Source of the DNA: a virus
Virus record (IMG/VR): IMGVR_UViG_3300032313_000840
Coordinates: 1 to 64,000 of that record
Strand: one strand, 5' to 3'
Length of the DNA stretch: 64,000 nt
In this document: positions 1 through 64,000 of the stretch, piece after piece
Position numbering within the stretch: position 1 is the first letter of the stretch
Layout: every line of letters begins with the position of its first letter
The notes under the pieces: generated by a model
Database searches by the model: none
What the model was told of the DNA's origin: nothing
The model's input: the letters and a program-made list of their open reading frames with translations, nothing else
Program-made: the position numbers and the translations under genes

Positions 1-1
1 A

Positions 2-268
2 TATACTTTTATTGCAACAGATAATGGAAAAATAGTTACGTTTAACAATGGTTCCACTATAACAGTCACAGTGCCCACTGGACTTCCGGTTGGATTTAAT
101 TGTACGGCAATTCAGTTGGGTGCAGGACAAGTAGGATTTACTGCAGCGTCCGGCGTTACATTAAATAGTTATTTGTCTCAGTATAAGATTCTTGGACAGC
201 ATGGTGCTGCAACTTTAATTTCCTATACAACAAATGTTTATAATTTGTCCGGTAATTTGACTATATGA
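2..268 (+). CDS. Tail fibre / structural protein, C-terminal part (5' truncated)
   Basis: The reading frame is open from the window edge to a TGA at 266-268, so only the last 88 codons are seen. The visible part is rich in Thr, Val, Gly and Asn, with alternating hydrophobic residues typical of beta-structured fibre or head-decoration domains. It ends in an ATGA overlap with the LamG gene, so the two are translationally coupled. The next two genes also look tail-fibre associated. The family cannot be named from this fragment; a tail-fibre C-terminus is the best reading from composition and position. Confidence 0.55.
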   Translation, partial: YTFIATDNGKIVTFNNGSTITVTVPTGLPVGFNCTAIQLGAGQVGFTAASGVTLNSYLSQYKILGQHGAATLISYTTNVYNLSGNLTI

Positions 269-1017
269 TAATTCCTTCCAATTCCATAGGATGTGTTGCT
301 GGGTTTGAACCATTTTCTCCAAGTGGTTTAGTTATTCATGTTGATGCCAATAATAGAAATAGTTATTCGGGTTCTGGTACTGCGTGGATTGATTTAAGTG
401 GTTTAAATAATAATTTTACACTAACAAATAGCCCTACATTTGGAACAGTAAATAACGGAAGTTATTTTCAATTTAATGGAACCAATTCCTATGCTTTATG
501 TCCAACAAATGCAAGTTATAATGCATTGACAACTATGACCACAGAAATTTTATTTGCAGATGATAATATTTCTGGTACTCAAGCACTTTATGGTGATGGT
601 TCTGGTGTTATAGGAGCTAATCAAGGATTTGGTGTGGTAGTTTCTAGTACGGGTGGTGGTGTTATAGGAACAAGAGATGCTACGGCATTTTCAGGTGCCT
701 CAATTACTGCTACTTGGAGATACAGTGCGGGTAGTTATCTTTGGAATCATTATGTAATAACTTGGACAGTGTCTGGAAGTACAGTAAGTGGAAACTGGTA
801 TTTAAATAATAGTGCGCCAACAGCATGGACTGTTTCTAGAAATAGCATTTCTTCTACATCCCCATTGTCAATAGCAGCAAGACCGGGATCAGGAAGTGCA
901 TTAACAGCATTTTTTAGTGGTAGAATTGCTCTTTTTAGAATGTATAATAAAATAATAGATACTAATGAAATAACAAGAAACTACAACCAATATAAATCAC
1001 GATATGGATTACCCTAA
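265..1017 (+). CDS. LamG / concanavalin-like tail adhesin protein
   Basis: This 250-aa protein begins with a short leader and then, from about residue 20, a typical phage LamG-type jelly-roll domain. The motif GLVIHVDANNRNSY is followed by a WIDLSG segment, a YFQFNGTNSY strand and a C-terminal GRIALFRMYNKII strand. Such concanavalin-like domains bind carbohydrate and are common in tail fibres and baseplate-attached proteins. It starts in an ATGA overlap with the fibre fragment upstream. There is no signal peptide. The domain call rests on motif pattern; the ligand is unknown. Confidence 0.75.
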   Translation: MIIPSNSIGCVAGFEPFSPSGLVIHVDANNRNSYSGSGTAWIDLSGLNNNFTLTNSPTFGTVNNGSYFQFNGTNSYALCPTNASYNALTTMTTEILFADDNISGTQALYGDGSGVIGANQGFGVVVSSTGGGVIGTRDATAFSGASITATWRYSAGSYLWNHYVITWTVSGSTVSGNWYLNNSAPTAWTVSRNSISSTSPLSIAARPGSGSALTAFFSGRIALFRMYNKIIDTNEITRNYNQYKSRYGLP

Positions 1018-1258
1018 TCACTATTATCTAATTTTTGATGTAACCGAACTTCCTTTGGTGGATTTTGATTTTGTATTGGAAACTTCTATAGATACGGTTA
1101 GAAAATCTTTAGATGAAACCAAAACATTTGTTAAATGGGAGGGAGACACTCCCGATTTTGTATTAAATATGCAAACAAAACAAGGTCCATATACATATGA
1201 AGAAATTTTAAATATTTTGAACACAGAAGACTGGACATATCCTGAAGACTTGATATAA
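1004..1258 (+). CDS. Small protein after the fibre genes, possible fibre assembly factor
   Basis: This 84-aa acidic protein overlaps the end of the LamG gene by 14 nt and has many aromatic residues. Features include the central segment DTVRKSLDETKTFVKWEGD and the C-terminal PYTYEEILNIL. Small proteins of similar pattern follow tail-fibre genes in marine T4-like phages, and I infer a chaperone or assembly role only from this position. No catalytic motif is visible. Confidence 0.55.
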   Translation: MDYPNHYYLIFDVTELPLVDFDFVLETSIDTVRKSLDETKTFVKWEGDTPDFVLNMQTKQGPYTYEEILNILNTEDWTYPEDLI

Positions 1259-1259
1259 T
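1232..1259 (+). promoter_or_regulatory. Sigma70-like promoter of dut (leaderless)
   Basis: TGGACA (1232-1237), 16-nt spacer, TATAAT (1254-1259), then 6 nt to the ATG at 1266. The predicted +1 falls on the start codon. Confidence 0.6.
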
Positions 1260-1265
1260 ACGCAT

Positions 1266-1787
1266 ATGCTTCTAGAATATTTTAAAGACAATCCATACAT
1301 TCCAGATCCAAATTTTCAGACCAAGATGGCAGCATGTTTTGACCTTGCCGCATATATTCCAAGGAATGAGAAGGTCAAAGTTTACTCTGGCAAGGAATGC
1401 ATGGATGTCTCCCCAATTTATGACTCCGAGAAGGAAGACTCCTATGTCTGCCTGATGCCCGGAGAAAGGGCTCTAATTCGCACAGGCTTGACTTTTAAGC
1501 TGCCCGATGGATATTCCCTACGTCTACACCCTCGGTCAGGGATGGCCCTTAAATACGGTCTTACGCTGACAAATTGCGAAGGCGTAGTTGACGAGGATTA
1601 TACCTACGAGACCAAACTTATTATGATGAATACCAATAGCAAGGATTCTATCAAAATTTATAATAAGGACCGTGTGGCTCAGGCAGAACTAGTTGTCTAT
1701 GAGCAGCCTTTGTTGGCTGAAATACAAATAAGACCTGGTTTGAAGACAGATCGGGTTGGTGGGTTTGGGTCTACCGGAGAACGTTAA
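1266..1787 (+). CDS. dut: dUTP diphosphatase (dUTPase)
   Basis: This enzyme hydrolyses dUTP to dUMP and pyrophosphate, keeping uracil out of phage DNA and feeding dUMP to ThyX. The 173-aa chain shows the trimeric dUTPase motifs in order: the early AAYIPRNEKV segment, PRSGMALKYGL (motif 2), GVVDEDY (motif 3), RVAQAELV (motif 4) and the C-terminal Gly-rich GGFGSTGER (motif 5) that closes over the active site. There is an insert of about 25 residues after motif 1. A TATAAT box six bases before the ATG suggests leaderless expression, separate from the fibre genes. Confidence 0.93.
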   Translation: MLLEYFKDNPYIPDPNFQTKMAACFDLAAYIPRNEKVKVYSGKECMDVSPIYDSEKEDSYVCLMPGERALIRTGLTFKLPDGYSLRLHPRSGMALKYGLTLTNCEGVVDEDYTYETKLIMMNTNSKDSIKIYNKDRVAQAELVVYEQPLLAEIQIRPGLKTDRVGGFGSTGER

Positions 1788-2476
1788 TTTCTTTGGCGTG
1801 TAGGTGCAAACATTAGCATTGCAAATCCTGTAAGCACCACTGGTCCCGGTGTGGGCGTACTAATAAAATAACCAGTATCTATTCCATAATATTCACCAAA
1901 TCCATAATTGTTTCCTAAAGCAAGTGTGTTGCTATACACATCAAATGGTAATAGACTTGGTGAAAAAAATACAGAATAGTTATCCAAAAATTGTGTAGAA
2001 GTATTTACTACATCCATTGGCGGCAATGGCTCAAAGACTGAATCTTTAGTTAGTGAAACCAAAATTTTATTTGGAATTTTGGCTTCTACAATGTTTACAG
2101 GAATTTCTGGGTCTTCTTTTTTTGGTAGACGAGTGAGTTCATCAATTATTTCATATTTTTTGACAAATGATTTGTCAATATAATTTGGAATTAAAAATGG
2201 TCTAATTGGATTCCATGTATGTTTTTCATTTTTTTTATTTTCTTCTTGTAGTGTTTCTTCTTTGGAATCTTTTTTATCTTCTACAGCAGACATTGCAGAG
2301 TTTACAGTATTGACAGAAGCCATCAAAGCTTTGGCTCCTTGTTCTCCCAATAAAGTTATAGACACAGTGCATACAATAGTCATTGCGTAAAGCTTCTTTT
2401 GAAGTTTTTTTACGTTTTCTTTTGCTTCTTCACATATTAGAAAGCAAGATTGGCAGATATGCGATTTAGTGCTCAT
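1784..2476 (-). CDS. Membrane protein with a PEP-CTERM-like C-terminal tail
   Basis: This 230-aa protein has no recognised catalytic domain. An N-terminal CQSCFLIC cysteine cluster is followed by a hydrophobic segment at about residues 30-50, a charged Glu/Lys region, and a folded middle. The tail is PTPGP, a hydrophobic stretch, then APTRQRN, the three-part layout of exosortase (PEP-CTERM) sorting signals. I chose the start at 2476 because AAAGGA precedes it; an upstream in-frame start has no such signal. Its stop overlaps the end of dut from the other strand. It leads a minus-strand cluster of envelope-type proteins. Confidence 0.6.
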   Translation of the reverse strand: MSTKSHICQSCFLICEEAKENVKKLQKKLYAMTIVCTVSITLLGEQGAKALMASVNTVNSAMSAVEDKKDSKEETLQEENKKNEKHTWNPIRPFLIPNYIDKSFVKKYEIIDELTRLPKKEDPEIPVNIVEAKIPNKILVSLTKDSVFEPLPPMDVVNTSTQFLDNYSVFFSPSLLPFDVYSNTLALGNNYGFGEYYGIDTGYFISTPTPGPVVLTGFAMLMFAPTRQRN

Positions 2477-2553
2477 AGTAAAGTCCTTTCGTTCCCCAAT
2501 CACGACAAGACTAATTTAAAATCGCAACTTGCAAATAATCTTAATTATTTAGA

Positions 2554-2856
2554 TTATTGTGGGTCTATTGAGACCTGTTTTACTTCTGATTTTATAAGAG
2601 TGCTGCTTGGTTCTTGTTCAAGGCAATTGATCGGCTTATTGATCAAGTTTCTATATCCCCACATCAATCCAAGCAATGCCACGGGACCATACCAGAACAA
2701 CCAACCATAGGATTCAGTTGTTGATCCTGGTGCAGCAATCTTATCTTTCAAAGCCATCATTACTACATTGTCGCTAGTATTGTCTGGAACAATGAAAGGT
2801 TGAGTAGAGCATCCTGCTAAAACCATCAGTGCAATTATAGATGTTAAAAATTTCAT
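2554..2856 (-). CDS. Small lipoprotein with a transmembrane segment
   Basis: This 100-aa protein begins with a lipoprotein signal peptide: the hydrophobic stretch ends in LAGC, so Cys16 would be the lipidated residue after signal peptidase II cleavage. A second hydrophobic segment, WLFWYGPVALLGLMW, lies at about residues 52-66, followed by a charged tail. A lipid anchor plus an internal TM would suit an envelope-spanning role such as a spanin, but there is no sequence proof. AAGGAG precedes the ATG. Neighbours are a candidate holin and a membrane-anchored GAF-like protein. Confidence 0.65.
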   Translation of the reverse strand: MKFLTSIIALMVLAGCSTQPFIVPDNTSDNVVMMALKDKIAAPGSTTESYGWLFWYGPVALLGLMWGYRNLINKPINCLEQEPSSTLIKSEVKQVSIDPQ

Positions 2857-2866
2857 TATATGCTCC

Positions 2867-3301
2867 TTATTTTGTTGTTGCTGCAGCAGTTCCGAAGTAG
2901 AAACCTACGATACTCAATAGAATCTCTCTGTTCTCAGAAGACCAGAAGAATCCATTGATCTCAACGAATCCTTTCTTGGCAGTTGCTGGAATCAAACCAA
3001 ACAAAGCCTCTGGATTTTTTACATCAACTTCTACGAATGTTGGGACACCGAAGAATGGAAGAATAAATGGAGCAGCAAAAGCTCCAAACAAGACTGTGAG
3101 TACGATGATTTGTCTTACAACACGGCCAGCATCAAGTGGAACTCTTTCTGCAGCCTTGTTTTGATTTTCTGTAGTTTGTTTATTCGCTTGAATAAGTTGG
3201 TTGAACATTTCCTTTTGATCTGCGCTCTTCTGAGCCATGAACTTGAAAAGGAAGCCAGTCGCCCCGCCCGCCACCATACTAATCAATTCTGGAGAAAACA
3301 T
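2867..3301 (-). CDS. Multi-span membrane protein, candidate holin
   Basis: The 144-aa protein has an N-terminal amphipathic/hydrophobic segment (SMVAGGATGFLFKFM), a charged Gln/Lys/Asn stretch, a strong TM at about residues 64-87 (IIVLTVLFGAFAAPFILPFF) and a C-terminal hydrophobic segment (ILLSIVGFYFGTAAA). Size and topology resemble phage holins, but similar proteins of unknown function occur in marine T4-like phages, and no endolysin is visible in this window. It sits between the lipoprotein and the GAF-like gene on the same strand. Confidence 0.5.
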   Translation of the reverse strand: MFSPELISMVAGGATGFLFKFMAQKSADQKEMFNQLIQANKQTTENQNKAAERVPLDAGRVVRQIIVLTVLFGAFAAPFILPFFGVPTFVEVDVKNPEALFGLIPATAKKGFVEINGFFWSSENREILLSIVGFYFGTAAATTK

Positions 3302-3309
3302 AATTTACC

Positions 3310-3903
3310 TCAATTCTTTTGGTGTGAAAGTTGTAGTTCAATCGAATTACGAATAGATTGGAAAATATCCATAAAATTCTTTTCTTGAATCAAAATTGGT
3401 TCAAAATCTTTGTGCCATTGCACCAACACAAAACCAACATTTATTCCTTTATTTTTTAAAGGCAAGCAAGAAAAATGTGAAATGTTTTCATCATCAAAAA
3501 AATGTCTTGCATGACTATCTGCCTGCATAGAGTCAACACAATGAATATTTGCTTTATTTTGAATAATTTTGTTTAACAAAGGAACAAACAAAGAACACTG
3601 AGTACCTTTAAGTTTGCCTACTTGAGATATATAACCTTTATGAGAAGATTCATGGGTTATTGAAAATTTCATCATAGAGATGCCATCCATGAAATATTCT
3701 CCATTGTGTAGTTGAAGAACAGTTGCCCTCATGCTGCGAGCTTCAAGTCGGAGTTCTGTAAGAAGCTCATGAATTTCTGTATGAATTTCTATGAAATTAT
3801 CAGTTTTTTTCTTAGATTTGAAAAAAGATTTAATTCCAAATCCTAAGCCGAGTAATCCTGCTACTCCATATGCTGTTTTTTCAAAAATTTCCATATAATC
3901 CAT
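3310..3903 (-). CDS. Membrane-anchored GAF-like protein
   Basis: This 197-aa protein has an N-terminal hydrophobic anchor (about residues 9-27, ending in KSFFKSKKK), a helical linker, then a globular domain with the pattern LQLHNGEYFMDG, SLFVPLLNK and GFVLVQWH. The alternation of strands resembles a GAF-type ligand-binding fold. A TATAAATA box lies 20 nt upstream with a GGAG between it and the start, so late transcription of this four-gene cluster is likely. The function is unknown. Confidence 0.5.
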   Translation of the reverse strand: MDYMEIFEKTAYGVAGLLGLGFGIKSFFKSKKKTDNFIEIHTEIHELLTELRLEARSMRATVLQLHNGEYFMDGISMMKFSITHESSHKGYISQVGKLKGTQCSLFVPLLNKIIQNKANIHCVDSMQADSHARHFFDDENISHFSCLPLKNKGINVGFVLVQWHKDFEPILIQEKNFMDIFQSIRNSIELQLSHQKN

Positions 3904-3923
3904 TGATAAACTCCATGTCTTAA

Positions 3924-3931
3924 TATTTATA
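3924..3931 (-). promoter_or_regulatory. T4-type late promoter
   Basis: TATAAATA on the minus strand, 20 nt before the ATG at 3903, with a GGAG ribosome-binding site between them. It is one of the few late promoters here with a conventional leader. Confidence 0.6.
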
Positions 3932-3932
3932 T

Positions 3933-3960
3933 TTGACAGGGCGGCAATATGTGATAGAAT
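3933..3960 (+). promoter_or_regulatory. Sigma70-like promoter of the replication operon
   Basis: TTGACA (3933-3938), 16-nt spacer, TAGAAT (3955-3960), with the ATG at 3969. The predicted +1 is within two bases of the start codon. It is divergent from the late promoter at 3924-3931. Confidence 0.75.
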
Positions 3961-3968
3961 GAGATTCT

Positions 3969-4292
3969 ATGATGACAAGAGAACAATTATTTAAATTACA
4001 CGAAGAAATTTGCAAGGAAGCCATCGAACTTATGCGTAAAAAGAACAATGATTACGCATCTGGCGCAGATCCTTTCATGAATTTCCGAAGAGCGGAATAT
4101 TTAGGTTTTGCAACTGCAGAACTTGGTGTTCTTATTCGTATGACCGATAAGATGTCAAGAATCTCCACTTATTTGAATAAGGGAGAACTTTCATTGCAGA
4201 ATGAGAGTGTTTATGATGCAATTGTTGACCTAATTAATTACAGTGTTATACTTGCAGGGCTTCTCAAAGATAGAGAACCCAAGAAAGACTAA
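3969..4292 (+). CDS. Nucleotide modification associated domain 1 (Nmad1/DUF1599) protein
   Basis: The 107-aa chain matches the Nmad1 (DUF1599) pattern: KKNNDYASGADPFMNFRRAE, then GVLIRMTDKMSRIS and a helical DAIVDLINYSVILAG. The family occurs in phages and was named from association with nucleotide or DNA base modification genes; the reaction is not established. It is the first gene after a strong promoter and overlaps the DNA polymerase start by one base, so it is co-expressed with replication. Start 3969 or the next ATG at 3972 are both possible. Confidence 0.8.
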   Translation: MMTREQLFKLHEEICKEAIELMRKKNNDYASGADPFMNFRRAEYLGFATAELGVLIRMTDKMSRISTYLNKGELSLQNESVYDAIVDLINYSVILAGLLKDREPKKD

Positions 4293-6799
4293 TGAAATTT
4301 TATACTGCCTGTGCTTTGAAGGGGAACAAGGTTCTTGTTCGTGGCTATAACAATGGTGTTCGATTTACCGATACCATTGCTTACAAGCCATCCTTATACA
4401 TCAAATCCGATAGCCAATCCAAGTACAGGACTCTCAACAATGTTAACGTCAAACGCATGAAGTTTGACACGTTGTATGATTGCCGTCAATTCCTAGACCA
4501 ATACAGAGACCTAGATGATTGCCCGATTTATGGAAACACTGATTTCGTCACTCAATATCTCATGGAGACTTATCCGACTGAGGTGGAATACGATCTTTCC
4601 AAGATCAAAGTAGCCTACCTAGACTTGGAGTGTGAAACTGAGGGAGGCTTTCCAGATCTAGACAACCCAAATGAACGAATCAACCTTGTGACTATTCGTA
4701 TCTGCGGTGTCAACTATGTTCTTACTATGAAGCCACTCACCTTGCCAGACTGCAAGGTTGTTATGGTTACATCAGAGAAGGAACTGATCAAGAAGATCTT
4801 CGATATCCTTGCTAAGGAAGACATAGATATTCTTACAGGATGGAACATCAAACTCTTCGATATGCCCTATATAATAGGTAGGGCAAAGCTTTTCTTTGAG
4901 GAAAAAGAGATTCAGAGTTGGATGCCGTTTGGTTTGATGAAGATGCGTGAGACTAATATTGGTGGCAAGGATTATAAACTCTTTGAGTTTCCCGGCTACA
5001 CGATCCTAGACTACATGGATCTTTATAAGAAGTTCAGGCTTGTTCCCCGAGAAAGTTACGCTCTTAACTTTATTGCAAAGGCGGAACTAAATGCTCAAAA
5101 ACTGGATTACAGCGAGTATGGATCTTTGCGGGAGTTCTATACGAAAGATTTTCAAAGGTTTGCGGAGTATAACGTCCAAGATGTCGTGCTGGTTGAACAG
5201 CTTGACAATAAGCTCCGACTGATTGATTTGGCGATCTCCATTGCCTACGAGGCAAAGATCACATTTGATACGGTCTTCTTCGCCACTCGGATTTGGGAGA
5301 CCATTTGCTGTGACTATCTTGCCAAGCAATACATCGTTCCACCTCTAAAGACCAAGTATGCCAAGGATGAGCAGTTTGTTGGTGCATATGTCAAGGAAGT
5401 TGTACCGGGACTCTACAAGAACATAGTCAGTTTTGACGCAACCAGCCTGTATCCATCCATCATCATGTCATGGAACATTTCTCCTGAAACTTGCATTCAC
5501 AAAGATTCATCACTCAATGCTGATGATTTCCTTCGCAGCAAGCGTAAGGAGATTCCAGATATTATTGAAGATGCTGAAAGCCAGGATGCATGTGTTACCT
5601 GCAATGGTTCTTTCTTTACCCGTAAAATCAAGGGCTTTATTCCAATCCTTATTGAAACCACTTTCAATCAGCGTAAGGAAGCCAAAAACAAGATGATGGA
5701 ACTGAAGAAGGAATATGAGGAAACCAAAAACAAGGATCTTCTTCCTCGTATATCTGCTCTAGATATTCGTCAGACCGTAAAGAAGATTTTGGCAAACAGC
5801 CTGTATGGTTGCCTTGGTAATCCTGCATTTACATATTCATCTCCTGAACTGGCTACGGCAGTTACCGTGACTGGGCAAGTCATCATTCGTACTGCTGAGA
5901 ATTCCATGAATGACTATATCAACAAGGTCATGAAGAATGAAGAGCCCAAAGATTATGTTATTGCAGTCGATACCGATTCTGTTTATTTGAATCTTGATGA
6001 AGTTATCACAAAGGTTTCCAGCAAGACTCCAATTGAAGATATCACTTCTTTCGTAGATGACATTTGTGAAAACAATATTCAAAAGCAACTAAACAAGGTC
6101 ATGAAAGATTTGACATGGATGCTTGGTTGTACTAATAACAAGATCTCCTTCAAGCGTGAAGCAATTGCTTCTGCAGGAATGTTTATTGCCAAGAAGCGAT
6201 ATGCATTGCTTGTACACGACAATGAAGGAATTAGATATGCTGAACCTCAATTGAAGATCATGGGACTTGAGACTGCAAGAAGCAGCACTCCTGCAGTCGT
6301 CCGCGATAAGTTGAAGGACTGCATCATGATCATCCTGACCAAGACCCCCGAGGAGTTGCGCGAGTTTGTGAATATATTCTCTGATGAATTTATGAAGATG
6401 CCTATAGAAGATGTCGCTGCTCCTCGGGGTGTCAAGGGTATCAGCAAATATACTGATTCCTCAGACATCTATAAGTCTGGTACTCCAATTGCCACCAAGG
6501 CTGCATTGTTACACAATGCATACACCAAAAAGATAAAGTTGGATAAGGAGATTCCACCGATCAAGGAAAACGACAAGATTAAGTTTGTTTTTGTCCGTGT
6601 TCCCAATCCTTATGGCATGGGTGGCAGAGATGCCGTGATGGGTTTCATCGGCAAGCCTCCTCCACAATTTAATCTTGAAAAATATATTGATCGAAAGAAA
6701 CAATTTGAAAAAACTTTTGGTGAGCCTTTAGACAATATTTTACAAGCCATCAAGTGGTCTATAAATGAACAAGTCACACTTGAATCCTTCTTTGGTTGA
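4292..6799 (+). CDS. DNA polymerase, family B (T4 gp43-like)
   Basis: The 835-aa replicative polymerase has all family B landmarks. Exonuclease motifs are Exo I YLDLECE (about residue 110), Exo II TGWNIKLFDMPYIIGRA and Exo III YNVQDVVLV. Polymerase motif A is DATSLYPSII, motif B is KKILANSLYGCLG and motif C is DTDSVYL. Exo and Pol acidic residues are intact, so proofreading and synthesis should both work. It is slightly shorter than T4 gp43. No intein or intron interrupts it. It lies directly downstream of the Nmad1 gene in the replication operon. Confidence 0.97.
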   Translation: MKFYTACALKGNKVLVRGYNNGVRFTDTIAYKPSLYIKSDSQSKYRTLNNVNVKRMKFDTLYDCRQFLDQYRDLDDCPIYGNTDFVTQYLMETYPTEVEYDLSKIKVAYLDLECETEGGFPDLDNPNERINLVTIRICGVNYVLTMKPLTLPDCKVVMVTSEKELIKKIFDILAKEDIDILTGWNIKLFDMPYIIGRAKLFFEEKEIQSWMPFGLMKMRETNIGGKDYKLFEFPGYTILDYMDLYKKFRLVPRESYALNFIAKAELNAQKLDYSEYGSLREFYTKDFQRFAEYNVQDVVLVEQLDNKLRLIDLAISIAYEAKITFDTVFFATRIWETICCDYLAKQYIVPPLKTKYAKDEQFVGAYVKEVVPGLYKNIVSFDATSLYPSIIMSWNISPETCIHKDSSLNADDFLRSKRKEIPDIIEDAESQDACVTCNGSFFTRKIKGFIPILIETTFNQRKEAKNKMMELKKEYEETKNKDLLPRISALDIRQTVKKILANSLYGCLGNPAFTYSSPELATAVTVTGQVIIRTAENSMNDYINKVMKNEEPKDYVIAVDTDSVYLNLDEVITKVSSKTPIEDITSFVDDICENNIQKQLNKVMKDLTWMLGCTNNKISFKREAIASAGMFIAKKRYALLVHDNEGIRYAEPQLKIMGLETARSSTPAVVRDKLKDCIMIILTKTPEELREFVNIFSDEFMKMPIEDVAAPRGVKGISKYTDSSDIYKSGTPIATKAALLHNAYTKKIKLDKEIPPIKENDKIKFVFVRVPNPYGMGGRDAVMGFIGKPPPQFNLEKYIDRKKQFEKTFGEPLDNILQAIKWSINEQVTLESFFG

Positions 6800-6807
6800 G
6801 GTATAAT
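6780..6807 (+). promoter_or_regulatory. Sigma70-like promoter (leaderless)
   Basis: TTGAAT (6780-6785), 16-nt spacer, TATAAT (6802-6807), six bases, ATG at 6814. It overlaps the end of the polymerase gene and fixes the start of the next gene. Confidence 0.75.
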
Positions 6808-6813
6808 ACAAAT

Positions 6814-7065
6814 ATGGGTGAAATTAAATATACACAAAGTCCGCAATTGACTAAACAAGACATTGATTTTGATGAACTTCTTACAGACATAAGAAAAGAC
6901 ATGAAAAGACCTAGATATCAGTCAAAGCATACTCATGTAGATTTTGAAGTATTCAAACTAAAAGATGCAATAATTAAGCAATTGCAAGAAGAAAATGCTG
7001 CTTTGAAGGAAGAGATTGCAGATCTTAAGATGGATCTCAAGACTTTCATTGAAATGGAAAGTTAA
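6814..7065 (+). CDS. Small coiled-coil protein
   Basis: This 83-aa protein of unknown function has an acidic N-terminal half and a C-terminal coiled coil (KLKDAIIKQLQEENAALKEE with heptad leucines). I place the start at 6814 rather than an upstream in-frame ATG because a TATAAT box ends exactly six bases before it, the spacing seen at many other genes here. It lies between polymerase and uvsX, so a replication accessory role is possible but not shown. Confidence 0.6.
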   Translation: MGEIKYTQSPQLTKQDIDFDELLTDIRKDMKRPRYQSKHTHVDFEVFKLKDAIIKQLQEENAALKEEIADLKMDLKTFIEMES

Positions 7066-7068
7066 GAA

Positions 7069-7350
7069 ATGATAAAGAAATTTAAATCTAGATACGGTGA
7101 TGAACGAATTCTCACACTTCTTGAAGACGGATCTTACAAGGTCGAAGGTCGGACTCTATATACTCGCCACGGTGATGGGCTATTTGATTTTGAAGGTGGC
7201 CCATGCTATATTGTTGGCGATAGACTACTTGACGTTGATGATGAACTAATCATTGATTCTTTAAAGGTTGATCAGAGCGTAGACAAAGAAGACTACGCTG
7301 CTGTTATTATTAATACAAGAAAGGCCAAGCGTGGCAAGTCCAAAATCTAA
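7069..7350 (+). CDS. Hypothetical protein in the replication block
   Basis: This 93-aa protein begins three bases after the previous stop. The first two thirds are beta-rich with repeated Gly (GDERILTLLEDGSYKVEGR, then DGLFDFEGGPCYIVGDR), and the tail is basic (KAKRGKSK). I do not recognise the family. Its end overlaps the next gene's proposed start by 20 nt, as is usual in this tightly packed operon. Confidence 0.55.
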   Translation: MIKKFKSRYGDERILTLLEDGSYKVEGRTLYTRHGDGLFDFEGGPCYIVGDRLLDVDDELIIDSLKVDQSVDKEDYAAVIINTRKAKRGKSKI

Positions 7351-7699
7351 AAAGAATAAGATGCCCAAGTTGCTCAGATATCGTCGTCTGTATGATGTTC
7401 TCACGGAATCTGAAACAGATTTCAAGAGCCGCATCACTGGGATGCCCGTATATCTTTTATTGAGTGAACATAGATTGATTTGTGAACAATATGGTGTAGA
7501 ATCATTTAAGGTCAATGATCAATTGACTGACAGAGTATCTAAAATTTATGATAGACTGTCTATTGTTCAAAAAGAAATCATGCAGACCTTTCATAACATG
7601 AACGATCAGTTGATGATATCCGATTACTACGCCGATCAGGCATACGCACAGAAAGAAAAGGAAAAGAATGTCGAAGTATCTACAAAATCTACTAAGTAA
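7331..7699 (+). CDS. Hypothetical helical protein upstream of uvsX
   Basis: This protein is up to 122 aa. The frame opens with a GTG at 7331; the first ATG is at 7361 (MPKLLRYRR), so the true start is uncertain. The sequence is mostly helical and charged, with a Lys-rich tail (KEKEKNVEVSTKSTK). Its 3' end overlaps uvsX by 32 nt. No domain is recognised. Conserved position between polymerase and recombinase suggests a replication or recombination accessory. Confidence 0.5.
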   Translation: MASPKSKKNKMPKLLRYRRLYDVLTESETDFKSRITGMPVYLLLSEHRLICEQYGVESFKVNDQLTDRVSKIYDRLSIVQKEIMQTFHNMNDQLMISDYYADQAYAQKEKEKNVEVSTKSTK

Positions 7700-8696
7700 A
7701 ATTAACAACCCCGATGCATCAATCGTTGCCGATGGTATCGATGGAGCAGATGTAACTGGGTTCATTGACACGGGCTCCTATGTATTGAATGCCCTGCTGT
7801 CTGGCTCTATATATGGTGGGCTTCCCAACAACAAGATTTCTTGTCTGGCTGGAGATCCCGCAACTGGAAAGACTTTTTATGCAATTGGAATGGCTACGCA
7901 GTTCCTTAAAGACCACAAAGATGGGCTTGTCGTATACTTTGACACGGAACAAGCGGTCACTTCAGACATGTTTGAATCCCGAGGAATTGACACCAAGAGA
8001 ATTGCGGTTGTTCCTGTTGCAACAATCGAAGAGTTCAGGACTCAGGCTCTCCAGATCGTCAATGAAGTTAATGAGACACCTGAAGAAGAACGCAAGCCAA
8101 TCTTTATGGTTCTTGATTCTCTGGGAATGTTATCGACAAAGAAAGAAATGAGCGACACTGCTGAAGGCAAAGATGTTCGTGACATGACCAAGGCACAGGT
8201 CACCAAGGGTGCTTTCCGTGTTCTTACAATTAAGCTTGGCAAGGCTAAGATTCCTCTTCTTCTTACCAACCACACTTACCAAGTAATTGGTTCTTATGTT
8301 CCTACCAAGGATCTCAGCGGTGGCGTTGGTCTGAAGTACGCTGCTAGCAACATCATTATGCTTTCCAAAAGCAAGGACAAGACAGACGAAGGCGTAGTTG
8401 GCAATTTTATTAAGTGCACCAATTATAAGAATCGTTTTGTCAAGGAGAACATGCATGTTGAGACTCGCCTTAACTATACTTCTGGCCTCAGCCGTTACTA
8501 TGGCTTGACGGAGTTTGCAATCAAGTATGGTATCTTTAAAAAGGTATCTACCCGTGTAGAACTTCCAGATGGTAGCAAGGTGTTTGAGAAGAATATTGAT
8601 GAAGAGCCCGAGAAGTACTTCACCAAGGATATCCTAGATAAGTTGGACGCACAGATTCAAAAGGAATTTAAGTATGGAAAAGGCTCCGAAGTATAA
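7668..8696 (+). CDS. uvsX: UvsX/RecA-like recombinase
   Basis: The 342-aa ATPase forms filaments on single-stranded DNA for strand exchange and recombination-dependent replication. Residues about 62-69 are the Walker A motif GDPATGKT, VVYFDTE is the following beta strand, PIFMVLDSLG is Walker B, and LLLTNHTYQVIG corresponds to the RecA L2 region. The N-terminus (ITGFIDTGSYVLNALL-like) matches the phage RecA core layout. AAAAGG precedes the ATG. It is followed in overlap by a conserved small gene and then by helicase and primase, as in other T4-like phages. Confidence 0.93.
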   Translation: MSKYLQNLLSKINNPDASIVADGIDGADVTGFIDTGSYVLNALLSGSIYGGLPNNKISCLAGDPATGKTFYAIGMATQFLKDHKDGLVVYFDTEQAVTSDMFESRGIDTKRIAVVPVATIEEFRTQALQIVNEVNETPEEERKPIFMVLDSLGMLSTKKEMSDTAEGKDVRDMTKAQVTKGAFRVLTIKLGKAKIPLLLTNHTYQVIGSYVPTKDLSGGVGLKYAASNIIMLSKSKDKTDEGVVGNFIKCTNYKNRFVKENMHVETRLNYTSGLSRYYGLTEFAIKYGIFKKVSTRVELPDGSKVFEKNIDEEPEKYFTKDILDKLDAQIQKEFKYGKGSEV

Positions 8697-9000
8697 ATTT
8701 TTACCAGATGATTCAAAGGACATTTCGCAGACATGTCCTATCATAATCACTGAAGGAAAGTTTGAAGGAATTGTTTACCGTTATGGTAAGATTTCATTTA
8801 ATGAAACTGAAACAGGTGATTTAAATGTCACCATGGACATCGAAATGATTACATCCCCTGATAATTTTAATCAACAAGATAAAGATTTTACAGATTACGT
8901 TGGTGAGATATTTGTTGATATTGTTGAGAACCAAGCCGAAGTTGATACGACCCAAGATCTTGAAGCAGATGTTCACGAAGATCCTCTGGACAACGCCTAA
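8674..9000 (+). CDS. Conserved hypothetical protein after uvsX
   Basis: The 108-aa acidic protein overlaps the uvsX end by 23 nt. The fold is predicted beta-rich in the first 75 residues (GIVYRYGKISFNETETGDLN), followed by a very acidic Asp/Glu tail like a nucleic-acid-mimicking or protein-contact tail. Similar small genes sit behind uvsX in marine T4-like phages. The function is unknown. The helicase promoter lies within its last codons. Confidence 0.6.
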   Translation: MEKAPKYKFLPDDSKDISQTCPIIITEGKFEGIVYRYGKISFNETETGDLNVTMDIEMITSPDNFNQQDKDFTDYVGEIFVDIVENQAEVDTTQDLEADVHEDPLDNA

Positions 9001-9014
9001 AATAGTGATATACT
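8987..9014 (+). promoter_or_regulatory. Sigma70-like promoter of the helicase gene (leaderless)
   Basis: TGGACA (8987-8992), 16-nt spacer, TATACT (9009-9014), AAAAAC, ATG at 9021. Confidence 0.65.
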
Positions 9015-9020
9015 AAAAAC

Positions 9021-10439
9021 ATGGAAACAGTTATTCTAAAGAACTTGGTCCTCAATGAGGACTATGCTCGCAAAGTTGTCCCGTTCCTTCAAGATGAATA
9101 CTTTCACGACAAGGCCGAGAAAACGGTCTTTAATATCGTGAGCAAGTTCATTCTGAAGTACAACAACATTCCAACCAAAGATGCTATTCTCATCTCTCTA
9201 GGAGATGAGAAGGGTCTTGGAGAAATGGAATTCAAGAAGTGCTCGTCTATTGCAGACGAAATGTACAAGGAAGGTGAGAAGTCAGACACCAACTGGCTTG
9301 TGGAGAACACCGAAAAGTTCTGCAAAGAAAAGGCCATCTATAATGGTATCATGGCCTCCATCGGTATCATCGAAGGCAAGGATAAGGAGCAGACTCAGAA
9401 TGCAATTCCTGAGATCATGTCTAAGGCTCTTTCGGTATCCTTTGATACAAGAGTCGGCCACGACTTCCTTGAAGATGTGGATGAGCGTTATGAATATTAT
9501 CATCGCGTTGAAGAGAGAACTCCGTTCGATCTGGAAATGTTTAATGTCATTACCAGAGGTGGTGTACGCAAGAAGACGCTGAACGTTGTCATGGCCGCAT
9601 CTGGTGTTGGTAAGAGTGCATTCCTCTGCCATCACGCAGCAGCCTGCCTATCTCAAAACATGAATGTTCTGTACATCACGCTTGAGATGGCCGAAGAGGA
9701 AATCGCCAAGCGCATTGACGCCAATCTTCTTGATACAGACATGCATGTCCTTGAGCAGATGCCTCTCAAGCAGTACGAGAGTAAGGTTGACAATCTTAAG
9801 CGTACCTGCCGTGGTAAACTGATCATCAAGGAATATCCCACTGCTGCTGCAAACGTGACTCACTTCAGAGTGCTCATGGAAGAACTGAAGATCAAGAAGA
9901 AGTTTGTGCCTGATGTCATCTTTGTAGATTATCTGAACATTTGCTCTTGTGCTCGTTTCAAGATGGGCAACGGCATGAATAGTTACACCTACGTCAAGGG
10001 CATTGCAGAAGAACTTCGTGGTATTGCCAAGCAGTTCAATGTTCCTCTGTGGACGGCTACTCAGGTCAACCGTGAAGGTGCGAAGAGCAGCGACATGGAG
10101 ATGACAGATACATCTGAAAGCTTTGGTCTACCTCAGACTGCAGACTTCTTCTTTGCTCTGATTGAGAATGAAGAACTTGCGGAAGCCGGCCAACTGGTTG
10201 TTAAGCAACTGAAGAACCGTGGTAATGATACCACTAAGAACCGTAAGTTTCTTATTGGTGTAAACAAATCTAAGATGAAATTCTACGATGTTGACAACTC
10301 CAGCAACAATCTTGTTGAAGCCAATAATACTGGTGAAGAAGGATTTGGTTCAGGTTCAGATCCAATTGCGTTTGATCCAAAATTTGGTAAGAAGAAGAAC
10401 AAGGCAGTCAATTGGACTTTTGAAGACGCTGCAAAATGA
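9021..10439 (+). CDS. Replicative DNA helicase, DnaB/T4 gp41 type
   Basis: The 472-aa hexameric helicase unwinds DNA ahead of the polymerase. An N-terminal helical domain (1-150) precedes the RecA-like core: Walker A MAASGVGKSA (about residue 192), the EMAEEEIAKRI segment, Walker B DVIFVDYLNI, ATQVNREGAKSSDM with the conserved Gln, and VKQLKNRGND near the arginine finger. The C-terminus is Gly/Lys-rich. It overlaps the primase gene by four bases (ATGA), matching the physical coupling of gp41 and gp61. Confidence 0.94.
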   Translation: METVILKNLVLNEDYARKVVPFLQDEYFHDKAEKTVFNIVSKFILKYNNIPTKDAILISLGDEKGLGEMEFKKCSSIADEMYKEGEKSDTNWLVENTEKFCKEKAIYNGIMASIGIIEGKDKEQTQNAIPEIMSKALSVSFDTRVGHDFLEDVDERYEYYHRVEERTPFDLEMFNVITRGGVRKKTLNVVMAASGVGKSAFLCHHAAACLSQNMNVLYITLEMAEEEIAKRIDANLLDTDMHVLEQMPLKQYESKVDNLKRTCRGKLIIKEYPTAAANVTHFRVLMEELKIKKKFVPDVIFVDYLNICSCARFKMGNGMNSYTYVKGIAEELRGIAKQFNVPLWTATQVNREGAKSSDMEMTDTSESFGLPQTADFFFALIENEELAEAGQLVVKQLKNRGNDTTKNRKFLIGVNKSKMKFYDVDNSSNNLVEANNTGEEGFGSGSDPIAFDPKFGKKKNKAVNWTFEDAAK

Positions 10440-11422
10440 GCATATATATTGATAAGAAATATGTGAACATGGTTTCTGGAGCCCTTCAGAAGTTTAAGTG
10501 GAAGAAAGACAACCTAGCCACCTGCAGATGTTTCGCATGTGGTGACTCAAAGAAAAATAGATCCAAGACAAGGGGATATTTCTTTGAGAACAAGGGAAAA
10601 TATGTTTACAAATGTCACAATTGCGGTATTGCTTGTAATTTATATTCTGTTCTTGAAAGTGTCAGCCCATCTCTCTGCAAAGAGTATGCGTTTGAAAACT
10701 TCAAGGACAAAAATCCAGAGCCGATTGAACGAGAGAAAACAGTTGTGCGTCAACCTATGTTTACGAATCTCGGAACCCGGCTTGACTTGCTCGACCCAAC
10801 TCATAAGGCAGTAAAGTATGTTAAATCTAGAGAAATTCCTGAAGAAAAGTATTGCAATTTTTATTACTGCTCTGATTTCAGTCGGATCATGGCGGATTTT
10901 GACCGTGAAGGAACCAAGGAAGACAGACTCGTCATACCGTTCTATGACGAGGATGGGTCACTACTTGGCGTACAGGGGAGATCCTTTGAAGAAAAGAAAG
11001 ACTCCATTAGATACATCACGCTCAAAAAAGACGGCGAAGAACGGCTTTGGTACAACCTAGATAAAGTAGACCCTCGGGAAACTGTATATGTTACTGAGGG
11101 TCCGATTGACTCCATGTTCATTCCAAATGGAGTGGCGATGCAAGGTGCTGGTTGGCTTGATACGATGCCTGCAAAGATTGCAAAGTCAAAGATTGTGTTT
11201 GTGTTTGACAACGAGCCTAGAAACTTTGAAATTGTCAACCTGATTGGTAGATATATTGACGCCGGACGAAATGTAGTAATCTGGCCCGAAGAAATAGAAA
11301 AGAAAGATGTCAATGATATGGTAAAGGTCTATGGAACCAATTTGACCATAAAATTGATTATCAACAATGTTTATTCTGGACTAAAAGCCAAAATGAAGTA
11401 TACTTACTGGAAGAAGGTTTAA
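10436..11422 (+). CDS. DNA primase, T4 gp61 type
   Basis: The 328-aa primase makes RNA primers for lagging-strand synthesis. The N-terminal zinc-binding domain has CRCFACG at about residues 29-35 and CHNCG at about 62-66. The TOPRIM core carries VYVTEGPIDSMF (catalytic Glu) and the downstream VFVFDNEP acidic motif. The order zinc finger then TOPRIM is as in bacterial DnaG and phage gp61. It is translationally coupled to the helicase upstream and followed after one base by a small acidic gene. Confidence 0.93.
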   Translation: MSIYIDKKYVNMVSGALQKFKWKKDNLATCRCFACGDSKKNRSKTRGYFFENKGKYVYKCHNCGIACNLYSVLESVSPSLCKEYAFENFKDKNPEPIEREKTVVRQPMFTNLGTRLDLLDPTHKAVKYVKSREIPEEKYCNFYYCSDFSRIMADFDREGTKEDRLVIPFYDEDGSLLGVQGRSFEEKKDSIRYITLKKDGEERLWYNLDKVDPRETVYVTEGPIDSMFIPNGVAMQGAGWLDTMPAKIAKSKIVFVFDNEPRNFEIVNLIGRYIDAGRNVVIWPEEIEKKDVNDMVKVYGTNLTIKLIINNVYSGLKAKMKYTYWKKV

Positions 11423-11423
11423 A

Positions 11424-11651
11424 ATGGATGATAATGAAGACATGACAGAAGAAGATATCTTAAAGGCCAGTGAAGCCTATCTTACTTTTGTGCAGCGATT
11501 TGGTGAATACGTAAAAGAGATGGACCCAGGTCTGTGGTCCCGAGCACGAGAATACGCTGCGGACTTTACAAAGATTGATGGTGTGAGAGTTGAACTTGTA
11601 GATGAGGATGAAGATGACACAGATTCAGAACATAAAAATGGAGCAGACTAA
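11424..11651 (+). CDS. Small acidic protein
   Basis: This 75-aa protein is strongly acidic at both ends (DDNEDMTEEDILKASE; DEDEDDTDSE) around a helical middle. It starts one base after the primase stop and overlaps thyX by 14 nt, so it is part of the same transcript. No domain is recognised. Confidence 0.55.
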   Translation: MDDNEDMTEEDILKASEAYLTFVQRFGEYVKEMDPGLWSRAREYAADFTKIDGVRVELVDEDEDDTDSEHKNGAD

Positions 11652-12324
11652 GTACTTTGTCCTAGATCACGGACATGTTGATCTAGTGGACTATATGGGT
11701 TCTGATCTGAGTGTTGCAAATGCAGCCAGAGTTTCTTTCAATAAAGAAAGTTATATGGCAGATGACGGTTCTCTCTTAGAGAGAGACGCAAAGCTTATTC
11801 GCTATCTTGCAAAGCACAATCACTTCACTCCATTCTGTCATGCACAGATTAGTTTGCGCATCAAGTGCCCAATCTTTGTTCGTGCACAACTTGGCAAGCA
11901 TCAGATTGGTCTTGTGATGAATGAGGTCAGCCGTAGGTACGTCACCTATGAGCCCGAGATCTATACTCCACTGTGGAGAAGTTCTCCTACTGATGGAGCA
12001 AAGCAAGGCAGCAGTGGTCCAATTGAAGATATGGATACATGCATCAAACTTCGTCAGGAGTATGATGGTGTTGCAAAGGAATGTTTGGATCTTTACAATA
12101 AACTTTTGGCCGATGGTGTTGCACCTGAACAGGCGCGTTCAATATTGCCACAAGGAACTTATACGGAATTTGTGTGGACTGGTTCTCTCTATGCATTTGC
12201 CCGCGTTTATAACTTGAGAATCGATGCACATGCTCAATGGGAAATTCAGGAATATGCAAAAGCAATTGACAAATTAATTGCTCCTCTTTTCCCGGTTTCG
12301 TGGCAGACATTAACGTCTAGATAA
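11638..12324 (+). CDS. thyX: FAD-dependent thymidylate synthase ThyX
   Basis: The 228-aa enzyme makes dTMP from dUMP using methylene-tetrahydrofolate and FAD. The ThyX signature region reads KHQIGLVMNEVSRRY at about residues 86-100. The usual RHRxxS part is altered (K-H-Q) but NExSxRY is kept, a pattern I associate with phage ThyX. Further family marks are the early NAARVSF and the C-terminal LPQGTYTEFVWTGSL and HAQWEIQEYA. The start at 11638 overlaps the preceding small gene. Together with dUTPase and NrdJ it supplies thymidine nucleotides. Confidence 0.92.
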   Translation: MEQTKYFVLDHGHVDLVDYMGSDLSVANAARVSFNKESYMADDGSLLERDAKLIRYLAKHNHFTPFCHAQISLRIKCPIFVRAQLGKHQIGLVMNEVSRRYVTYEPEIYTPLWRSSPTDGAKQGSSGPIEDMDTCIKLRQEYDGVAKECLDLYNKLLADGVAPEQARSILPQGTYTEFVWTGSLYAFARVYNLRIDAHAQWEIQEYAKAIDKLIAPLFPVSWQTLTSR

Positions 12325-12329
12325 TCTAT

Positions 12330-13223
12330 ATGTCTATTATTTTTACAGGCGGTAGTGGGTTTTTAGGTAAAACATTTAAAGACTACAATTTTACTGCAAA
12401 TTATTTGAGTTCGAAAGATATTGATCTTAAAGATCAAAAATCTACATTTGAATATTTATTTGCACAAAAGCCAAATTGTATAATTCATGCAGCAAATAAA
12501 GTTGGTGGTATTTTAAAAAATAGCCAATGTATGTATGAATTTTATCATGATAATCTATTAATGAATACAAATGTAATTGATTATTGTGTAAAAACGAATA
12601 CAAAATTAGTTTTAATGAGTAGTACTTGTGTTTATCCTAAAAATGCAAGCAGCTATCCAATGACAGAAAATATGCTTCATAATGGATTGGCAGAAGAAAC
12701 AAATTTAGGATATGCTTTTTCTAAAAGAGCCGCAGATATTCAACTATGGTCTGCCAATAAACAATATGGATATAGCAACTATACTATATTTTATTTGAGC
12801 AATCTTTATGGAAAGCATGATCATTATTTTTCTAAAGATTCTCATTTTGTTTCATCATTCATAAGTAAAATACTTTCTTCAGAAAATAATACAATTGAAA
12901 TGTATGGAACTGGTGCCCCATTAAGACAATTTACATATTCAGATGATATTGTAAAAATAACAAAATATTTTATTGAAAATAATATATTGGGATCATTTAA
13001 TATTTCAACTCCAGAAAATTTGTCTATTCGCACCATGGCAGAAATCATTTTGGATAAATTTAATATTAAAAAAGAATTGTCATTTAATGGTACATTGGAT
13101 GGAGTTTTTAGAAAAGACGTTTCATCTGAAAAATTGTTGACTATGATGCCAAATTTTCAATTTACAAAATTCAGTGAAGGTATAGAAAAATTAGCAAAGG
13201 ATATTACATGTTTTGGAATTTGA
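12330..13223 (+). CDS. NAD(P)-dependent sugar epimerase, GDP-L-fucose/colitose synthase-like
   Basis: The 297-aa short-chain dehydrogenase has Rossmann motif TGGSGFLG at residues 6-13, the GDP-fucose-synthase hallmark SSTCVYP, and catalytic Tyr/Lys in GYAFSKRAAD. GDP-fucose synthases epimerise and reduce GDP-4-keto-6-deoxymannose; the close relative ColC acts on the 3,6-dideoxy product to give GDP-colitose. The next gene is ColD-like and overlaps it by 16 nt, which favours the colitose role. Coding sequence is very AT-rich. GDP-4-keto-6-deoxymannose would have to come from the host. Confidence 0.82.
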   Translation: MSIIFTGGSGFLGKTFKDYNFTANYLSSKDIDLKDQKSTFEYLFAQKPNCIIHAANKVGGILKNSQCMYEFYHDNLLMNTNVIDYCVKTNTKLVLMSSTCVYPKNASSYPMTENMLHNGLAEETNLGYAFSKRAADIQLWSANKQYGYSNYTIFYLSNLYGKHDHYFSKDSHFVSSFISKILSSENNTIEMYGTGAPLRQFTYSDDIVKITKYFIENNILGSFNISTPENLSIRTMAEIILDKFNIKKELSFNGTLDGVFRKDVSSEKLLTMMPNFQFTKFSEGIEKLAKDITCFGI

Positions 13224-14341
13224 TGCCCAAAGAAAATATAAGTGAATATGAACGTAAAGAGTTGTCTAATTTCATTTTGAATACAGACAAATATACTCAA
13301 GGCCATTATGTAAAACAATTTGAACAGGAATGGTCAAATTGGCAAGAATGCAAGTATTCTGTATTTGTAAACTCAGGTTCTTCTGCTAATTTGATGTTAG
13401 TAAAATCTTTGTATGATTTATATGGTCCTGGTGGTATGATTTGCCAAGCATGTACTTGGCCAACAAATATCAATCCAGCAATGCAATTAAAGGAAAGTAC
13501 TTTTTTACAACTTTGTGACAATAATTTAAACAACTTTGGTTTTGATATTGAACAGTTAAAAAATTATATTGTTTCTTTGAAACCAGATTACTTGTTTTTA
13601 ACTCATATTCTTGGATTTAATGGTGCTACCGAGGAACTTATTGCTCTATGCCAAGAAAACAATATCAAAATTATAGAAGATTGCTGTGAATCTCACGGTG
13701 CATTGTTCAATGGTAATAAAGTAGGAAATATTGGTTTGGCCGGAACTTTCTCGTTCTATTATGGTCATCATATAACGACTATTGAAGGTGGTATCATTTC
13801 AACAAATAATGAAGAATTGTATCATCAACTACTTTTGAATCGATCTCATGGATTTTTAAGAGAACATCCAAATAAGGAAGCGATAGAAACTTCATGCGAC
13901 CGTAGATTTACATTTTTGACAGATGGATTTAATTTTAGAAATACAGAAATAAATGCATATCTTGGTATAATGCAATTAAAAAAATTGGATAATAATATAA
14001 AGGTTAGAAATAGTAATTATAACTATTATATTTCAAAATTGGACCCATCAAAATATGAGACTAATTTTAATTCAAATGGAATAAGTTCATTTGCAATGCC
14101 CATTATATCAAAAAAGAATAATATTAAAGACTTGTCATCCAAATTAACTGATGCAGGTATAGAAAACAGACCATTTATTGCCGGAAATCTATTTAAACAA
14201 CCATATATGAAAAAAGTAAATATGTACAATAGTTTTCCAAATGCAGACTATCTGCATAATAATGGATTATATGTTGGCAATAACCAATTTGTAGAGTATA
14301 CTATGATTGATAAATTGTTATATATTCTTAATAATGAATAA
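13208..14341 (+). CDS. ColD-like PLP-dependent sugar 3-dehydratase (DegT family, Lys replaced by His)
   Basis: The 377-aa DegT/DnrJ/EryC1-family enzyme has the fold marks NSGSSANLM (about 55-63), IIEDCCESHGA (PLP-ring contacts) and the active-site loop FSFYYGHHITTIEGG. Aminotransferases of this family carry the PLP lysine in SFxxxK; here His187/His188 stand there. This substitution is known from ColD, GDP-4-keto-6-deoxymannose 3-dehydratase, and related deoxygenases. With the fucose-synthase-like gene upstream, GDP-L-colitose synthesis is the most economical reading. An aminotransferase role is unlikely without the lysine. Confidence 0.85.
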   Translation: MFWNLMPKENISEYERKELSNFILNTDKYTQGHYVKQFEQEWSNWQECKYSVFVNSGSSANLMLVKSLYDLYGPGGMICQACTWPTNINPAMQLKESTFLQLCDNNLNNFGFDIEQLKNYIVSLKPDYLFLTHILGFNGATEELIALCQENNIKIIEDCCESHGALFNGNKVGNIGLAGTFSFYYGHHITTIEGGIISTNNEELYHQLLLNRSHGFLREHPNKEAIETSCDRRFTFLTDGFNFRNTEINAYLGIMQLKKLDNNIKVRNSNYNYYISKLDPSKYETNFNSNGISSFAMPIISKKNNIKDLSSKLTDAGIENRPFIAGNLFKQPYMKKVNMYNSFPNADYLHNNGLYVGNNQFVEYTMIDKLLYILNNE

Positions 14342-14498
14342 AAGTAAAAAATTAAAATATTTGGTACTATATGATTTTTATAGAAAACCATATTTTATAA
14401 CAGTTTACAATAAAAAAGAATTAAAATATGTTAAAAGTATTTTAAAAGACGGAGAAGTATACAAAATTTTAAATACAACACCATTTATAGGATGGTGA
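14334..14498 (+). CDS. Small hypothetical protein
   Basis: This 54-aa Lys/Tyr-rich protein (NKSKKLKYLVLYDFYRKPYF) overlaps the end of the ColD-like gene by 8 nt and shares its AT-rich composition, so it belongs to the same transcript. The function is not recognisable. Confidence 0.5.
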   Translation: MNKSKKLKYLVLYDFYRKPYFITVYNKKELKYVKSILKDGEVYKILNTTPFIGW

Positions 14499-14503
14499 AT
14501 TAA

Positions 14504-14511
14504 TATAAATA
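14504..14511 (+). promoter_or_regulatory. T4-type late promoter upstream of nrdJ
   Basis: TATAAATA followed by a 25-nt leader containing AGGA before the nrdJ ATG at 14537. Confidence 0.5.
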
Positions 14512-14536
14512 AGAAACACTTACTTAGGATTTAACT

Positions 14537-16426
14537 ATGGCAGAAATTTTATCACCATTTCAATCGTTTATTTTCATCTCTCGCTACTCTCGCTGGCTCA
14601 ACGACCAAAATCGTCGTGAGACTTGGGATGAATGTGTAGACCGTTGGTGGAAGTATTTTACTGGTAAGGTTCCACAACTTGCTGAACGTCCAGATGTAAA
14701 GGAAGCAATTCTCAATCTAGAAGTTCTTCCTTCCATGCGCAGCCTCATGACTGCTGGTCCTGCACTGGACCATGACAATACTTGCTTGTACAATTGTTCT
14801 TATCTACCTATTGATTCCATTGATTCATTTGCAGAACTGTTTGTTGTTTTGATGAATGGAACTGGAGTTGGTTATTCTGTTGAACGTCAATACACAGATA
14901 AGCTTCCAACCGTATCAAACAAGATTGTAAAAGATTTTGATAATGTAATTGTAGTCGAAGACTCAAAGGAAGGTTGGGGAAATGCAATCAAGACCATTTT
15001 TGCAAACCTTTATGAAGGCAAGCATCCTAAGTGGGATCTTTCAAAGATTAGACCTGCTGGTGCACGACTTAAGACTTTTGGTGGTCGTGCTAGTGGGCCT
15101 GCTCCTCTAGACAATCTATTCAAGTTTGTCGTGAAGATTTTTTACAACGCACAAGGACGCAGACTGACTGCTCTTGAATGCCACGATGTTTGCTGTGCTA
15201 TTGCGAATGCAGTTATCGTTGGTGGGGTTCGTCGTTCTGCCATGATCTCGTTGAGTGATCTTGCTGATCGTGAGATGGCACTCTGCAAGAGCGGTGCATG
15301 GTGGGAGCAGGCTGGCTTCCGTTCATATGCCAACAACTCTGCTGTGTATCGTGGGCGTCCTCCAATGGGTCAATTCCTTGAAGAGTGGACCTCGCTATAC
15401 AATAGCCACAGTGGTGAGCGTGGAATGATCAATCGTAAGGCACTACAGGAACAGGCTGCAAAGTCTGGCCGTGATCCAGACTGCGAGTATGGCACCAACC
15501 CATGCTCAGAGATCATTCTTAAGCCATTTGAATTCTGCAATCTTTCTACAGTCGTAGTTCGTCAAGACGATACTGCAGCAACACTGAAGAAGAAGATTGA
15601 GATCGCTACAATCATTGGTACTGTTCAATCTACCTTTACCAACTTCCCATACCTTCGTCCAGAGTGGAAGAAGAACTGTGAAGAGGAAAGACTGCTTGGC
15701 GTATCTATGACAGGTATTTTTGACAACAAGCTTACCAGTGGTTTGGAAGGCAAACCAAAGCTTGTTCGTCTTCTTGAGACTCTTCGTGATCATGCGACTG
15801 CGACGAATCTCAAGTGGGCAGAGAAGTTGGGAATCAATCCTAGCAAGTCAGTTACTTGCGTGAAGCCTGAAGGCACTACATCGTGTTTGGTGGACTCTGC
15901 CTCGGGTCTGCATCCTCGCTATGCGGATTATTATTACCGCAGAATTCGTCTGGACAAGAAAGATCCTCTGTACAATTTAATGAAGGATCAAGGCGTCCCG
16001 TGCGAGGATGATGTCATCAACCCAACTTCTACTGCCGTCTTTACGTTTGCGATGAAGGCTCCAAAGGGAACCATGACCACTGAGGAACTTCGCGCACTTG
16101 ACCATCTTGATTTGTGGAAAACTTATCAAGAGCACTTCTGCCATCACAAGCCATCAATCACCGTCAACTACAAGGACTCTGAATTCCTTGAAGTCGGCAA
16201 CTGGCTTTGGGAAAACTTTGATGTCGCAACAGGCATCTCGTTCCTTCCCGGTGGTGACAGTCATACCTATGCTCAGGCACCCTTTGAGCAGATTGATTCT
16301 GCAACCTATTCAGCACATCCTAAAGTTAAAGTTAACTTTAAAGATCTGTCTAAATACGAGGCAGAAGACAATACTGAATCCGCAAAGGAATATGCTTGTA
16401 GTGCAGGCGGATGTCAGATAGTGTAA
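14537..16426 (+). CDS. nrdJ: Ribonucleotide reductase, adenosylcobalamin-dependent (class II)
   Basis: The 629-aa enzyme reduces ribonucleotides to deoxyribonucleotides using a B12-derived radical and needs no separate radical subunit. Visible marks are NGTGVGYSVERQY, GPAPLDNLFKF, GGVRRSAMISLSD, the substrate-site NPCSEIILKPFEFCNLS with paired cysteines, VKPEGTTSCLVDSASG, and the redox tail ending CSAGGC. Length and motif set fit the monomeric NrdJ of cyanophages and lactobacilli. A late-type box and AGGA lie upstream, and the stop is followed at once by tRNA-Asn. Activity depends on host cobalamin. Confidence 0.94.
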   Translation: MAEILSPFQSFIFISRYSRWLNDQNRRETWDECVDRWWKYFTGKVPQLAERPDVKEAILNLEVLPSMRSLMTAGPALDHDNTCLYNCSYLPIDSIDSFAELFVVLMNGTGVGYSVERQYTDKLPTVSNKIVKDFDNVIVVEDSKEGWGNAIKTIFANLYEGKHPKWDLSKIRPAGARLKTFGGRASGPAPLDNLFKFVVKIFYNAQGRRLTALECHDVCCAIANAVIVGGVRRSAMISLSDLADREMALCKSGAWWEQAGFRSYANNSAVYRGRPPMGQFLEEWTSLYNSHSGERGMINRKALQEQAAKSGRDPDCEYGTNPCSEIILKPFEFCNLSTVVVRQDDTAATLKKKIEIATIIGTVQSTFTNFPYLRPEWKKNCEEERLLGVSMTGIFDNKLTSGLEGKPKLVRLLETLRDHATATNLKWAEKLGINPSKSVTCVKPEGTTSCLVDSASGLHPRYADYYYRRIRLDKKDPLYNLMKDQGVPCEDDVINPTSTAVFTFAMKAPKGTMTTEELRALDHLDLWKTYQEHFCHHKPSITVNYKDSEFLEVGNWLWENFDVATGISFLPGGDSHTYAQAPFEQIDSATYSAHPKVKVNFKDLSKYEAEDNTESAKEYACSAGGCQIV

Positions 16427-16433
16427 TTCACTT

Positions 16434-16506
16434 TCCTCGGTAGCTCAGTGGTAGAAGCATTCGCCTGTTAAGCGAAATGTCGCTGGTTCGATCCCAGCCC
16501 GAGGAG
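16434..16506 (+). tRNA. tRNA-Asn (anticodon GTT)
   Basis: The acceptor TCCTCGG pairs with CCGAGGA. Anticodon stem TTCGC/GCGAA encloses the loop CTGTTAA, and the T arm is GCTGG-TTCGATC-CCAGC. CCA is not encoded (GCA follows). It begins 7 nt after the nrdJ stop. Confidence 0.95.
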
Positions 16507-16518
16507 CATAAAATAAAA

Positions 16519-16546
16519 AATTCCACCCCACAAGGGTGGAATTTTT
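16519..16546 (+). terminator. Intrinsic terminator after nrdJ/tRNA-Asn
   Basis: Stem TTCCACCC/GGGTGGAA with a 5-nt loop and a T run on the plus strand; the flanking A run makes it potentially bidirectional. Confidence 0.85.
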
Positions 16547-16547
16547 A

Positions 16548-16555
16548 CATAAATA
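16548..16555 (+). promoter_or_regulatory. T4-type late promoter for a non-coding RNA
   Basis: CATAAATA followed by 5 nt; with the spacing seen at late genes the +1 would be G16561. No start codon follows. The sequence downstream folds instead (next entry). Confidence 0.55.
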
Positions 16556-16560
16556 TTTTA

Positions 16561-16647
16561 GGCAGAGGTGGTGGGTATTCCACGCAGTCCTTTTGGAATG
16601 GTCGAAGTATATTTCATCAGACTGCTAAAGAACCACCACTTCTGACC
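16561..16647 (+). ncRNA. Pseudoknotted structured RNA candidate
   Basis: This 87-nt stretch without a plausible ORF lies between two late promoters. A 12-bp stem (one G-U) joins 16563-16574 (CAGAGGTGGTGG) and 16633-16644. Inside it ATTCCA 16577-16582 pairs with TGGAAT 16594-16599, and the loop of that hairpin holds GCAGTC 16584-16589, which can pair with GACTGC 16620-16625 to form an H-type pseudoknot. The predicted start of late transcription is the first base of the structure. The family is not recognised; a 5' regulatory element of the RuvC-like gene is an alternative. Confidence 0.55.
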
Positions 16648-16651
16648 AAGG

Positions 16652-16659
16652 TATAAATA
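16652..16659 (+). promoter_or_regulatory. T4-type late promoter of the RuvC-like gene
   Basis: TATAAATA with 3 nt to the ATG at 16663 or 12 nt to the in-frame ATG at 16672. Confidence 0.65.
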
Positions 16660-16662
16660 TAT

Positions 16663-17211
16663 ATGTTCCATATGTTAATCGGCATTGATTACTCTATAAC
16701 CTGCCCCTGTCTTTGTCTTTATGATGAACGTAGGGAATTTAAATTTGAAAATTGTTTCTTTTATTATTTGACCAATACAAAGAAATATGCTGATAAAATT
16801 GCCCCAAATATTACCGGGGAATCTTTTCAGGAATATCATATTGATGTGGACAGATTTGACAGTATATCTGACTGGGCCATCAATCTTTGTATTGGGGCCT
16901 CAGAGGTTGCCGTAGAAGGCTATTCTTTTGGCTCTAAAGGCCGTGTATTCAATTTGGCAGAGAACATGGGGATTCTGAAGCACAAGCTGTACAAACAGGC
17001 TATACCGGTCACCATAGTCGAACCTTCCAAAGTTAAAAAATGTGCCACTGGGAAGGGAAATTCAGACAAACTTGCAATGTACGAAGCCTTCAAAAATGAA
17101 ACAAAGACCGATCTATTGACGGTCTTTGGTCAAAAAACTTTGAGTAATCCTGTTACAGATGTTATTGACAGTTTTTATATTTTAAAATCTTTGGTCAATA
17201 ACAAAAATTAA
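16663..17211 (+). CDS. RuvC-like Holliday junction nuclease
   Basis: The 182-aa RNase-H-fold nuclease has the RuvC acidic residues in order: LIGIDYS (first Asp, residue 9), EVAVEGYSFGSKG (Glu), and DVIDSFYI near the end (paired Asp). PSKVKKCATGKGNSDK matches the basic DNA-contact loop. In T4-like phages lacking gp49, such an enzyme would resolve recombination intermediates before packaging, which fits its late promoter. The start may be 16663 or 16672. The last base pairs overlap the convergent zinc-ribbon gene. Confidence 0.88.
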   Translation: MFHMLIGIDYSITCPCLCLYDERREFKFENCFFYYLTNTKKYADKIAPNITGESFQEYHIDVDRFDSISDWAINLCIGASEVAVEGYSFGSKGRVFNLAENMGILKHKLYKQAIPVTIVEPSKVKKCATGKGNSDKLAMYEAFKNETKTDLLTVFGQKTLSNPVTDVIDSFYILKSLVNNKN

Positions 17212-17510
17212 TATGCTCGGCCATTTCTAAAATCTGAAGATCTATCCAATCTTTCATGGAATCTCTTTGGAACTTGGCCACTTGTTTTGATTCTATCAAT
17301 AACTTCTTTCCATGCACTGCCATTTACTTTGGCCGGTGACATTGTAGAATCGAATTGTATTGCATTTGCCTGTACAGACCAGTTCTTTTGAATTTTCTTC
17401 TTCTTGCATTTGGGGCATGGCTTCTTCATAGGAAGATCATGGTCTTTCATCAAATGAGTTTCTTCAAAAGTATGATCACAGTTTTCACAAATGTAAGAAT
17501 AATTAGGCAT
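17208..17510 (-). CDS. FmdB-like zinc-ribbon protein
   Basis: The 100-aa protein begins MPNYSYICENCDHTF, the FmdB/CxxC regulatory-protein zinc ribbon, with the second pair CPKC at about residue 33. The remainder is a helical basic region. Such small zinc ribbons are frequent in phages; their role is unknown. It overlaps the HNH gene start of the same strand by 8 nt. Confidence 0.8.
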   Translation of the reverse strand: MPNYSYICENCDHTFEETHLMKDHDLPMKKPCPKCKKKKIQKNWSVQANAIQFDSTMSPAKVNGSAWKEVIDRIKTSGQVPKRFHERLDRSSDFRNGRAY

Positions 17511-18000
17511 ATTTGTCTCTCTTAAAACTAATTAGCATGTGTTCAAAAAGGAATCCATAACTTGGTTCCTTTGGTTTATTTCTTAAAGGCATTTTTGCAT
17601 CTTTTGGATTTCGATTGCCTTTTTTTAGATTACAATCTTTGCATGCTGCTACCATGTTAGTCCATGTAGAGCCACCACCTTTTGAGCGGGGAGTCACATG
17701 GTCAATCGTTGCAGTCTTATCACAAAGTTCAATACCACAATATTGGCAGCAATAACTGTCTCTTCTCAAAATATTTTTACGAGATGCTGCCGCCTTCTTA
17801 TATGGCAACTTGACATAATATTTTAAAATTAAAACTTTAGGAATCTTGACAATCTTTGAAACAGATACAACTTCATAGCATTCGGCTGAAGTTTCATCTC
17901 CGTACACTTTGTCACGACTTAATAGTTTAAAAGCTTTACCAATAGTGATAATATTGAGTGGGCTATTATCTTGGTTTAACAGGAGTACCTGTTTCTTCAT
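17503..18000 (-). CDS. HNH endonuclease (free-standing)
   Basis: The 165-aa nuclease has an N-terminal half with a basic beta-rich region and the HNH core CQYCGIELCDKTATIDHVTP then WTNMVAACKDCNLKKG, i.e. two CxxC zinc pairs plus DH and N. The start at 18000 (MKKQVLLLN) is placed by a late-promoter box CATAAATA ten bases upstream. Upstream in-frame ATGs exist but would run through the divergent promoter. It may be a homing endonuclease or a host-DNA or packaging nuclease. Confidence 0.88.
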   Translation of the reverse strand: MKKQVLLLNQDNSPLNIITIGKAFKLLSRDKVYGDETSAECYEVVSVSKIVKIPKVLILKYYVKLPYKKAAASRKNILRRDSYCCQYCGIELCDKTATIDHVTPRSKGGGSTWTNMVAACKDCNLKKGNRNPKDAKMPLRNKPKEPSYGFLFEHMLISFKRDKYA

Positions 18001-18010
18001 ACCTTTTAAG

Positions 18011-18030
18011 TATTTATGTAAATCTAAATA
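18011..18030. promoter_or_regulatory. Back-to-back late promoters
   Basis: TATTTATG (18011-18018) is CATAAATA for the minus-strand HNH gene at 18000, and TCTAAATA (18023-18030) serves the plus-strand gene at 18041. Both have exactly ten bases to their ATG. Confidence 0.6.
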
Positions 18031-18040
18031 TTTCATAGCC

Positions 18041-19441
18041 ATGGATAACATCAAAGATAGACAATTTTATTGGGAAGTCAAGCAATTCTTCAACGGAAAG
18101 CCTGAAAACAATGTTCCTGCACAACCAAAGCCTTCTTTGAAGGATGCAGTATCTGGAGTGTTAAAAGAAAACAATCCATATAAGCAAACAAACTTTAGCA
18201 ACAACCAAACTTCTGTGAATGCTGCTCAGAATGCCATGAAGAATCTTGGTGCTATGGATGCAGCAAACAAGCCATCATGTGTTGCATATACAAAGAATGC
18301 AATCAAGAATCCATTCAATTTAAATGAAGGATTTTGGGATGCTCCATCTATGGCTGCTCCAGGGGCATTAGAAGTTGAAGATAGAAGAAGACAAGCAAGA
18401 GCAAACAGCACACAACAAAATTTTGGTTCTCCCACTGCTCCTAAAACCGCCGGACAACAACAATTAGAAAGAGACGCAGCATCTGGTAAACCAGGAACAC
18501 AAAGGCAAGCATATTATTCCAGTGCTCCTCTTGTACAAGATTCAATTGACAAATACAAAGAACAAAATACAGCACAACAGCCAGTAAATACTGATAATAG
18601 ATCATTCTTTAAAAAAGCAGCAGATCAGGCTAACAATCCAGAAAAATATGATTTAGGTGTTGTCGGTAAATTATCAGCAAATGTAGCAAATTTTGTAGGT
18701 GGTTTAGCTGGCCAAAATATTAAAGCAAGAGAATCTACAGGCACGGCAAGTACAGATAAATCAGGTAATACTGTATTTAATCCAACACCAGTTCAAACAC
18801 AAACATCTAAGACTGCTTCTACAACAACACCAGTTCAAGGCCAGTCTCAGGCACCAGATGCTCAAACTAAAGTACCAGTTCAGGGTCAACTACAATCTGT
18901 TCCTGCGAAGAATCAACCTACTGCAACCAGCACAACCCCATATACGCGCCAATATGTATCAAGTGAACCTGAGGGACAGCCAAAGCGTGGTCCCGGTGGT
19001 GGAATAATTGCACCTCCAGTTTCTCTGGACGATAGAAAAGCAAGTGATATGCCCGGTGCTTATCAAGATAAACGTCTGCAGGTAATGCTCGATCTTCCTC
19101 CAATTAAAAATGATATTCGTCTTCCCAATATGAAAGGTGGACCATCTTTAGCACAAAGAACACAGCCAATGGTGAGTGCGGGCCAATATAGAGGAAGCTC
19201 AAATATGGGTATGGCTACCAGACCAAATCGCCCAGAAGCAATGACTCTTCAATCTGCCATGGCTCAACAAAATCAACAAGCCACCAGAAATACATTGGGA
19301 CAAATGGGCGCGGTTCAAGGAACTGCTAATTCTTCAACTGGCTTCCAAGGTTCTGTATTACCTCCTGCTGGTCAACTTACTAGCATGGGAACCCAAAAGG
19401 AAAATGAGTTTAAATACTCCAGAGGATCGCGTTTAGCCTGA
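18041..19441 (+). CDS. Low-complexity late protein (Gln/Thr/Pro-rich)
   Basis: The 466-aa protein is mostly disordered with repeated Gln, Thr, Ala and Pro, including several variants of TxxTPVQxQ (for example VFNPTPVQTQTSK). A helix at the N-terminus (DNIKDRQFYWEVKQFFNG) is the only clearly ordered part. I place the start at the ATG at 18041 following a late-type box, not at an upstream ATG inside the opposite gene. It is probably a virion or core component; no enzyme motif is seen. Confidence 0.65.
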   Translation: MDNIKDRQFYWEVKQFFNGKPENNVPAQPKPSLKDAVSGVLKENNPYKQTNFSNNQTSVNAAQNAMKNLGAMDAANKPSCVAYTKNAIKNPFNLNEGFWDAPSMAAPGALEVEDRRRQARANSTQQNFGSPTAPKTAGQQQLERDAASGKPGTQRQAYYSSAPLVQDSIDKYKEQNTAQQPVNTDNRSFFKKAADQANNPEKYDLGVVGKLSANVANFVGGLAGQNIKARESTGTASTDKSGNTVFNPTPVQTQTSKTASTTTPVQGQSQAPDAQTKVPVQGQLQSVPAKNQPTATSTTPYTRQYVSSEPEGQPKRGPGGGIIAPPVSLDDRKASDMPGAYQDKRLQVMLDLPPIKNDIRLPNMKGGPSLAQRTQPMVSAGQYRGSSNMGMATRPNRPEAMTLQSAMAQQNQQATRNTLGQMGAVQGTANSSTGFQGSVLPPAGQLTSMGTQKENEFKYSRGSRLA

Positions 19442-19451
19442 GGAAATTATT

Positions 19452-19814
19452 ATGCTAAGAAACATACTAATAGAAAAAATTCTCTGCGAACGTTATCAAA
19501 CTAAAACAGAAAAAGATTGTGGTTGTAAAAAATTAATTGAAGAAGCAGAAGCTACTACATCTGATGATGTTACTAATCAAATTATTTCATGGGTTGCGAA
19601 AGGATTAATTGGTGCACAAGCAGCTGGTCAGCTAATATCAGATGTAAGCAAACTTTTGAAACCATATAATCCACCAGAATCCAGCGATAGATATTCACCG
19701 ACAGACACCCCGAGTGTACGTTTGATTCAATCAGATCCCGGTCTAAAAACTCCAAGAAAGTCAAAAATCAAGGAATTTGGTCAAGCATCTGGACAAGTTA
19801 TTTCCCCTTCATAA
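19452..19814 (+). CDS. Small late protein of unknown function
   Basis: The 120-aa protein starts 10 nt after the previous stop with GGAAATTATT before the ATG. The N-terminus has CGCKK, the middle is a hydrophobic helix (IISWVAKGLIGAQAAGQLI), and the C-terminal third is Pro/Ser-rich and basic. The hydrophobic segment could associate with membrane or with other core proteins. No family is recognised. Confidence 0.55.
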   Translation: MLRNILIEKILCERYQTKTEKDCGCKKLIEEAEATTSDDVTNQIISWVAKGLIGAQAAGQLISDVSKLLKPYNPPESSDRYSPTDTPSVRLIQSDPGLKTPRKSKIKEFGQASGQVISPS

Positions 19815-19823
19815 TATCTGTGA

Positions 19824-19829
19824 TATAAT
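19824..19829 (+). promoter_or_regulatory. Minus-10 box of the exonuclease gene
   Basis: TATAAT with five bases to the ATG at 19835; no convincing -35. It fits the leaderless spacing. Confidence 0.45.
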
Positions 19830-19834
19830 ATAAT

Positions 19835-20503
19835 ATGACTGTGAATTTATCTAAACAATTTAAACATAATTTAATAGAATCTAATGTTACCTTATCTGAA
19901 GTACAGAAAGAAGGTAAGAGATTTTATAGCACTCCAGATGGTGAGTTTCCAAGCGTAACGACTGTTGTTGGCTACGGCAAGCAACAGTTTTTTGCTGAGT
20001 GGAGACGAAAGAATCCTGAAGAAAGCCGTAGAGTAACATCACGTGGAACAAAGTTTCATAGTATTATAGAAACTTATATTCGTAATGAGCCTTTAGACAT
20101 GGAAAATATGTTTCCAAACTTCAAGGCTCTTTTTAATTTAATAAAACCTGCTCTTGACAATATAGACAACATAGCAGCAATAGAAACTCCACTATGGTCA
20201 AAAATTCTTGGTCTGGCAGGAAGAACAGATTGCATTGCTGAATACAACGGCAAACTTTCTATTATTGACTTTAAGGCGAGCACTAAAGAAAAACGTAAGC
20301 AAGATATTGAAAATTATTTTCTACAGGCAACAGCCTATGCTTTAATGTATCAAGAGAGAACTGGTGTTATAATACAAAATTTTGTGATACTGATTGCATG
20401 TGAAGATGGGCTATTCCAAGTATTTGAAGACAATCCCATCAAGTATGTAAAGAAGTTAAAAAAGGCAATCAACCATTATAGGAAAGAAAATGGAATACAT
20501 TAA
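19835..20503 (+). CDS. PD-(D/E)XK exonuclease, RecB/MGME1-like
   Basis: The 222-aa nuclease has the MGME1/phage exonuclease layout: YSTPDGEFPSVTTVVG at the N-terminus, RGTKFHSIIETY (conserved His/Glu), GLAGRTDCIAEYNG, then the catalytic LSIIDFKAS (Asp and Lys of the PD-DxK site) and the helix QATAYALMYQE. It probably degrades single-stranded or host DNA, or processes ends in recombination. A TATAAT box lies five bases before the ATG. The end overlaps the next gene by 14 nt. Confidence 0.87.
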   Translation: MTVNLSKQFKHNLIESNVTLSEVQKEGKRFYSTPDGEFPSVTTVVGYGKQQFFAEWRRKNPEESRRVTSRGTKFHSIIETYIRNEPLDMENMFPNFKALFNLIKPALDNIDNIAAIETPLWSKILGLAGRTDCIAEYNGKLSIIDFKASTKEKRKQDIENYFLQATAYALMYQERTGVIIQNFVILIACEDGLFQVFEDNPIKYVKKLKKAINHYRKENGIH

Positions 20504-21065
20504 TATAAGAACACCACAAGAAGAAGTGAACCGCAAAGGATCCAGATGGTGGATCAAAATGAATGACAATTCCAAAGCAAAAGCCTGCAGAGAAGATTTT
20601 GTCAAAACATATGGTGGATTCTTTAAGCAAGAAGCAAAAATCTGGATTTGGGTTTCTCCAGTTGTTGAACAAAACGGCTACTGGTTGAAAAATATCATTA
20701 CAAATGAAAAGGTATTTTTTACCAGTATGGCTGAGTTTGGAAGACAGCATGGACTCACTTCAGTAAAAATTTGTGAACTATTAAATGGTAAAAGGAAGAC
20801 CTACAAGGGGTGGACGGCTTCTGAGGTCCGCGCAATCAAAGAAACTACCGGACAGCATATAAAGGCAAAGGAACCTAAAAAGAAGAAGATAATGGTTCCC
20901 AAGATAGTCACTCTTCAGAATATTGATACTGGTGAAGTTATCGTTGTCATCAATCTTAAACAATTTGCTAAGCAACACGGCATTTTTCCTGCAAATTTGT
21001 ATAAATTGGTGAACGGAAAAGCCAAAACTGTCAAAAACTTCAAATTATTTACTCCCCTATCTTGA
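20490..21065 (+). CDS. Stand-alone NUMOD-like DNA-binding repeat protein
   Basis: In this 191-aa basic protein two similar segments of about 45 residues are visible: NEKVFFTSMAEFGRQHGLTS...LLNGKRKTYKGW and GEVIVVINLKQFAKQHGIFP...LVNGKAKTVKNF. The pattern matches the nuclease-associated modular domains (NUMOD1/3-like helix-turn-helix) of homing endonucleases, but no nuclease domain is present. It may be a remnant of a homing enzyme or a repressor-type binder. It is co-transcribed with the exonuclease. Confidence 0.7.
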   Translation: MEYINIRTPQEEVNRKGSRWWIKMNDNSKAKACREDFVKTYGGFFKQEAKIWIWVSPVVEQNGYWLKNIITNEKVFFTSMAEFGRQHGLTSVKICELLNGKRKTYKGWTASEVRAIKETTGQHIKAKEPKKKKIMVPKIVTLQNIDTGEVIVVINLKQFAKQHGIFPANLYKLVNGKAKTVKNFKLFTPLS

Positions 21066-21085
21066 ATAGCATGCTTCTTTTGGTT

Positions 21086-21093
21086 CATAAATA
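21086..21093 (+). promoter_or_regulatory. T4-type late promoter
   Basis: CATAAATA, six bases before the ATG at 21100. Confidence 0.7.
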
Positions 21094-21099
21094 TTTTAA

Positions 21100-23424
21100 A
21101 TGAACTTCAAGACCTTATTGCAAATTATTAACGAAGAGTCCCGAGAACGCGCCGATTCATTTAGAACTACTGGCGAGGCTGTTTCCAAGGAAAAGGCCAC
21201 AGATAAAGCCGGGGACTATAAAGCCAAGGATGCTGCTCGTAAGCGTGAAGAACGCTCCAGACAAATTCCTAGAGATAGAAAATCTAAGGCAGAACTTCTT
21301 AAGGATATTGTCATTGTAAAAACAAAGTCCGGTAGAGTTCAGATTATCTTCAAAGATTCATTTAACAAAGAACAACACGAAGATTTGACAAAATCCGGTT
21401 CTATCACTTTTGAAGAAGCTAAAAAGATTGCTGGCGATCCTAACTTTGAACAAACTCGTGCATCTAAACTTCTCTTGGGCAATATGAAAGAAAAGCCAAA
21501 AGAAGAAAAGAAAGAAAAAGCACCCGAAGCCGAACAAGAAGATAAGCCACGCAGACTTTCAAAGAAAGAAATGTTTACTGCGATGACTCAAATGTCCGCA
21601 GAGCAATTGGCTGCATTGCCCCCAGAGGCAAGAGAAGAATACTTCAAGTCTCAAAGAAATCCACCAACAAATAAAGAATACGACAACAATAGCTTCGAAG
21701 GATTGAGTATTCAATTTGGTATTAGCCCTATTTCTTCCTTGCCTTTCAACCAACAAGTACTAAATGCTATCTTGTTCTTGAGCAAACTGAAGGTTGGTGC
21801 AGGTCAGCAAGAGATGCAAACTTTTGCTACACTAAATCCTGCTTCGACGGACTTTACCAAGAGAGCATATCTTCAAGCCAATAAAATTCTTTCACAGATT
21901 GGTGATGAATGTCTCACTAATCTTATTTCTGCAACTGAAAGCGGAAGCAAACAAATGTATTCCGAAGGCTCAGTTGACATGAAGTGTGGTGAATATAGAT
22001 TTAAGATTGAAGCTGGTGGTGAATTCAGCGTATCAACAGATAAACTAAATCAAAGCAATAAGCTATTCAAAGGTATTCTAGCAAATTCAATCAATGCAGC
22101 GCTATCAGACCCAAGAATAATGGAATCTGATCCCGGTGTTAAGAAGATGCTTGCCAATATCAATCAAAGCAAATCAAAAGTCTCAAACATTTTGATTTCA
22201 AATGAAGCATTGCCAATAATTTTGCAAAATGAAAAGTACGTTCAACAGTTGCAAAATACTCCAGTTGTGCTCGGTGATGGAACTGAATCTGGAACCATTC
22301 TTGATGCAGAAGGAAATCTAAATCCTGCAGCATCATTGGAAAACTTGAATAATATTGTTCAAAAAGCCAGTAAGGGAATCTTCAAGAAGGATATGGATAC
22401 TGGAAAGTCGGCAGTCGGTAATTACATTGCCTCTTCCATACTTCGATCATATTTGAGAGGTGATGGGCTCAAGGATCCAAAAGAACAACCAAATCATTTG
22501 GTAACAGCCAATGGTGTTTTTGCACTTTCTGATGACTATATTCAAGAGATTTCCAACAATGCAGTTCTGAATGCAAAACCTTCTGAGACTCCATTAGATG
22601 GCGACAATATTTCAAACTTTAAAGGAAAGTCTGTCGAACAATTGAAAAAATGGCGTTCTATCATTGAAACAAAAGAAGAAAAAGGTAAAGAAAAGACTCC
22701 TTCATTGAAGGAGTTGATGATAGACATCAATACACTCAATCCAATGGAGATTGCTTCAAATTATCTACAAGCAAACATGGATTTTGATTTTGATGCCAGT
22801 TTGATCCCTGGATTTAAACCCGATGATCTAAATGCCGTAGAATACAACTATGTTCGTATTGGCAACAAGGTTACCAAAATACCAGTAACCCGTGCAGATA
22901 AACTTTCAAATCAATTGTTGGGCGAAACATATTTGTTCTTGAACAGCATGTTGGTAGAATCCTTATCCAATAACTTTGTTCTTTCATCTTTGGTAAAGGT
23001 AAACTTATTGACTTCCAATGAAGCCAATATCCTTGAACAATCCACCATGCTTACAGAAAGCGATAGCAATCCACTCAAAGAGATGCTGGATAAGGTTATC
23101 GAAAGAGCTACTGCCGTTCCTTTCAAAATATCTCTTCTTGAACAAATTCTTGAAGAATACAAGAGGGATTACAAAATGGAATACCGTAACTACCACGGAA
23201 AACCAAAACAAAAGAAAGAACGTGCAGCTAGAACCCGTGCCAGAGAACTTATGATCAAAAAAGGTCGTGCCAAAAGAGGCGATGGAAAAGACATTGACCA
23301 TAAAAAGCCCCTGAGATCCGGTGGTTCGAATGGCATAAATAACTTGCGCAAGCGTGAAAAGTCTGACAATAGATCAGACAATGGTCATCATAAAGGTGAG
23401 AAACAAAGCAAGGATTGGAAATGA
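21100..23424 (+). CDS. Large late virion-type protein with HNH-like C-terminus
   Basis: This is a 774-aa protein. The N-terminus MNFKTLLQIINEE resembles the capsid-targeting peptide shared by other late proteins here. A charged Lys/Glu linker (about 100-165) leads to a large helical domain. The last 70 residues are very basic and end in DIDHKKPLRSGGSNGINNLR, an HNH-like His/Asn arrangement typical of a small phage module usually encoded alone. It has its own late promoter. It is likely packaged in the virion; the target and activity are unknown. Confidence 0.65.
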   Translation: MNFKTLLQIINEESRERADSFRTTGEAVSKEKATDKAGDYKAKDAARKREERSRQIPRDRKSKAELLKDIVIVKTKSGRVQIIFKDSFNKEQHEDLTKSGSITFEEAKKIAGDPNFEQTRASKLLLGNMKEKPKEEKKEKAPEAEQEDKPRRLSKKEMFTAMTQMSAEQLAALPPEAREEYFKSQRNPPTNKEYDNNSFEGLSIQFGISPISSLPFNQQVLNAILFLSKLKVGAGQQEMQTFATLNPASTDFTKRAYLQANKILSQIGDECLTNLISATESGSKQMYSEGSVDMKCGEYRFKIEAGGEFSVSTDKLNQSNKLFKGILANSINAALSDPRIMESDPGVKKMLANINQSKSKVSNILISNEALPIILQNEKYVQQLQNTPVVLGDGTESGTILDAEGNLNPAASLENLNNIVQKASKGIFKKDMDTGKSAVGNYIASSILRSYLRGDGLKDPKEQPNHLVTANGVFALSDDYIQEISNNAVLNAKPSETPLDGDNISNFKGKSVEQLKKWRSIIETKEEKGKEKTPSLKELMIDINTLNPMEIASNYLQANMDFDFDASLIPGFKPDDLNAVEYNYVRIGNKVTKIPVTRADKLSNQLLGETYLFLNSMLVESLSNNFVLSSLVKVNLLTSNEANILEQSTMLTESDSNPLKEMLDKVIERATAVPFKISLLEQILEEYKRDYKMEYRNYHGKPKQKKERAARTRARELMIKKGRAKRGDGKDIDHKKPLRSGGSNGINNLRKREKSDNRSDNGHHKGEKQSKDWK

Positions 23425-23666
23425 GTAAGGCTAAGAAGTTGGTAGAAAAAATCTTTGAGAAGTCTCAGTATTCTCATTTGTATAAAAAAGAGTCCACTGT
23501 TGCCAATACCATAACAGAAAGTTTTCATTCTAGCAGCAAAAAGCTTGGAAAATGGGATGAGGTATCGAAATGCTTTGTAAGCAAAATAATGAAATCTTTG
23601 AATGAACACACTTATAATCCCAATCTATATGGGTTGATGGATATAAACAAGGATAAAAATAGATAA
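23421..23666 (+). CDS. Small basic late protein
   Basis: The 81-aa protein overlaps the previous stop (ATGA, start at 23421). The N-terminus SKAKKLVEKIFEKSQYSHLY is helical and basic; no known motif. It is translationally coupled to the large protein upstream, suggesting they act together. Confidence 0.55.
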   Translation: MSKAKKLVEKIFEKSQYSHLYKKESTVANTITESFHSSSKKLGKWDEVSKCFVSKIMKSLNEHTYNPNLYGLMDINKDKNR

Positions 23667-23669
23667 ATA
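23662..23669 (+). promoter_or_regulatory. T4-type late promoter with ribosome-binding site
   Basis: GATAAATA followed by AGAGGAAGCC and the ATG at 23680; one of the few late genes with a recognisable Shine-Dalgarno. Confidence 0.65.
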
Positions 23670-23679
23670 AGAGGAAGCC

Positions 23680-24240
23680 ATGAAATTTAAACAATTACTC
23701 ACAAAAATTCAATCCCTACAAGAAAACGCTCCTGAAGAAACAGAAGGTGGTGGTCTTTTCATTGGTGATCCCCAAGGAAAGAAGGGCCCAAGTGCCCTAA
23801 CCAACAAGGGAACATTCAATCTCAAACTTCCTCGTTCTTTGGATGCAATCAATGCAATGCTCCAAGGCTTCTCTTCCAAGGATTATATCGATCCTGATGA
23901 AGTAGTAGCAATCATCAAGCAGAAGTTGAACCACTTTGGCTTTGACTTTGAGATGAGAAACAGCCTTCAAGACGGTGAAAATGTCTTCCAACTTGTTCAA
24001 TATGGAAGCCCCCAACTCGGAGTCTATGGTCAAAACCCATATGATGATGTTAATGAGAAGGGCTTCAAGCAAGGTGATGGCATCAAGGAAAAACTAGGTT
24101 ACTCTCTGGACATGGTTGTAAATGTACAAAAGGGTTCTAACATGCTTCGTAAGATAAACGTGATGATCGTCCCCGCTATGGACGACAGTATAAGAGATGT
24201 TGATAATGGTACAGACCCCGGTTGCGGTTGCCAACACTAA
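23680..24240 (+). CDS. Late protein with capsid-targeting-like N-terminus
   Basis: The 186-aa protein begins MKFKQLLTKIQSLQENAPE; an L-x-E site at residues 13-15 resembles the T4 prohead-protease cleavage consensus. The remainder is a soluble mixed fold ending in CGCQH. No enzymatic motif is recognised. It lies between structural genes, has a late promoter and probably is a virion or assembly protein. Confidence 0.6.
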   Translation: MKFKQLLTKIQSLQENAPEETEGGGLFIGDPQGKKGPSALTNKGTFNLKLPRSLDAINAMLQGFSSKDYIDPDEVVAIIKQKLNHFGFDFEMRNSLQDGENVFQLVQYGSPQLGVYGQNPYDDVNEKGFKQGDGIKEKLGYSLDMVVNVQKGSNMLRKINVMIVPAMDDSIRDVDNGTDPGCGCQH

Positions 24241-24247
24241 TAATGTA

Positions 24248-24649
24248 ATGAATTCAAAACAATCCTTGACAGAAGATAATTTTTTGGACTTCTGCAAGGA
24301 TTGTTATTTCAATCCTGAGTGTTCAGGTAAGAATGAATTTATTGATGATTTGAAGCGAATTAAGTACATAAAAAGACTTATACAGAAGATTCATAAACAG
24401 AAAACCCTGAAGTCTATTCGGGAAAGACTGATTCTGAACCATCTTATAATTTTAAGAAATGTGTTCGGGGAAGAAAAATCAGCTAGAATTTTGTTTTTCA
24501 GACTTGAGCCAAGACTTCATTCTTATTTGAAGTCTTTCTTGGTTTATTTGGAATTCAATCTTCAAGGTATACCAGAAACAGACTATAAACTTCTGAATAC
24601 TGATGTCAGAGTGGATAGAAAATTGTTTCTGATGGATTCCGAGAAGTAA
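24248..24649 (+). CDS. Conserved T4-like phage protein (DUF7207-like)
   Basis: The 133-aa helical protein has the pattern NFLDFCKDCYFNPEC, FIDDLKRIKYIKRLIQKI, IRERLILNHLIILRNVFG and RILFFRLEPRLHSYLKSFLVYL. This pattern recurs in marine T4-like phages near neck and tail genes; I recall it as the DUF7207 type. The function is unknown. I take the ATG at 24248, eight bases after the preceding stop, rather than an earlier start inside that gene. Confidence 0.7.
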   Translation: MNSKQSLTEDNFLDFCKDCYFNPECSGKNEFIDDLKRIKYIKRLIQKIHKQKTLKSIRERLILNHLIILRNVFGEEKSARILFFRLEPRLHSYLKSFLVYLEFNLQGIPETDYKLLNTDVRVDRKLFLMDSEK

Positions 24650-24650
24650 A

Positions 24651-24658
24651 TCTAAATA
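24651..24658 (+). promoter_or_regulatory. T4-type late promoter
   Basis: TCTAAATA, six bases before the ATG at 24665. Confidence 0.65.
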
Positions 24659-24664
24659 TTTTAT

Positions 24665-26191
24665 ATGAACTATGGTTCTCTAGTCCCCTCATTCTATTTT
24701 TACAAGTTTGCTGAGTCAATCAGCCAACCATATACATCTTTTGCAGCCTATAGAGCTGGAGCCATTGATGCCAATGGTAATCTAGTGAAGCCCGAGAGCA
24801 GCATAGATCCATATGAATACTTCATCATCAAATTAAAGAAGATCTTTGAGCAGCTTCCTCCGGGTCTCACAAAGTATCAGTTGGCAAACTATACATCCGC
24901 CTTGAATTATTTTGCTGAAGAAGCAGAAAAGTTCAACATCGAGAAAGAACATTATATTGCATTGGTCGAAGGTATTCTTGCAGCCCAATGTGGCCCCGAA
25001 GCAAGTTACATCGAACTATTAGAAGACATGAGTGCAGGTGGAATGGCTGTTGCTGGTGATTCGGCTGGTTACAATACTGGTGGTGTTTCAGGCTTTGATC
25101 CCGTAATGGCTCCAATGCAAAGACGTAAACCAGTCACGGATGAAATGTTCCATATGTTTGATGTTTCTGACAATGATTTTTCAAAAATATCAAATAATCA
25201 AATGAATGATATTGAGTATCTTCGTAGATTTGGAATTCGTAATCCTGATTCTACCCTGATCGTAAGAAATAGCAAAGATGGAAATCTTTATACTGTGCCC
25301 AAAAAAAAGAAATTAAAAGAAGAATATAATTTAGATTTTTTGTTTGAAGAAAGTGCAGTTGCAGACTATACAGATAAAACAACTGATAAAGATAAAAATG
25401 TTGCAGTATTGACAAATGCACAAGAATCAAATTATGACATACCAGAACATCTTCATCCAAAAGTAGCTGATTTCATTAGTACATCTTTAAATATGAAATA
25501 TAGAACTAAAGATAATCAAGATGCTGGTCGTATAGTTGATAGGAAAGATTCTCATAGTACAGAACTTCATGCCAGAATGCTTTTATTTGCCGGCGGTTTG
25601 GAAGATATTTCAAAAATACCTGATACGGCAAAAAGACATGAGACATTTTCAAATTTTATTAATGCAGTTCATGTCGGAAGACACAAGAATCCTTCTGTTT
25701 CAGATCAACGTTCCAAAGAAAAACACCCAGATGCATGGGCGTATCACCCTGAACATGGTGTAATAGGAGCAGAAATTAAAACTGATAGATACGAAGGAAG
25801 TTTTCCAACTAAACTTTCAAATACCGCATCCTCGGAACAAATAGAACAAGAAAAACAACGGAATATAAGTAACATCCAAAGTCAATGGAAAAATGGAGTT
25901 GTTGTTCAAAGAAAAGCTTCTGGCAAATTCTTTAAAGTTTCACCCGAAAATATTACAGGACTTTGGGCTGAACATCCTGCACGTATTAAATCAAGAAAAC
26001 GTGGAAGCTCTGTTAGACAAGAAAATAAAGAAACTGCAGGAAATGTTTTAAAAATAAAATCTCTCAGAAGTCTGACATCAAAAAGAGAAGATCCATTAAA
26101 AATAAGTAATCAAACTATAGAATTACTTAAACAGCATACAAATGCAGAGCACCATGATTTGTTAAGCGGAATACTTGGGGTTCATGTATAA
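24665..26191 (+). CDS. Large late protein, probable virion component
   Basis: In this 508-aa protein, residues 1-110 form a Tyr/Ala-rich helical domain (FYKFAESISQPYTSFAAYRA), followed by a Met/Gly-rich linker. The C-terminal half contains charged segments including DRKDSHSTELHARMLLFAGG, AWAYHPEHGVIGAEIKTDR and a basic tail. The AWAY...GVIGAEIKTDRY region with spaced Glu and Lys could be a nuclease-like core but is not convincing. A strong terminator follows at once, closing this late operon. Confidence 0.55.
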   Translation: MNYGSLVPSFYFYKFAESISQPYTSFAAYRAGAIDANGNLVKPESSIDPYEYFIIKLKKIFEQLPPGLTKYQLANYTSALNYFAEEAEKFNIEKEHYIALVEGILAAQCGPEASYIELLEDMSAGGMAVAGDSAGYNTGGVSGFDPVMAPMQRRKPVTDEMFHMFDVSDNDFSKISNNQMNDIEYLRRFGIRNPDSTLIVRNSKDGNLYTVPKKKKLKEEYNLDFLFEESAVADYTDKTTDKDKNVAVLTNAQESNYDIPEHLHPKVADFISTSLNMKYRTKDNQDAGRIVDRKDSHSTELHARMLLFAGGLEDISKIPDTAKRHETFSNFINAVHVGRHKNPSVSDQRSKEKHPDAWAYHPEHGVIGAEIKTDRYEGSFPTKLSNTASSEQIEQEKQRNISNIQSQWKNGVVVQRKASGKFFKVSPENITGLWAEHPARIKSRKRGSSVRQENKETAGNVLKIKSLRSLTSKREDPLKISNQTIELLKQHTNAEHHDLLSGILGVHV

Positions 26192-26213
26192 AACCCCCTT
26201 TCGGGGGCTTTAT
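26188..26213. terminator. Intrinsic terminator between convergent genes
   Basis: Stem AAACCCCC/GGGGGCTTT with loop TTTC, located exactly between the stops of the convergent genes at 26191 and 26213; it can serve both strands. Confidence 0.85.
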
Positions 26214-26428
26214 CAATCCTGAATAAAGTTCTTACAGCACTTTGGCTTTGTGCATCCAGAGTTTGCTCTGGCTTCATTGATGATCTTATTGTGGGCATCT
26301 TCCCAACCAGCAAGCCATTCTTGCCAGTATACGGAATTAGATTCAAAAATGTTGGAAGTCTTGTCGCCGCCATTCATTCTAGTATCATAACCCTTTTTAT
26401 ATGCTGAACCTGGAACGTAATCTGTCAT
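26213..26428 (-). CDS. RMF-like small protein
   Basis: In this 71-aa protein, AYKKGYDTRMNGG followed by WQEWLAGWEDAHN resembles the ribosome modulation factor/Rmf-like pattern (GYxAxxxG...WxxGWxxA), and the tail carries CTKPKCC. RMF pairs ribosomes into inactive dimers in stationary cells; a phage version might act on host ribosomes, but the similarity is short. AAGGAG precedes the ATG and its start overlaps the preceding gene's stop. Confidence 0.5.
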   Translation of the reverse strand: MTDYVPGSAYKKGYDTRMNGGDKTSNIFESNSVYWQEWLAGWEDAHNKIINEARANSGCTKPKCCKNFIQD

Positions 26429-26859
26429 GGCTTCTCCTTTGGATCAATTGGAACCATTACGATTTGACTAAGAAGCTTGTCAAGAGCCTTAACGTGAGCA
26501 CGTTGCTCAGTAATGTTTAGATATCCACGAATCTCAATAAGCTTCTCATAATCTTCACGAGAGAAGGTAGTCGTGGTCTTTGCGGGCTGTGACTTCTTCA
26601 TTGGACGACGATTGTTCATGGGATTCTTGGGTTTAGAATTATTCTTGCTCCATTCCTTCATGATGTCATCAATGTTCAGGTACTCTTTCATGCTCTCAGT
26701 GAAGTCTTGCCCACTGTTGATGTCATTCCACATCTTGCGGAACTCGGGGCTCATGTTGCCATAGAAGAAGAACCCATTGGGATTATTGTTTGGGTTGTTG
26801 GCGTCATCATCATCGCCATTCTGCCAGTTCTTGAAATCATTAAAATCTGAATTATTCAT
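26425..26859 (-). CDS. Asn/Asp-rich hypothetical protein
   Basis: In this 144-aa protein the N-terminal third is low-complexity Asn/Asp (NGDDDDANNPNNNPNG); the C-terminal third is a helical segment (REDYEKLIEIRGYLNITEQRAHVKALD). The stop overlaps the next gene's start. GAGGAAAGAT precedes the ATG. Function unknown. Confidence 0.6.
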   Translation of the reverse strand: MNNSDFNDFKNWQNGDDDDANNPNNNPNGFFFYGNMSPEFRKMWNDINSGQDFTESMKEYLNIDDIMKEWSKNNSKPKNPMNNRRPMKKSQPAKTTTTFSREDYEKLIEIRGYLNITEQRAHVKALDKLLSQIVMVPIDPKEKP

Positions 26860-26867
26860 ATCTTTCC

Positions 26868-27167
26868 TCAGTTAGTGTCAAAAATTTGTTCGTAAACCAA
26901 CTTGCCCCGATTGTCTGTAACAGAGACATATCGAACGTGACGGCTCATTGCATCACTGATATTTAGTGGATCCTTTGGACCAAATGCCATGTGCTTGATC
27001 CAAGCAGGGCATCCACCAAGGGAAATACGAACTTCGGCACCAGTTGCATCAGTACCATAAAAATCAAATGCAGCCTTCTCACCATCATAATAGGTGAAGA
27101 AGCAATCGATAGAATCATACTTCTTGCGAACATCCGCAAGAGTCATTTCTGTAGCGGTCTTAGCCAT
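26868..27167 (-). CDS. Hypothetical protein
   Basis: This 99-aa mixed alpha/beta protein includes YDSIDCFFTYYDGEKAAFDF and HVRYVSVTDNRGKLVY; no recognised family. It overlaps the upstream basic gene by 8 nt (its ATG lies inside that gene's last codons), so expression is coupled to the late promoter at 27351-27358. Confidence 0.6.
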   Translation of the reverse strand: MAKTATEMTLADVRKKYDSIDCFFTYYDGEKAAFDFYGTDATGAEVRISLGGCPAWIKHMAFGPKDPLNISDAMSRHVRYVSVTDNRGKLVYEQIFDTN

Positions 27168-27333
27168 TAGGCAATCTCACTTGCTTGACTGAAATAGGTA
27201 GTTGGCCATTCGCGTCAAGCGCACGAAGAGTACCAACTTTAGCCTCCATGAGGCTCTTGTGACGGTTATTACGAAGACGGGTCTTACGCTTTCTATGCGT
27301 CCGAGAAGTTACACGTTGTTTTGAATTAGGCAT
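27160..27333 (-). CDS. Small basic protein (57 aa)
   Basis: This protein was found by reading the minus strand. It starts MPNSKQRVTSRTHRKRKT and ends QLPISVKQVRLPNG. The first 25 residues are Arg/Lys-rich as in a ribosomal or nucleic-acid-binding tail. AGGAG lies upstream of the ATG and a CATAAATA box lies 17 bases before it. Co-transcribed with three further small genes. No family is recognised. Confidence 0.6.
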   Translation of the reverse strand: MPNSKQRVTSRTHRKRKTRLRNNRHKSLMEAKVGTLRALDANGQLPISVKQVRLPNG

Positions 27334-27350
27334 ATGAATAGTATACTCCT

Positions 27351-27358
27351 TATTTATG
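27351..27358 (-). promoter_or_regulatory. T4-type late promoter
   Basis: CATAAATA on the minus strand, 17 nt before the ATG at 27333, with AGGAG in between. Confidence 0.6.
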
Positions 27359-27367
27359 GCCTGTCAA

Positions 27368-27394
27368 ATAACAAAACCCCTTTTGAGGGGGGTT
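27368..27394 (-). terminator. Intrinsic terminator of the tmRNA coding piece
   Basis: On the minus strand AACCCC/GGGGTT closes an 8-nt loop, followed by TTTTGTTATTTG. Confidence 0.75.
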
Positions 27395-27555
27395 CAGGGT
27401 CGATTCAGATGCGGGAGACCAAACCCCACTGCTTCAAGCAGCCATTGCTAATTGGTTAGCAATTATTTTTTGCAACTGTTTATTTGCGACACTTGTTACC
27501 CGTGTCGGGTATCTCCTTCTTCATTACTTTGCGCCAATCTATTCCTTTCGACCCC
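27395..27555 (-). ncRNA. tmRNA coding piece with proteolysis-tag reading frame
   Basis: After the 5' acceptor strand comes pseudoknot PK1. ACCC 27510-27507 pairs with GGGT 27501-27498, and GACAC 27506-27502 pairs with GTGTC 27492-27488. The resume codon GCA (27487-27485) follows directly. The tag frame 27487-27434 encodes ANKQLQKIIANQLAMAA and ends in TGA, itself in a CTGCT/AGCAG hairpin. The tag is longer than the 10-residue E. coli tag and ends in AMAA, close to the ALAA that ClpXP recognises. The 3' end is taken at the following terminator and is approximate. Confidence 0.87.
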
Positions 27556-27651
27556 GGTGACCCGAAGCCTAGGACTTCGGGAAATGCCCCGCTGCTACGA
27601 GGACTTGATTCGCCGTTTTCAGAGGATTGCAGATTCTCTGACTTAGGCTAA

Positions 27652-27715
27652 TGGAGTCGGGGGGATTCGAACCCCCGTCTTGTACGCATTTCAATCCAAT
27701 ATCAACAATACCATT
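27652..27715 (-). ncRNA. tmRNA acceptor piece (tRNA-like 3' domain)
   Basis: The T stem GGGGG/CCCCC (27676-27672 and 27664-27660) closes the canonical loop TTCGAAT. It is followed by the 3' acceptor strand CGACTCC and discriminator A27652. CCA is not encoded. Upstream TGCGT can pair with GCGCA of the coding piece (P2). The 5' end is approximate because tRNA-Tyr ends at 27724. Confidence 0.8.
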
Positions 27716-27723
27716 TTATTTAG

Positions 27724-27805
27724 TGCGAGCTGAGGGATTCGAACCCCCGTAGGCGATGCCATCTGATTTACAGTCAGACCTCGTTGGCCACTTGAGTAAA
27801 CTCGC
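27724..27805 (-). tRNA. tRNA-Tyr (anticodon GTA)
   Basis: Acceptor GCGAGTT pairs with AGCTCGC; anticodon loop CTGTAAA between TCTGA and TCAGA; long variable arm; T arm with GGTTCGAATCC. CCA is not encoded. Confidence 0.93.
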
Positions 27806-27962
27806 TAAAGTCGGGCATTGAATCCTTTTTCCAGCCCTGATCAAGGTCTGGGAAGTATAGTACTAGCCCTGCGCGTTCTTCTAAGGTATTCCGCGCCCCA
27901 CCTCTGATTACTGCTAGGGTATCAGTTATCCCTATACAGTTTTATAGTCTTTAATTGTCAAA
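27806..27962 (-). other. Unexplained structured stretch between tRNA-Gly and tRNA-Tyr
   Basis: These 157 nt have no ORF. On the minus strand it opens with TTGACA (27961-27956) right after tRNA-Gly and contains nested inverted repeats: CTGAT...ATCAG, GCGCG...CGCGC and CCAG...CTGG. It may be a structured RNA, a tRNA-processing spacer or a decayed tRNA. I could not fit it to a cloverleaf. Confidence 0.35.
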
Positions 27963-28034
27963 AGCGGGAGAAGGGATTCGAACCCTCGACACTTGGTTTG
28001 GAAAACCAACACTCTACCACTGAGTTACACCCGC
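27963..28034 (-). tRNA. tRNA-Gly (anticodon TCC)
   Basis: Acceptor GCGGGTG pairs with (C)TCCCGC; D arm with AGTGGTAGAGT; anticodon stem TTGGT/ACCAA around TTTCCAA; T arm GAGGG-TTCGAAT-CCCTT. CCA is not encoded. Confidence 0.93.
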
Positions 28035-28040
28035 AAAAAT

Positions 28041-28166
28041 TTACTTCTTAACCTTTTTTGCCTTCTTCTTTTTCTTGAAGATTGCTTCAAAATTCTTACC
28101 ATATTGCTCCAAATTTACAGGTCTTGGAGAACTTCCTTTTCCAGCACCATGTGATCCGTAATCCAT
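28041..28166 (-). CDS. Small Lys-rich protein (41 aa)
   Basis: This minus-strand gene reads MDYGSHGAGKGSSPRPVNLE, then QYGKNFEAIF and a poly-basic tail (KKKKKAKKVKK). Short proteins with the GKGxSPRP and NFxxIF pattern occur in marine T4-like phages; their function is unknown. A full TTGACT-N16-TATACT promoter ends six bases before the ATG, which fixes the start. The stop lies 7 nt from tRNA-Gly. Confidence 0.7.
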   Translation of the reverse strand: MDYGSHGAGKGSSPRPVNLEQYGKNFEAIFKKKKKAKKVKK

Positions 28167-28172
28167 GCCACT

Positions 28173-28200
28173 AGTATATATCATGGATACATTAAGTCAA
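28173..28200 (-). promoter_or_regulatory. Sigma70-like promoter (leaderless)
   Basis: TTGACT (28200-28195), 16 nt, TATACT (28178-28173), 6 nt, ATG at 28166. It lies back to back with a late promoter for the plus strand. Confidence 0.8.
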
Positions 28201-28201
28201 A

Positions 28202-28209
28202 TATAAATA
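28202..28209 (+). promoter_or_regulatory. T4-type late promoter
   Basis: TATAAATA, five bases before the ATG at 28215. Confidence 0.75.
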
Positions 28210-28214
28210 TTTGT

Positions 28215-29273
28215 ATGGCTCATAATTTATCTTCAGATCAGCAATATTTGTTATCGATGGTTCAACAGAACAATCCAGAAATTTTGTCTAAATTTTTGAA
28301 TGAAGTGACACAACAAGAAAGAGAAGAATGGCAAGCAGCTAAAGAAAACCCACTAGGCGCAGTTCAATTGGCAAAAGCTCGTAAAGATATTTTGCACGCT
28401 ACTCCAGACCAAAGAGCTGCATTAGCTGCTTCTGATGCCAAAGAAGCAAAAAGACAAGCTTCTGCCGCAGAACATTATCAGGATGTATTTGCCAGCATAC
28501 CAGAGAATCCTAGTGAAATGACACCGCAACAGGCTGCTGAAGTAGCAATGTATAAAACTATGACTAATAAAAAACTAGGTGGGAACACAGCTAGAAAATT
28601 AAAAATAGCTGTTGAAACTAATCCTGATATTGATGTAGATAATGTACTTTCAAAAACAAATGATCACTTTCTTAGAACACAATCGGTACAGACTGGCAAT
28701 CCTCCAGTTCCCAGTACACAAAATAAAGTAGCTTTGCGTTACCAAAAGAAAGCTGAAGAAAATGCACTTCCACTAGGAGATAGACCAATTTCTCCTTTCT
28801 ATAAAACAACTCGTAATGAATTTCAAGCACAATTTGGAAGAGACTTTGATGCATCAGGTGGTGCAACTCCAGCAAATATGAGAGGGTTGGTAAATATTAA
28901 AACAAATTTGGCGGGAAGATTAAAAGATATTGAAACTGGTTGGCAAGATAAAATGTCATGGGAAAAACAACTTGCTGCTGCTGGTAAATATAAAAACCAA
29001 TTTGCAAAAATGGCAGCATCATTGGTAGCCAAAGGAGAAGCCGAAAAAGAAAATCCAGTTTACGATTACATACCAAGCGATTTTGATGTTCCCGAAGTTG
29101 GAAATCCAGGAGAACCCGAGGGAATGGAACGCACCCTTCCAACTAAGCCTGTAGATACTGGCCGCAAAACAGAATGGCTTTTTAGTGGTATTGGTGAACC
29201 TTTGGCTGGAGATAAACAAGCCTCAAATCTATCTGGTAAATCAGTAAACCAAAAAATCAGTAGAATAGCGTAA
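28215..29273 (+). CDS. Late Ala/Lys-rich protein
   Basis: The 352-aa protein is predicted largely helical and low in Cys. The N-terminal helix includes NNPEILSKFLNEVTQQE, with an L-x-E site in the first 40 residues. Repeated Ala/Lys/Glu stretches (DQRAALAASDAKEAKRQASA) follow, and a Pro-rich C-terminus. No known domain. The exact late-promoter spacing and neighbours argue for a virion or prohead-core protein. Confidence 0.6.
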   Translation: MAHNLSSDQQYLLSMVQQNNPEILSKFLNEVTQQEREEWQAAKENPLGAVQLAKARKDILHATPDQRAALAASDAKEAKRQASAAEHYQDVFASIPENPSEMTPQQAAEVAMYKTMTNKKLGGNTARKLKIAVETNPDIDVDNVLSKTNDHFLRTQSVQTGNPPVPSTQNKVALRYQKKAEENALPLGDRPISPFYKTTRNEFQAQFGRDFDASGGATPANMRGLVNIKTNLAGRLKDIETGWQDKMSWEKQLAAAGKYKNQFAKMAASLVAKGEAEKENPVYDYIPSDFDVPEVGNPGEPEGMERTLPTKPVDTGRKTEWLFSGIGEPLAGDKQASNLSGKSVNQKISRIA

Positions 29274-29283
29274 TTTAAGAAAA

Positions 29284-29291
29284 GATAAATA
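29284..29291 (+). promoter_or_regulatory. T4-type late promoter
   Basis: GATAAATA, five bases before the ATG at 29297. Confidence 0.75.
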
Positions 29292-29296
29292 TTATT

Positions 29297-29950
29297 ATGA
29301 AAAACAAAGGTTATTATAGCTGGATTCATGCCATCAATCAAGCTGGCTTACAAGCCCAACAAAATGGGCGTGATATGCTCAATGAAGCCAAGGCTGGAAA
29401 GATTACAGATTCTGCCAAGAAAGCTATTATCCAAGCTCAGTTGAGTCCAACACCTGCAAAAAAATTAGGTAGTCATATTGACGATGTATACATGGGTAGT
29501 AAGGGTGCACCATTAATTACGGATCCTGTACATGCGAGAGAAGTTGCTGGAGCCGATGAAAAAGTATATGATGAACTTAGAGCTAAACAAATACGAAATG
29601 AAATTACAAATCCAACTCCAGCATCTATAAGTTCTGGAAAACATAGATCTGTTAGATCCGAATTTGGTGTGGAAGGTCCACATTCTGGTACAGAAGAAGT
29701 TCCATATGGAAAATTACCTTACTTTGCATGGGCTCATGATTCTAAACCAACTGATGTTGATGGAGATGGTGATGCCGATGCTAAGGATGTAATACTAGAT
29801 GTATCTGATAATGTAATCGGTGATGAAGAAACCCCAGAAGATAAGTACGAAAGAGACGAAGAAGCTCGTCGCTTGAGTGATTATAGCGGACGTACTGGAG
29901 AGATGTACGAATCACTATCTCAGAAAATCAATAGAATTTTGAAGGGTTAA
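29297..29950 (+). CDS. Late protein with Asp-rich calcium-type loop
   Basis: The 217-aa protein starts MKNKGYYSWIHAINQAG, with MLNEAKAG at about residues 28-35. A central DVDGDGDADAKDVILD segment resembles an EF-hand or dockerin calcium loop. The rest is charged and helical. Its stop overlaps the convergent gene by four bases. Probably a virion protein; a metal-dependent structural role is an inference from the Asp-rich loop. Confidence 0.6.
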   Translation: MKNKGYYSWIHAINQAGLQAQQNGRDMLNEAKAGKITDSAKKAIIQAQLSPTPAKKLGSHIDDVYMGSKGAPLITDPVHAREVAGADEKVYDELRAKQIRNEITNPTPASISSGKHRSVRSEFGVEGPHSGTEEVPYGKLPYFAWAHDSKPTDVDGDGDADAKDVILDVSDNVIGDEETPEDKYERDEEARRLSDYSGRTGEMYESLSQKINRILKG

Positions 29951-30153
29951 AGATCAGGATACCCGATCTCTCGGGACCATTCCCATTCTTGCCATAATAA
30001 TTTAGCAAATTCGTCGTCAGGATCATGACGACGAATTTCTATTTCTGCGATACCTTGTGCTGAGATGGCAGCATCCATTTCCCAAGATAACCAAAACCAT
30101 TCCTTGGGCCGTAGTATCTGATTAGTTATCAGACAACGGATTTCTTTTGGCAT
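29947..30153 (-). CDS. Small hypothetical protein
   Basis: This 68-aa protein reads MPKEIRCLITNQILRPKEWF, then a Trp-rich acidic remainder (LLWQEWEWSREIGYPD). It starts one base after the stop of the next minus-strand gene, so it is cotranscribed from the late promoter at 30436-30443. The family is not recognised. Confidence 0.55.
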   Translation of the reverse strand: MPKEIRCLITNQILRPKEWFWLSWEMDAAISAQGIAEIEIRRHDPDDEFAKLLWQEWEWSREIGYPDL

Positions 30154-30154
30154 A

Positions 30155-30427
30155 TTATAACAATATAAATGCGCAAACACCATTAATTGTAGTAACGGCA
30201 TATGCTTCAATTGGAATGATGTCTTGGCGAACAGTTGCAGAGTTATAAGTTATAGGAATATTAAATGTTGCTCCTGCTGATGGTCTGGCAGGATCTCCTG
30301 AAAATGCCCAAAAAGTTAAACCTGATGCTCCTGAACTAGCAATATTGGTAATTAATAAACCTTTATTTTTTGGAAGTCTGGCTGCGTTTGCGGTTGCACC
30401 GATTATTTGAGTATATTTGTCGTACAT
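30155..30427 (-). CDS. Small beta-rich late protein
   Basis: The 90-aa protein is rich in Thr, Ser, Ala and Ile with alternating hydrophobicity (GLTFWAFSGDPARPSAGATF), as in small decoration or head-fibre proteins. The start at 30427 is chosen because a TATAAATA box lies eight bases upstream; an in-frame ATG further up lies before that box. A decoration role is an inference from composition only. Confidence 0.6.
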   Translation of the reverse strand: MYDKYTQIIGATANAARLPKNKGLLITNIASSGASGLTFWAFSGDPARPSAGATFNIPITYNSATVRQDIIPIEAYAVTTINGVCAFILL

Positions 30428-30435
30428 GTTATTAA

Positions 30436-30443
30436 TATTTATA
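30436..30443 (-). promoter_or_regulatory. T4-type late promoter
   Basis: TATAAATA on the minus strand, eight bases before the ATG at 30427. Confidence 0.7.
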
Positions 30444-30472
30444 ATAACATATAACAACCTTTATAAAGGCAC

Positions 30473-30751
30473 TTATTCAAATTTCATATCCCAAAATTTG
30501 TCTAATTCTTCTTTGGTTTTGGCATAAGAGGCTATCCATATGCAATGCCAAACTTCACCATTCTGTTTGAGCACTCCCACCTGATATCCAGAATCGATGC
30601 TGTACTGAACAGCCCTGACAATATAAGGTGTCTTTTCCTTTACTTCATTTATGAAGTTTTGAACATAATCGGGATAGATTACTTCAGGAAGTTTGGGAGC
30701 CTTTTTAATTTTGCGTTTTGGTTGAGTGGAAGTTTTTCTGATTCTTGGCAT
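30473..30751 (-). CDS. Small basic hypothetical protein
   Basis: In this 92-aa protein the first 25 residues are basic (RKTSTQPKRKIKKAPKLPEV). The rest is a compact Trp/Tyr-containing fold (IDSGYQVGVLKQNGEVWHCI). The start abuts the divergent late promoter of the plus-strand gene at 30765. No family is recognised. Confidence 0.6.
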   Translation of the reverse strand: MPRIRKTSTQPKRKIKKAPKLPEVIYPDYVQNFINEVKEKTPYIVRAVQYSIDSGYQVGVLKQNGEVWHCIWIASYAKTKEELDKFWDMKFE

Positions 30752-30759
30752 GATAAATA
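30752..30759 (+). promoter_or_regulatory. T4-type late promoter
   Basis: GATAAATA, five bases before the ATG at 30765; this sets the start of the next gene. Confidence 0.75.
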
Positions 30760-30764
30760 TTTTT

Positions 30765-30968
30765 ATGAAACAAGTAAGTGAAGGTAATGTTTACAATATG
30801 GAAACTTCTTACATGGGTCCAAATAGATCAAAAGTTGGTCTGCAAGATTGGTCCACTGAAGTTCGTAAACAATTGATGCAGCATCTGTCTGATAAGTCGC
30901 CCGAAGAAGTTGAGAAAATCATTAAAGCAACATTTGGAGATGTGTTAGACAAGCCCAAGGGTCTTTGA
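30765..30968 (+). CDS. Small late protein (67 aa)
   Basis: This protein reads MKQVSEGNVYNMETSYMGPN, and the C-terminal half is a charged helix (RKQLMQHLSDKSPEEVEKII). The late promoter five bases upstream chooses this ATG over one further upstream. Its 3' end overlaps the convergent gene at 30945-31136 by 24 bp. Function unknown. Confidence 0.65.
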   Translation: MKQVSEGNVYNMETSYMGPNRSKVGLQDWSTEVRKQLMQHLSDKSPEEVEKIIKATFGDVLDKPKGL

Positions 30969-31136
30969 CAATTTTTTATTGTTTCCTTTGAAGTGGCTAT
31001 CAAAATAATCCTTTAATTCTTCTTTTCTTTTCAAGAATTTGTTGTATTCTTTTGTAGTCTCTTTTCCATCGGTTTCAAGTCTACCAAGTTTGTACATGGT
31101 ATGGCCATATTCGTAGATGAGTTCTTCTAGATCCAT
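30945..31136 (-). CDS. Small coiled-coil early protein
   Basis: In this 63-aa protein, LEELIYEYGHTMYKLGRLET and KEYNKFLKRKEELKDYFDSH form a charged two-helix hairpin. A full leaderless promoter lies upstream. No function is recognised; the type of helical hairpin is common in phage inhibitors and adaptors. Confidence 0.65.
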   Translation of the reverse strand: MDLEELIYEYGHTMYKLGRLETDGKETTKEYNKFLKRKEELKDYFDSHFKGNNKKLSKTLGLV

Positions 31137-31142
31137 GAATAC

Positions 31143-31170
31143 ATTATACCCTACCGGGGAAACGAGTCAA
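31143..31170 (-). promoter_or_regulatory. Sigma70-like promoter (leaderless)
   Basis: TTGACT (31170-31165), 16 nt, TATAAT (31148-31143), 6 nt, ATG at 31136. Confidence 0.85.
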
Positions 31171-31176
31171 GAAAGG

Positions 31177-31184
31177 TATAAATA
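31177..31184 (+). promoter_or_regulatory. T4-type late promoter
   Basis: TATAAATA, five T residues, ATG at 31190. Confidence 0.8.
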
Positions 31185-31189
31185 TTTTT

Positions 31190-33340
31190 ATGACGCATCC
31201 GAATAATGATTTTATCAAGAGATTTTTGGGGGAAGACAAAGTATCTCCAGAACAGCAGAAGGCTTTGTTGAAAAAACAAAGAATGGAAAATTACTATAAG
31301 TCTCTTGAACAAAAAAATATATTAGTTGAAGAAGATAAAAAAGCAATTGATTATACTACTCGTAAGATTTTTTCAAATACCAAACCAAAAACATTGGTAG
31401 ATCTTCAAGAGGCAAAAAAGGCTGCTGCACAGTGGATTGAAAAATTAACACCATATGGTGTGTTCTTTTACAATAAGGAACAAGATGTATGGATGAACAA
31501 TTTTGGAGTAATTAAAAAGACTCTTGATGAACTTATTCAAATGGTACGTTCTGGATATGAAATTGTTTCCGGAGATTCTTCCACATCCTCTGAAGTAACA
31601 ACCTTACAATCATTCTTTTCAGATAGTGGGTCAAAATTAGCTCTATTTAATTCTTTGGAAGAAACAGTATCGGTGTATGGCATATCATATTCACCAGCCG
31701 TTTCTACCACACTTTTAAATATAGTTAACATAGGTGGTATTCCTTTTAGTGGATCTTCAAATGAAAAATGTTTTGTTTCCGATGATGGGGATTATTTAGT
31801 TCTTTCATCTCCAAATAATAATTCTGTATATTTCTTTGATGTAAATGACGATGCACTGTTGCAGACAATAACCGAAGACCAACCTTTGTTTGGATCTTTA
31901 ATTGCTGTGGATAAAGATTTTTATGGTATTGCAATAAGTAGCACATATTTAAATCGCAATCCTAACGTGTATGATACAAGATTAAGTGCTCTGGGGGCAT
32001 CATCAAAAGTTTCATATTATGAAAGAAATTACGATTCTTTGGCTCCAGCATCTTTTAAAAGAGTACATAGTCATAATGCATATGGCATAATGAGGAAAAC
32101 TGGTATGGAGAGAGCAAATGAGTTTTTGTTTGCTCAAAACTCCGTATCAGATCAATTTGTAGACACTGGTGTTTTTAGATCAAGTGATTTAACGTGCAAA
32201 GGATATAATTTTGCAATTGCTGCCGTAGGACTTACAGCAGATCAGATAAATTATAAATCATTTTCTTATAACTATGACTCTCAAAGATATCTACCTTTAA
32301 GCACCTATACTGATTTGTCTGGTTTAAGTCAAGGAAGTGCTCAAATGAGACTGCAATATATCAATGGTCCATCCGCAAGTCCTGCGGTACCAACTGATGT
32401 ACAATCAGCAGCTTTATTGCAAATTTTAAATTTACCTTCAGTAAAACAATTTAGCATTGTTAGAAACATAGATGGAAATTATTATAAAGATAAGTCTTAT
32501 TATATGCCGGGATGCCAAGCTCCAATTTTGACTTACAAAAACTATGCATATAATAATTTTAAAAATCAATACGGTATAACTTACTTTAATCAAAATATTG
32601 TAGGAACATTTGCAGAAAAATCATTTATACGTGGAAATGGTCAAACAATATCAAGCTATGCCCCAGTAATTGAAGAAGAAGTAATAAATACAAAAGTTGG
32701 AATAAATGATACACATACATACCATGTTTCTCAACTTGTAACGCAAAGATCTACAAACAATATTAAAAATATTAGAATATACAGATTTTCAAATACAAAC
32801 GCAGCTGGAACTAATACTTTTCATTATCAGGATTATTCAAGGCCATCATTAGTTTCTGGTGTTACTGCAGATCCATCTTTAATAGTAAATGGTCTTATAA
32901 AAATACTTTATAAAACTTCTGATGCTTCTACTTTAGAAAATTCATTTTTTACACAGTCATCATTAACAAATGACCAAAAAACCCAACTTGGTTTAGTTGC
33001 AACCAAATCTTATTTATCCGATCCTACTGGATACTCTACTTCTTCTGAATTTGCATATCCAATAGATCAATCTGGTATAATAGATGGAAATATACAAAAT
33101 ATATATGTTAGCAATGATAATATTTTTATAAATTTTGAAAATAAAACTTTAGTATTTAAAATATTTTCAACTGGAGCAAATATTCAAAAACCTTTAATTT
33201 ATCAAACTACACTAACTGAATCACTTTATACGTATAATTTTACATATTCTGGTACAGTTAGTTATTTTTCTAAAGAAAATAAAATTTACAAATATAATGA
33301 TTTTACTTTGAGTATTGATTTAATAGGGACAATAGGATAA
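31190..33340 (+). CDS. Large late protein, beta-propeller-like tail component
   Basis: This is a 716-aa protein. The N-terminal 110 residues are charged and helical (NDFIKRFLGEDKVSPEQQKA, with L-x-E at residue 15). From about residue 130 on it is Ser/Tyr/Asn-rich beta sequence. Blocks such as CFVSDDGDYLVLSSPNNNS and FGSLIAVDKDFYGIAISS resemble WD/propeller blades. It is followed after three bases by the hydrolase-bearing gene, so both probably belong to one tail appendage. Very AT-rich coding. Receptor binding is inferred, not shown. Confidence 0.6.
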   Translation: MTHPNNDFIKRFLGEDKVSPEQQKALLKKQRMENYYKSLEQKNILVEEDKKAIDYTTRKIFSNTKPKTLVDLQEAKKAAAQWIEKLTPYGVFFYNKEQDVWMNNFGVIKKTLDELIQMVRSGYEIVSGDSSTSSEVTTLQSFFSDSGSKLALFNSLEETVSVYGISYSPAVSTTLLNIVNIGGIPFSGSSNEKCFVSDDGDYLVLSSPNNNSVYFFDVNDDALLQTITEDQPLFGSLIAVDKDFYGIAISSTYLNRNPNVYDTRLSALGASSKVSYYERNYDSLAPASFKRVHSHNAYGIMRKTGMERANEFLFAQNSVSDQFVDTGVFRSSDLTCKGYNFAIAAVGLTADQINYKSFSYNYDSQRYLPLSTYTDLSGLSQGSAQMRLQYINGPSASPAVPTDVQSAALLQILNLPSVKQFSIVRNIDGNYYKDKSYYMPGCQAPILTYKNYAYNNFKNQYGITYFNQNIVGTFAEKSFIRGNGQTISSYAPVIEEEVINTKVGINDTHTYHVSQLVTQRSTNNIKNIRIYRFSNTNAAGTNTFHYQDYSRPSLVSGVTADPSLIVNGLIKILYKTSDASTLENSFFTQSSLTNDQKTQLGLVATKSYLSDPTGYSTSSEFAYPIDQSGIIDGNIQNIYVSNDNIFINFENKTLVFKIFSTGANIQKPLIYQTTLTESLYTYNFTYSGTVSYFSKENKIYKYNDFTLSIDLIGTIG

Positions 33341-33343
33341 TAC

Positions 33344-35566
33344 ATGGCATTTATATCTAATTTAATATCAACGGCAGTTCCACATAATGTCGCATATGCT
33401 ACATCCGAATGGCCTTATACAACCAATGATACATTGCTTTGTACAGATCCAATTTATTTTGCAACAAATTTAACTTTATTAAATTCCTATAGAACTACTG
33501 CAGGAGTATCTACGATATCTTCTTCCAGTATTAATGCAGGGAATGTTTATGTGTTAAAAGTATTTTTATGTGCTAGCATTGATGGAAGTTTAAATTTTGT
33601 GAATGTTGCGGCAACACAATCCTCTAATTTAACTTCCAGCAATTTATCATCCAACATTTTTTCTCAATCACTTTCTTCATTATTTCAAAATTTAAAGCAT
33701 AGTGATTTATGTGCTTCTATGACTCAAGAAGAAATTTTGCAATTATGTCGTGAATACAAAATTATTTTTAGAATTACATCACAAAGTTCTCCAGTACTCA
33801 CACAGTCTGTTCAAGATGGTGATATTGTACAGGATTTTAAATTAGTTTTAGACATATCTTCTGCCGGCCCTTATGAGGTTGAATTTGAATGGCTTGATAT
33901 GCTTAGTCCTTTTGATTTTACTGAAGCTGAAAGATATGCCATATATAAAAGTAATTTTAGACTTCCTGGGGCAGAAGTCCAAAGATGTTTTTACCCTAAA
34001 AATATTTCTTCTTTGACTGGCGTTCCCATTGCTATATTAATGCACGGTGGAGGCCATCAAAGTCAAATGTATGATTCATACGGTAGCCTATTAGCATCAT
34101 ATGGATATTTTGTAATTCAACCTACTTTTGGTGCTCCCGGAGATTATAGTGGAAGATTTTTTGGTATCTTAAAACAATTAAAAGAACAAATATCAAAAAT
34201 TAAATCTGGAATTTTTTCAGGAAAGTTAAATTACAATAAAATTGTTTTATTTGGACATAGTGCAGGTGGTGCAGCTGCTTGTAACGCAATATACTATTTG
34301 CAAGAAAATATAATAGTACCACCAGTTAGCGGTTTATCTTTTTCTGATATTTTATGTGGTATATTTTTAGAACATGCAAACCCAACCGTTCCTATTTTTT
34401 ATAATAGCCCAGGATTTACATATGCCAATATTCCTTCTATTACAATCACAGCATCTCCTTCTACAACAAACAATGCAACACCACAGTATTTTTTAAATGT
34501 AAAAGAATTAAGATCTCCTGCTTCTGCAACAGATTCTTTTAAAGCACATATTAATGTAAGACATACAGCCCATGATGATCTTGGACATCCAATATGCAGT
34601 ACTCAATTATCAGTATTTTCTCCCCAAATAGAAGCAGCACCAAATGGTTCTGGTGGAATAACTTCTATAGGATATTATGTGACAGGAACAGGATATGTAT
34701 TTAACTCATGTACACCAACATTAGATTGGGTATCCCAAAATGTATTAAAGTATATAAGTATTATTTTTAAAAATAAAATTACTAATTTATTAAATAATAG
34801 TTCGAATGACTATTTGCCTTCAACAGTACAAAATTTACAAGCTAGTGCAACTATTCACCCTAAAATGACTTTAGGGTCAAATTTGTTTAATATAGATGCA
34901 TTGGCAAATACTGGTGGATTTTGTGCAGGTACCACGTATGATTTTATTAAAGAATCGTATAAATCAGACTCAACATCCACCACAAATGATTTTGTTGGAT
35001 TAATAAATTCAGAATATGCAGGTGCAGTAAATTTTAGTGATTATGTAAATCTTTATTATGATAAAGGTAATGTAGTTTTTGGTTATGACGGAACTGGAGA
35101 AAAAGGATTTACATATGCATATTCGGCTGGTTCGCCATTAGATCTTACTATAAGTAATACTGCAAAATATTTAAATGTTGTTGTAGGGCTAGCAGCATTA
35201 ACATATCCAACTTCTACTTTAACAGATGTATTATCTCAAACCTTTTATAATCATTTTTGTATACATGCTACAGATATAAACGGTCAGTCTTCTATAGTAA
35301 ACAGCAAACAAAGAAACATGGGTATTCCAAATTCAAATAAAGATGGATATGCTTATTCAGATGGAGCATATATTAATAATTTAAATATTTCATCTTCTTA
35401 TATGCCTGGAACAAATTTAGCATTTAATCTTCAAGATTTTAAAATAATAAATCCAAATATTGATCTTACACAAATAACAAATCTTCGATTGCGATTTAGT
35501 CCAACACATGGAACTTCTGCATTAAGTTACAATAGATTTGTATATAATGGGATATTTTTAAGTTAA
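33344..35566 (+). CDS. Virion-type protein with alpha/beta-hydrolase (esterase) domain
   Basis: This is a 740-aa protein. After a beta-rich first 200 residues comes an alpha/beta-hydrolase core. LMHGGGHQ at about 232-239 supplies the oxyanion hole, then FVIQPTFGAPGDYSGR, and the nucleophile elbow LFGHSAGGAAA with Ser306. HDDLGHPIC near residue 409 is a candidate for the catalytic His. The C-terminal half returns to a beta-rich structural region. Sandwiching of an esterase between structural domains, next to a propeller-like gene, suggests a tail-associated enzyme that deacylates host surface glycans. The substrate is unknown. Confidence 0.72.
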   Translation: MAFISNLISTAVPHNVAYATSEWPYTTNDTLLCTDPIYFATNLTLLNSYRTTAGVSTISSSSINAGNVYVLKVFLCASIDGSLNFVNVAATQSSNLTSSNLSSNIFSQSLSSLFQNLKHSDLCASMTQEEILQLCREYKIIFRITSQSSPVLTQSVQDGDIVQDFKLVLDISSAGPYEVEFEWLDMLSPFDFTEAERYAIYKSNFRLPGAEVQRCFYPKNISSLTGVPIAILMHGGGHQSQMYDSYGSLLASYGYFVIQPTFGAPGDYSGRFFGILKQLKEQISKIKSGIFSGKLNYNKIVLFGHSAGGAAACNAIYYLQENIIVPPVSGLSFSDILCGIFLEHANPTVPIFYNSPGFTYANIPSITITASPSTTNNATPQYFLNVKELRSPASATDSFKAHINVRHTAHDDLGHPICSTQLSVFSPQIEAAPNGSGGITSIGYYVTGTGYVFNSCTPTLDWVSQNVLKYISIIFKNKITNLLNNSSNDYLPSTVQNLQASATIHPKMTLGSNLFNIDALANTGGFCAGTTYDFIKESYKSDSTSTTNDFVGLINSEYAGAVNFSDYVNLYYDKGNVVFGYDGTGEKGFTYAYSAGSPLDLTISNTAKYLNVVVGLAALTYPTSTLTDVLSQTFYNHFCIHATDINGQSSIVNSKQRNMGIPNSNKDGYAYSDGAYINNLNISSSYMPGTNLAFNLQDFKIINPNIDLTQITNLRLRFSPTHGTSALSYNRFVYNGIFLS

Positions 35567-35586
35567 TATCTTTAAATTTATTCAAA

Positions 35587-35594
35587 TATAAATA
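35587..35594 (+). promoter_or_regulatory. T4-type late promoter
   Basis: TATAAATA, five bases before the ATG at 35600. Confidence 0.8.
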
Positions 35595-35599
35595 ATATT

Positions 35600-36361
35600 A
35601 TGAAACACCTTGAACAATATTACCGTAATCTTTCCGAGCAACTTGAGCGCCAAATTGCCATTCTTGAAGCCAAACTCAAGGATAAGAAGAAGGGCAAGAA
35701 AGAAAAGTTAGCCGGTAAGGACTATGACAAGGACGGAGAACTTGAAACTTCTAAGGAAGAGCACAGGGGTGCTGTTGACAATGCAATTAAGAAGGCTGTT
35801 GCCAAGAAGAAGGGTGTTCTCAAAGAAGGCCGCGAAGTCTCAACCGGAAACATCGTATATGGTGGCTTCCCAAGAGTCATGAATGAATCCCAAGAATCCT
35901 ATCTGGTTCCTGTTCAGTCAACCCCAAATTCAGGTGCGCTTCCACCCCAAAAGCCAACCAATTTGATGCCAATGGATAATAATAGTAATGGTATACATGA
36001 TAAATTAGATGCAATAACATGGAATGCGAAAGCATATGGCACACCATATCCATCAGAATCATTTGCTGCTGCTGCTTCAGCTGCCATAGCTGCTGGTGAT
36101 GCAGTAGGAAAGCTTCATGCTACTGCCAGAACTGCAATGGGTCCAAATTACCAAGAAAGAGGATTTTTAAAAGATCCAGCATTTTTAGCTGCACGTGAAA
36201 AACAATTAGCAGCAGAAGCAGCAATGAAAGCACATCCACATTATGGTGAAGCCCAAAAAGGTCATCCATCAACTCGTAGAGGTCCTTTAACAGATGAAGA
36301 AAGAACTGAAATGCGTGGTTACGGAATGCCCGGGTCTGGTTCTAGATGGACTGGCGACTAA
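35600..36361 (+). CDS. Late protein with coiled-coil leader and calcium-like loop
   Basis: This is a 253-aa protein. The N-terminus MKHLEQYYRNLSEQLERQIA is a coiled coil closely related to those starting the genes at 58923, 61379 and 61408. It is followed by a Lys-rich segment and DYDKDGELETSKEE, an EF-hand-like loop seen in marine T4-like structural proteins. The C-terminus is Ala/Gly-rich. It is probably a prohead-core or virion protein delivered by its N-terminal module. Confidence 0.65.
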   Translation: MKHLEQYYRNLSEQLERQIAILEAKLKDKKKGKKEKLAGKDYDKDGELETSKEEHRGAVDNAIKKAVAKKKGVLKEGREVSTGNIVYGGFPRVMNESQESYLVPVQSTPNSGALPPQKPTNLMPMDNNSNGIHDKLDAITWNAKAYGTPYPSESFAAAASAAIAAGDAVGKLHATARTAMGPNYQERGFLKDPAFLAAREKQLAAEAAMKAHPHYGEAQKGHPSTRRGPLTDEERTEMRGYGMPGSGSRWTGD

Positions 36362-36388
36362 TCCCCTGTAAAGATCGCAAGGTCTTTC

Positions 36389-36425
36389 GACCCCTTCTAA
36401 TCTCTGCGCAGAAGGGGTTTTTCTT
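36389..36425 (+). terminator. Intrinsic terminator
   Basis: CCCCTTCT (36391-36398) pairs with AGAAGGGG (36410-36417), followed by TTTTTCTTT. Confidence 0.85.
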
Positions 36426-36427
36426 TC

Positions 36428-36435
36428 CATAAATA
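36428..36435 (+). promoter_or_regulatory. T4-type late promoter
   Basis: CATAAATA, five bases before the ATG at 36441. Confidence 0.75.
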
Positions 36436-36440
36436 ATTCT

Positions 36441-37295
36441 ATGATCAAGGCTGTAGGCGACAAATTTTATGTTATGGACTCCACAGGTAAAAAAATACTG
36501 GGAAAACATGCCTCTAAGAAGAAAGCAATTGCCCAACTACAGGCCATTGAAATCTCAAAGCACAGAAATGAATCAAGAATTTTAAGATTTTCTGAATATC
36601 TTTCAGAAAGCCTACAGACTCTTCAATATCATGATGTATTGAATCCAGATCTTTGGGATGGTTTTGAACTCAAGGATGATGTAAGACAAAAGTTGCTTGA
36701 GATAGGTGATGAATGGAGCCATTGGGCCAAATTGCCATTACATGCAATCAAGGATTATATTTTTGTTGGAGGCAATGCAAACTTCAATTACACACCTCAG
36801 TCAGATGTCGATCTGCACATTCTAATTGATTCAAAGGTTATTGCTGACTGCCCAGAGTTTATTGAAGATTACTTCAATGACAAAAAGGATTTGTGGAAAC
36901 TCAAACATGACATATCAATCTACGGCCATCCCGTAGAGATTTATGCACAAGATATAAACAACAAGATTCCAGAGAATCAAGGAGTCTACAGCCTGACAAA
37001 GAATGAATGGCTGTCCAAACCAGTTCATTTAGATATTGATATAAACAACATTGCCAATGATACTGATGTCGAAGAATTAAAAACCAAAATAGATTCTTTG
37101 ATTGCACAAAATGCAGACACCACAGAAGTTCAAGAACTAAAAGATCAGATCAAGGCAATGCGTGGCCAAAGCATCTCTGCAAAGGGAGAGTTTGGTGAAG
37201 GCAATCTGATCTTCAAAGAACTTCGTAATCTTGGATATCTTGACAAGATGAACGATTATATCGAATTGAATAGAGATAAAAAATTATCTCTTTGA
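36441..37295 (+). CDS. Predicted nucleotidyltransferase-fold late protein
   Basis: The 284-aa protein has three parts. Residues 1-45 are a small basic domain (VGDKFYVMDSTGKKILGKHA). Residues about 46-55 carry a LRFSEYLSES stretch like the capsid-targeting peptides of other late genes. The main domain has the Pol-beta-type signature FVGGNANFNYTPQSDVDLHI, with Gly-Gly and the DxD metal pair. Nucleotidyltransferases of this fold modify RNA, proteins or small molecules; the target is unknown. Late expression and the motif suggest a packaged enzyme. Confidence 0.68.
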   Translation: MIKAVGDKFYVMDSTGKKILGKHASKKKAIAQLQAIEISKHRNESRILRFSEYLSESLQTLQYHDVLNPDLWDGFELKDDVRQKLLEIGDEWSHWAKLPLHAIKDYIFVGGNANFNYTPQSDVDLHILIDSKVIADCPEFIEDYFNDKKDLWKLKHDISIYGHPVEIYAQDINNKIPENQGVYSLTKNEWLSKPVHLDIDINNIANDTDVEELKTKIDSLIAQNADTTEVQELKDQIKAMRGQSISAKGEFGEGNLIFKELRNLGYLDKMNDYIELNRDKKLSL

Positions 37296-37556
37296 TCAAC
37301 GTTCGACTGCTTCAACCCAATCTTGGTGCACTAGATGATTTCCTTGAAATCCATCTTTGATCTTTGATAGATCCCAAAGAATCACATCACCTACTTGAAT
37401 GTCTTCAGTGAGTTTGTTGCCGACTGCCAATACCTTTGCACGAATGATCTTGTATTTAGATCTCTCTTGAAAGATAATTCCGGCTTCAGTGGTTTTTTCT
37501 CCACCAACCAAAGACTTTGCGACGATCCACTTGCCGATAGGTTTCATATTACTCAT
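37296..37556 (-). CDS. GroES/Cpn10-like co-chaperonin
   Basis: The 86-aa protein matches Cpn10 in order: MKPIGKWIVAK, GEKTTEAGIIFQE (mobile-loop position), IIRAKVLAVG, VGDVILWD and a C-terminal VHQDWVEAVE strand. T4 gp31 and related phage co-chaperonins cap host GroEL to fold the major capsid protein, which is the likely role here. The start at 37556 is preceded by AAGAAAG. It ends one base from the convergent nucleotidyltransferase-like gene. Confidence 0.85.
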   Translation of the reverse strand: MSNMKPIGKWIVAKSLVGGEKTTEAGIIFQERSKYKIIRAKVLAVGNKLTEDIQVGDVILWDLSKIKDGFQGNHLVHQDWVEAVER

Positions 37557-37557
37557 A

Positions 37558-37668
37558 TTATTTCTTTCTTGAATCACTAATCATGCACCAGATGCCATAA
37601 CCGATTAACCAAAAACCAGGAATGGATGCAACAGTACATATTAATAATACTATAATTTTCTCAGTCAT
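37558..37668 (-). CDS. Small membrane protein (36 aa)
   Basis: This protein reads MTEKIIVLLICTVASIPGFW, then LIGYGIWCMISDSRKK, a single TM segment with positive-inside tail. The ATG lies two bases after tRNA-Gln, whose acceptor strand GAGGA is at the right distance to act as its ribosome-binding site. Its stop is next to the GroES-like start. Function unknown. Confidence 0.6.
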   Translation of the reverse strand: MTEKIIVLLICTVASIPGFWLIGYGIWCMISDSRKK

Positions 37669-37670
37669 AA

Positions 37671-37741
37671 TTCCTCAGATAGGATTCGAACCTATACAAA
37701 GAGATCCAAAGTCTCTGGTGCTACCATTACACTACCGAGGA
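37671..37741 (-). tRNA. tRNA-Gln (anticodon TTG)
   Basis: Acceptor TCCTCGG/CTGAGGA; anticodon stem AGAGA/TCTCT with loop CTTTGGA; T arm ATAGG-TTCGAAT-CCTAT. No CCA. The 5' half overlaps the last 15 nt of the SpoU gene and the 3' end abuts a coding start. Confidence 0.93.
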
Positions 37742-38275
37742 GTGAATTTTAGCGCAATAATTATTCATAATAATTGAACTTGCGCAACCAACATTGATGC
37801 TTCTTACAGATCCGTACTGAGGGATATACAAGACATCATCACACATACTTAGCACATCCGTAGGAACGCCAATTTGTTCCTGCCCAAAGATCATAATATA
37901 ATGCACATTTGGATCAAAGTCAAATGCATTTACATCCTTGGCTTCAGGAATGTTGTCTATTCCAATTAGTCTGACTGGTCCTGATTCTTGCTTGGATTCA
38001 AAATAAGATCCAAGATTATCAATACTTCGTACATGATAAAAATTGGTATAATGGTGAGTACCAACAGTACCACGACGATCATATTTTTTATGCCCATAGA
38101 TTACTACTTCTTTCGCAAGAAACGCATTAGCATTTCGAATGACCGTGGCGATATTAAAGTCATTGCCAATATTGCAACACACAACACTGAAGTTATGTCT
38201 TTTAGTATCAAGGTCAGCCCTGATTGCATCGTCGTTCCAATAATGGTAATGATCAATAATATTACGAGTTTCCAT
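37727..38275 (-). CDS. SpoU/TrmH-family RNA 2'-O-methyltransferase
   Basis: The 182-aa SPOUT enzyme has NIGNDFNIATVIRNANAF (motif 1, with the N and R residues), the middle IFGQEQIGVP (motif 2) and YIPQYGSVRSINVGCASSI (motif 3, knotted SAM site). Family members methylate ribose 2'-OH in tRNA or rRNA. It lacks an extra RNA-binding domain, as in TrmL/TrmH-like proteins. Its 3' end overlaps tRNA-Gln in the same orientation, which makes tRNA a natural but unproven substrate. Confidence 0.88.
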   Translation of the reverse strand: METRNIIDHYHYWNDDAIRADLDTKRHNFSVVCCNIGNDFNIATVIRNANAFLAKEVVIYGHKKYDRRGTVGTHHYTNFYHVRSIDNLGSYFESKQESGPVRLIGIDNIPEAKDVNAFDFDPNVHYIMIFGQEQIGVPTDVLSMCDDVLYIPQYGSVRSINVGCASSIIMNNYCAKIHSSVV

Positions 38276-38714
38276 CGGTCTTCTGCCAATTATTCAAAAT
38301 CCAACTTGAAGAATTTTTCTTATCTTCTCCACCAACTCCAAACATGAAAGAAAGATTATTGTCTTGATAATCCATCTCAGGAATGTTTTTTCCATTTCTA
38401 TCTCCACCATTGGCAAAGATAATATGGGCATCGGGATATTTCATTCTCACTCTGTGAATTGCATCTTTTGCACTATTGTCAGAATCATCAAAGTCAATAA
38501 CTTCATCAACTCCCTTAATGTTCTGCATGATGGTTGCTCTTTCCTCAAATGGTAAGAAACTTTTACCTTTTTTTCTTACAAGCCATTCGTCGGAATTTAC
38601 TCCAGCGATTAGATGTGTTCCATGTTTACGTGCAGCAGCAACATATGCAATGTGACCACTGTGAACTGGATCAAATCCACCTGTAATCAAAACGATTGTT
38701 AAACTTTTATTCAT
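38262..38714 (-). CDS. Cytidylyltransferase-like nucleotidyltransferase
   Basis: The 150-aa protein has the HxGH-type start TGGFDPVHSGHIAYVAAA and a ribose/triphosphate loop region ANGGDRNGKNIPE. The core pattern fits the RfaE-C/TagD/NadM nucleotidyltransferase fold that joins NMP to a phosphorylated sugar, polyol or cofactor. The substrate cannot be fixed; a heptose or glycerol-phosphate donor would fit surface-sugar metabolism. It overlaps the SpoU gene by 14 nt. Confidence 0.82.
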   Translation of the reverse strand: MNKSLTIVLITGGFDPVHSGHIAYVAAARKHGTHLIAGVNSDEWLVRKKGKSFLPFEERATIMQNIKGVDEVIDFDDSDNSAKDAIHRVRMKYPDAHIIFANGGDRNGKNIPEMDYQDNNLSFMFGVGGEDKKNSSSWILNNWQKTDGNS

Positions 38715-38731
38715 TGTGGTTAATTACTTTC

Positions 38732-39175
38732 TTATTCCACAACCTCATAGCCATTCTTGATTCTAACTTCTTCGCAAAATGTATGACAATCAATTGCAGA
38801 TCTGCATAGTTTTCCGGGCTTTCCGGTAACCTCACAAATCTTGTAAGATTCATCTTCTGCAGTATCAATCAACTTTCGAACATCATGATATAGTTTGTCA
38901 TTGTCTGTGTTCATCATGTAATAGAACCGAAGACCACCAAACTTTTCTTTGATCTGAAGAAGCATGAACATAGGCTGTTCAGGATTTTCCTTGATATTCT
39001 TTCTCTCTTCATCAAGAAGAACAGAAAGATCAGAGCAGAGTTTATCAACAAGTAGATACCAACCACTTGGAAGATTATATGGCGAACTATGAACCATACC
39101 CTTGAAAACAGAAGGATAGTCTTCAATCAGTTTATCAATTGGATCTGCGTACTCTTTTAGTTCAATAGGATTCAT
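38732..39175 (-). CDS. Conserved phage hypothetical protein
   Basis: The 147-aa protein has the phage-typical pattern PSGWYLLVDKLCSDL, QIKEKFGGLRFYY and a C-terminal CEVTGKPGKLC zinc-like pair. Homologues with this signature are widespread in phages but uncharacterised. The start at 39175 is preceded by AAAGGA; four bases overlap with the next gene upstream. Confidence 0.68.
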   Translation of the reverse strand: MNPIELKEYADPIDKLIEDYPSVFKGMVHSSPYNLPSGWYLLVDKLCSDLSVLLDEERKNIKENPEQPMFMLLQIKEKFGGLRFYYMMNTDNDKLYHDVRKLIDTAEDESYKICEVTGKPGKLCRSAIDCHTFCEEVRIKNGYEVVE

Positions 39176-39372
39176 TCGTCTTTTCCTTTCCCCCAACCAG
39201 TTCCATGGTTGTAGGCAGTGATTATAGATTCCTTAGTCTCCAGTGCACAGTTACGCTGCACACGGAGTACACGAATTTCTTCTGCGGCATCTCGGCAAAC
39301 TTCAAATACTTCTCGGTTTGCATCGTGCCACTTATCGGCCATATTTCTCAAACGTAGTTCAATGTCTTTCAT
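39172..39372 (-). CDS. Small hypothetical protein after tRNA-Glu
   Basis: This 66-aa, most lik helical protein (RNMADKWHDANREVFEVCRD) begins eight bases after the 3' end of tRNA-Glu on the same strand. 3' processing of the tRNA would leave an almost leaderless mRNA. Function unknown. Confidence 0.6.
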   Translation of the reverse strand: MKDIELRLRNMADKWHDANREVFEVCRDAAEEIRVLRVQRNCALETKESIITAYNHGTGWGKGKDE

Positions 39373-39380
39373 AGGTTTAG

Positions 39381-39455
39381 TGATCCTGACGGGATTCGAA
39401 CCCGTGTTGTGGCCTTGAAAGGGCCGCGTCCTTGACCAGACTAGACGACAGGACC
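39381..39455 (-). tRNA. tRNA-Glu (anticodon TTC)
   Basis: Acceptor GGTCCTG/CAGGATC; anticodon loop CTTTCAA between GGCC and GGCC; T arm ACGGG-TTCGAAT-CCCGT. CCA is not encoded. Confidence 0.93.
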
Positions 39456-39461
39456 ATTGTA

Positions 39462-39626
39462 TTAGTCAAACTTTGCGCGAATTTCGTTAGCGAGGAAGGC
39501 GACCATCATACCAATAATGCTGCCAACCAATGCACCTTCGTAGTTAAAGTGATATGCCATGCCAATCATGTTAATCATGGCAAGAAGAGTCAGAGGAACG
39601 GTAAGTTTGTTGATTACGGTTTTCAT
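39462..39626 (-). CDS. Small membrane protein (54 aa)
   Basis: This protein has two hydrophobic segments (VPLTLLAMINMIGMAYHF and ALVGSIIGMMVAFLA) and a charged C-terminus. A promoter with TATACT ending six bases before the ATG at 39626 decides this start over an in-frame ATG that overlaps the -10 box. tRNA-Glu follows 6 nt after the stop, so promoter, membrane protein, tRNA and next gene form one unit. Confidence 0.65.
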   Translation of the reverse strand: MKTVINKLTVPLTLLAMINMIGMAYHFNYEGALVGSIIGMMVAFLANEIRAKFD

Positions 39627-39632
39627 GCCTTC

Positions 39633-39660
39633 AGTATACACCATATAGAACCCCTGTCAA
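39633..39660 (-). promoter_or_regulatory. Sigma70-like promoter (leaderless)
   Basis: TTGACA (39660-39655), 16 nt, TATACT (39638-39633), 6 nt, ATG at 39626. Confidence 0.85.
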
Positions 39661-39661
39661 A

Positions 39662-39669
39662 CATAAATA
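39662..39669 (+). promoter_or_regulatory. T4-type late promoter
   Basis: CATAAATA, seven bases before the ATG at 39677; back to back with the preceding minus-strand promoter. Confidence 0.7.
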
Positions 39670-39676
39670 TTGTAGT

Positions 39677-39982
39677 ATGAAGTCTTTTAAAGAATTTCTT
39701 ATTGAATCTTCGGCTGCATGGCAACGCTCAGAGGGCAAAGATCCTGAAGGGGGCCTGAACCGTAAAGGTGTTGCATCTTACCGTAGAGAGAATCCTGGCT
39801 CAAAACTCTCCATGGCCGTGACAACCAAGCCATCCAAGTTAAAGCCAGGATCAAAAGCCGCAAAAAGAAGAAAATCCTTCTGCAGCCGCATGAAGGGTAT
39901 GAAAGCTAAACTTACTTCTGCAAAGACCGCAAGAGATCCCGATTCAAGAATCAATAAGTCCTTGCGTAAATGGAATTGTTAA
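39677..39982 (+). CDS. DUF6321-like basic late protein with capsid-targeting-like N-terminus
   Basis: This is a 101-aa protein. MKSFKEFLIESSAAW is followed by the phage DUF6321-type module: WQRSEGKDPEGGLNRKG, SYRRENPGS, KLKPGSKAAKRRKSFCSRM, and a C-terminal RDPDSRINKSLRKWNC. The module is extremely basic and looks DNA-binding; its function is unknown. The L-I-E stop of the leader resembles a prohead-protease site, suggesting the basic module is freed inside the capsid. Confidence 0.75.
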   Translation: MKSFKEFLIESSAAWQRSEGKDPEGGLNRKGVASYRRENPGSKLSMAVTTKPSKLKPGSKAAKRRKSFCSRMKGMKAKLTSAKTARDPDSRINKSLRKWNC

Positions 39983-40089
39983 TTTTTACTTTCTTTGAAG
40001 TAAATTAAAACTTCTGCAATTCCCAAAGCAATTACTGGTAGAAACGTAGCCCCAGCAAACCACCAAAATGGTACGGTATGTTCTACCAT
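39979..40089 (-). CDS. Small membrane protein (36 aa)
   Basis: This protein reads MVEHTVPFWWFAGATFLPVI then ALGIAEVLIYFKESKN: one TM and a short charged tail. It starts in TAATG overlap with the gene upstream. Its stop overlaps the end of the convergent late gene. Function unknown. Confidence 0.55.
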   Translation of the reverse strand: MVEHTVPFWWFAGATFLPVIALGIAEVLIYFKESKN

Positions 40090-40244
40090 TAGACTTCACA
40101 TCCAGTCTTCTTTTTCTTTGTAAGAAAATATTTTATCATTCCTTCGATCATTCCAAAGATCATCAAAGGAAATATAATCATGAAACAAAGAGTGAGTACA
40201 GAAACTCTTTTAAATTCTTCAATGAAAAGATCAATGGATCGCAT
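40089..40244 (-). CDS. Small membrane protein (51 aa)
   Basis: The protein reads MRSIDLFIEEFKRVSVLTLC followed by a TM (FMIIFPLMIFGMIEGMI) and a Lys-rich tail. The ATG lies inside the last codons of the phosphoesterase gene, so the three genes are translated as a coupled set. Function unknown. Confidence 0.55.
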   Translation of the reverse strand: MRSIDLFIEEFKRVSVLTLCFMIIFPLMIFGMIEGMIKYFLTKKKKTGCEV

Positions 40245-40989
40245 ATGTGTCCAGTTTTAAAGATCCATCTGAATCTTCATAAAGAAATGTGCAGTTGTCT
40301 TTTTCTGTCCAGCAGCCACAGTTGGCATATGTAATATTATTTACAGTATACAACTTAGGTTCGTGCAAATGACCACAGACAACTCCATCATATTTTTTTT
40401 CCTTGGCGTATTTGATAACAACGCTTTCAAAGCTTTCGATAAACTGGGCTGCTCTCTTTACTTTAATCTTCACATACTTTGAGATAGACCAGTATCTCAT
40501 TCCCATCATTCTTCTGCACCAATTGAACCAATCATTGATTTCCAATATTAGTTCATATGCATAATCACCAAGTTTGTAGATATAGGAACTGACAGGAAAC
40601 TTTGTAAGAAAGTCAAACTGATGTCCATGAAGAATAAGAAACTTCTTTCCTGAAGAAGTAGTATATTCTTCTCGTTCACTCAAACTGATATTACCAAAGA
40701 TATGATGGCCTGAAAACTTTGCCATGAACTCATCATGATTTCCATAGATGTAATGAATCTTTGTTCCCTTGCGAGAAAGTTTGAGCAATCTTTCGATCAC
40801 TTCCATATGGTGATTTTGTTTCTCGGCATTCATTGAGAATGCCTGTTTGAATCTCCATATATCGATAATATCTCCCACAAGGAAGATATTATCAAATTCA
40901 TTATTTTTTAGAAAAGCAATAAGAGGCTTTGTCTTTGCTTTCTTGGAAGCCAAATGAAAGTCTGAAAGAAAGACAGTCTTGTAATGCAT
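40231..40989 (-). CDS. Calcineurin-like phosphoesterase, LpxH-related
   Basis: The 252-aa metallophosphatase has all motifs: FLSDFHLA (D-x-H), LVGDIIDIW (G-D-x-x-D), YGNHDEF (G-N-H-D), LHGHQFD and CGHLHEPKLY (G-H-x-H). The insert with ISKYVKIKVKRAAQFI is like the helical cap of LpxH-type UDP-2,3-diacylglucosamine hydrolases, acting at the inner membrane in lipid A synthesis. The substrate is not provable from sequence; a general phosphodiesterase is the alternative. Confidence 0.85.
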   Translation of the reverse strand: MHYKTVFLSDFHLASKKAKTKPLIAFLKNNEFDNIFLVGDIIDIWRFKQAFSMNAEKQNHHMEVIERLLKLSRKGTKIHYIYGNHDEFMAKFSGHHIFGNISLSEREEYTTSSGKKFLILHGHQFDFLTKFPVSSYIYKLGDYAYELILEINDWFNWCRRMMGMRYWSISKYVKIKVKRAAQFIESFESVVIKYAKEKKYDGVVCGHLHEPKLYTVNNITYANCGCWTEKDNCTFLYEDSDGSLKLDTYAIH

Positions 40990-40998
40990 TTCTAATAT

Positions 40999-41433
40999 TT
41001 ATCGCCGTCTAGAGAATGCAACCACGGAAGCCATCGCTACAAGCAATCCAATTCCCGGAGCAGGGACATGAGGATGGGGATCGTCAGTGAGTTCTTCAGG
41101 CACAAGATTCATGCAGACGTTTTCAATGCGGTCATACTGAATCGGAATAGTAAAGTCTTGGTCAACCATCTGAATGGTCTTGACAAGATTGCCATTGTTG
41201 TAAATCTTGTAGATCCAATAGCCTTCAGCCCTACCCATGAATAGATTGTTTCCAATAATCAACACTGGAACCGTAGGTAGATTGATTGCTTCCGTAGTCG
41301 GCACAGGCATTGTATAAGACAAATCAAAAGTCAGAGGCTTATCAAAGTGTTCTCCAAGATAAGTCGAACCCTGATAAACGGAACGGTCAATAACCTGACC
41401 GGACATATAAAGAGTAGAAACAGAAGTAATCAT
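40999..41433 (-). CDS. PEP-CTERM-like protein
   Basis: The 144-aa protein ends with the classic tripartite sorting signal: VPAPG (residues 123-127), a hydrophobic helix (IGLLVAMASVVAF) and SRRR at the very C-terminus. PEP-CTERM signals are cut by exosortase/XrtA systems in exopolysaccharide-forming bacteria. The body is beta-rich. No N-terminal signal peptide is visible, which is unusual because sorted proteins are normally Sec substrates. A leaderless promoter drives it. The function is unknown; display on the host surface or diversion of the sorting system are possibilities. Confidence 0.75.
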   Translation of the reverse strand: MITSVSTLYMSGQVIDRSVYQGSTYLGEHFDKPLTFDLSYTMPVPTTEAINLPTVPVLIIGNNLFMGRAEGYWIYKIYNNGNLVKTIQMVDQDFTIPIQYDRIENVCMNLVPEELTDDPHPHVPAPGIGLLVAMASVVAFSRRR

Positions 41434-41438
41434 ATTTT

Positions 41439-41466
41439 ATTATACCTTAATAAAGAAGACAGTCAA
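41439..41466 (-). promoter_or_regulatory. Sigma70-like promoter (leaderless)
   Basis: TTGACT (41466-41461), 16 nt, TATAAT (41444-41439), 5 nt, ATG at 41433. Confidence 0.85.
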
Positions 41467-41469
41467 GTA

Positions 41470-42072
41470 TCAATTAAAGAACTTTTCCAAAGAGTTATTC
41501 TCTACAGTTTGTACAGATTTAATTTCACTGATAAACCTGTCAATCGTATAAGATTTGGACAATTCCATGTGATCGTCAATTCCAAAAGTAATTAAAGGAC
41601 AGAAAAAATTATAGATATCATTTTTAACCATTTGATCGAATTGATCTATGACTTTATCAATAATTTTTTTGGGCATCAATAAATTGTTTTCTCTTTTCAA
41701 AGTGAAAACCATCAGATATCCCAATTTATATTCATTGTCATAATGTTTTACATCAATGGCAGAACCAATAGCCTCTTCTATTCTGTTTCCTATATTTCTT
41801 TTTAAATTTCCGTATGGGCTTGAGTTTTTATGGGCCGTTAAAATAAACTGAGATTGCTGTTGTGTTGCAATAGTCTTATACTCTATTGCAACTTTTTTCA
41901 ATGGGAAATGAATATCCCATTTTTTTGATCCTCTATACAATGTTTTTATTTTATCTTCAGTAATTGAATTGCAGTTTACTTCTCTGTGTAAATGTGAATT
42001 GAGAGAGTTAAAATGTTTATTGCTAGTAACACGGACCTGAGTCCAATAATCATTTAAAAAACTCAGGTCCAT
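41470..42072 (-). CDS. XhoI/PaeR7I-like type II restriction endonuclease
   Basis: The 200-aa protein carries KKWDIHFPLKKVAIEYKTIA, a PD-(D/E)xK-type site with Asp53, Glu64 and Lys66. GNLKRNIGNRIEEAIGSAID then matches the downstream conserved block of the XhoI/PaeR7I family (family form: GNNFNNRTEEAIG-like). That family cuts CTCGAG, but the target of this copy is not deducible. No paired methyltransferase gene is adjacent. A phage enzyme of this type would most simply destroy host or rival DNA while phage DNA is modified or lacks sites. Confidence 0.72.
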   Translation of the reverse strand: MDLSFLNDYWTQVRVTSNKHFNSLNSHLHREVNCNSITEDKIKTLYRGSKKWDIHFPLKKVAIEYKTIATQQQSQFILTAHKNSSPYGNLKRNIGNRIEEAIGSAIDVKHYDNEYKLGYLMVFTLKRENNLLMPKKIIDKVIDQFDQMVKNDIYNFFCPLITFGIDDHMELSKSYTIDRFISEIKSVQTVENNSLEKFFN

Positions 42073-42075
42073 AAT

Positions 42076-42441
42076 TTATTCCATATCCGTTTTGCGAAAC
42101 TGATTATTATTGTCGTCAGCTTCCCAAACCATCCCGTCCATTTCATTATTGTCATTGGGTCCAAAGAATCCCAATGCGTTGTCTATATCTGCCTTATCGT
42201 CCAAAGCCTGCTGCTGCTTCATCTTCTCCATGCGCTCCGGTGTACGGAACTTCTTCATGAAGTCACACTTGCAATGGTCAAACTCACGATCATCAGCGTG
42301 AATGAGAAGCCCGTCCCATTCATTGCACCAATGCCATCCATCGTCAAGTTCCTGTGCGGTCAGCATGACGCTCTCATCGCCATTAAAGGGCTGCATGAGG
42401 TAGTTCCAACGCTCTTGAGTCATTTTGTGTTTGTCAATCAT
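42076..42441 (-). CDS. Acidic hypothetical protein
   Basis: In this 121-aa protein the start at 42441 (MIDKHKMTQERW) is the first ATG; a TTG 18 nt earlier is in frame. The sequence has WHWCNEWDGLLIHADDREFDHCKCDF, where spaced Cys/His could bind zinc, and an acidic C-terminus. Cotranscribed with the nuclease downstream (3 nt gap). Confidence 0.55.
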   Translation of the reverse strand: MIDKHKMTQERWNYLMQPFNGDESVMLTAQELDDGWHWCNEWDGLLIHADDREFDHCKCDFMKKFRTPERMEKMKQQQALDDKADIDNALGFFGPNDNNEMDGMVWEADDNNNQFRKTDME

Positions 42442-42448
42442 TGGAAAA

Positions 42449-42631
42449 TTACTTTCCAAAAGTAATGGTGATCTTCTCAGCCAATTGAACGCACAGCATC
42501 ATCATCATGAATGCCGTCCCAAGAAACATGACGGTGACGGCAACATCCACGAGGAAGCCCAACACACCCTGTTCGGGAAAGAGGCTGAGGGTTTTGGTGA
42601 CGGTCTTGGTGTTCTTTTTCTTGGTAGCCAT
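42449..42631 (-). CDS. Small membrane protein (60 aa)
   Basis: A basic N-terminus (MATKKKNTKTVTKTL) is followed by a long hydrophobic segment (GFLVDVAVTVMFLGTAFMMM) and a short tail: one TM. It shares its MATK start with the next gene upstream, suggesting duplication of the 5' end or a conserved translation start. Function unknown. Confidence 0.6.
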   Translation of the reverse strand: MATKKKNTKTVTKTLSLFPEQGVLGFLVDVAVTVMFLGTAFMMMMLCVQLAEKITITFGK

Positions 42632-42633
42632 GT

Positions 42634-42864
42634 TTATTTCTTTTCTGAATGATTGATAAAGTCGGTTTCGTGCTTGAGGAAATCATCTTCAACCACATAG
42701 ATGTTATGCGAGATCTTGTCCAACATATCTTGAATCTCAACCTGCGAGATGGTTCCATCCATGACATCATTACGCAGAAGATCAATCTGTTCAATGACGA
42801 TGGAAAGTTTTTCCATTGCTTTGAAGAAGCGCTTCGGGCTCTTGGTCTTGGTCTTGGTAGCCAT
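42634..42864 (-). CDS. Small helical hypothetical protein
   Basis: This 76-aa protein is charged and helical (EKLSIVIEQIDLLRNDVMDG; SQVEIQDMLDKISHNIYVVE). AAGGA precedes the ATG by five bases. It is part of the minus-strand run 41470-43304. Function unknown. Confidence 0.6.
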   Translation of the reverse strand: MATKTKTKSPKRFFKAMEKLSIVIEQIDLLRNDVMDGTISQVEIQDMLDKISHNIYVVEDDFLKHETDFINHSEKK

Positions 42865-42865
42865 G

Positions 42866-43129
42866 TTAGTCCTTGTTGTATTCCTGATTGGTCATACGAT
42901 TGATGCTACGAATATAGCCGTAACGACGACGAGCGCAAGCAACTATGCGCTTGTATTCCTTGGCGGTGCAGTAGAAGTGAAGGTCGAATGCCTTGCCTCC
43001 AATCATCATACCGGAGCCAACGAACATTCGACTGTAACGCTTTTCCAACCCACGGGAAATTTCAAAATAGTTTCCACGGTTGTACTGGAAAAAGTAGTGG
43101 TACTTGGGTTCTTTCTTGGTCTTAAGCAT
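42866..43129 (-). CDS. Hypothetical protein
   Basis: The 87-aa basic protein with start at 43129 (MLKTKKEPKYHYFF) is chosen for its AAGGAG; longer in-frame extensions run into the neighbour gene. Tyr/Arg-rich body (RIVACARRRYGYIRSINRM). Function unknown. Confidence 0.6.
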   Translation of the reverse strand: MLKTKKEPKYHYFFQYNRGNYFEISRGLEKRYSRMFVGSGMMIGGKAFDLHFYCTAKEYKRIVACARRRYGYIRSINRMTNQEYNKD

Positions 43130-43304
43130 TGTTGTTCTCCTTGTAGCAGTCCCAGCCGCGCACTGCTGCAGTCTCGCGGGGCGTATTACCAGTATCCAAG
43201 CCCTGCCAAACGCACACCTCCCGGCGAGCCTCATCGCGTTCAGCACGGAGTTGTTCAATTTCGTCAGCGATCTGTTGACCAGTAGTAGGTGGTTTGATTC
43301 TCAT
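43122..43304 (-). CDS. Small helical early protein
   Basis: This 60-aa protein has a coiled-coil segment (ADEIEQLRAERDEARREV) and a Trp-containing tail. The -10 box TATACT ends six bases before the ATG at 43304; an ATG at 43310 overlaps the spacing and is less likely. It heads the operon running to the XhoI-like nuclease. Confidence 0.6.
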   Translation of the reverse strand: MRIKPPTTGQQIADEIEQLRAERDEARREVCVWQGLDTGNTPRETAAVRGWDCYKENNNA

Positions 43305-43310
43305 GCCCAT

Positions 43311-43338
43311 AGTATAGCCCTTACCCAGCCGAAGTCAA
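43311..43338 (-). promoter_or_regulatory. Sigma70-like promoter (leaderless)
   Basis: TTGACT (43338-43333), 16 nt, TATACT (43316-43311), 6 nt, ATG at 43304. Confidence 0.85.
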
Positions 43339-43348
43339 GCAAGAGAGT

Positions 43349-43356
43349 GATAAATA
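43349..43356 (+). promoter_or_regulatory. T4-type late promoter
   Basis: GATAAATA, five bases before the ATG at 43362. Confidence 0.75.
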
Positions 43357-43361
43357 TCTAC

Positions 43362-43766
43362 ATGAAAAGTTTTAAACAATTTTTGCTTGAATCAACCAAT
43401 CTCTACGAAGAGAAGGATGCCTGCTACCGCCAAGCCATGAAGTCATACGGCAAGTGGTCAGCAAGAGCAGCCCAAGCCACCGCCAAGTGCCGCAAGGCCA
43501 AGGGTGATGTACGCAAGAGCAAGGAAGGGGCCAACCTCAAGCGTTGGGAGAAGGAAGATTGGAAGGATACCAAGTCAGGCAAAGATTGTGGTGCAGGGGG
43601 CAAGAATGAGTATTGCAGACCCACCAAGCGGGTCAGCAAAGAAACCCCCAAGACACGATCAGAGATGTCATCAAAAGAGTTGAAGAGCAAGAAGGCCGAG
43701 AAGTCAAGAGTGGGAATGCATGGGGCATCAGGAAAGAAAGTCTCACCAACAAAGAGAAGCACATGA
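43362..43766 (+). CDS. Basic late protein (DUF5872-like module) with capsid-targeting-like N-terminus
   Basis: This is a 134-aa protein. MKSFKQFLLESTNLYEEK is followed by a Lys/Arg-rich module, ACYRQAMKSYGKWSARAAQA and KRWEKEDWKD then CGAGGKNEYCRPTKRV, resembling the phage/virus DUF5872-type Cys-containing module, and a basic tail. It is likely DNA-associated. The L-L-E-S leader and its late promoter suggest packaging in the capsid. It overlaps the next gene by four bases. Confidence 0.7.
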   Translation: MKSFKQFLLESTNLYEEKDACYRQAMKSYGKWSARAAQATAKCRKAKGDVRKSKEGANLKRWEKEDWKDTKSGKDCGAGGKNEYCRPTKRVSKETPKTRSEMSSKELKSKKAEKSRVGMHGASGKKVSPTKRST

Positions 43767-44308
43767 AGAAATTTAAAGAATTTTTAAGTGAGGATGCACA
43801 GGAGTTCTCATCAGCCGGAACCAGCATCAACAAGAACAAACTTCCAACTGGCTACTCAACTGTGCATAAGAAGATTGGCTGGCAGAAGGGGACTACCCAC
43901 ATTGATATTGGTGGGGGTAAGTTTGACAATGGTGTAGAATTTTTACAAAATTTGGGAGTGAATGCTCATGTCTACGATCCCTACAACCGCCCAGCAGAAC
44001 ACAATCAGAAGGTCATGGAGACTGTAGGGAAAGAAGGGGCAGATACCGCATCTCTCTTCAATGTTCTGAATGTCATCAAGGAACCCGAATACCGCCATGA
44101 GGCTCTGAAAACTGCACATAGCACACTCAAGCCCGGTGGAAAAATATTCATTTCAATCTACGAAGGCGACAAGTCAGGCCAAGGAAAGAAAACCAAGAAA
44201 GATTCGTGGCAGAACAACGCCCCAACACAAGCATACCTAGAAGATGTAAGAAAGGTGTTTCCTAATGCAACAATGCAGCATGGAATCATACACGGAGTCA
44301 AACAATGA
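43763..44308 (+). CDS. Class I SAM-dependent methyltransferase-like late protein
   Basis: This is a 181-aa protein. The leader MKKFKEFLSEDAQEF is followed by a Rossmann methyltransferase: HIDIGGGKFDNGVEFL (SAM-binding glycine loop), VNAHVYDPYNR (acidic residue after strand 2), SLFNVLNVIKEPEYR (motif IV position) and LKPGGKIFISIYEG. Homologues are frequent in phages without a known substrate. Combination with a capsid-targeting-like N-terminus is notable: the enzyme could be injected with DNA. It is coupled by ATGA overlaps to both neighbours. Confidence 0.75.
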   Translation: MKKFKEFLSEDAQEFSSAGTSINKNKLPTGYSTVHKKIGWQKGTTHIDIGGGKFDNGVEFLQNLGVNAHVYDPYNRPAEHNQKVMETVGKEGADTASLFNVLNVIKEPEYRHEALKTAHSTLKPGGKIFISIYEGDKSGQGKKTKKDSWQNNAPTQAYLEDVRKVFPNATMQHGIIHGVKQ

Positions 44309-44478
44309 AGAAATTTAAAGAATTCTTAGAAAATTTTGAAGCATACATGGATAAGCCAAAGGGAAAGGGTTGGAGAAGTGCAAAATCAAAGATTGCACCA
44401 ACCACAGAGATTACATCTCAAGAGGACACCTCTCAAGAAGAGATAGCCAATGGATTGGACATGGAAGGTACGAAGTAA
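44305..44478 (+). CDS. Short late protein with capsid-targeting-like N-terminus
   Basis: This 57-aa protein reads MKKFKEFLENFEAYMDKPKG, followed by a basic stretch and a Ser/Thr/Glu tail. Its first eight residues are identical to those of the methyltransferase-like protein upstream. It starts in an ATGA overlap with that gene. Probably another packaged peptide; no enzymatic motif. Confidence 0.6.
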   Translation: MKKFKEFLENFEAYMDKPKGKGWRSAKSKIAPTTEITSQEDTSQEEIANGLDMEGTK

Positions 44479-44482
44479 GCGA

Positions 44483-45022
44483 TTATCTTTCCCAATAGAC
44501 TGTCTCGCCTCTTTCGTAAAATTTTAAATTATTCTTGGAATCTTCTTTCACGAAGTGCTTATCCTTCACCGTGAAGTGATTATTGGGAACAAGGGCAAAG
44601 TACCCACAGTCAAGCGTTATCAGACTCAAGGGCTTGTGTTCGGCTGGGTAGCGGGAATATCCGTCCTCCCAGTCGATTATTATTCCAGTATGTCTACCAT
44701 TCAACCCCGTATGAAAGACACTCACAGGTAGCCCCTCCAAGTAGGTTGTCATAAAAGTTTCAATATTATTGCCCATTCCACCCCAAGGTTGAATATTAGC
44801 ATTACTGTTATTATCAAAGACAGCAGTAGTGGACAAGGCACAAAGGGGAAGACCAGACCAATGTGCGCCAGATTCAAGAAGCACATGGCAGTATATTAAC
44901 TGACCCGGACGAGAATATACACCATGCCATATAGCAGGAGTATATCCATCAGGCATATTAGGTCCAAGAAAAGAATTTTTAACATTTACATATAAATGAT
45001 ATGGTAAAGTAGCATTTCTCAT
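44483..45022 (-). CDS. Hypothetical protein of unknown family
   Basis: This is a 179-aa protein. The start at 45022 (MRNATLPYHLYV) follows a TATATT box by eight bases; an upstream in-frame ATG overlaps the promoter. The sequence is beta-rich with many aromatic and His residues (GAHWSGLPLCALS, HTGIIIDWEDGYSRYPAEHK), compatible with a small metal-binding or carbohydrate-related enzyme, but I recognise no family. It is the last gene before the 1-kb non-coding region. Confidence 0.6.
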   Translation of the reverse strand: MRNATLPYHLYVNVKNSFLGPNMPDGYTPAIWHGVYSRPGQLIYCHVLLESGAHWSGLPLCALSTTAVFDNNSNANIQPWGGMGNNIETFMTTYLEGLPVSVFHTGLNGRHTGIIIDWEDGYSRYPAEHKPLSLITLDCGYFALVPNNHFTVKDKHFVKEDSKNNLKFYERGETVYWER

Positions 45023-45030
45023 TATAAAGA

Positions 45031-45058
45031 AATATACAATAAAATACAAGAAAGTCAA
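45031..45058 (-). promoter_or_regulatory. Sigma70-like promoter (near-leaderless)
   Basis: TTGACT (45058-45053), 16 nt, TATATT (45036-45031), 8 nt, ATG at 45022. Confidence 0.75.
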
Positions 45059-45180
45059 TGAACAAAGAGAGGGATATACAGGGGGGTAAAGGTGGGGGAG
45101 AGTGGGAGTGTGTGGGGTAAAGAAATTTTAAGAATATTTTGAGAAGATTGAGTTAGACCCCATCCCTCAAAGCCCCTTCG

Positions 45181-45250
45181 TTTGCCCTTTAACGCCCTTT
45201 AGAGCCCTTTTAAGCCCTTCAAGGCCCCTAGAGAGCCTTTAAAGCCCGTT
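45181..45250. repeat. Seven 10-bp tandem units (nnnGCCCTTT)
   Basis: From 45181 the sequence runs in consecutive 10-bp units: TTTGCCCTTT, AACGCCCTTT, AGAGCCCTTT, TAAGCCCTTC, AAGGCCCCTA, GAGAGCCTTT, AAAGCCCGTT. The period equals about one helical turn, so the GCCCTTT cores would lie on one face of the DNA. No ORF crosses it. Confidence 0.75.
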
Positions 45251-45259
45251 CGCCTATAA

Positions 45260-45900
45260 GGCATTCTAGCCTGTCAAGCAATTCTTAGAGATATTATACA
45301 ATTTTTAAGAAATTTTAGACAATTATAGAAACCGTCCATACAATCCTAGATACCGTCCAGGCAATCCAGGCTCTGTCCAGCTCAATCCCGTCCAAGGGGA
45401 GAGCAATTATTATAATTTCCAGAATACCGTCCTATATCCCGTCCAGACCATGTCCTGGTGTGTGCCATACGGTATACCCCCAGGAACCCCTGATAGTAGC
45501 CAGGATTTTCAGAAATTTTTGAATCCTGTCCTGAATCCCGTCCGCTAATATTTTCAATTTTATTTGAAACTTCCAAGGGACGGATAACCATGGCACCGGC
45601 CAGACCGATAACCACGAGTCCGATAAGTATAGCACCGATAACGGTCAACGTCCGATAACCCCCTGCCTCACATCTGACGATTATAGGACACAGAGGCTGG
45701 GGGGTTATCGGTCGCATGAACAGTCTGATAACTATACACCAGATCTGGGGGTAGTCAAGTACTAGACCACAAGTCCGATAAGACGTCTGAGCTGGAGCTC
45801 CTGGATCCAGGAACCCGGTCCAGTGAATTAATTAAATTATTATTCTGTCCCAGAGACGCTCGCCGGCCTCTCCCAGCTCCAGCTGCACGCCGTCCCGTCC
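45260..45900. repeat. Non-coding region rich in CCGTCCA and GTCCGATAAC motifs
   Basis: No credible gene is seen. Between 45320 and 45560 CCGTCC or CTGTCC occurs about ten times. Between 45580 and 45790 the motif [A/G]CCGATAA[C/G] or its complement occurs about eight times, both orientations. One solitary CTGATAGTAGCC half-site is at 45490-45501. The same motifs recur at 50086-50102 and 58195-58208. An origin, packaging or partition-type site is possible. Confidence 0.5.
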
Positions 45901-45924
45901 AGACTGCTAATATCGCCCCGTCCA

Positions 45925-45985
45925 GACTACTATCAGGGGACGCGGAAATAAATCAAATTTCCTCGGAGGAAATTTGATAGTAGTC
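45925..45985 (-). repeat. CTACTATCA composite terminator element, copy 1
   Basis: Arms GACTACTATCA (45925-45935) and TGATAGTAGTC (45975-45985) enclose an ATCAAATTTCC/GGAAATTTGAT hairpin that reads as a terminator on the minus strand, downstream of the VWA gene. Confidence 0.8.
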
Positions 45986-45999
45986 CAGGTACACAGCCA

Positions 46000-46031
46000 C
46001 CCAGGACTGGCTCTCTCCTTCCAGTCCTGGG
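46000..46031 (-). terminator. Stem-loop after the VWA gene
   Basis: Perfect 11-bp stem CCCAGGACTGG/CCAGTCCTGGG with a 10-nt loop, 27 nt after the stop of the VWA gene. Confidence 0.65.
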
Positions 46032-46057
46032 CGACCATGTATGAATTAAAAACGATC

Positions 46058-48235
46058 TTACCTGCCCTTGCGATCCCGGAACTTCATGCCCTCCGGGAAG
46101 CAGGGGAGTCCGTAGATCCCGGAGTCCATCTTGCGGATGGGCTGACCCGCCACGATGTCCACATACCGGGTGAGGAACACGCGGCTACCTGCCCGCTTGC
46201 CCATCGTCTTGATGAACTGGTTCTTCACCTTGGTGAAGTTACCTCCGGTGGCAATCGCCTCCTCGTCCTTGACGGGCTTCGGGGTCTGAATGAGGAAGTA
46301 CGAATCGTAGCCGGGGAAGGTATCTTCGTGCAGGACGAGGCATCCCTCCTTGAACGCTTCAGCCGCAGCCTTGTACCGCTCCGAATCTCCAACGGTCACA
46401 CCACCCTTGTAGTGATGGGAGATCGAATCGGCATTCTTCTGCTTCTCCTGTTCGCTCAAGCAGAACTGCTCAAAGCAGCGTTCCGTCAGGATACGAGTGG
46501 GCATCACATACATTCCAACGCATCGGGCGTTCAACTTGGTGCGGAGCGAATTGAGCATGGCGCAGATGACGCCATCGGGCAGATTCGTCCTGCCGTTCTT
46601 GTTGTCGATGACGGTGACCGTATCAAGGATCTCGTTCGTCACGGTGAGGGAAGTACCTTCGCCGTACCAGTAGACTCCATCCTCCTTGGAGGTGCTGATG
46701 TGGTTGGGGCAACCGTCCGTCACGACCATGATCGTGGGGATCTGAATGTTGTTCTCCTGCACCCATCCCGCCATAAACTGGGAAGTGAGGGCAATGCACT
46801 CCACCGTGGGCGTACCGTTCAGGGTGAGGTAACGGGAAGTGGGGCGGGTCTGCTGCACATAGGTTTCGTAGATGTACGCACACAGACGCTCACGCTTGGC
46901 CGCATCGTCCTTGGAGGAGGCAATGTTCAGCAGCCTAGCCGTCCCGATGTGCATACCCGTGGGGCAGTCACGATTCAAAGCCTGCGCGCACCATTCACGG
47001 TCGAACTCGTAGGAGAACTTGTCGGGGTTTTGCTTCCTCCATGCATCACACGCAGCCTGATACTCGGGATCAAGGTTGCCGTAGACATCGGTGTAGCCGA
47101 ACACCTCAAACGGGATCTTCGCCTTCTCGCAGAACCACACCAACTGGAGAACCTGAAGGTAGGCGTGGCCGATGGTCTGACCCATGCTGCCGCTGAAGTC
47201 AAGCATGAACACGATGCCGTGGTTCTTGCCGTCCTGCTTGACGATCTTCGACAGGAAGATATCGTCATGGGTGCGGTACTGGTGGAGGCGGTCAAGGTTC
47301 AGCATCCCGGTCTGCTTCGGACGCTCACGGCGGATCTCGTCCGCAGCCTTCTTGCGCTCAAACTGCGCGGCCATCTGACGGACGAACGCATCGGACTCAC
47401 GGACGAACTGGCGGTACTCCTCAAGGAGCAGCGGCCTGTTGCTGTTGCCCTCGTAGTCGTTGAGGATGGTTTCCGTGCTGATGATGTGCTTGGACAGATC
47501 CTTGACCCCGGTGATGGTGACCACCGCGTCCTGATACTGCGAACCGTCCTTGCGGCGGAAGTCACCGGGGACATCGTTCTTGTCGCCCATGATCTTGTCC
47601 TGCTCCTTCTCACCCTGCTTGCCACCCTTGGCAGCAGCAGCCTCCATCTCCTCGCGCATCTTCTTCATGGAGGGGTGGTCGTACAGGAACTTGGCGACCT
47701 CAAAGACCTGATCGAAATTGACCACACCGTCCACCATGTCCACGACCTCCTGCTCCGTCCCCTCAAAGGTCATGGGGATGAAGCCGGGGATGCCGAACTT
47801 GAAGTGAATGTTGAGACGATTGAGGAACCCGGCCTTCGCCAAGTCCATCTTCTTGAAGCCGAACAGGTCAAGGTCTGCGATCTCCTTGTAGCCAAGGAAG
47901 AAGTCACGGCGAGTGCCGGGGAACTTCTGCTTCATCAACTTCTCGATGCGGACATCTTCGATGATGTTGGCGATCCGCTGAAGGAGCATGGCGTTGTAGC
48001 CGTCCGCCTCCGCAGCCTTCAACAACTCCTCGCTGCGCTCGTAGGGAGTCCACATGGCGTGGCTGATCTCGTGGGCCACGAGCATGGTCTTGACGGTTTC
48101 GGTCACATCCCACATCGGCATGATGAGGTGACGCGACTTGACATCGAACGATGCGGTTTCAGCGTCCTTGGAGAAGGAGAACGAAATGTTCTCGGATGCG
48201 AGAGCCTTGGCAAAGATGGAGAGAGAGGTGTTCAT
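46058..48235 (-). CDS. Metallopeptidase-like/VWA-domain protein
   Basis: This is a 725-aa protein. Near the N-terminus VAHEISHAMW gives the zinc-peptidase motif HEISH at residues 55-59. A long charged middle leads to a von Willebrand A domain with MIDAS motif DFSGS at about residues 346-350 and VVTDGCPNH further on. This resembles VWA proteins with N-terminal putative metallopeptidase domain (DUF2201 type) that partner MoxR ATPases. The MoxR-like gene lies one gene upstream on the same strand. GC-rich codon use. The start at 48235 is fixed by a leaderless promoter. Role: probable remodelling or activation of a target complex. Confidence 0.82.
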   Translation of the reverse strand: MNTSLSIFAKALASENISFSFSKDAETASFDVKSRHLIMPMWDVTETVKTMLVAHEISHAMWTPYERSEELLKAAEADGYNAMLLQRIANIIEDVRIEKLMKQKFPGTRRDFFLGYKEIADLDLFGFKKMDLAKAGFLNRLNIHFKFGIPGFIPMTFEGTEQEVVDMVDGVVNFDQVFEVAKFLYDHPSMKKMREEMEAAAAKGGKQGEKEQDKIMGDKNDVPGDFRRKDGSQYQDAVVTITGVKDLSKHIISTETILNDYEGNSNRPLLLEEYRQFVRESDAFVRQMAAQFERKKAADEIRRERPKQTGMLNLDRLHQYRTHDDIFLSKIVKQDGKNHGIVFMLDFSGSMGQTIGHAYLQVLQLVWFCEKAKIPFEVFGYTDVYGNLDPEYQAACDAWRKQNPDKFSYEFDREWCAQALNRDCPTGMHIGTARLLNIASSKDDAAKRERLCAYIYETYVQQTRPTSRYLTLNGTPTVECIALTSQFMAGWVQENNIQIPTIMVVTDGCPNHISTSKEDGVYWYGEGTSLTVTNEILDTVTVIDNKNGRTNLPDGVICAMLNSLRTKLNARCVGMYVMPTRILTERCFEQFCLSEQEKQKNADSISHHYKGGVTVGDSERYKAAAEAFKEGCLVLHEDTFPGYDSYFLIQTPKPVKDEEAIATGGNFTKVKNQFIKTMGKRAGSRVFLTRYVDIVAGQPIRKMDSGIYGLPCFPEGMKFRDRKGR

Positions 48236-48241
48236 GCGCAC

Positions 48242-48270
48242 ATTGTAACCGATGCGGGGGAAGAAGTCAA
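48242..48270 (-). promoter_or_regulatory. Sigma70-like promoter of the VWA gene (leaderless)
   Basis: TTGACT (48270-48265), 17 nt, TACAAT (48247-48242), 6 nt, ATG at 48235. Confidence 0.88.
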
Positions 48271-48291
48271 CCCACAAACAAAGTTTATTTT

Positions 48292-48371
48292 GCGTCCCAT
48301 AACGTCCTGTCTGGCTACTATCAGGGCGTCCAATAAAATCAGAAAGCCCAGACGGGCTTTCTGATAGTAGC
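48292..48371 (-). repeat. CTACTATCA composite terminator element, copy 2
   Basis: GCGTCCCATAACGTCC (48292-48307), GGCTACTATCAG (48313-48324), hairpin ATCAGAAAGCCC/GGGCTTTCTGAT (48338-48365) and CTGATAGTAGC (48361-48371). On the minus strand the hairpin is followed by TTTTATT, a good intrinsic terminator. Confidence 0.88.
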
Positions 48372-48380
48372 TCACAGATG

Positions 48381-48411
48381 CTGCCTCTCCCCCCGCAAGG
48401 GGGGGAGAGGC
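48381..48411 (-). terminator. GC-rich stem-loop after the gene at 48422-48643
   Basis: CCTCTCCCCCC/GGGGGGAGAGG with a CTTG-type loop, between the stop codon and composite element 2. Confidence 0.65.
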
Positions 48412-48421
48412 ATGAACAGCA

Positions 48422-48643
48422 TCAGACGGTGACGGGAGCAATCAGAGGCGTCAGATCGTAGACGCCCTTGCTGTCCGTCTTGCAGTCCTTCAGCACCCAA
48501 GTCGGGATGCCCTTCATGTTGATGGACTGTGCGACTGCGAGGAGGTCGGCCTTGCTGAAGTTGTTGGTGTTACCGCCGTGAACGGTATCCGCGAACTGCT
48601 TGGCTGCGGCGACGAAACGATTGCGCTTGTTGAGGTATGGCAT
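48422..48643 (-). CDS. Small hypothetical protein in the MoxR/VWA operon
   Basis: The 73-aa protein reads MPYLNKRNRFVAAAKQFADT with a middle LLAVAQSINMKGIPTWVLKD. It lies 22 nt downstream of the MoxR-like gene, with AAGAAAG before its ATG, so it is cotranscribed and could be a third component of that system. No family is recognised. Confidence 0.6.
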   Translation of the reverse strand: MPYLNKRNRFVAAAKQFADTVHGGNTNNFSKADLLAVAQSINMKGIPTWVLKDCKTDSKGVYDLTPLIAPVTV

Positions 48644-48665
48644 TTTCTTTTTCTTTCTTTCTTGG

Positions 48666-50015
48666 TTAGGCGTTCATGGCGTACTGGGTGTCGGTGTCGG
48701 GGTTGGACAACTTATCCAACTGTGCTTTCAATTCTGCGATCTTCTTCTGCTCTGCGGTCAGAGAGTTCACCGGGTTGCTCACCGGGGCATCCTTCATCCC
48801 CTCCGGGACAGGGAGGATCGTGGGGTCGATCTTCGTGTAGAGGTTGAAGAACGCCTCCTTCGTGGACGCATCGAACCGCGTCAGCGTCAACTTGATGGCC
48901 TTCTCCTTGTCGCCAAAGATGGCGAACGCCTTGCACACTTCCTCCAAGCGGCGGGTGGTGATGATGTCATCCAGTCCGCCCTCCTTGAAGCCCATGCGGA
49001 TCGTTTCCGCCCACTTCGTGAGGTACTGGGCGAACTCCTTGTCCTCCTTGCCGTATGCCTTCATCTTGCGGATGATGATACGCGCTTCGATGGTGCGATC
49101 CGCGTAGTCCTGCTCAAACCAGTAGGAGAAGCGGTCAAGGAACGCCTCGTTCATGCAGCGCGTACCCACGAACCGATCAGACTCGCCCTTGCCCTTGGTG
49201 TTGGCAGTCGCCACCACATTGAAGCCGGAAGCGGGCTTGATGAACATACCGATCTTCTTGATGTAGATGCCCTTGCCCTCAAGCACGGGCTGAAGGCACA
49301 TCATGCGCTCCGTCCCGAGGTCGATCTCGTCCAACAGGAGGATAGAGCCGCGCTGCATGGCCTGAACCACGCCACCGAACACGAACTTCGTTTCGCCGTT
49401 GACGAGGCGGAAGCCACCGATGAGGTCATCCTCGTCCGTTTCGGCGGTGATGTTGACGCGAATGCACTCGCGGCCCGTGGAGGCGCAAATCTGCTCCACC
49501 ATCGTGGTCTTGCCGTTGCCGGACATACCCGTGATGTAGACGGGAGCGAACTGCTTGGAGGCGAGGATGGTGGAGATGTCATCGTGGTGACCCCACGGAA
49601 CGAAAGTCTCGTTCTTGACGGGGACGAGCGAAACATCGGAGGACGGCATGACGAGGTTGTAGGTGTTGCTGTTCATGTTGCTGATTGTATCACAAGTTTC
49701 GGAGGAAGTCAAGGTTTCGGAAGAAGATTCGGAAATATTTTCTTCCACGGTATCGGACTCTGCGGGATTGTATTCAAGCACGACCATCTCCGGGATGATG
49801 TACTTGCCACGACCTGCACGGCGGTTCTTGGGCTGAACCAGCCAAGCCGGGAGGACTCTGTAGGAATGCTCGCTACTAAGGGCATAGGACTGGCCAAGTG
49901 CCTCAAGGCATTGCTCACGGGTGTAGACTGCTTCCCCGATGGTCTGCGGAGTGCCGAACAGGATCTGAAGGGCATTGAGGAAGTTACGCTTGCGAATGTC
50001 GATGTTGCTGTTCAT
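48666..50015 (-). CDS. MoxR/CobS-like AAA+ ATPase
   Basis: This is a 449-aa protein. Residues 1-140 are an N-terminal adaptor with a basic MNSNIDIRKRNFL start. The AAA+ core has Walker A GMSGNGKTT (about 162-170), ETDEDDLIGGFRL, Walker B GSILLLDEID, VVATANTKGKGE (sensor 1) and RFSYWFEQDY with the arginine of sensor 2 nearby. CobS-type ATPases power cobaltochelatase with the VWA protein CobT; MoxR ATPases remodel complexes with VWA partners. The VWA-metallopeptidase gene downstream supports the second reading. The tail is a short coiled coil. Confidence 0.87.
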   Translation of the reverse strand: MNSNIDIRKRNFLNALQILFGTPQTIGEAVYTREQCLEALGQSYALSSEHSYRVLPAWLVQPKNRRAGRGKYIIPEMVVLEYNPAESDTVEENISESSSETLTSSETCDTISNMNSNTYNLVMPSSDVSLVPVKNETFVPWGHHDDISTILASKQFAPVYITGMSGNGKTTMVEQICASTGRECIRVNITAETDEDDLIGGFRLVNGETKFVFGGVVQAMQRGSILLLDEIDLGTERMMCLQPVLEGKGIYIKKIGMFIKPASGFNVVATANTKGKGESDRFVGTRCMNEAFLDRFSYWFEQDYADRTIEARIIIRKMKAYGKEDKEFAQYLTKWAETIRMGFKEGGLDDIITTRRLEEVCKAFAIFGDKEKAIKLTLTRFDASTKEAFFNLYTKIDPTILPVPEGMKDAPVSNPVNSLTAEQKKIAELKAQLDKLSNPDTDTQYAMNA

Positions 50016-50021
50016 GCCGCA

Positions 50022-50050
50022 ATCTTACCACACAATCTTTCTAAAGTCAA
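50022..50050 (-). promoter_or_regulatory. Sigma70-like promoter of the MoxR-like gene (leaderless)
   Basis: TTGACT (50050-50045), 17 nt, TAAGAT (50027-50022), 6 nt, ATG at 50015. Confidence 0.8.
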
Positions 50051-50085
50051 GTTTGGTCTGAAGATTTTTTATCCAGGTCCGATAA

Positions 50086-50167
50086 CCGGTCCGATAACGT
50101 CCACTACTATCATAATAATATAAACAGCCTCAGAAATTCGCTTAAAGGGCGAATTTCTGATAGTAGC
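50086..50167 (-). repeat. CTACTATCA composite terminator element, copy 3
   Basis: GTCCGATAACC and CCGATAACGTCC (50087-50102), CACTACTATCA (50102-50112), hairpin TCAGAAATTCGC/GCGAATTTCTGA (50130-50160) and TGATAGTAGC (50158-50167). The T tract is weaker here than in the other copies. Confidence 0.82.
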
Positions 50168-50177
50168 TCAAAGAAAC

Positions 50178-50199
50178 AACCCCCGCTTGCGCGGGGGTT
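50178..50199 (-). terminator. Stem-loop after the gene at 50242-50487
   Basis: AACCCCCGC/GCGGGGGTT with TTGC loop, between that gene's stop and composite element 3. Confidence 0.65.
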
Positions 50200-50241
50200 G
50201 GTATGAAAGGGAGTTTATCTCCCCGGCATCTCACCGGGTAC

Positions 50242-50487
50242 TTACACTCCCGTATTGTAGTAGTTCTTCTCGGTCTTGGACTCGCTGACCCTGCAAATCT
50301 TTTCAAGGGCCACGATGCGCTGCCACAACTTCTCTTGCTCAAGGTAGAGATCCTTGACCATCTCGTCTTGATGACGAACGATGCTGTTCAACTTCTCGTT
50401 CAGTCGAACGCGGAAGTAGGCGATGGCGAAGTAGGCGGCACCTGCGAGGGTGATGATGGTGACGAGCGTGTTGAGATCAATGTTCAT
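50242..50487 (-). CDS. Small membrane-anchored coiled-coil protein
   Basis: This is an 81-aa protein with an N-terminal TM (LVTIITLAGAAYFAIAYFRV) followed by a coiled coil (EKLNSIVRHQDEMVKDLYLE) and a polar tail. The topology, a membrane anchor plus cytoplasmic helix, is common in small phage proteins affecting host envelope or superinfection, but no function is recognised. It is driven by its own leaderless promoter. Confidence 0.65.
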   Translation of the reverse strand: MNIDLNTLVTIITLAGAAYFAIAYFRVRLNEKLNSIVRHQDEMVKDLYLEQEKLWQRIVALEKICRVSESKTEKNYYNTGV

Positions 50488-50493
50488 GTCTCT

Positions 50494-50521
50494 ATTATAC
50501 CTCTTGGTTTGGGGTTGTCAA
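50494..50521 (-). promoter_or_regulatory. Sigma70-like promoter (leaderless)
   Basis: TTGACA (50521-50516), 16 nt, TATAAT (50499-50494), 6 nt, ATG at 50487. Perfect consensus hexamers. Confidence 0.9.
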
Positions 50522-50589
50522 GTCTCGGACGGAAAAAAAGTTTCTTTTAGTTACAACATCTGACCTAAATATAAGGAGGTGTTATAACT

Positions 50590-50967
50590 ATGAGACCAAA
50601 GAAAAATTTTTGGAAATGTCAGGACTGTGGAGTGGAACTAAAACGGAAACAAGTTCGATGCCGTGGATGCCATGATATCAGGCATCCTGATATGACCATT
50701 GAAGAATCGGCTTATGGTGACAAAGGTTGGCCAAACACTTATGCACGTATCAGAGATAAGGCCAAGTATGTCGTTAAGCATCTTGAATGGACCTGCTGTC
50801 GCAATTGTGGGTATGACAAACATTTTGAAATTTGTCATATCAAAGCCATAAAAGATTTTTCAAAAGACACTTTATTAAGTGTAGTGAACGATCCTTCTAA
50901 CCTTGTTCCTCTATGCCCAAATTGCCATTGGGAGTTTGATAGAGGAATCTTAAAATTGGACGGGTGA
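50590..50967 (+). CDS. HNH endonuclease with N-terminal zinc ribbon
   Basis: In this 125-aa protein, an N-terminal zinc ribbon (CQDCGVELKRKQVRCRGC) is followed by a typical phage HNH core: WTCCRNCGYDKHFEICHIKA, then NLVPLCPNCHWEFD. AAGGAGG before the ATG gives it one of the strongest Shine-Dalgarno sequences in the window, unlike its leaderless neighbours, which suits a recently arrived homing-type gene. Its last 12 bp overlap the 3' end of the opposite-strand tRNA-Ile. Confidence 0.85.
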   Translation: MRPKKNFWKCQDCGVELKRKQVRCRGCHDIRHPDMTIEESAYGDKGWPNTYARIRDKAKYVVKHLEWTCCRNCGYDKHFEICHIKAIKDFSKDTLLSVVNDPSNLVPLCPNCHWEFDRGILKLDG

Positions 50968-51038
50968 GATTCGAACTCACGATGCCGAAGCGGGCAATTA
51001 TAAGTCGCCTGCTGCTCTCCACCGCAGCGCGCCGTCCA
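50956..51038 (-). tRNA. tRNA-Ile (anticodon TAT)
   Basis: Acceptor TGGACGG/CCGTCCA; anticodon stem GGCGA/TTGCC with loop CTTATAA; T arm GTGAG-TTCGAAT-CTCAC. It would read AUA codons, frequent in the AT-rich late genes. No CCA. Confidence 0.9.
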
Positions 51039-51148
51039 GTGGTGGAGCCTTCATACGGATGCTCCGGTGTCCGTGCAACCGTAGGTTGCCTCTATACGGT
51101 TGTTGTAGTTACCGCCAAACTCATTAATAATATATCTGATTGAGGTAC

Positions 51149-51176
51149 ATTGTACCACCTCTTTCTTGTTTGTCAA
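51149..51176 (-). promoter_or_regulatory. Sigma70-like promoter for tRNA-Ile
   Basis: TTGACA (51176-51171), 16 nt, TACAAT (51154-51149), about 105 nt upstream of tRNA-Ile; the transcribed spacer holds two small hairpins and no gene. Confidence 0.75.
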
Positions 51177-51177
51177 G

Positions 51178-51251
51178 CGTTCCCGGCAGGATTCGAACCT
51201 GCAACCTACAGATTAGAAATCTGTGGCACTATCCAGTTGTGCTACGGGAAC
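51178..51251 (-). tRNA. tRNA-Arg (anticodon TCT)
   Basis: Acceptor GTTCCCG/CGGGAAC; anticodon stem ACAGA/TCTGT with loop TTTCTAA; T arm GCAGG-TTCGAAT-CCTGC. No CCA. Confidence 0.93.
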
Positions 51252-51378
51252 AAATCGGAAGGGACTACTTCAACGGTACTAGGGGAAGAATGCATTTTTC
51301 TTTTAATACATTCCGCAAACCCACCGACCGTCTTCATACCCTTCCGGGTTGGGTGCCTTGAAGAAGGACACCCGGTAA

Positions 51379-51463
51379 TAGCGCGGGCGGGATTCGAACC
51401 CGCAATGTTTCTTATGTATCAGATTTTGAGTCTGACGTGTTTCGCCAGTTTCACCACCGCGCC
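51379..51463 (-). tRNA. tRNA-Leu (anticodon CAA)
   Basis: Acceptor GGCGCGG/CCGCGCT; anticodon stem TCAGA/TCTGA around CTCAAAA; long variable arm as in tRNA-Leu; T arm GCGGG-TTCGAAT-CCCGC. No CCA. Confidence 0.92.
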
Positions 51464-51471
51464 ATGTAGGT

Positions 51472-51500
51472 ATTGTATCATACCTTTGTTGTCTTGTCAA
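51472..51500 (-). promoter_or_regulatory. Sigma70-like promoter for tRNA-Leu and tRNA-Arg
   Basis: TTGACA (51500-51495), 17 nt, TACAAT (51477-51472), 8 nt to the tRNA-Leu 5' end. It lies within the last codons of the HNH gene. Confidence 0.82.
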
Positions 51501-51948
51501 GTCTCTTTTTGTTTCTGAAGTTATCGGTTGTTGAGTGACAGTTTGGGCAGAGAAGTTGAAGATTGGTTAGTTCGTTGTTCACTCTGTTGCCATCTACATG
51601 GTGAACTTCCAAAGCAATCGGAGACTGTAACCAAGTATCATTGTTGCAGGACTCACATCTATGTCCTCTCAATTTTACTAAATTGATTTTAAGTCTGTGA
51701 TTGTTTGTATACTGAGACCAATCTTTTTGCTGTGCGTCTTTATTCCATGCTTGGCCCTTCCAATGGCTAGTATCGATGGAATATTTTTGCAAATACTTTT
51801 TAGCAGTTTGGTAATTGCTTCCAGCCCTGCTGTCGTTCAATCCCAACTCTCTCAAGAATCCTGCAAGAGATGTAACTTTTGCAGCAATCTCGGCCAGTTC
51901 TTCTTTGGTCTTGCTCCCGATGGTGTTGTATTTCTTTCTCATAGGCAT
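51478..51948 (-). CDS. HNH endonuclease (free-standing)
   Basis: In this 156-aa protein, the N-terminal half is a helix-rich DNA-binding region (EELAEIAAKVTSLAGFLREL), followed by a CESCNNDTWLQSPIALEVHH and NRVNNELTNLQLLCPNCHST core, with CxxC pairs and HH/N/H. The family includes intron-encoded and free-standing homing nucleases. AGGAG precedes the ATG and a TCTAAATA box lies before it. It separates the tRNA-Lys unit from the tRNA-Leu/Arg unit. Confidence 0.85.
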   Translation of the reverse strand: MPMRKKYNTIGSKTKEELAEIAAKVTSLAGFLRELGLNDSRAGSNYQTAKKYLQKYSIDTSHWKGQAWNKDAQQKDWSQYTNNHRLKINLVKLRGHRCESCNNDTWLQSPIALEVHHVDGNRVNNELTNLQLLCPNCHSTTDNFRNKKRLDKTTKV

Positions 51949-51982
51949 AGGCTCCTATACCTATTTAGAAACCTATGCCATT

Positions 51983-52279
51983 CTAAAACAGATCGGGGGT
52001 GCTGTCAAGATTTTTCTTTTTGTTTTCCGTCAGCCCAAACTTCTCATGCAGTTCCTCGTAGAACTCTGCGTTGGGTCGAACCACCTGCTCGTGGAGTCGG
52101 TTGCCGTTGATGGCAATCTGCGCTCCCTCTACTGCATCGTAGTAGGCGGTGATCAGATCCTGTGGAGGGTTGGCATTGCCTTCAAGCCAATGTTCCATGA
52201 TCAGGTCTGCGACAATTGCAACCCTGTCGTACATCTGCAGGGCGAAGATTTTTTCATCGAAGTCTAGTGGGGTGTTCAT
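51983..52279 (-). CDS. Small hypothetical protein cotranscribed with tRNA-Lys
   Basis: This 98-aa helical acidic protein starts MNTPLDFDEKIFALQMYDRV; the middle LITAYYDAVEGAQIAINGNR. The start at 52279 is preceded by GGAGAAAACAAC. It lies 15 nt after tRNA-Lys on the same transcript. Shares the MNT start of island genes. Function unknown. Confidence 0.6.
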   Translation of the reverse strand: MNTPLDFDEKIFALQMYDRVAIVADLIMEHWLEGNANPPQDLITAYYDAVEGAQIAINGNRLHEQVVRPNAEFYEELHEKFGLTENKKKNLDSTPDLF

Positions 52280-52294
52280 GTTGTTTTCTCCGAA

Positions 52295-52367
52295 TGGGTC
52301 CGGTGGGACTTGAACCCACAACCAATAGATTAAAAGTCTACTGCGCTACCAATTGCGCTACGAACCC
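52295..52367 (-). tRNA. tRNA-Lys (anticodon TTT)
   Basis: Acceptor GGGTTCG/CGGACCC; D arm with AATTGGTAGCGC; anticodon stem TAGA/TCTA around CTTTTAA; T arm GTGGG-TTCAAGT-CCCAC. No CCA. Confidence 0.93.
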
Positions 52368-52375
52368 GAATGCCC

Positions 52376-52404
52376 ATTGTAACCGATGGGCTGCGGTTTG
52401 TCAA
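52376..52404 (-). promoter_or_regulatory. Sigma70-like promoter for tRNA-Lys
   Basis: TTGACA (52404-52399), 17 nt, TACAAT (52381-52376), 8 nt to the tRNA 5' end. Confidence 0.85.
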
Positions 52405-52405
52405 G

Positions 52406-52762
52406 TCAGGATTCGAAGTCCTCGTCCGCATCCGGGTCGAACGGGTAGTACTCCCGCTCCATCTGACCTGCGTACTCCTCGTAGGTCATCTCCATGACCT
52501 GTGCGATCATCATCATGAAGGCGGCGAAACCCAAGTGAATCTCGGGCACCCTTCCGTCTGCCTTCTCGGTCAACATCCAGTTGGTGACGTACTGGATCCC
52601 GTTGGCGACGATCATGCGCTGACCCTCGTCCTTGTAGAAGTTCGGGTGTTCACCTGCGAACTGCATCAGGGTCTTGACGACATCCAACGGGTCGGGCTTG
52701 AAAGCCCCCATGTCGATGTTCTTGCGGGTGAAGAAACCATCGTACTTGTTCTGCGGTGACAT
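52406..52762 (-). CDS. Small hypothetical protein
   Basis: In this 118-aa protein the central helical part is MIVANGIQYVTNWMLTEKAD and GFAAFMMMIAQVMEMTYEEY; the C-terminus is acidic (DPDADEDFES). AAGGAG precedes the ATG, and one base overlaps the stop of the upstream gene. Function unknown. Confidence 0.6.
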   Translation of the reverse strand: MSPQNKYDGFFTRKNIDMGAFKPDPLDVVKTLMQFAGEHPNFYKDEGQRMIVANGIQYVTNWMLTEKADGRVPEIHLGFAAFMMMIAQVMEMTYEEYAGQMEREYYPFDPDADEDFES

Positions 52763-52980
52763 TAGCGAATCTCCTTGAGGGTGGTGTGCAGGGACATGAC
52801 GAACTCGTATTCTTCTTCGGTGACCATATCAGGGCCGCTGATCTGCGTCAGGATGAAGTAGCCTTGAGCGAGGCGGGCAATGTCCTCATCGTACTCGGCC
52901 CAATCGGGGTGTTCGGTGACGAAGTTTGCGATCTCGTTGATGAGGTCGGAGATGTCGGTGGTGGTGGTGGGCTTTCTCAT
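52762..52980 (-). CDS. Small acidic early protein
   Basis: This 72-aa protein reads MRKPTTTTDISDLINEIANF, with a helical Asp/Glu-rich remainder. It follows a perfect TTGACA-N17-TACAAT promoter with six bases to the ATG. The stop overlaps the next start by one base. Function unknown. Confidence 0.65.
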   Translation of the reverse strand: MRKPTTTTDISDLINEIANFVTEHPDWAEYDEDIARLAQGYFILTQISGPDMVTEEEYEFVMSLHTTLKEIR

Positions 52981-53294
52981 GTCGGTATTGTAACAGATTC
53001 GGGGACTGGTGTCAAGGTCACGCTGTGAAAATGTTTTACTTGTTTTGCGTACCGGATGAAACTGTGCATCTTGTCATCCGGCAGTTCGACCGACATGTTT
53101 ATTGTGTAGGTGTCGATGCCGAAAACAAAACTTTGATCTACGTGCGTGTTCATTCGAACATCGAACATCCCGGTCGGATCTGCGAGGGCCAGGCATTGGA
53201 ACACACTCTTGACCATCTTCTGCAACCTGCGCTTATGCCATCCCATGGAATGGGTCAGCGGGGAATGCATCTCAATGGTGACGGTGGCGATCAT
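52977..53294 (-). CDS. Hypothetical protein
   Basis: This 105-aa beta-rich protein with basic N-terminal half (MGWHKRRLQKMVKSVFQCLA) and IDTYTINMSVELPDD. It overlaps the acidic gene upstream by four bases (ATGA), so it is translated by coupling. The promoter of the next gene lies within its 3' part. Function unknown. Confidence 0.6.
   Translation of the reverse strand: MIATVTIEMHSPLTHSMGWHKRRLQKMVKSVFQCLALADPTGMFDVRMNTHVDQSFVFGIDTYTINMSVELPDDKMHSFIRYAKQVKHFHSVTLTPVPESVTIPT
52987..53015 (-). promoter_or_regulatory. Sigma70-like promoter (leaderless)
   Basis: TTGACA (53015-53010), 17 nt, TACAAT (52992-52987), 6 nt, ATG at 52980. Confidence 0.88.
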
Positions 53295-53527
53295 TCGAAG
53301 TCTCCGTCATCGATGAAGTCGGGAACATCCCGGTCAAGGTCATCGTCGCCGTAGCAGTAGTCATCGTCAGAGTCGTACAGCCCGACCATGCGCTTGGCTT
53401 CTTCTTCGGTGTAGCCATCTTCCACCAGTTCAGCAACGGCTTCTTCCTCGGTAACATCGTCAAGGCAGGAGTCGTAGGCGTGATCGTCGTTGTCGTAGTC
53501 GCTGTCAATGTCGTAGGAGTTGTTCAT
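53291..53527 (-). CDS. Very acidic small protein
   Basis: This is a 78-aa, Asp/Glu/Tyr-rich protein (YDIDSDYDNDDHAYDSCLDD; DSDDDYCYGDDDLDRDVPDF). Such DNA-mimic composition is seen in phage anti-restriction or inhibitor proteins, but no specific family is recognised. The start at 53527 is fixed by the promoter six bases upstream. It is the first gene of a two-gene unit after composite element 4. Confidence 0.62.
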   Translation of the reverse strand: MNNSYDIDSDYDNDDHAYDSCLDDVTEEEAVAELVEDGYTEEEAKRMVGLYDSDDDYCYGDDDLDRDVPDFIDDGDFE

Positions 53528-53533
53528 GCCGGC

Positions 53534-53562
53534 ATGGTAACACAGGATCCAAGGGAAGTCAA
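53534..53562 (-). promoter_or_regulatory. Sigma70-like promoter (leaderless)
   Basis: TTGACT (53562-53557), 17 nt, TACCAT (53539-53534), 6 nt, ATG at 53527. Confidence 0.85.
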
Positions 53563-53582
53563 GAGAAAGAGAAAATATATTT

Positions 53583-53665
53583 GGCGTCCCATAACGTCCT
53601 GTCCGGGCTACTATCAGGGGGCGCATAAAAATCAGATTCCCTCAGAGGGAATCTGATAGTAGCCC
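53583..53665 (-). repeat. CTACTATCA composite terminator element, copy 4
   Basis: GGCGTCCCATAACGTCC (53583-53599), GGGCTACTATCAG (53605-53617), hairpin ATCAGATTCCCTC/GAGGGAATCTGAT with T run on the minus strand, CTGATAGTAGCCC (53653-53665). Arms are 13-nt perfect inverted repeats. Confidence 0.9.
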
Positions 53666-53804
53666 AAAGAACATGACCCACCCTAAAGAGGATGGGTCAG
53701 AGGTTTTGGAGGCTCGGTTACCTCCATGCCTTCTCCCGTTGCAACCGGAAGAATTGGTTTCAGGGCCCAGACCTAGGCCAACGCTCAAGCCCATCCCGTA
53801 TTTT
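53666..53804. other. Non-coding spacer with stem-loop
   Basis: No ORF is seen. TGACCCA...TGGGTCA (53674-53699) forms a hairpin next to composite element 4. The rest, up to the stop of the gene at 53805, holds a short GGGCCCAGACCTAGGCC palindrome-rich stretch. Confidence 0.5.
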
Positions 53805-54104
53805 TTAGTTCATGTTCAGCATCTTCTCCGTCTTGCGAGAGTATGCTCCGATCCCGTCGATCTTATCCTCACCGATCAGGATCCAGTCCTTCTTGATGAT
53901 GTCGAAGGCGCAGATGTAGCCTTCGATGGTGTGACGAGCACCAGTCGGCAGGTTGCCTCCCAGTTGCTTGATGAACACGGGGTCAGTCGTGATCTCACGC
54001 GAGGTTGGGGTGCCGTCCTTCTTCCTGAACGACACAAAGAGCGTATCGTTGTTGGAGAGAGCAACGCGAAGAATCGTGGACATCGGAAGTTCGGTGGTGT
54101 TCAT
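53805..54104 (-). CDS. Small hypothetical protein
   Basis: This 99-aa beta-rich protein reads MNTTELPMSTILRVALSNND then FVSFRKKDGTPTSREITTDP and GYICAFDIIKKDWILIGEDK, a compact OB- or SH3-like pattern, unassigned. The start at 54104 is fixed by the promoter; upstream in-frame ATGs lie beyond it. Function unknown. Confidence 0.62.
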   Translation of the reverse strand: MNTTELPMSTILRVALSNNDTLFVSFRKKDGTPTSREITTDPVFIKQLGGNLPTGARHTIEGYICAFDIIKKDWILIGEDKIDGIGAYSRKTEKMLNMN

Positions 54105-54110
54105 GTGGGT

Positions 54111-54139
54111 ATTGTACCTTGTGTGAGTGCGAAAGTCAA
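54111..54139 (-). promoter_or_regulatory. Sigma70-like promoter (leaderless)
   Basis: TTGACT (54139-54134), 17 nt, TACAAT (54116-54111), 6 nt, ATG at 54104. Confidence 0.88.
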
Positions 54140-54165
54140 GTGGCGTGTAGATTTCTTTTAAACTT

Positions 54166-54193
54166 CCTCCCGGCCCCTTGCGGGGCCGGGAGG
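54166..54193 (-). terminator. GC-rich intrinsic terminator
   Basis: CCTCCCGGCCCC/GGGGCCGGGAGG with loop TTGC; on the minus strand followed by AAGTTTAAAAG. It ends the two-gene unit 54211-54867. Confidence 0.75.
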
Positions 54194-54210
54194 CTACATG
54201 CACCACCATG

Positions 54211-54600
54211 TTAGATCGGGAGGTTGACATTGCCGAACTGGGCGAAGTGACGGTTGAAGCATTCCGTCACGATGTTCTCAAGCGGCATGATCCTGACGCC
54301 AGTCTCCTTGAAGGAGGCGTCCGCTGCCTGTGCGTAGTAGGACACCGATCCGTCACGGATGTTGTCCACGAACTCCTGCCAGTCCAAACCCAGTTCCGTC
54401 ACGATCATGTAGACGAGGGTCTTTTCGGCATCGGTGAACCAGTCGAACGGCAGGGACACGGTGATCTCGCACAGGGCGAGGGCGGCGTTGATCTCGGCGG
54501 GTTCGTTCTTGAACTCCGGCGTCTTGTTGGCGGTCAGGACGAGGGAAACAACGAGGTCATCGATCTTGGCGAGGCGGACGGGCTTGGTGGTGTTCTTCAT
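54211..54600 (-). CDS. Hypothetical protein
   Basis: This 129-aa helical protein starts MKNTTKPVRLAKIDDLVVSL; contains EITVSLPFDWFTDAEKTLVY. AAGGA precedes the ATG, and it follows the gene at 54619 by 18 nt, with a similar MKN(S/T)TT start, as if the 5' ends were copied. Function unknown. Confidence 0.6.
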   Translation of the reverse strand: MKNTTKPVRLAKIDDLVVSLVLTANKTPEFKNEPAEINAALALCEITVSLPFDWFTDAEKTLVYMIVTELGLDWQEFVDNIRDGSVSYYAQAADASFKETGVRIMPLENIVTECFNRHFAQFGNVNLPI

Positions 54601-54618
54601 GGTGGTGTTCCTTGTGGG

Positions 54619-54867
54619 TTAGGCGGCGAGAATCTTCTTGATGCGTTCGTCAGCACGGCGGGACATATCGGCGTCCAGTTCACGGGCCTTCTTCGCCTCC
54701 TCCTTGATGCGGCACAGGAGATACTGCAGTCCTTGGAGGTCGTTTTCTTCCATGTAGTCTGCGATGCCCTCCAAGTAGAGGAGCGAGGAGGCGAGGTAAC
54801 CGTAGGCGTAGGCGTGGTCGTGGGTGACGGAGGCGGGGATCTTGACGGTGGTGGTGCTGTTCTTCAT
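54619..54867 (-). CDS. Small helical early protein
   Basis: This 82-aa protein reads MKNSTTTVKIPASVTHDHAY, with a long charged C-terminal helix (CRIKEEAKKARELDADMSRR). TACAAT lies six bases before the ATG. Function unknown. Confidence 0.62.
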   Translation of the reverse strand: MKNSTTTVKIPASVTHDHAYAYGYLASSLLYLEGIADYMEENDLQGLQYLLCRIKEEAKKARELDADMSRRADERIKKILAA

Positions 54868-54873
54868 GTCGGT

Positions 54874-54902
54874 ATTGTAACAGGTCGGGGTGCGAAAGTA
54901 AA
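54874..54902 (-). promoter_or_regulatory. Sigma70-like promoter (leaderless)
   Basis: TTTACT (54902-54897), 17 nt, TACAAT (54879-54874), 6 nt, ATG at 54867. -35 deviates at one base from the other copies. Confidence 0.78.
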
Positions 54903-54937
54903 GGGGGACAGAAAGAATATTTCGCTTTCTGTCCCCC
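54903..54937 (-). terminator. Intrinsic terminator
   Basis: GGGGGACAGAAAG/CTTTCTGTCCCCC, 13-bp stem, after the gene at 54949-55212 on the minus strand. Confidence 0.75.
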
Positions 54938-54948
54938 CATGCAGGGGT

Positions 54949-55212
54949 TCAGGTGAGCGGGATTCCGTACTTCGCCTCAAGGGCTTCCTTCATGCCGGCG
55001 AGAACCTTCTCGCGGTTGCCCTTCAGACCGTACTCCTTCTTGGCGAGAGCGTAGCAGGAGACGCCACGGGTCAGGCGCATCGGGGTGCCACGGGCTGCGG
55101 TCTTGATTTCGAACTTCAGACCGTTGTAGATCATCAGTTCCCGGTAGGCGCAGATCTGTTCGGGGGTGTCGAGCATGATGCCGCCGTCGTTGTTGTTGGT
55201 GGTGCTGTTCAT
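54949..55212 (-). CDS. Small hypothetical protein
   Basis: In this 87-aa protein, the first 15 residues are Asn/Ser/Thr (MNSTTNNNDGG), then a compact basic domain (CYALAKKEYGLKGNREKVLA, ending EAKYGIPLT). The layout of the last 40 residues hints at a small helical nucleic-acid binder. The start at 55212 is set by the promoter. Function unknown. Confidence 0.62.
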   Translation of the reverse strand: MNSTTNNNDGGIMLDTPEQICAYRELMIYNGLKFEIKTAARGTPMRLTRGVSCYALAKKEYGLKGNREKVLAGMKEALEAKYGIPLT

Positions 55213-55218
55213 GCGTAC

Positions 55219-55247
55219 ATTGTAACACACCTCGGTTGAAATTGCAA
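55219..55247 (-). promoter_or_regulatory. Sigma70-like promoter (leaderless)
   Basis: TTGCAA (55247-55242), 17 nt, TACAAT (55224-55219), 6 nt, ATG at 55212. Confidence 0.82.
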
Positions 55248-55267
55248 ACGCAAAGAAAGAAATATTT

Positions 55268-55358
55268 GGCGTCCTATAACGTCCACTGGGCGGCGGGCTA
55301 CTATCACGCGCCGTCCAATAAAAAATCAGGAAGTCCCTAGGGACTTCCTGATAGTAGC
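55268..55358 (-). repeat. CTACTATCA composite terminator element, copy 5
   Basis: GGCGTCCTATAACGTCC (55268-55284), GGGCTACTATCA (55295-55306), hairpin ATCAGGAAGTCCC/GGGACTTCCTGAT with a six-T run on the minus strand, CTGATAGTAGC (55348-55358). Confidence 0.9.
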
Positions 55359-55499
55359 TCAGCCCTCGCTGGCCACTTCCCTTTTCCCCTCCCTCCGCGC
55401 CTTCCGGGGGTCCCGGCTCTTCTTGCCCCAGGTTTTGGAGCGAAGCCGGATTCCCTCCCGGAAGGCGTCATGGACGAATTTGGCTGGGCGGTGGTTCAT
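55359..55499 (-). CDS. Small very basic protein (46 aa)
   Basis: This protein reads MNHRPAKFVHDAFREGIRLR, then SKTWGKKSRDPRKARREGKR; about one third Arg/Lys. It starts in an ATGA overlap with the 188-aa gene upstream. Its stop sits directly at composite element 5. Likely nucleic-acid binding by composition; no family. Confidence 0.55.
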   Translation of the reverse strand: MNHRPAKFVHDAFREGIRLRSKTWGKKSRDPRKARREGKREVASEG

Positions 55500-56062
55500 T
55501 CGGCCTTCCCCCGAACGATGATCCACAGCAGGGCCTGCAGCGTGGCGGGGGCCATGCACACGGCACCCGTTCCGGCGATGGTGCGGATCGCGTCCGCGAT
55601 GGCCCGGTACTCGGTCGCGTTGGGCGCATCCTTGCCCAGTCCCGCAGCGCGGCACATCCACACATCCACGACCACCGCGTCACGGTCTCCGGCGATGGCA
55701 CGTGCGAACGCGTTGGTCTTCGGGCCGCGCAGGCCGTTGAAGCCCTGCCGGACGCATCGGTCGGCAGCGTCCACGTGGGAGCGGAGACCCTTCGGCGTGA
55801 TGCCCTGCGCGTACTGGTATGCCTTAGCCTTGTTGTGCGCCCACGTCACGCGGGGCGAGAATGCGGACACAACGGACGCGGACACTTCCATGCTCCACTC
55901 GGGGCGCAGTACGCGCAGCGACTCCGCGAAGTCTCCGGCCTCAACGTACCACTTCTGCGCGGCAGCGTAGTCGAAGAGGGTAGCCGATGCGAGGTGGCTG
56001 ATGAAGGATTCGATGGCGCGGGTGCGGACGGTTTCGTAACGGTTGGTGTGGGTGGTGCTCAT
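55496..56062 (-). CDS. Phage protein with helix-hairpin-helix-like pattern
   Basis: In this 188-aa protein, VSAFSPRVTWAHNKAKAYQY, GLRGPKTNAFARAIAGDRDA and VVVDVWMCRAAGL form the pattern of a conserved actinophage/phage family (DUF7178-like) that resembles HhH DNA-glycosylase cores, with an Asp after the GPKTxAF loop. The biochemical role is unknown. MSTTHTNRYETV is the N-terminus of the promoter-defined start; GC-rich coding. Confidence 0.65.
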   Translation of the reverse strand: MSTTHTNRYETVRTRAIESFISHLASATLFDYAAAQKWYVEAGDFAESLRVLRPEWSMEVSASVVSAFSPRVTWAHNKAKAYQYAQGITPKGLRSHVDAADRCVRQGFNGLRGPKTNAFARAIAGDRDAVVVDVWMCRAAGLGKDAPNATEYRAIADAIRTIAGTGAVCMAPATLQALLWIIVRGKAE

Positions 56063-56068
56063 GCGTAC

Positions 56069-56097
56069 ATTGTACCATGCCATGCCGGCTATGTCAA
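56069..56097 (-). promoter_or_regulatory. Sigma70-like promoter (leaderless)
   Basis: TTGACA (56097-56092), 17 nt, TACAAT (56074-56069), 6 nt, ATG at 56062. Confidence 0.88.
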
Positions 56098-56128
56098 TGG
56101 GTGGGGGCGGAATATTATAAATTCTTTC

Positions 56129-56223
56129 GCGTCCCATAACGCATCCAGGTGGGCCGGCTACTATCAGGCTCACCGCGTCCAGTCCCATAACATCAGCGGC
56201 CTCTGAGGCCGCTGATAGTAGCC
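56129..56223 (-). repeat. CTACTATCA composite terminator element, copy 6
   Basis: GCGTCCCATAACGC (56129-56142), GGCTACTATCAG (56156-56167), a second GTCCCATAAC (56182-56191), hairpin ATCAGCGGCCTC/GAGGCCGCTGAT, CTGATAGTAGCC (56212-56223). No T run follows the hairpin here. Confidence 0.85.
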
Positions 56224-56314
56224 CCGCCCCATAAACAACCTAGCCCCGAACGAATCGGGGCAGGGACGAATCCTTTTCGGTTGGTACGAGCACCACCTCG
56301 TTAGTTTATTGAAA
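56224..56314. other. Non-coding spacer with two stem-loops
   Basis: No ORF is seen. CCCCGA...TCGGGG near 56245-56262 and ACGAG...CTCGT near 56286-56302 form hairpins between the tRNA-like sequence and composite element 6. Confidence 0.5.
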
Positions 56315-56398
56315 GCGTAGTGGAGGACTTGCACCTCTGTTGCTCTGTATCAGATTGCTTTGATCAAAGCAACCCTAGCAGCCTGACGCTGGCTACGC
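56315..56398 (-). other. Aberrant tRNA-like structure (loop reads GAT)
   Basis: Minus strand: GCGTAG at the 5' end pairs with CTACGC at the 3' end. A CAGC/GCTG arm with a 5-nt loop occupies the D position. Stem TTGCT/AGCAA closes loop TTGATCA (anticodon GAT), and GAGG/CCTC closes a T-like loop TGCAAGT. The D loop is too short and lacks GG. It may be a degenerate or specialised tRNA. Confidence 0.4.
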
Positions 56399-56407
56399 GA
56401 AGTTTGG

Positions 56408-56638
56408 TTATTTGCGAGTGTTGCCCCGGTGGCCGTAGGCCACAAACAGAATCCCATCCGGGCTTCCTGCGAACAGCATCGTGAAGAAGCAGAGGAAGCA
56501 GGTGGAGGGCAGGAGCGCCCACCACAGCCATGCGTGGGGAGCGGGTTGGGTCAGCGCCCAGACCATCACGCCCGAAACGAATGAGCCGAGGAGGATGACG
56601 AGGGCAGAGAAGAGACGATTGCGAATGGTGGTGTTCAT
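56408..56638 (-). CDS. Small two-span membrane protein
   Basis: This is a 76-aa protein with hydrophobic segments at about residues 9-29 (LFSALVILLGSFVSGVMVWA) and 36-58 (WLWWALLPSTCFLCFFTMLF) and a basic C-terminus. It starts MNTTIRN after a leaderless promoter. The tRNA-like sequence begins 10 nt after its stop. Function unknown; envelope target likely. Confidence 0.65.
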   Translation of the reverse strand: MNTTIRNRLFSALVILLGSFVSGVMVWALTQPAPHAWLWWALLPSTCFLCFFTMLFAGSPDGILFVAYGHRGNTRK

Positions 56639-56644
56639 GTCGGT

Positions 56645-56673
56645 ATTGTATCAGTTCGTGGTGCGTATGTCAA
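56645..56673 (-). promoter_or_regulatory. Sigma70-like promoter (leaderless)
   Basis: TTGACA (56673-56668), 17 nt, TACAAT (56650-56645; here followed by ACCGAC), ATG at 56638. Confidence 0.88.
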
Positions 56674-56689
56674 GTGCGCCGAAAGAAAT

Positions 56690-57037
56690 TTAGTGATTGT
56701 TCTCCGGGCAGTCCGCCGGGATCGCCACTTCGATAACGTCCTCAATAACGAAGGAGCGGATGCCGCCACGAGTGTAGTCGTAGTAGACGGTGACCGTGGC
56801 GTCCCAGTCGTTATCGCTCTTGGCGATGGCGATCTGCTCCATGCTATCACCGAACGCGGCGACAAGCGTGGGGTTCCGCGTGGCGAGCCGGCATTCGATC
56901 TGCCCGTTAGCCTTCTTGTAGGTGACCTGCACCCACCCGGAGGCGAGGAGGGACATCATGCGATCATGACGCTCGGAGAGAGTGCCCGTGAAGAAGGGGA
57001 GGACGATGCGCGAACGATTGGTGCGAGTGGTGCTCAT
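56690..57037 (-). CDS. Hypothetical early protein
   Basis: This 115-aa protein starts MSTTRTNRSRIVLPFFTG; beta-rich C-terminus (DATVTVYYDYTRGGIRSFVI). It is divergent from the gene at 57182, and both promoters carry the same 33-bp upstream sequence. Function unknown. Confidence 0.62.
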   Translation of the reverse strand: MSTTRTNRSRIVLPFFTGTLSERHDRMMSLLASGWVQVTYKKANGQIECRLATRNPTLVAAFGDSMEQIAIAKSDNDWDATVTVYYDYTRGGIRSFVIEDVIEVAIPADCPENNH

Positions 57038-57043
57038 GGCACC

Positions 57044-57072
57044 ATTGTACCATAGACTGCTGCTGATGTCAA
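57044..57072 (-). promoter_or_regulatory. Sigma70-like promoter (leaderless)
   Basis: TTGACA (57072-57067), 17 nt, TACAAT (57049-57044), 6 nt, ATG at 57037. Confidence 0.88.
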
Positions 57073-57159
57073 CCCTTCGGAAAGAAATTTCTCAAAGTTT
57101 GTTCTAGGACTCAGGAGCACCGCTACAGAAATTTCTTTCCGAAGGGTTGACATCAGCAG
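57060..57159. repeat. 33-bp perfect inverted repeat carrying two divergent promoters
   Basis: Arms 57060-57092 and 57127-57159 are identical in inverted orientation and each contains the TTGACA box plus about 20 bp upstream of it. The 34-nt centre is unique. It duplicates a complete promoter upstream region for the genes at 57037 (minus) and 57182 (plus). Confidence 0.88.
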
Positions 57160-57175
57160 AGAAGTATGCTACCAT
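57147..57175 (+). promoter_or_regulatory. Sigma70-like promoter (leaderless)
   Basis: TTGACA (57147-57152), 17 nt, TACCAT (57170-57175), 6 nt, ATG at 57182. Confidence 0.88.
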
Positions 57176-57181
57176 ACTCAC

Positions 57182-57454
57182 ATGAGCACCACCACCACCG
57201 ACCCGAACGAATTCGAACACTTCCCCTGTGACTGCCACCGCCCCGAGCACGCCTACACGGATTCGTTGTGCCCGATGTGCGAGGAGAACGCGGAGCGGGA
57301 GCGCGAGGCCAAGCGCGAGGCCCGCAAGGCGCAGGATGACGCGGAGCGCGATGCCGACAACGCGGCATTCGGTGCGGCCTGCGCGAGCATGAGCCCCGAA
57401 GACTGGGACGCGGACAACGACTGGCTAGCCAGCGCAGGATGGGGGGAAATGTAA
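57182..57454 (+). CDS. Small zinc-ribbon-like acidic protein
   Basis: In this 90-aa protein, CDCHRPEH and CPMC near the N-terminus form a possible zinc site, followed by a long charged helix (EREREAKREARKAQDDAERD) and an acidic Trp-containing tail. Very GC-rich. The promoter-defined start MSTTTTDPNE shares the MSTT N-terminus of its divergent neighbour. Function unknown. Confidence 0.65.
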   Translation: MSTTTTDPNEFEHFPCDCHRPEHAYTDSLCPMCEENAEREREAKREARKAQDDAERDADNAAFGAACASMSPEDWDADNDWLASAGWGEM

Positions 57455-57495
57455 CCCCTATGGGAAGCCCGTGACCTGCAATGCCTAGCCAACCT

Positions 57496-57530
57496 GCCGG
57501 CCCCCTCAGAGGGGGCCGGCAGTGTTATTA
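57496..57530 (+). terminator. Intrinsic terminator
   Basis: GCCGGCCCCC/GGGGGCCGGC with TCAGA loop followed by AGTGTTATTAT; between the two plus-strand genes. Confidence 0.75.
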
Positions 57531-57551
57531 TAGAAATCTCTACCATGCAGG

Positions 57552-57580
57552 TTGCAATGCGCGGCCTGGTGTGGTATCAT
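57552..57580 (+). promoter_or_regulatory. Sigma70-like promoter (leaderless)
   Basis: TTGCAA (57552-57557), 17 nt, TATCAT (57575-57580), 6 nt, ATG at 57587. Confidence 0.8.
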
Positions 57581-57586
57581 ACCTGC

Positions 57587-57829
57587 ATGAGCACCACTCA
57601 GAACAACACGGCTGAAACCTCTCGCCCCTGCTGCTGCGTTTGCGGCGCTGATCACGTGGACGATAACGTTCGCGCTACCGAGTATGGCGCCATGTGCGTC
57701 ATGTGCGTTGAGGATGTTCGCGCAGACATGTGCGCGGACGCGCATGAGCGCGACATGGGCGACTGCTACTGGGACCGCGTTCGTGAGTGTGACTCGGATG
57801 CCTACGCGGACTCAATAGACCGGGACTAA
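57587..57829 (+). CDS. Small Cys-rich zinc-finger-like protein
   Basis: This is an 80-aa protein. CCCVCGADH and CVMCVED form two closely spaced zinc-ligand pairs, followed by an acidic His/Cys/Asp-rich tail (ADAHERDMGDCYWDRVRE). The start at 57587 is set by the promoter rather than an upstream in-frame ATG. Function unknown; RNA-polymerase or DNA-binding zinc proteins of this size are common in phages. Confidence 0.65.
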   Translation: MSTTQNNTAETSRPCCCVCGADHVDDNVRATEYGAMCVMCVEDVRADMCADAHERDMGDCYWDRVRECDSDAYADSIDRD

Positions 57830-57869
57830 CCCTCCCGCAAACAAATCAAATAAATTTCCACCGACCCCC

Positions 57870-57898
57870 TTGCAACCGAGGGGGCGGTGTGTTACAAT
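57870..57898 (+). promoter_or_regulatory. Sigma70-like promoter (leaderless)
   Basis: TTGCAA (57870-57875), 17 nt, TACAAT (57893-57898), 6 nt, ATG at 57905. Confidence 0.85.
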
Positions 57899-57904
57899 AC
57901 GCGC

Positions 57905-58072
57905 ATGGAAAGCACCACCCACATCGAAGAAACCACCCGCCCCGTTGAGGTTCGCCTCGCCCAGCGCCCGAAGAATCTCGGGCCGGATGCTGCCTGGATC
58001 ACCGAGGAAGGCGTTGAGTACGCGGAGGCGCCAGACGAGGACACCTACTGGGACTGGTACTGGGGCCAGTAA
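57905..58072 (+). CDS. Small acidic early protein (55 aa)
   Basis: This protein reads MESTTHIEETTRPVEVRLAQ, with an acidic aromatic tail (YAEAPDEDTYWDWYWGQ). Its promoter and terminator frame a single-gene transcript. No family; Trp/Tyr/Asp-rich tails of this kind suggest a protein-binding inhibitor, an inference only. Confidence 0.62.
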   Translation: MESTTHIEETTRPVEVRLAQRPKNLGPDAAWITEEGVEYAEAPDEDTYWDWYWGQ

Positions 58073-58087
58073 CCCCCCAGCCCACCA

Positions 58088-58120
58088 GATGCCCCCCGCG
58101 AAGCGGGGGGCATCTTTATT
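58088..58120 (+). terminator. Intrinsic terminator
   Basis: GATGCCCCCCGC/GCGGGGGGCATC with GAA loop followed by TTTATTATT. It closes the GC-rich island. Confidence 0.85.
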
Positions 58121-58402
58121 ATTAGAGGTAGGGGGGAGGGGGGTATAGGGTAGGGGGGATGTGTCCGAGTAGTAATTTGGGTCCCATACACGGGGGGGTT
58201 ATCGGACGGGCTAGCCCCACCGACCCCTTCTAATTTTCTCTAATATTCTCAAAAAAACTTTTTGGCCACCAAATATCTCAAAAACCTTTTTGACCCCCTA
58301 TTGTCAAATACCTCACATATAATAAAAACTTTTTGGCCCCCCTAAGCCTCTCAAAGTCCATTTATAAAACGACTCCCTTTTTCAAAATACATGGAATGCC
58401 AT
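58121..58402. other. Non-coding boundary of the GC-rich island
   Basis: No gene is seen. It begins with G-rich runs (58128-58160), carries one GGTTATCGGAC motif (58197-58207) as in the 45-kb region, and then three copies of ACTTTTTGG/ACCTTTTTG-type sequence at 58257-58265, 58289-58297 and 58328-58336, each beginning a T-rich tract. Confidence 0.45.
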
Positions 58403-58433
58403 AAAAAAAATTTGGGCCCCCGAAGGAGCCCAA
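58403..58433 (-). terminator. Intrinsic terminator of the late minus-strand operon
   Basis: TTGGGCTCC/GGGGGCCCAA-type stem with TTCG loop and an eight-T run on the minus strand. Confidence 0.85.
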
Positions 58434-58461
58434 AAGTTTATTCAAAAATTTTTAAGTTATT

Positions 58462-58923
58462 TTATTGTCCTGGAGTTCTATAGACAGGAATGTTATCAGT
58501 TGGATTGCTGTCATGCTTAGCAGCAGAACCACCAAGTCTTTCTTGTGCACCCATCATTCCTCTTGCAATCTCTGCCTGTCCTGCGGGAGTTTGTGAGTAG
58601 GCTTCAATTCTTGCTCTGGTTGCTGCTTCACGCTCAGTACGTCTGGCTGCATTCTCGGCTCTTGAATGTTTTGCATACTCATCCATGTTGGCAAATGGCT
58701 TTTGGCCTGCCTTGGTTCTGCGGGCGTTTACTTCACCAAGTTGTCTGGCTAGTTCGGCTGCTTTCTGTTCGGGAGTCATGGCTTTTCTTTCAGCAGCCAT
58801 TTCTTTGTGAATGCTGCTGTCTCCAGCATAGCCGGATGTTTCATTGAGAATATTCTCAAGATGGTTTACTTTGGCTTGTAGTTGTTCGCAGAGATTCTTG
58901 TAGTAATTTGTTAGGTAATTCAT
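58462..58923 (-). CDS. Late protein with coiled-coil delivery-like N-terminus
   Basis: This is a 153-aa protein. The N-terminus MNYLTNYYKNLCEQLQAKVN, continuing HLENILNETSG, is nearly the same as that of the protein starting at 61379 and related to those at 35600 and 61408. The rest is Ala/Arg/Glu-rich helix with no known motif. I N E T at residues 26-29 resembles a prohead-protease site. It follows the gene at 58943 by 19 nt with AAGAAAG upstream. Confidence 0.65.
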   Translation of the reverse strand: MNYLTNYYKNLCEQLQAKVNHLENILNETSGYAGDSSIHKEMAAERKAMTPEQKAAELARQLGEVNARRTKAGQKPFANMDEYAKHSRAENAARRTEREAATRARIEAYSQTPAGQAEIARGMMGAQERLGGSAAKHDSNPTDNIPVYRTPGQ

Positions 58924-58942
58924 AAATTTATTCTTTCTTGTT

Positions 58943-59431
58943 TTAGCGTAGGCGAATGTTAGATGGCTTTCTTCCTTGAGCGAAGAAATTTGCAGTCATT
59001 TCTGATGGTGTTGGAAATGGTCTTTGTAAGTTTCCAGAAAATTGATTTTGCTGTTGGGCTGATTGGACTTCTTCTGAAGAACCTTGATCATCCATGTCAG
59101 GACCATCAAAGTTGTCTGGATCCATGTTGTCACCCCATGGTTTTTCTGTGGGAAGCTGACTGAGCTTTACACCAGTCTTGATGCCTTGTGCTTCAAGTGG
59201 CATGGTAAGATCTTCGATTCCGGGCTTGAGTGCACCTGCTTGTGCAAATTTTGTATGAGCGGCTAGTGCGCCTTTGTGTCCGGGAAGTTGATTCAGTCTT
59301 GCTGCGTCTGTTTCCAATCTTCCGAGTCTTTCTGTTCTCTTTGCAAGTTCTTTCTGCATCATTGCAGTGTCACCTGTATCAAGTGCCTTCTTCAACCCGG
59401 ATTCCTGTAGATATTGAATGAATGATTTCAT
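58943..59431 (-). CDS. Late protein with capsid-targeting-like N-terminus
   Basis: This is a 162-aa protein. MKSFIQYLQESGLKKALDTG matches the MKSFxxxLxE leader of genes at 39677 and 43362, with L-Q-E at residues 8-10. The remainder is charged and partly disordered, ending in SNIRLR. GATAAATA five bases upstream of the ATG decides the start at 59431. Probably packaged in the prohead. Confidence 0.65.
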   Translation of the reverse strand: MKSFIQYLQESGLKKALDTGDTAMMQKELAKRTERLGRLETDAARLNQLPGHKGALAAHTKFAQAGALKPGIEDLTMPLEAQGIKTGVKLSQLPTEKPWGDNMDPDNFDGPDMDDQGSSEEVQSAQQQNQFSGNLQRPFPTPSEMTANFFAQGRKPSNIRLR

Positions 59432-59436
59432 GAAAT

Positions 59437-59444
59437 TATTTATC
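59437..59444 (-). promoter_or_regulatory. T4-type late promoter
   Basis: GATAAATA on the minus strand, five bases before the ATG at 59431. Confidence 0.75.
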
Positions 59445-59475
59445 AAAACCGAAAAATTGGAGGGGTGGCGGGTGG

Positions 59476-59483
59476 CCTAAATA
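59476..59483 (+). promoter_or_regulatory. T4-type late promoter with ribosome-binding site
   Basis: CCTAAATA, 18 nt including AAGGAGA before the ATG at 59502. Confidence 0.55.
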
Positions 59484-59501
59484 GTCTTTTAAGGAGATAC
59501 T

Positions 59502-59660
59502 ATGTTAGATAAGATTAAGAATTTTGTAAAGTCTGTTTCGTCCACCACTTGGATCGTCGTTGCCGTAGGTGTATTGGCTGTGGTTATTTTGACCCTAGCA
59601 AGCCGTACCAAGGCTCCCGAGGCTGCTCCTGCAGCCGTAGAGGCTCCTGCTGCCAAGTGA
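59502..59660 (+). CDS. Small membrane protein (52 aa)
   Basis: This protein reads MLDKIKNFVKSVSSTTW, then a TM (IVVAVGVLAVVILTLA) and an Ala/Pro-rich tail (EAAPAAVEAPAAK). AAGGAGA precedes the ATG. It is followed by a terminator at 59685-59710. A single-TM Ala/Pro-tail protein could be a small virion or envelope component. Function unknown. Confidence 0.7.
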   Translation: MLDKIKNFVKSVSSTTWIVVAVGVLAVVILTLASRTKAPEAAPAAVEAPAAK

Positions 59661-59684
59661 GCCTATAAGTCACTATAGAACAAA

Positions 59685-59718
59685 AAGGGATCCAAGAAAT
59701 TGGATCCCTTCTTATTTT
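59685..59718. terminator. Bidirectional terminator
   Basis: AAGGGATCC/GGATCCCTT with 8-nt loop, T-rich on the plus side (CTTATTTT) and A-rich before it, between convergent late genes. Confidence 0.75.
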
Positions 59719-59732
59719 GAATTTTGTTTAAT

Positions 59733-61379
59733 TTATCTAGTTTTAAATTTGGTGGACAACAATGTTTCCATATATGTGTTGTCTACGGCTGATTTGGAAT
59801 TTGGAAGTCTTCCGAATCTTCTTACAAACTCTTCTTGTGCAGCTTTTTGTGATGCATTTGTTTTTACGCTTTGGGCATATCTGGCTCTTGCCATGGAATC
59901 GTTTTCCAATGCCTGACCTTCCATATTTGATCCTTTGGGAGATTGCTCACCTGTCATTGTGAGAGGCATGGATGATGTTCTTGCATTACGATCTTGCCAT
60001 GCTTTAAAGGCAGAATCAAAGGATGAAACTTCTTCCTTGGGTGCTACTGCGGCTTGTGGGGCTGCAGGTGCCTTAGAAACTCTTTTGCCCATTCTGTTTG
60101 CATACATCTGAGCAAGTTGTCTTGAACTTTCTAATGCTCCTGCTGATGTTGCCGATGGAGATGCGGTTGGGATTTCTCCTTGGCTTGCTTTTGCAGCAGC
60201 ATCATTTGCATTTAACAATTGATTTAACATTTTTGCTTGACGGTTGAGTCTTGCAGTTTCTTCTGGAGTTTGACCAGAATTATCTTCGCTAAATCTATAA
60301 GTTCTTTCGCCACCAATGCCTAAGAAGCCGCCCTTCTTTGCTTCACGGCCTCCAAAGAATTTATGTCCTTCTCCTCTTTGCAAAGCAGTCTGTGCCATTG
60401 CAACTTGTTCTTCTGGAGATAGTTTACCCCAATCTTCAGATTCGGGAACAACATAAGTTGGTGCAGTGTGTTTTGGTCCACCAATACCAATTTCAGTAAT
60501 TTTATCTTCTTCGGCTTTTGGTTGTTCTGCTTGTGCTGGTTGCTTTGAATATTTTCTACCAAATACATCTCCACCAGTCATTCTAGCAGTATAGAGGTTT
60601 GCAAGTTGTTTTGCACTCTCTGTTGCTCCAGTTTGAACGGGAGCCTGTGCAGCAGGTTCACTATAGGCTGAATCTTCTTGACCTTCTGGATAGATTGGGA
60701 ACTGACCGCGTTCTACATCAATTCCCAAACCTCTTTCTTCTTTTGGAGCAGGTGTGGTTTTTGGTGCGGCAGCTGGTGCAGCAGATGGAGTAGAAACTCT
60801 TGCAGGAGCAGATGAAGGCGCAGTTGCTGGTTTAGCTGCCTTTGCTTGATTTTGTAAATTTACAACATAATCTTTTGCTTTATTATAAGCATCGACTCCT
60901 CTTTGAGCAACTTGAGTAGATGTCATGGAAGTGTCCATGGGTCTTCCGGCATCACCACCCAATGTGTCAATGACTCCACGGCGCATTGCTTCAATTTTAC
61001 GAGGATCTTCTCCAAGTTTCTGGGCGTATCTCTCAACCCAGTCACCAGCAACGCGATCAGTTTTATAATCTGATGATTGTTTGATAGATGGATCTAACTC
61101 TACCTTAGCACTTGCACCTTGTCTTCTGGCTAGTTCTGCTTGAGCATCTCTATATGCTTGGTTTTGCTTATCATCAGAAATTGCTGGACCAAATGCATTT
61201 GATCTCTTATTTTGTTTCATCTGATCACGAAGTTGTTCATCACTGAAAGTTTGTTGGCCTTGACCAGTACCACTAAAGGTTGATGCAGGAGCATCTTCAT
61301 TCAATAAATTTTTAAGAATGTTAATTTTGCTTTGATATTGTTCGCACAAATTTCTATAGTGGTTAGTTAAGTAATTCAT
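59733..61379 (-). CDS. Large low-complexity late protein with coiled-coil delivery-like N-terminus
   Basis: This is a 548-aa protein. MNYLTNHYRNLCEQYQSKIN continuing to NLLNEDAP is the shared coiled-coil leader. The rest is Ala/Gln/Pro/Thr-rich with long disordered stretches and two similar blocks, ESAKQLANLYTARMTGG and ESSRQLAQMYANRMGK, about 200 residues apart. TATAAATA lies five bases before the ATG at 61379, preferred over an in-frame ATG overlapping the promoter. Probably a prohead-core or injected protein. Confidence 0.68.
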   Translation of the reverse strand: MNYLTNHYRNLCEQYQSKINILKNLLNEDAPASTFSGTGQGQQTFSDEQLRDQMKQNKRSNAFGPAISDDKQNQAYRDAQAELARRQGASAKVELDPSIKQSSDYKTDRVAGDWVERYAQKLGEDPRKIEAMRRGVIDTLGGDAGRPMDTSMTSTQVAQRGVDAYNKAKDYVVNLQNQAKAAKPATAPSSAPARVSTPSAAPAAAPKTTPAPKEERGLGIDVERGQFPIYPEGQEDSAYSEPAAQAPVQTGATESAKQLANLYTARMTGGDVFGRKYSKQPAQAEQPKAEEDKITEIGIGGPKHTAPTYVVPESEDWGKLSPEEQVAMAQTALQRGEGHKFFGGREAKKGGFLGIGGERTYRFSEDNSGQTPEETARLNRQAKMLNQLLNANDAAAKASQGEIPTASPSATSAGALESSRQLAQMYANRMGKRVSKAPAAPQAAVAPKEEVSSFDSAFKAWQDRNARTSSMPLTMTGEQSPKGSNMEGQALENDSMARARYAQSVKTNASQKAAQEEFVRRFGRLPNSKSAVDNTYMETLLSTKFKTR

Positions 61380-61384
61380 AAAAT

Positions 61385-61392
61385 TATTTATA
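61385..61392 (-). promoter_or_regulatory. T4-type late promoter
   Basis: TATAAATA on the minus strand, five bases before the ATG at 61379; two bases away from the divergent late promoter. Confidence 0.78.
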
Positions 61393-61394
61393 AG

Positions 61395-61402
61395 CATAAA
61401 TA
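61395..61402 (+). promoter_or_regulatory. T4-type late promoter
   Basis: CATAAATA, five bases before the ATG at 61408. Confidence 0.78.
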
Positions 61403-61407
61403 TCTTT

Positions 61408-62760
61408 ATGGATCATATCACTCAACTGTACCAAAATCGTGCCAAAGTTCTACAAGAAGAAGTCAATCGTCTTGAAGCATTATTAGAGGCAGTGAAAGAT
61501 ATTGAAGTTGGAGATACTGAAGACGTTGAAGGTACTCCATCAAGAGAAATTTCTACACCAGCAGCTGGTGGTTCCAAAAAGAAAAAAGATGAAGATACAG
61601 CAGGACTTACAGATCAACAAATAGCACAATTACAATATGATCGTAATTTAGAAGCAGTTGGTAGCATAATTCCAAATACAATTAAAGGTGGTGTCGATCT
61701 AGCTAAATTAGCATACGACAATCCTAAGGGAACTCTTGCAGTTGGTGCGGGAGCTCTTGCTGGTCTTGTGGGACTAGATTATCTTACAAATAAAATAGCC
61801 AAAGCTGGAGCAAGGGCAGGCACAAATTTACCAGGGACTAGTAAAGTTCTTCAAGCAGGTTGGGAAATGCTACCACCTGCACGTATAGCTAGAGAAAAAG
61901 CCGAAAAAGCAATTGAAGCAGAAAGACTTGCAAAAGAAGCCGCAAGACAAGTTAAATTAGCAGGAGAAATGGGAGAATTGGATAGATTTGGTCAAACATT
62001 ACTTCCTGGTATCGATAGAGAAGCATATGATCCAAATACTTGGATAGAAGGTAGACCCCAAGGAATGGGTGCACCTAAAGAAACCCGTGGTATACCAGAT
62101 AAAGCTTTCGCAGCTGCTCGGCGTGTGGGTGGTGGAAATGTTCCTCTAGAACCAGAAACTTTAGCTAGATTAAGAAATAGAGCATATAGTGGGCTACCAA
62201 TAGGCGATCCTGAAGTGTGGAAAGAAGCTGGAGAAGGATTAAATGATTTGGTAATGACAGGTAAAGAAGTTGGAAAAAGAAGTGCTCAAATTGCCAAAGG
62301 TGCATTGGGTGCTGCAAGCAAAGGTTTAAACGCGATAGATCCATTATCATTGGGTGCAGAAGTCATTACACCACTTCTTGCAGGTAGTGAATTTGCTGCC
62401 GGTGTTGCAATGGCTCCACTTGCAATTGGTGCATTTACTTCAGAAGCCGGTAAAGGTTCCGATATAGTGGCACCGACTGAATATGAAATAAAAGCCAAAG
62501 AAGACTTGGCAAAAGAACAAGAAGAACAAAGAAAACAACAAGGGTTGGCTCCAGTAGATTCCATTACTTCTCCAACATCTTCTGTTGACGCTGCATCATT
62601 GGGTGCAGTTACAGTATCTCAACAAGATAGAGCGAAATTGGAAAGACAAGCAATGGGTGCAAAAACATCAACACCAAATTTAGATAGAATTCAAAAACAA
62701 AGAGAAATGTTACAAAGGCTTCAATCTGGGCCTAGAATGTTTGGTGGGGGTGTAAAATGA
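61408..62760 (+). CDS. Large late protein with coiled-coil leader and membrane-like segment
   Basis: This is a 450-aa protein. MDHITQLYQNRAKVLQEEVN continuing RLEALLEAV is a fourth version of the coiled-coil leader. A Gly/Ala-rich hydrophobic segment (GTLAVGAGALAGLVGLDYL) lies at about residues 108-126, and a second near 320-345 (ITPLLAGSEFAAGVAMAPLA). Helical Lys/Glu stretches join them. The two hydrophobic segments would suit an ejection protein that inserts into the host membrane, but this is inferred. It overlaps the next gene by four bases. Confidence 0.65.
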   Translation: MDHITQLYQNRAKVLQEEVNRLEALLEAVKDIEVGDTEDVEGTPSREISTPAAGGSKKKKDEDTAGLTDQQIAQLQYDRNLEAVGSIIPNTIKGGVDLAKLAYDNPKGTLAVGAGALAGLVGLDYLTNKIAKAGARAGTNLPGTSKVLQAGWEMLPPARIAREKAEKAIEAERLAKEAARQVKLAGEMGELDRFGQTLLPGIDREAYDPNTWIEGRPQGMGAPKETRGIPDKAFAAARRVGGGNVPLEPETLARLRNRAYSGLPIGDPEVWKEAGEGLNDLVMTGKEVGKRSAQIAKGALGAASKGLNAIDPLSLGAEVITPLLAGSEFAAGVAMAPLAIGAFTSEAGKGSDIVAPTEYEIKAKEDLAKEQEEQRKQQGLAPVDSITSPTSSVDAASLGAVTVSQQDRAKLERQAMGAKTSTPNLDRIQKQREMLQRLQSGPRMFGGGVK

Positions 62761-62942
62761 AAAGACTAGAAGATACAGTAAAAAAAGTATTGAACGAGAA
62801 TGCCAATAAACCTTCTCCTCTTGCAGAGATCTATAAGAGATCTGCAGAAAGAGTAAAGTTTTTAAATCCTGCTGCACAGACTGCTGATACCATCGCAGCC
62901 AAGTATGGCAATATGTTCAAAAAGAAATCTAATGGTACTTAA
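62757..62942 (+). CDS. Small late protein
   Basis: This 61-aa protein reads MKRLEDTVKKVLNENANKPS, basic and helical, with V-L-N-E at residues 11-14 similar to the cleavage-like sites of its neighbours, then a basic tail (GNMFKKKSNGT). It is coupled to the upstream gene by ATGA overlap. Function unknown. Confidence 0.6.
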   Translation: MKRLEDTVKKVLNENANKPSPLAEIYKRSAERVKFLNPAAQTADTIAAKYGNMFKKKSNGT

Positions 62943-63062
62943 GGTTACTCTATAGTATCTTTAGATATACTTCTGTAGTATTTCTTTATAATTTATCTAT
63001 AGTAACTTTAAAGTTTCTGTAAGTATATCATGTACTTAGAGGCTGTCAAGTAACAATAAATA
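62939..63062. other. AT-rich intergenic region with long imperfect inverted repeat and late promoter
   Basis: TTAAGGTTACTCTATAG (62939-62955) and CTATAGTAACTTTAA (62998-63012) can pair over about 15 bp with two unpaired bases. Between them are alternating TAGTAT/ATACTT repeats. AATAAATA at 63055-63062 is a late-type box, nine bases before the ATG at 63072. No gene is seen. Confidence 0.5.
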
Positions 63063-63071
63063 CTTTTGGCA

Positions 63072-63317
63072 ATGATTAACAAAACCGAGAACAAAATTGG
63101 AATTTTCTTGACCCTGACTTACAACAGTAAGAATGAAGACAAGATGATTTCAGATTACATTGCTGAAATTCAAAAATTGAAGAAGTATCCCTTCAGCAAT
63201 GTGTTTATCAAAATTCCAATATATATTCTTGAGAAGTTTTTGAATAAAACCAAAGAGCGTGATTTAATGTATAAAGAGCTTCAATTAAAAGATAAAATTG
63301 CAGTAATACATTACTAA
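63072..63317 (+). CDS. Small hypothetical late protein
   Basis: This 81-aa protein, MINKTENKIGIFLTLTYNSK, has a central DKMISDYIAEIQKLKKYPFS and a basic C-terminal half. The ATG at 63072 follows the AATAAATA box; a TTG six bases earlier is in frame. Its stop overlaps the next start by one base. Function unknown. Confidence 0.58.
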   Translation: MINKTENKIGIFLTLTYNSKNEDKMISDYIAEIQKLKKYPFSNVFIKIPIYILEKFLNKTKERDLMYKELQLKDKIAVIHY

Positions 63318-63988
63318 TGCCAATACAAAAACGAACAACTGGTGCAGACAATCAAGTATATTCAAACTATAACATTGAACCTACTCAATTAAGCCCTGTT
63401 GACTATAACCAAGAAGATCAACAAAAATATTTACTTGCTTCAATAAATGAAGCAATGAAAAAAGATCTGTTTGTAAGCAAATTCAATCTTGGTGAAAAAC
63501 AAAAATACAATGGTTCGGATGAACAGATCCAGACATATGAAAATCTTGAAAATTCGGATCCAACATATGCAAGATACATTGTATCTCAATATGGATCTTA
63601 TCAGAATTTTTTGTTTGTGAATCAAATTCAAAAAAACTTCGACAGTGTATTTGATCCAAGATACGATATCAAAACAGATGTTACTGTTTATACAAAAGAA
63701 AAAGCATATAAGAGCGACCATATATCACCAAATGAAATAATCATGGAAGGTCTGAGTGGAATTTGTACAATTGATTATTTGAAGAAAAATGGAAACAGTG
63801 ATAGGTTTATTGGTACTTTAAACAAAAATATTATTGATTCCAACAAATCTTCTGAAAGAGTTCAATTTTTCAGTCCTCTAAAAGGCAATAGAATTGTAAT
63901 GTGGAATTTGATCAAAAAAGATTGGTCTTCATTTTATGTTGGCGGTCTGATTCGATTTGTCCGTGATGACACAATCGGAATTGAATAA
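63317..63988 (+). CDS. Hypothetical late protein
   Basis: This 223-aa soluble protein is rich in Asn, Lys and Tyr, with TTGADNQVYSNYNIEPTQLS at the N-terminus and NRIVMWNLIKKDWSSFYVGG near the end. No known domain. Position downstream of the late cluster and AT-rich coding suggest a structural role. The window ends 12 nt after its stop. Confidence 0.58.
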   Translation: MPIQKRTTGADNQVYSNYNIEPTQLSPVDYNQEDQQKYLLASINEAMKKDLFVSKFNLGEKQKYNGSDEQIQTYENLENSDPTYARYIVSQYGSYQNFLFVNQIQKNFDSVFDPRYDIKTDVTVYTKEKAYKSDHISPNEIIMEGLSGICTIDYLKKNGNSDRFIGTLNKNIIDSNKSSERVQFFSPLKGNRIVMWNLIKKDWSSFYVGGLIRFVRDDTIGIE

Positions 63989-64000
63989 ATAATATTGATG

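Follow-up and report, generated by a model that had tools for sequence, protein, structure and literature searches.

The window analysed here, 64,000 nt in length, comprises bases 1-64000 of an 81,931-bp IMG/VR record that is probably an incomplete genome. The record carries a T4-like gene set, with a DNA polymerase, UvsX, a DnaB-like helicase, a primase, ThyX, a ribonucleotide reductase (RNR) and a RuvC-like resolvase. The gp43 of the window is nearest to the polymerases of cyanomyoviruses (41% identical), and its CobS-like protein has pelagimyophage HTVC008M as the top-ranked match (46%). Three ORFs lie between thyX and the RNR gene in a phage context, with gp43, UvsX, the DnaB-like helicase and the primase nearby, and their presence varies among phages, as befits phage auxiliary metabolic genes. 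The features of the locus are as follows:

11602..12324, + strand: thyX-type thymidylate synthase, flanking the insertion site on the left (PHROG 85, E 9e-69)
12330..13223, + strand: GDP-fucose-synthase (GFS)-type SDR, 297 aa, putative ColC-like 5-epimerase/4-reductase (family matches, GxxGxxG and catalytic columns, tree, AU test)
13208..14341, + strand: predicted ColD-like PMP-dependent NDP-4-keto-6-deoxyhexose 3-dehydratase of the DegT fold, 377 aa, with His187 in place of the PLP lysine (sequence, alignment, AlphaFold model)
13766..13768, + strand: codon for H187, the histidine of the active site that corresponds to ColD H188 (alignment)
14334..14498, + strand: orf54, a 54-aa ORF and third gene of the cassette, found only with the cassette
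14537..16426, + strand: ribonucleotide reductase, flanking the insertion site on the right (PHROG 367, E 2e-172)

The SDR and ColD-like ORFs overlap by 16 nt, and the positions and overlap that an initial sequence-only reading had given for them were confirmed. The ATG of orf54 overlaps the stop codon of the ColD-like gene (ATGAATAA). No match to orf54 was found in Pfam or PHROG; the ORF is present at every cassette-bearing locus that covers its position and at none of the empty-site loci. A promoter and terminator scan was uninformative (26 promoter-like sites vs 20.7 expected).

Two further features of the window were observed. A permuted (two-piece) tmRNA adjoins tRNA-Tyr at positions 27343-27742 on the minus strand (Rfam RF04321, 75 bits; ARAGORN tag ANQLAMAA); it also occurs in seven of the ten related phage contigs searched and gave no blastn match among annotated phages. 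The region 44000-60000 has a GC content of 0.50-0.56, compared with ~0.38 elsewhere, and holds CobT- and CobS-like genes together with four tRNA genes.

Gene content of the thyX-RNR junction

Searches with RNR and ThyX identified 115 different contigs covering the junction. The site is empty in 104 of them, the two genes being 2-26 nt apart, while six contigs hold the cassette of SDR gene, ColD-like gene and orf54, three (L186, L200 and L266) hold an 839-nt insert, and two have other short inserts. Among contigs whose RNR is at least 95% identical to that of the window, the junction is empty in 23, occupied by the cassette in five and by the 839-nt insert in two. The SDR gene, the ColD-like gene and orf54 are a 2.2-kb swappable accessory cassette. 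The protein encoded by the 839-nt insert passes the cut-off for Anp1 (PF03452), whose members are mannosyltransferases, and this Anp1-type glycosyltransferase as the alternative cargo of the site counts in favour of the sugar pathway proposed below. Inspection by eye of another contig (L239, positions 2644-3191) showed a thyX region broken by a LAGLIDADG-like homing endonuclease ORF, followed by a repeated thyX C-terminal end.

The ColD-like protein and its active site

The product of the second cassette gene matches Pfam PF01041 (DegT/aminotransferase; E 2e-52). Its motif FSFYYGHHITTIEGG spans residues 181-195, and H187, the first His of the pair in this motif, aligns with H188 of ColD, the residue mutated in PDB entries 3b8x (H188N), 2r0t and 3gr9 (H188K/S187N). 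All 173 strong homologues, drawn from viral and bacterial loci, have histidine at this position; lysine was found in 6 of 12 weaker paralogues from the same loci and in none of the strong homologues. Identity as a PLP aminotransferase is ruled out by the invariant histidine, and a chance origin of the motif by homology that spans the whole length of the protein. The proposal made from the sequence, that His replaces the PLP lysine as is known for ColD, thus stands.

Among solved structures, ColD entries are the nearest in sequence and in fold alike. In a phmmer search of the PDB, the protein scored 211 bits against ColD (2gms), 102 against RfbH/E1 and 91 against the best Lys-type aminotransferase; with a profile of six phage sequences, ColD reached 310 bits and E1 205, and 9wvy (labelled putative 3-dehydratase) and 7b0m (a sugar aminotransferase) came next at 144 to 147. 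An AlphaFold model built from 34 sequences (pLDDT 93.1) retrieved ColD as the first 12 PDB matches in a fold search (TM 0.89-0.92), followed by E1 and then GDP-perosamine synthase. Residues W84, D158, E161, S182, R218, N242, R244 and R321 are common to ColD and invariant in the viral and bacterial sets.

In a tree of 64 proteins, the window protein groups with its viral relatives (100/99), with proteins of two bacterial loci, L095 and L102, next out (96/94). Classical ColD forms a separate clade (100/100) of 2gms, the operon proteins of L345, L346 and L348-L350, and some further relatives, and forcing the window protein into this clade was rejected by the AU test (p 1.6e-5). RfbH-like proteins form a clade of their own in the best tree (100/99), in which classical ColD and the phage/environmental clade join to the exclusion of RfbH on a weak branch (78/81).

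The SDR partner and the probable GMD step

The gene that overlaps the ColD-like gene from upstream had been taken for a relative of GDP-fucose synthase, as ColC is, and further analysis bears this out. The best NCBIfam match of its product is the GDP-L-fucose synthase model NF047922 (155 bits, E 2.6e-45; equivalog cut-off 500). The protein keeps the GxxGxxG motif and the catalytic set S98, C100, Y128, K132 and H172, corresponding to S107, C109, Y136, K140 and H179 of E. coli GFS, so that it could perform both epimerisation and reduction. In the SDR tree it belongs to a separate clade whose bacterial members, from L095, L102, L104 and L106, are each encoded next to a ColD-like gene. Close relatives of both window genes are found in one of these bacterial loci, L095 (46% and 38% identity), which suggests that the two genes have travelled as a pair.

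The four bacterial loci with the nearest SDRs have the SDR gene, the ColD-like gene and a GMD gene scoring above the TIGR01472 cut-off side by side. Among 77 viral relatives (L018-L094), a GFS-type SDR gene lies directly upstream of the ColD-like gene in 52 and downstream in 5, and a GMD gene is found within 5.5 kb of the ColD-like gene in 50. Synechococcus phages S-CAM7 and ACG-2014f have consecutive GMD, GFS, ColD-like and GT11 genes, and L018, the closest of the viral relatives located in glycan clusters (ColD-like protein 71% identical), carries a partial GMD gene together with GT2, GT10 and GT11-like genes. These GMD neighbours argue for GDP-4-keto-6-deoxymannose as the predicted substrate of the ColD-like protein.

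The 82-kb record itself contains neither a GMD nor a GT2 glycosyltransferase gene. Four long relatives of the window lineage (135, 126, 117 and 95 kb) have GMD-like genes (381-406 bits; cut-off 415) inside glycan islands, upstream of genes that we named gp47/gp46-like from their sequence. The islands of two of them, G373 and G374, hold a His-type ColD-like gene (motif FSTYYGHHFSTIEGG or FSTYFGHHFSTIEGG) whose product is ~35% identical to that of the window, and the G374 island also has GFS, GT10 and GT11 genes. By synteny, base 1 of the window corresponds to ~69.9 kb of G374, which has its GMD gene at 54.6-55.6 kb, and lies near 57.7 kb of G373 (extrapolated), with a GMD gene at 84.8-85.8 kb. 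By analogy, a counterpart glycan island of the window phage would be located off the left end of the fragment, at a distance of roughly 14-28 kb.

Several side observations concern the wider gene neighbourhoods. Besides GMD, the variable islands of the four long relatives (L354-L357, records G373-G376) contain several sugar and transferase genes, and their contents differ strongly among relatives. Six viral contigs (L039, L060, L076, L082, L084 and L087) encode two His-type DegT proteins within a few kb: the ColD-like one and another, with the motif CSFYPAHH, that belongs to the RfbH-like clade. Some phages may thus produce dideoxy sugars of two kinds. An Azospirillum plasmid (L347) has a ColD relative beside genes for TPP-dependent dehydrogenases and no adjacent GFS-type SDR gene, a gene set that suggests a branched dideoxy sugar pathway.

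A candidate pathway, its alternatives and known systems

For the cassette we infer PMP chemistry, GDP specificity, a product, its transfer to the host surface and an effect on superinfection. A phage or host GMD, encoded outside this fragment, would convert GDP-mannose to GDP-4-keto-6-deoxy-D-mannose. The ColD-like enzyme, assigned to the second step by sequence, fold and active site, would hold PMP and remove the C3 hydroxyl with His187 as acid/base, glutamate regenerating the PMP. The SDR, assigned to the third step by its family and kept residues, would then epimerise C5 and use NAD(P)H to reduce C4, so that GDP-L-colitose or a sugar of closely similar stereochemistry results. Finally, a transferase of GT10/GT11 type or from the host may place the sugar on a host surface glycan during infection, and the altered receptor could stop superinfection or re-adsorption to debris. 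The cassette genes are optional cargo of one site, the related genes of the lineage's other phages residing in a separate glycan island.

We consider it probable, from sequence and model, that the second and third steps amount to synthesis of a GDP-3,6-dideoxyhexose, and stop just short of favouring L-colitose as its exact identity. Superinfection exclusion is a plausible, if tentative, benefit to the phage. Two reports on related phages (PMC9602691, PMC7029224) propose host-surface modification for such genes. The presence or absence of the cassette at one site in near-identical phages would allow a clean natural test of its effect on superinfection.

The sequence-only reading had described a ColC/ColD-type pair that would turn GDP-4-keto-6-deoxymannose into a colitose-type 3,6-dideoxyhexose. 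A His-type dehydratase does stand beside a GFS-type SDR, and a GDP-3,6-dideoxyhexose is likely, given the GMD gene beside the pair in the nearest bacterial loci. The colitose stereochemistry, however, is unproven: the phylogeny that had been proposed against ColC and ColD places both proteins outside the classical clades, membership of which is ruled out by the AU tests. For the SDR, the classical ColC reference consisted of the SDRs encoded between gmd and colD in the bona fide operons of L345, L346 and L348-L350, and constraining the window SDR to their clade was rejected (p 5.9e-5). The pair likely works like ColC and ColD from outside those clades, a position that leaves room for a different substrate and stereochemistry.

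It is possible, though on balance somewhat unlikely, that the cassette yields a GDP-3,6-dideoxyhexose distinct from L-colitose, with the SDR, as a member of its own clade, only reducing or setting another stereochemistry. Besides the rejected ColC grouping, a grouping with the TSTA3-type clade was also rejected (p 0.018), and the closest kin of the SDR all lie beside ColD-like genes, as expected of a specialised partner; the Azospirillum locus suggests in addition that ColD-type enzymes may serve other pathways. Against this, the epimerase residues of GFS (Cys109 and His179) are kept, and the SDRs from bona fide gmd-SDR-ColD operons have them too. We also think it unlikely that the sugar decorates the phage (tail fibres, capsid) or its DNA in place of the host surface. 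The S-CAM7 and ACG-2014f clusters are indeed found a few kb upstream of tail-fibre genes, but the genes around the window cassette are those of replication and nucleotide metabolism instead of tail genes, and the islands resemble polysaccharide clusters (GT2, GT10, GT11 and methyltransferases). More doubtful again is an ordinary GDP-fucose synthase, with the ColD-like enzyme diverting part of the shared intermediate, so that fucose and a dideoxy sugar are both made or the main effect is a drained host GDP-fucose pool; the best family match of the SDR and the GT10/GT11 (fucosyltransferase) family genes in a related island would fit, but the score of 155 is far below the equivalog cut-off and the nearest kin of the SDR are ColD partners.

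A histidine in place of the lysine is common to RfbH/E1 and so does not by itself prove GDP specificity. A CDP- or TDP-sugar 3-dehydratase of the RfbH/E1 or SpnQ type was weighed as an alternative. RfbH is the best NCBIfam model for the ColD-like protein (173 bits, under the cut-off of 423), though with no ColD model among the matches, and joining the environmental clade with RfbH gave an AU p of 0.068 (not rejected at 5%), an exclusion by phylogeny that is marginal only. According to a review (PMC8987622), a [2Fe-2S] cluster is present in E1 and SpnQ and not in ColD, and the histidine serves both as base and as acid. The cluster cysteines of RfbH (194, 196, 200 and 204, numbered in the aligned RfbH stretch) are replaced by R, gap, gap and P in the window protein, and one of these positions is Arg (R218) throughout the viral and bacterial sets. 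ColD moreover leads RfbH by ~100 bits, and the usual neighbour is GMD, not CDP-glucose dehydratase. An RfbH/E1 identity was rejected on the missing cysteines and the lower scores, and the CDP/TDP alternative as a whole is improbable. Of the two clusterings that had been named as refuting a ColD assignment, neither did so: the one with Lys enzymes falls away, the protein being far from them and most like ColD, while the separation from RfbH is clear in the cysteines and less so in the tree.

The SDR and ColD-like genes have GC3 values of 0.15 and 0.21, compared with 0.38-0.50 in the nearby genes tested, and this anomaly points to horizontal acquisition. Within the cassette-bearing phage group, dN/dS is 0.20-0.28 for the SDR gene and 0.08-0.12 for its ColD-like neighbour, with L008 included at a dS of about 1; both genes are under purifying selection and have been maintained. 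That the cassette is a decaying remnant of host DNA with no role in the phage is thus very improbable, despite the deviating GC3 and the few relatives that have the cassette, as the ORFs are intact in the contigs holding them and dN/dS is low.

Returning to the preferred reading of a GDP-3,6-dideoxyhexose module, its reach may extend well beyond the window, as ColD-like relatives are encoded by at least 576 viral contigs. In a separate set of genome contigs, an alignment query also found relatives. Homologues in public records are annotated as aminotransferase, hypothetical protein or CDP-dehydrase. Such dideoxyhexoses form an O-antigen sugar class that is known chiefly in certain enterobacteria and vibrios; if the assignment is true, aquatic phages routinely command their synthesis. 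Phage-borne nucleotide-sugar genes, including those of lipopolysaccharide type, are already known, and nothing on point was found in the open-licence literature for phages together with colitose or ColD. As far as that literature shows, the assignment of a GDP-type 3-dehydratase with an SDR partner, its viral abundance and the exchangeable thyX-RNR cassette are new. Taken furthest, the junction would be a cargo site for interchangeable surface-sugar modules in a widespread T4-like lineage, one module (with the divergent SDR and orf54) leading to an undescribed GDP-3,6-dideoxyhexose, fed by a phage GMD in a remote glycan island and switching the sugar put on the host; this is speculative, and unlikely to hold in full.

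Among known enzymes, ColD/WbdK (PDB 2gms, 3b8x, 3gr9) is the closest analogue, sharing the fold (TM 0.92), the His for Lys, the lack of Fe-S cysteines, residues W84/D158/E161/S182/N242 and an SDR gene directly upstream, as in bona fide gmd-SDR-ColD operons. The window protein differs in being only ~34% identical, in its position outside the classical clade and in having no GMD gene adjacent in this fragment. RfbH/E1 (CDP-4-keto-6-deoxyglucose 3-dehydrase) has the DegT fold and the His for Lys in common with it, but is 24% identical in the fold alignment, carries the [2Fe-2S] cysteines and belongs to another clade in the best tree. The SDR shares family, gene order and all five catalytic residues with ColC (GDP-L-colitose synthase), and yet belongs to a divergent clade of its own; with GDP-L-fucose synthase (E. 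coli Fcl, human TSTA3) it has family and catalytic residues in common, and differs in its low score against the equivalog model and its linkage to a ColD-like gene. The cyanophage glycan clusters, as given in the S-CAM7 and ACG-2014f sequence records and in the report on S-SCSM1 (PMC9602691), likewise comprise phage-borne genes for GDP-mannose-derived sugars, and in S-CAM7 and ACG-2014f these include a His-type ColD-like gene (product 38-43% identical to that of the window). They are, however, large clusters with GMD and GT11 genes in one row, whereas the window has a detached three-gene cassette at the thyX-RNR junction.

Follow-up and report, generated by a model that had tools for sequence, protein, structure and literature searches.

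A predicted permuted tmRNA gene in a T4-like phage clade and the structured RNAs of its intervening segment

Phage-encoded tmRNAs and the gene in the window

Permuted tmRNAs encoded by phages have already been reported, including those of Melnitz and of SAR11 phages, and 53 two-piece structures were found among surveyed phage genomes (PMC9004378). The permuted tmRNA of Melnitz, which infects OM43, is of the alpha type and differs from that of the host lineage (PMC9004378), while mycobacteriophage DS6A encodes a tmRNA-derived RNA that is little more than a tRNA-like domain (PMC4131195). The gene described here lies on the minus strand of a 64,000-nt stretch of DNA (the window) from an IMG/VR virus record of 81,931 bases, which encodes a T4-type DNA polymerase with about 41% identity to cyanophage polymerases, as well as a DnaB-like helicase and a ribonucleotide reductase. 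Judged from its sequence, the gene is the permuted tmRNA of an uncultured T4-like phage. Such phage genes being known, the new part is the RNA inserts nested within them, and no description of nested structured RNAs in permuted tmRNA genes was found in the open-access literature.

In an Rfam covariance search, the model tmRNA_permuted (RF04321) matches positions 27712-27434 (-) with 75.2 bits (gathering score 47, E 1.3e-12), and a permuted tmRNA with the tag ANQLAMAA was also called by ARAGORN. Exactly one permuted tmRNA is present in 11 of the 12 long relatives (88-137 kb). The original prediction, which had been made from the window's letters and placed a permuted phage tmRNA here with its acceptor domain upstream of its coding domain, is borne out in both respects. 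Among the Rfam two-piece models only tmRNA_permuted exceeds its cut-off, whereas the lineage models remain under their gathering scores in the window (cyano best 24.5 bits, alpha 17 bits, beta also below). With the Melnitz tmRNA departing from its host lineage as well, the additional suggestion that this gene form limits the possible hosts is weak. No close homologue was found in named phages, and a plasmid search gave no match. Relatives were gathered through a 57-aa protein encoded next to the tmRNA and through DNA patterns of the tmRNA itself, which yielded tmRNA homologues in well over 100 IMG/VR stretches (sequences compared are numbered L).

The window resembles Melnitz (MZ577097) in that a two-piece tmRNA is encoded in a T4-like phage as one gene with the acceptor half first, and the RF04321 match of Melnitz reaches 113.4 bits. 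Unlike the window, Melnitz scores high as alpha_tmRNA, its tag (read by eye as ANDNYVPVDYALAA) is longer and of a kind usual in bacteria, and a glutamine riboswitch lies downstream of its tmRNA. With the tmRNAs of RF04321 and of the alpha (RF01849), beta (RF01850) and cyano (RF01851) models, the window gene shares the gene order, the acceptor stem and T arm, and the pseudoknot PK1 followed by the tag; it differs from them in its 8-codon, MAA-ended tag, in a resume codon that lies within a hairpin, and in the structured RNA of its intervening segment. The DS6A molecule is without a tag part, whereas the window gene has PK1, a tag and a stop helix.

The tRNA-like part is, by the pattern of its sequence changes, under selection. 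Across 14 distinct acceptor stems, 97 of 98 pairs are kept; G1-C72, G2-C71, G3-U70 and A73 are invariant, and pair 4-69 occurs as G-C, C-G, U-A and A-U. The acceptor pairing, the G3-U70 pair, A73 and the canonical T arm of the original prediction are all present, with compensatory changes in the acceptor stems of relatives. CCA is not encoded after A73 in the window.

The gene stands in an array with two tRNA genes (Table 1), and the number of promoter-like matches in the region of this array is not above that in shuffled sequences. TAAATA, the late promoter motif of T4 type, lies about 12 nt 5' of the tmRNA start (window about 27722-27712 (-)) and occurs in 42 of 76 relatives. Between tRNA-Gly and tRNA-Tyr, a long non-coding stretch with GTATAG/CTATAC ends (27810-27960 (-)) may be a structured RNA. 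Right 3' of the tmRNA terminator, a 57-aa basic protein (MPNSKQRVTSRTHRKRKTRLRNNRHK...) is encoded at 27333-27160 (-) with a strong sigma-70-like promoter in front; it is conserved clade-wide and by eye looks like a small ribosomal protein, and it has no PHROG match. Elsewhere in the window, genes at 48666-50015 and 46058-48277 (-) match PHROG 249 (porphyrin biosynthesis, cobS-like) and, for a peptidase, PHROG 459, which recalls cyanophage-like relatives of T4. The psbA photosystem family, considered as a pointer to the host, has no match in 13 records. SmpB was not found in 13 records either, that of the window and those of the 12 long relatives, whose completeness is not stated, so that SmpB could sit on missing parts; if it is absent from the phages, the host must supply it.

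Table 1. Coordinates of the features of the tRNA-tmRNA array and of type B copies (window positions unless an L number is given).
Feature	Position	Strand	Basis or detail
Promoter-like TTGACT-16-TATACT, upstream of the array	28173..28200	-	consensus match only
tRNA-Gly, upstream in the same array as the tmRNA	27963..28034	-	ARAGORN, Rfam
tRNA-Tyr, directly upstream of the tmRNA, same array	27723..27805	-	ARAGORN, Rfam
Acceptor-half RNA of the permuted tmRNA	27653..27712	-	RF04321 match start to acceptor 3' strand
T arm, canonical with TTCGA	27676-27660	-	sequence
Acceptor 3' strand CGACTCC	27659-27653	-	pairs with GGGGTCG
Discriminator A73	27652	-	A in 14/14 distinct stems
Intervening segment, 96 nt, removed in maturation by analogy	27556..27651	-	between A73 27652 and GGGG 27555
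Type A core: P1 GCC/GGC, hairpins P2 and P3, P2-P3 kissing loop	27585..27651	-	covariation; model R2 90.5 bits
Optional 3' hairpin of the insert, near-palindromic loop CCTAGG	27561..27581	-	stem sequence varies
Acceptor 5' strand GGGGTCG, start of the coding-half RNA	27549..27555	-	acceptor-stem conservation
D-loop equivalent AGGAATAGATTGG	27534..27546	-	common to 11 rows
PK1	27472..27507	-	S1 CGACAC/GTGTCG 27507-27502 / 27492-27487; S2 GTAAC/GTTGC 27499-27495 / 27476-27472
Hairpin over the resume codon, TTGCTAA/TTAGCAA	27445..27462	-	never broken in 41 relatives
Tag ANQLAMAA	27434..27460	-	GCT resume 27460-27458, then AAC CAA TTA GCA ATG GCT GCT, stop TGA
Stop-codon helix CTGCT/AGCAG	27429..27441	-	invariant in 41 relatives
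Intrinsic-terminator-like hairpin 3' of the tmRNA	27372..27395	-	kept in relatives
Type B copies	L029 ~4463-4600; L040 ~3870-3985; L090 ~6720-6880 (-); L118 ~6700-6830 (-)

Structured RNAs in the intervening segment

The segment between the two halves of the gene contains a structured RNA which the original prediction missed. Among 75 related rows, 43 hold in this slot an RNA that we call type A, 11 hold another, type B, and 20 have an empty slot of 5-13 nt; the remaining one has other content. The intervening segment of the window, which is of type A, has a folding z of -3.1. Nine of the 20 type A pairs are changed on both sides, 91.8% of cells are paired, and neither the covariation score nor the number of both-side-changed cells was reached by any of 500 shuffles. 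The optional 3' hairpin is missing from L064, L066, L110 and L126; a pseudoknot of its loop with the 5' CCTA of type A was considered, and was unsupported in L074/L123. Compared with 4227 Rfam models, type A exceeded no gathering score, the raiA-hairpin match of 17.7 bits over 40 nt (E 1.6) being far below that model's own. A remnant of tRNA-Cys, with GCA in the P2 loop as the anticodon, was rejected because the P2 loop covaries with the P3 loop (CTGTAA/TTACAG in L104) and does not keep an anticodon. An HDV-like or other ribozyme was without Rfam support.

Type B is tRNA-like but lacks a usable anticodon. An acceptor stem and a D-like arm are followed by a hairpin of 4-5 bp (loop TGASAAG), a long arm (internal loop GUAAAA/ACAAA) and a T arm; 12 of its 22 predicted pairs are changed on both sides. 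It is nested in the tmRNA genes of L090, L107, L118 and L141 and stands free in the tRNA arrays of L029, L040, L042, L050 and L174. In the latter form it is comparable to rnaC and rnaD of T4 (species 1 and 2), small stable RNAs in a T4-like tRNA cluster, of which rnaC ends in a T-arm-like hairpin; identity of these RNAs with type B was rejected, as neither matches the type B model. Type B has only chance-level matches in Rfam, and neither type was found in named phages. In bacterial genomes the sole match to the type B pattern, L182, was set aside, since it lies in an unrelated sequence context and is without the other type B features. In L175 and L178, the acceptor half and a nested type B are present and the coding half downstream is diverged or lost; the RF04321 search of the L175 record found no tmRNA. 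The intervening segment of Melnitz, about 138 nt (L184 about 1083-1270), is also long and is unrelated to that of the window. By eye it reads as an ORF which begins MFKWLSKTRLVVITRDYF and continues into the tmRNA; besides types A and B, this makes a third kind of content for the slot.

A further tRNA-like element, type C, was observed in the window at about 56300-56430 (-), with the acceptor GCGTAGT/CTACGC, a T-arm-like GGTGCAAGTCC and a hairpin whose loop is palindromic, such as GATC, TTGCAA or CTAG. It is also present in L081, L085, L104, L108, L139 and L144, often just upstream of the tmRNA, and received no ARAGORN call.

Inserts are exchanged on similar backbones, near relatives with unlike slots being L076 (A) and L118 (B), L073 (B) and L113 (empty), and L054 (empty) and L107 (B). 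On a tree of the mature halves (192 columns, no bootstrap), the slot label changes at least 12 times, compared with a shuffled mean of 28 and a least possible number of 3, and this exact count is soft because the tree is short. On the sequences compared, several slot exchanges are nevertheless hard to avoid. Tentatively, and at slightly under an even chance, the slot would be an exchangeable cassette site in this large T4-like phage clade for the unrelated RNAs A and B, which would be freed by the cuts that mature the tmRNA; we infer that the inserts are small RNAs released by tRNA-processing enzymes. Release by those cuts is the likeliest fate of the insert; its main rival is a role of the insert in the maturing cuts themselves, with type A serving the tmRNA precursor as a spacer, an RNase-binding structure or a self-cleaving RNA rather than as independent cargo. 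Model and pattern searches found type A only in the tmRNA slot, which sits between both processing sites, as a processing aid would. However, 20 of the 75 relatives are without type A, its place can be taken by type B, which also stands free, and no ribozyme family was matched, so that this role is a serious possibility about which we are doubtful.

Pseudoknot, resume codon and tag

In 41 relatives, pairing in helix S1 of PK1 reaches 97.6%, and 3 of its pairs have changed on both sides; S2 is 100% paired. A second group of 17 relatives has GTCAAC/GTTGGC as the equivalent of S2, with few compensatory changes and a structure that is 98.5% paired. The pseudoknot originally proposed as a perfect H-type was half right: its GACAC/GTGTC helix exists, with one more pair than proposed, whereas its ACCC/GGGT helix is 85% paired and has no compensatory pair.

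Downstream of PK1, the coding part comprises 8 codons, i.e. 24 nt from GCT or GCC (GGC in 2) to the stop, in all 56 distinct relatives, and it ends with M, L, I or V followed by Ala-Ala-stop in all 56. Four nucleotides before the resume codon stands A in 47 and G in 9 of them. The stretch from the PK1 strand to the resume codon varies interchangeably by one nucleotide while the tag length stays constant; L025 and L026, for instance, differ by one A in this spacer and have otherwise near-identical cores. We read the tag as ANQLAMAA because of the constant 24-nt distance, the purine at -4, the [MLIV]AA ends, and the closure of the originally proposed frame in 25 of the 56. Its hydrophobic-Ala-Ala terminus is, from its residues, degron-like. 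The spacer after PK1 is AAAAAAUAAUU in the window, 11 nt with A at -4, and AAAAAAUAGUC in E. coli, also 11 nt, where A86 sets the frame four nucleotides downstream (PMC2481249). The purine at -4 in the window clade matches this A86 rule, and the PK1 spacer agrees with the 10-12 nt expected before the resume codon of a permuted tmRNA. Nine relatives have a G at -4 and in this recall the weak A86G mutant of E. coli, which is counted against the reading. The A6 run of the window could reflect a +1 sequencing error, but this was rejected because many relatives share the 13-nt spacing without the A run.

Another resume codon, GCA at 27473-27471, directly behind GTT 27476-27474, is where the Rfam model alignment places resumption, and its context CAGUU-GCA resembles the UAGUC-GCA of E. 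coli. It would be in frame in the 12-nt class and give a 12-codon tag in some relatives, e.g. ANLIANEMAMAA in L040. In the 13-nt class it is out of frame without a common slippery site, the window reading AKNNC-stop unless a +1 shift occurs; moreover, this GCA overlaps the fully paired helix S2 and is replaced by GTA or GGC in several relatives. Resumption there is thus improbable, and GCT 27460-27458 is retained as the resume codon.

Several features depart from a usual tmRNA. Position 3 of the resume codon is always paired (C-G in 25 and U-A in 16 of 41 relatives), and therefore Leu TTA/CTA goes with GCT, and TTG/CTG with GCC. For an E. coli mutant, pairing at the resume codon has been proposed as what blocks function (PMC2481249), and the unusual resume-codon hairpin here is counted against a working tmRNA. 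Counted against it as well is the D-loop, which in the window is GGAATAGATTGG. The usual tmRNA motif at this place is GGNTTCGAC, which is typical rather than strictly defining. Most relatives have TTCGA or ATCGA at the D-loop position, several close ones included, and the D-loop therefore varies inside the clade while the remaining tmRNA is kept. These two features, and the failure to find a phage SmpB in the 13 records, would suit a tmRNA that is decaying or a decoy that titrates SmpB, as the DS6A-like molecule inhibits tmRNA (PMC4131195). Selection has nevertheless preserved the acceptor, PK1, the 8-codon frame and the stop helix in dozens of relatives, which makes decay or a decoy very unlikely.

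The least credible alternative is the originally proposed 17-codon tag ANKQLQKIIANQLAMAA resuming at GCA 27487-27485 directly after PK1: open in the window and 31 of the 56 distinct relatives, this frame meets a stop in the other 25, its GCA occurs in only 4 of 56 with the window among them, and the G of that codon, rather than following PK1 by one base, is the last base of S1 and is paired there in 41 of 41 aligned relatives. The predicted tmRNA as a whole survives, with its model match and its pairing kept, whereas its specific tag and half of its specific pseudoknot fail.

Proposed function and implications

The explanation which accounts best for the locus, a working two-piece tmRNA with the tag ANQLAMAA and an insert slot used as a cassette site, is in our judgement very probably correct. 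The precursor is probably made together with the neighbouring tRNAs, and host tRNA-processing enzymes would cut it in front of the coding half (27555) and behind the acceptor half (27652), where CCA would be added. The two pieces would then pair, be charged with alanine through G3-U70 and, together with host SmpB, rescue stalled ribosomes. Translation would resume at GCT 27460, 11 nt past PK1, in the frame set by the purine four nucleotides upstream, and add the tag ANQLAMAA, whose degron-like terminus may lead to degradation of the tagged proteins. A mature RNA of two pieces, its charging with alanine, the use of SmpB from the host, and the rescue and tagging reaction are expected here because of the anatomy of the gene and the established biology of the family. 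The segment to be excised is more than filler and carries a separate structured RNA, and the slot would serve this clade as a cassette site for small RNAs of the phages. Redirecting or supplementing host rescue, as suggested originally, would be plausible, with SmpB coming from the host; the tmRNA may spare the phage itself, remove truncated phage proteins or assist host takeover.

Phage tmRNAs bear on a known, little-tested idea, namely that a virus may bring its own ribosome rescue, and on the purpose for which it would do so. This clade shows how easily a tag can be misread from a single sequence and, with over 100 contig stretches and 56 distinct tag regions, offers a large natural dataset for tag length, the pseudoknot and the resume-codon rule. 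Moreover, types A and B are two new covarying RNA families with models ready for testing. The nested inserts point to a capacity of two-piece tmRNA genes to harbour a further RNA in the part that is discarded; if the cassette reading is true, RNA genes would here be nested inside another RNA gene.
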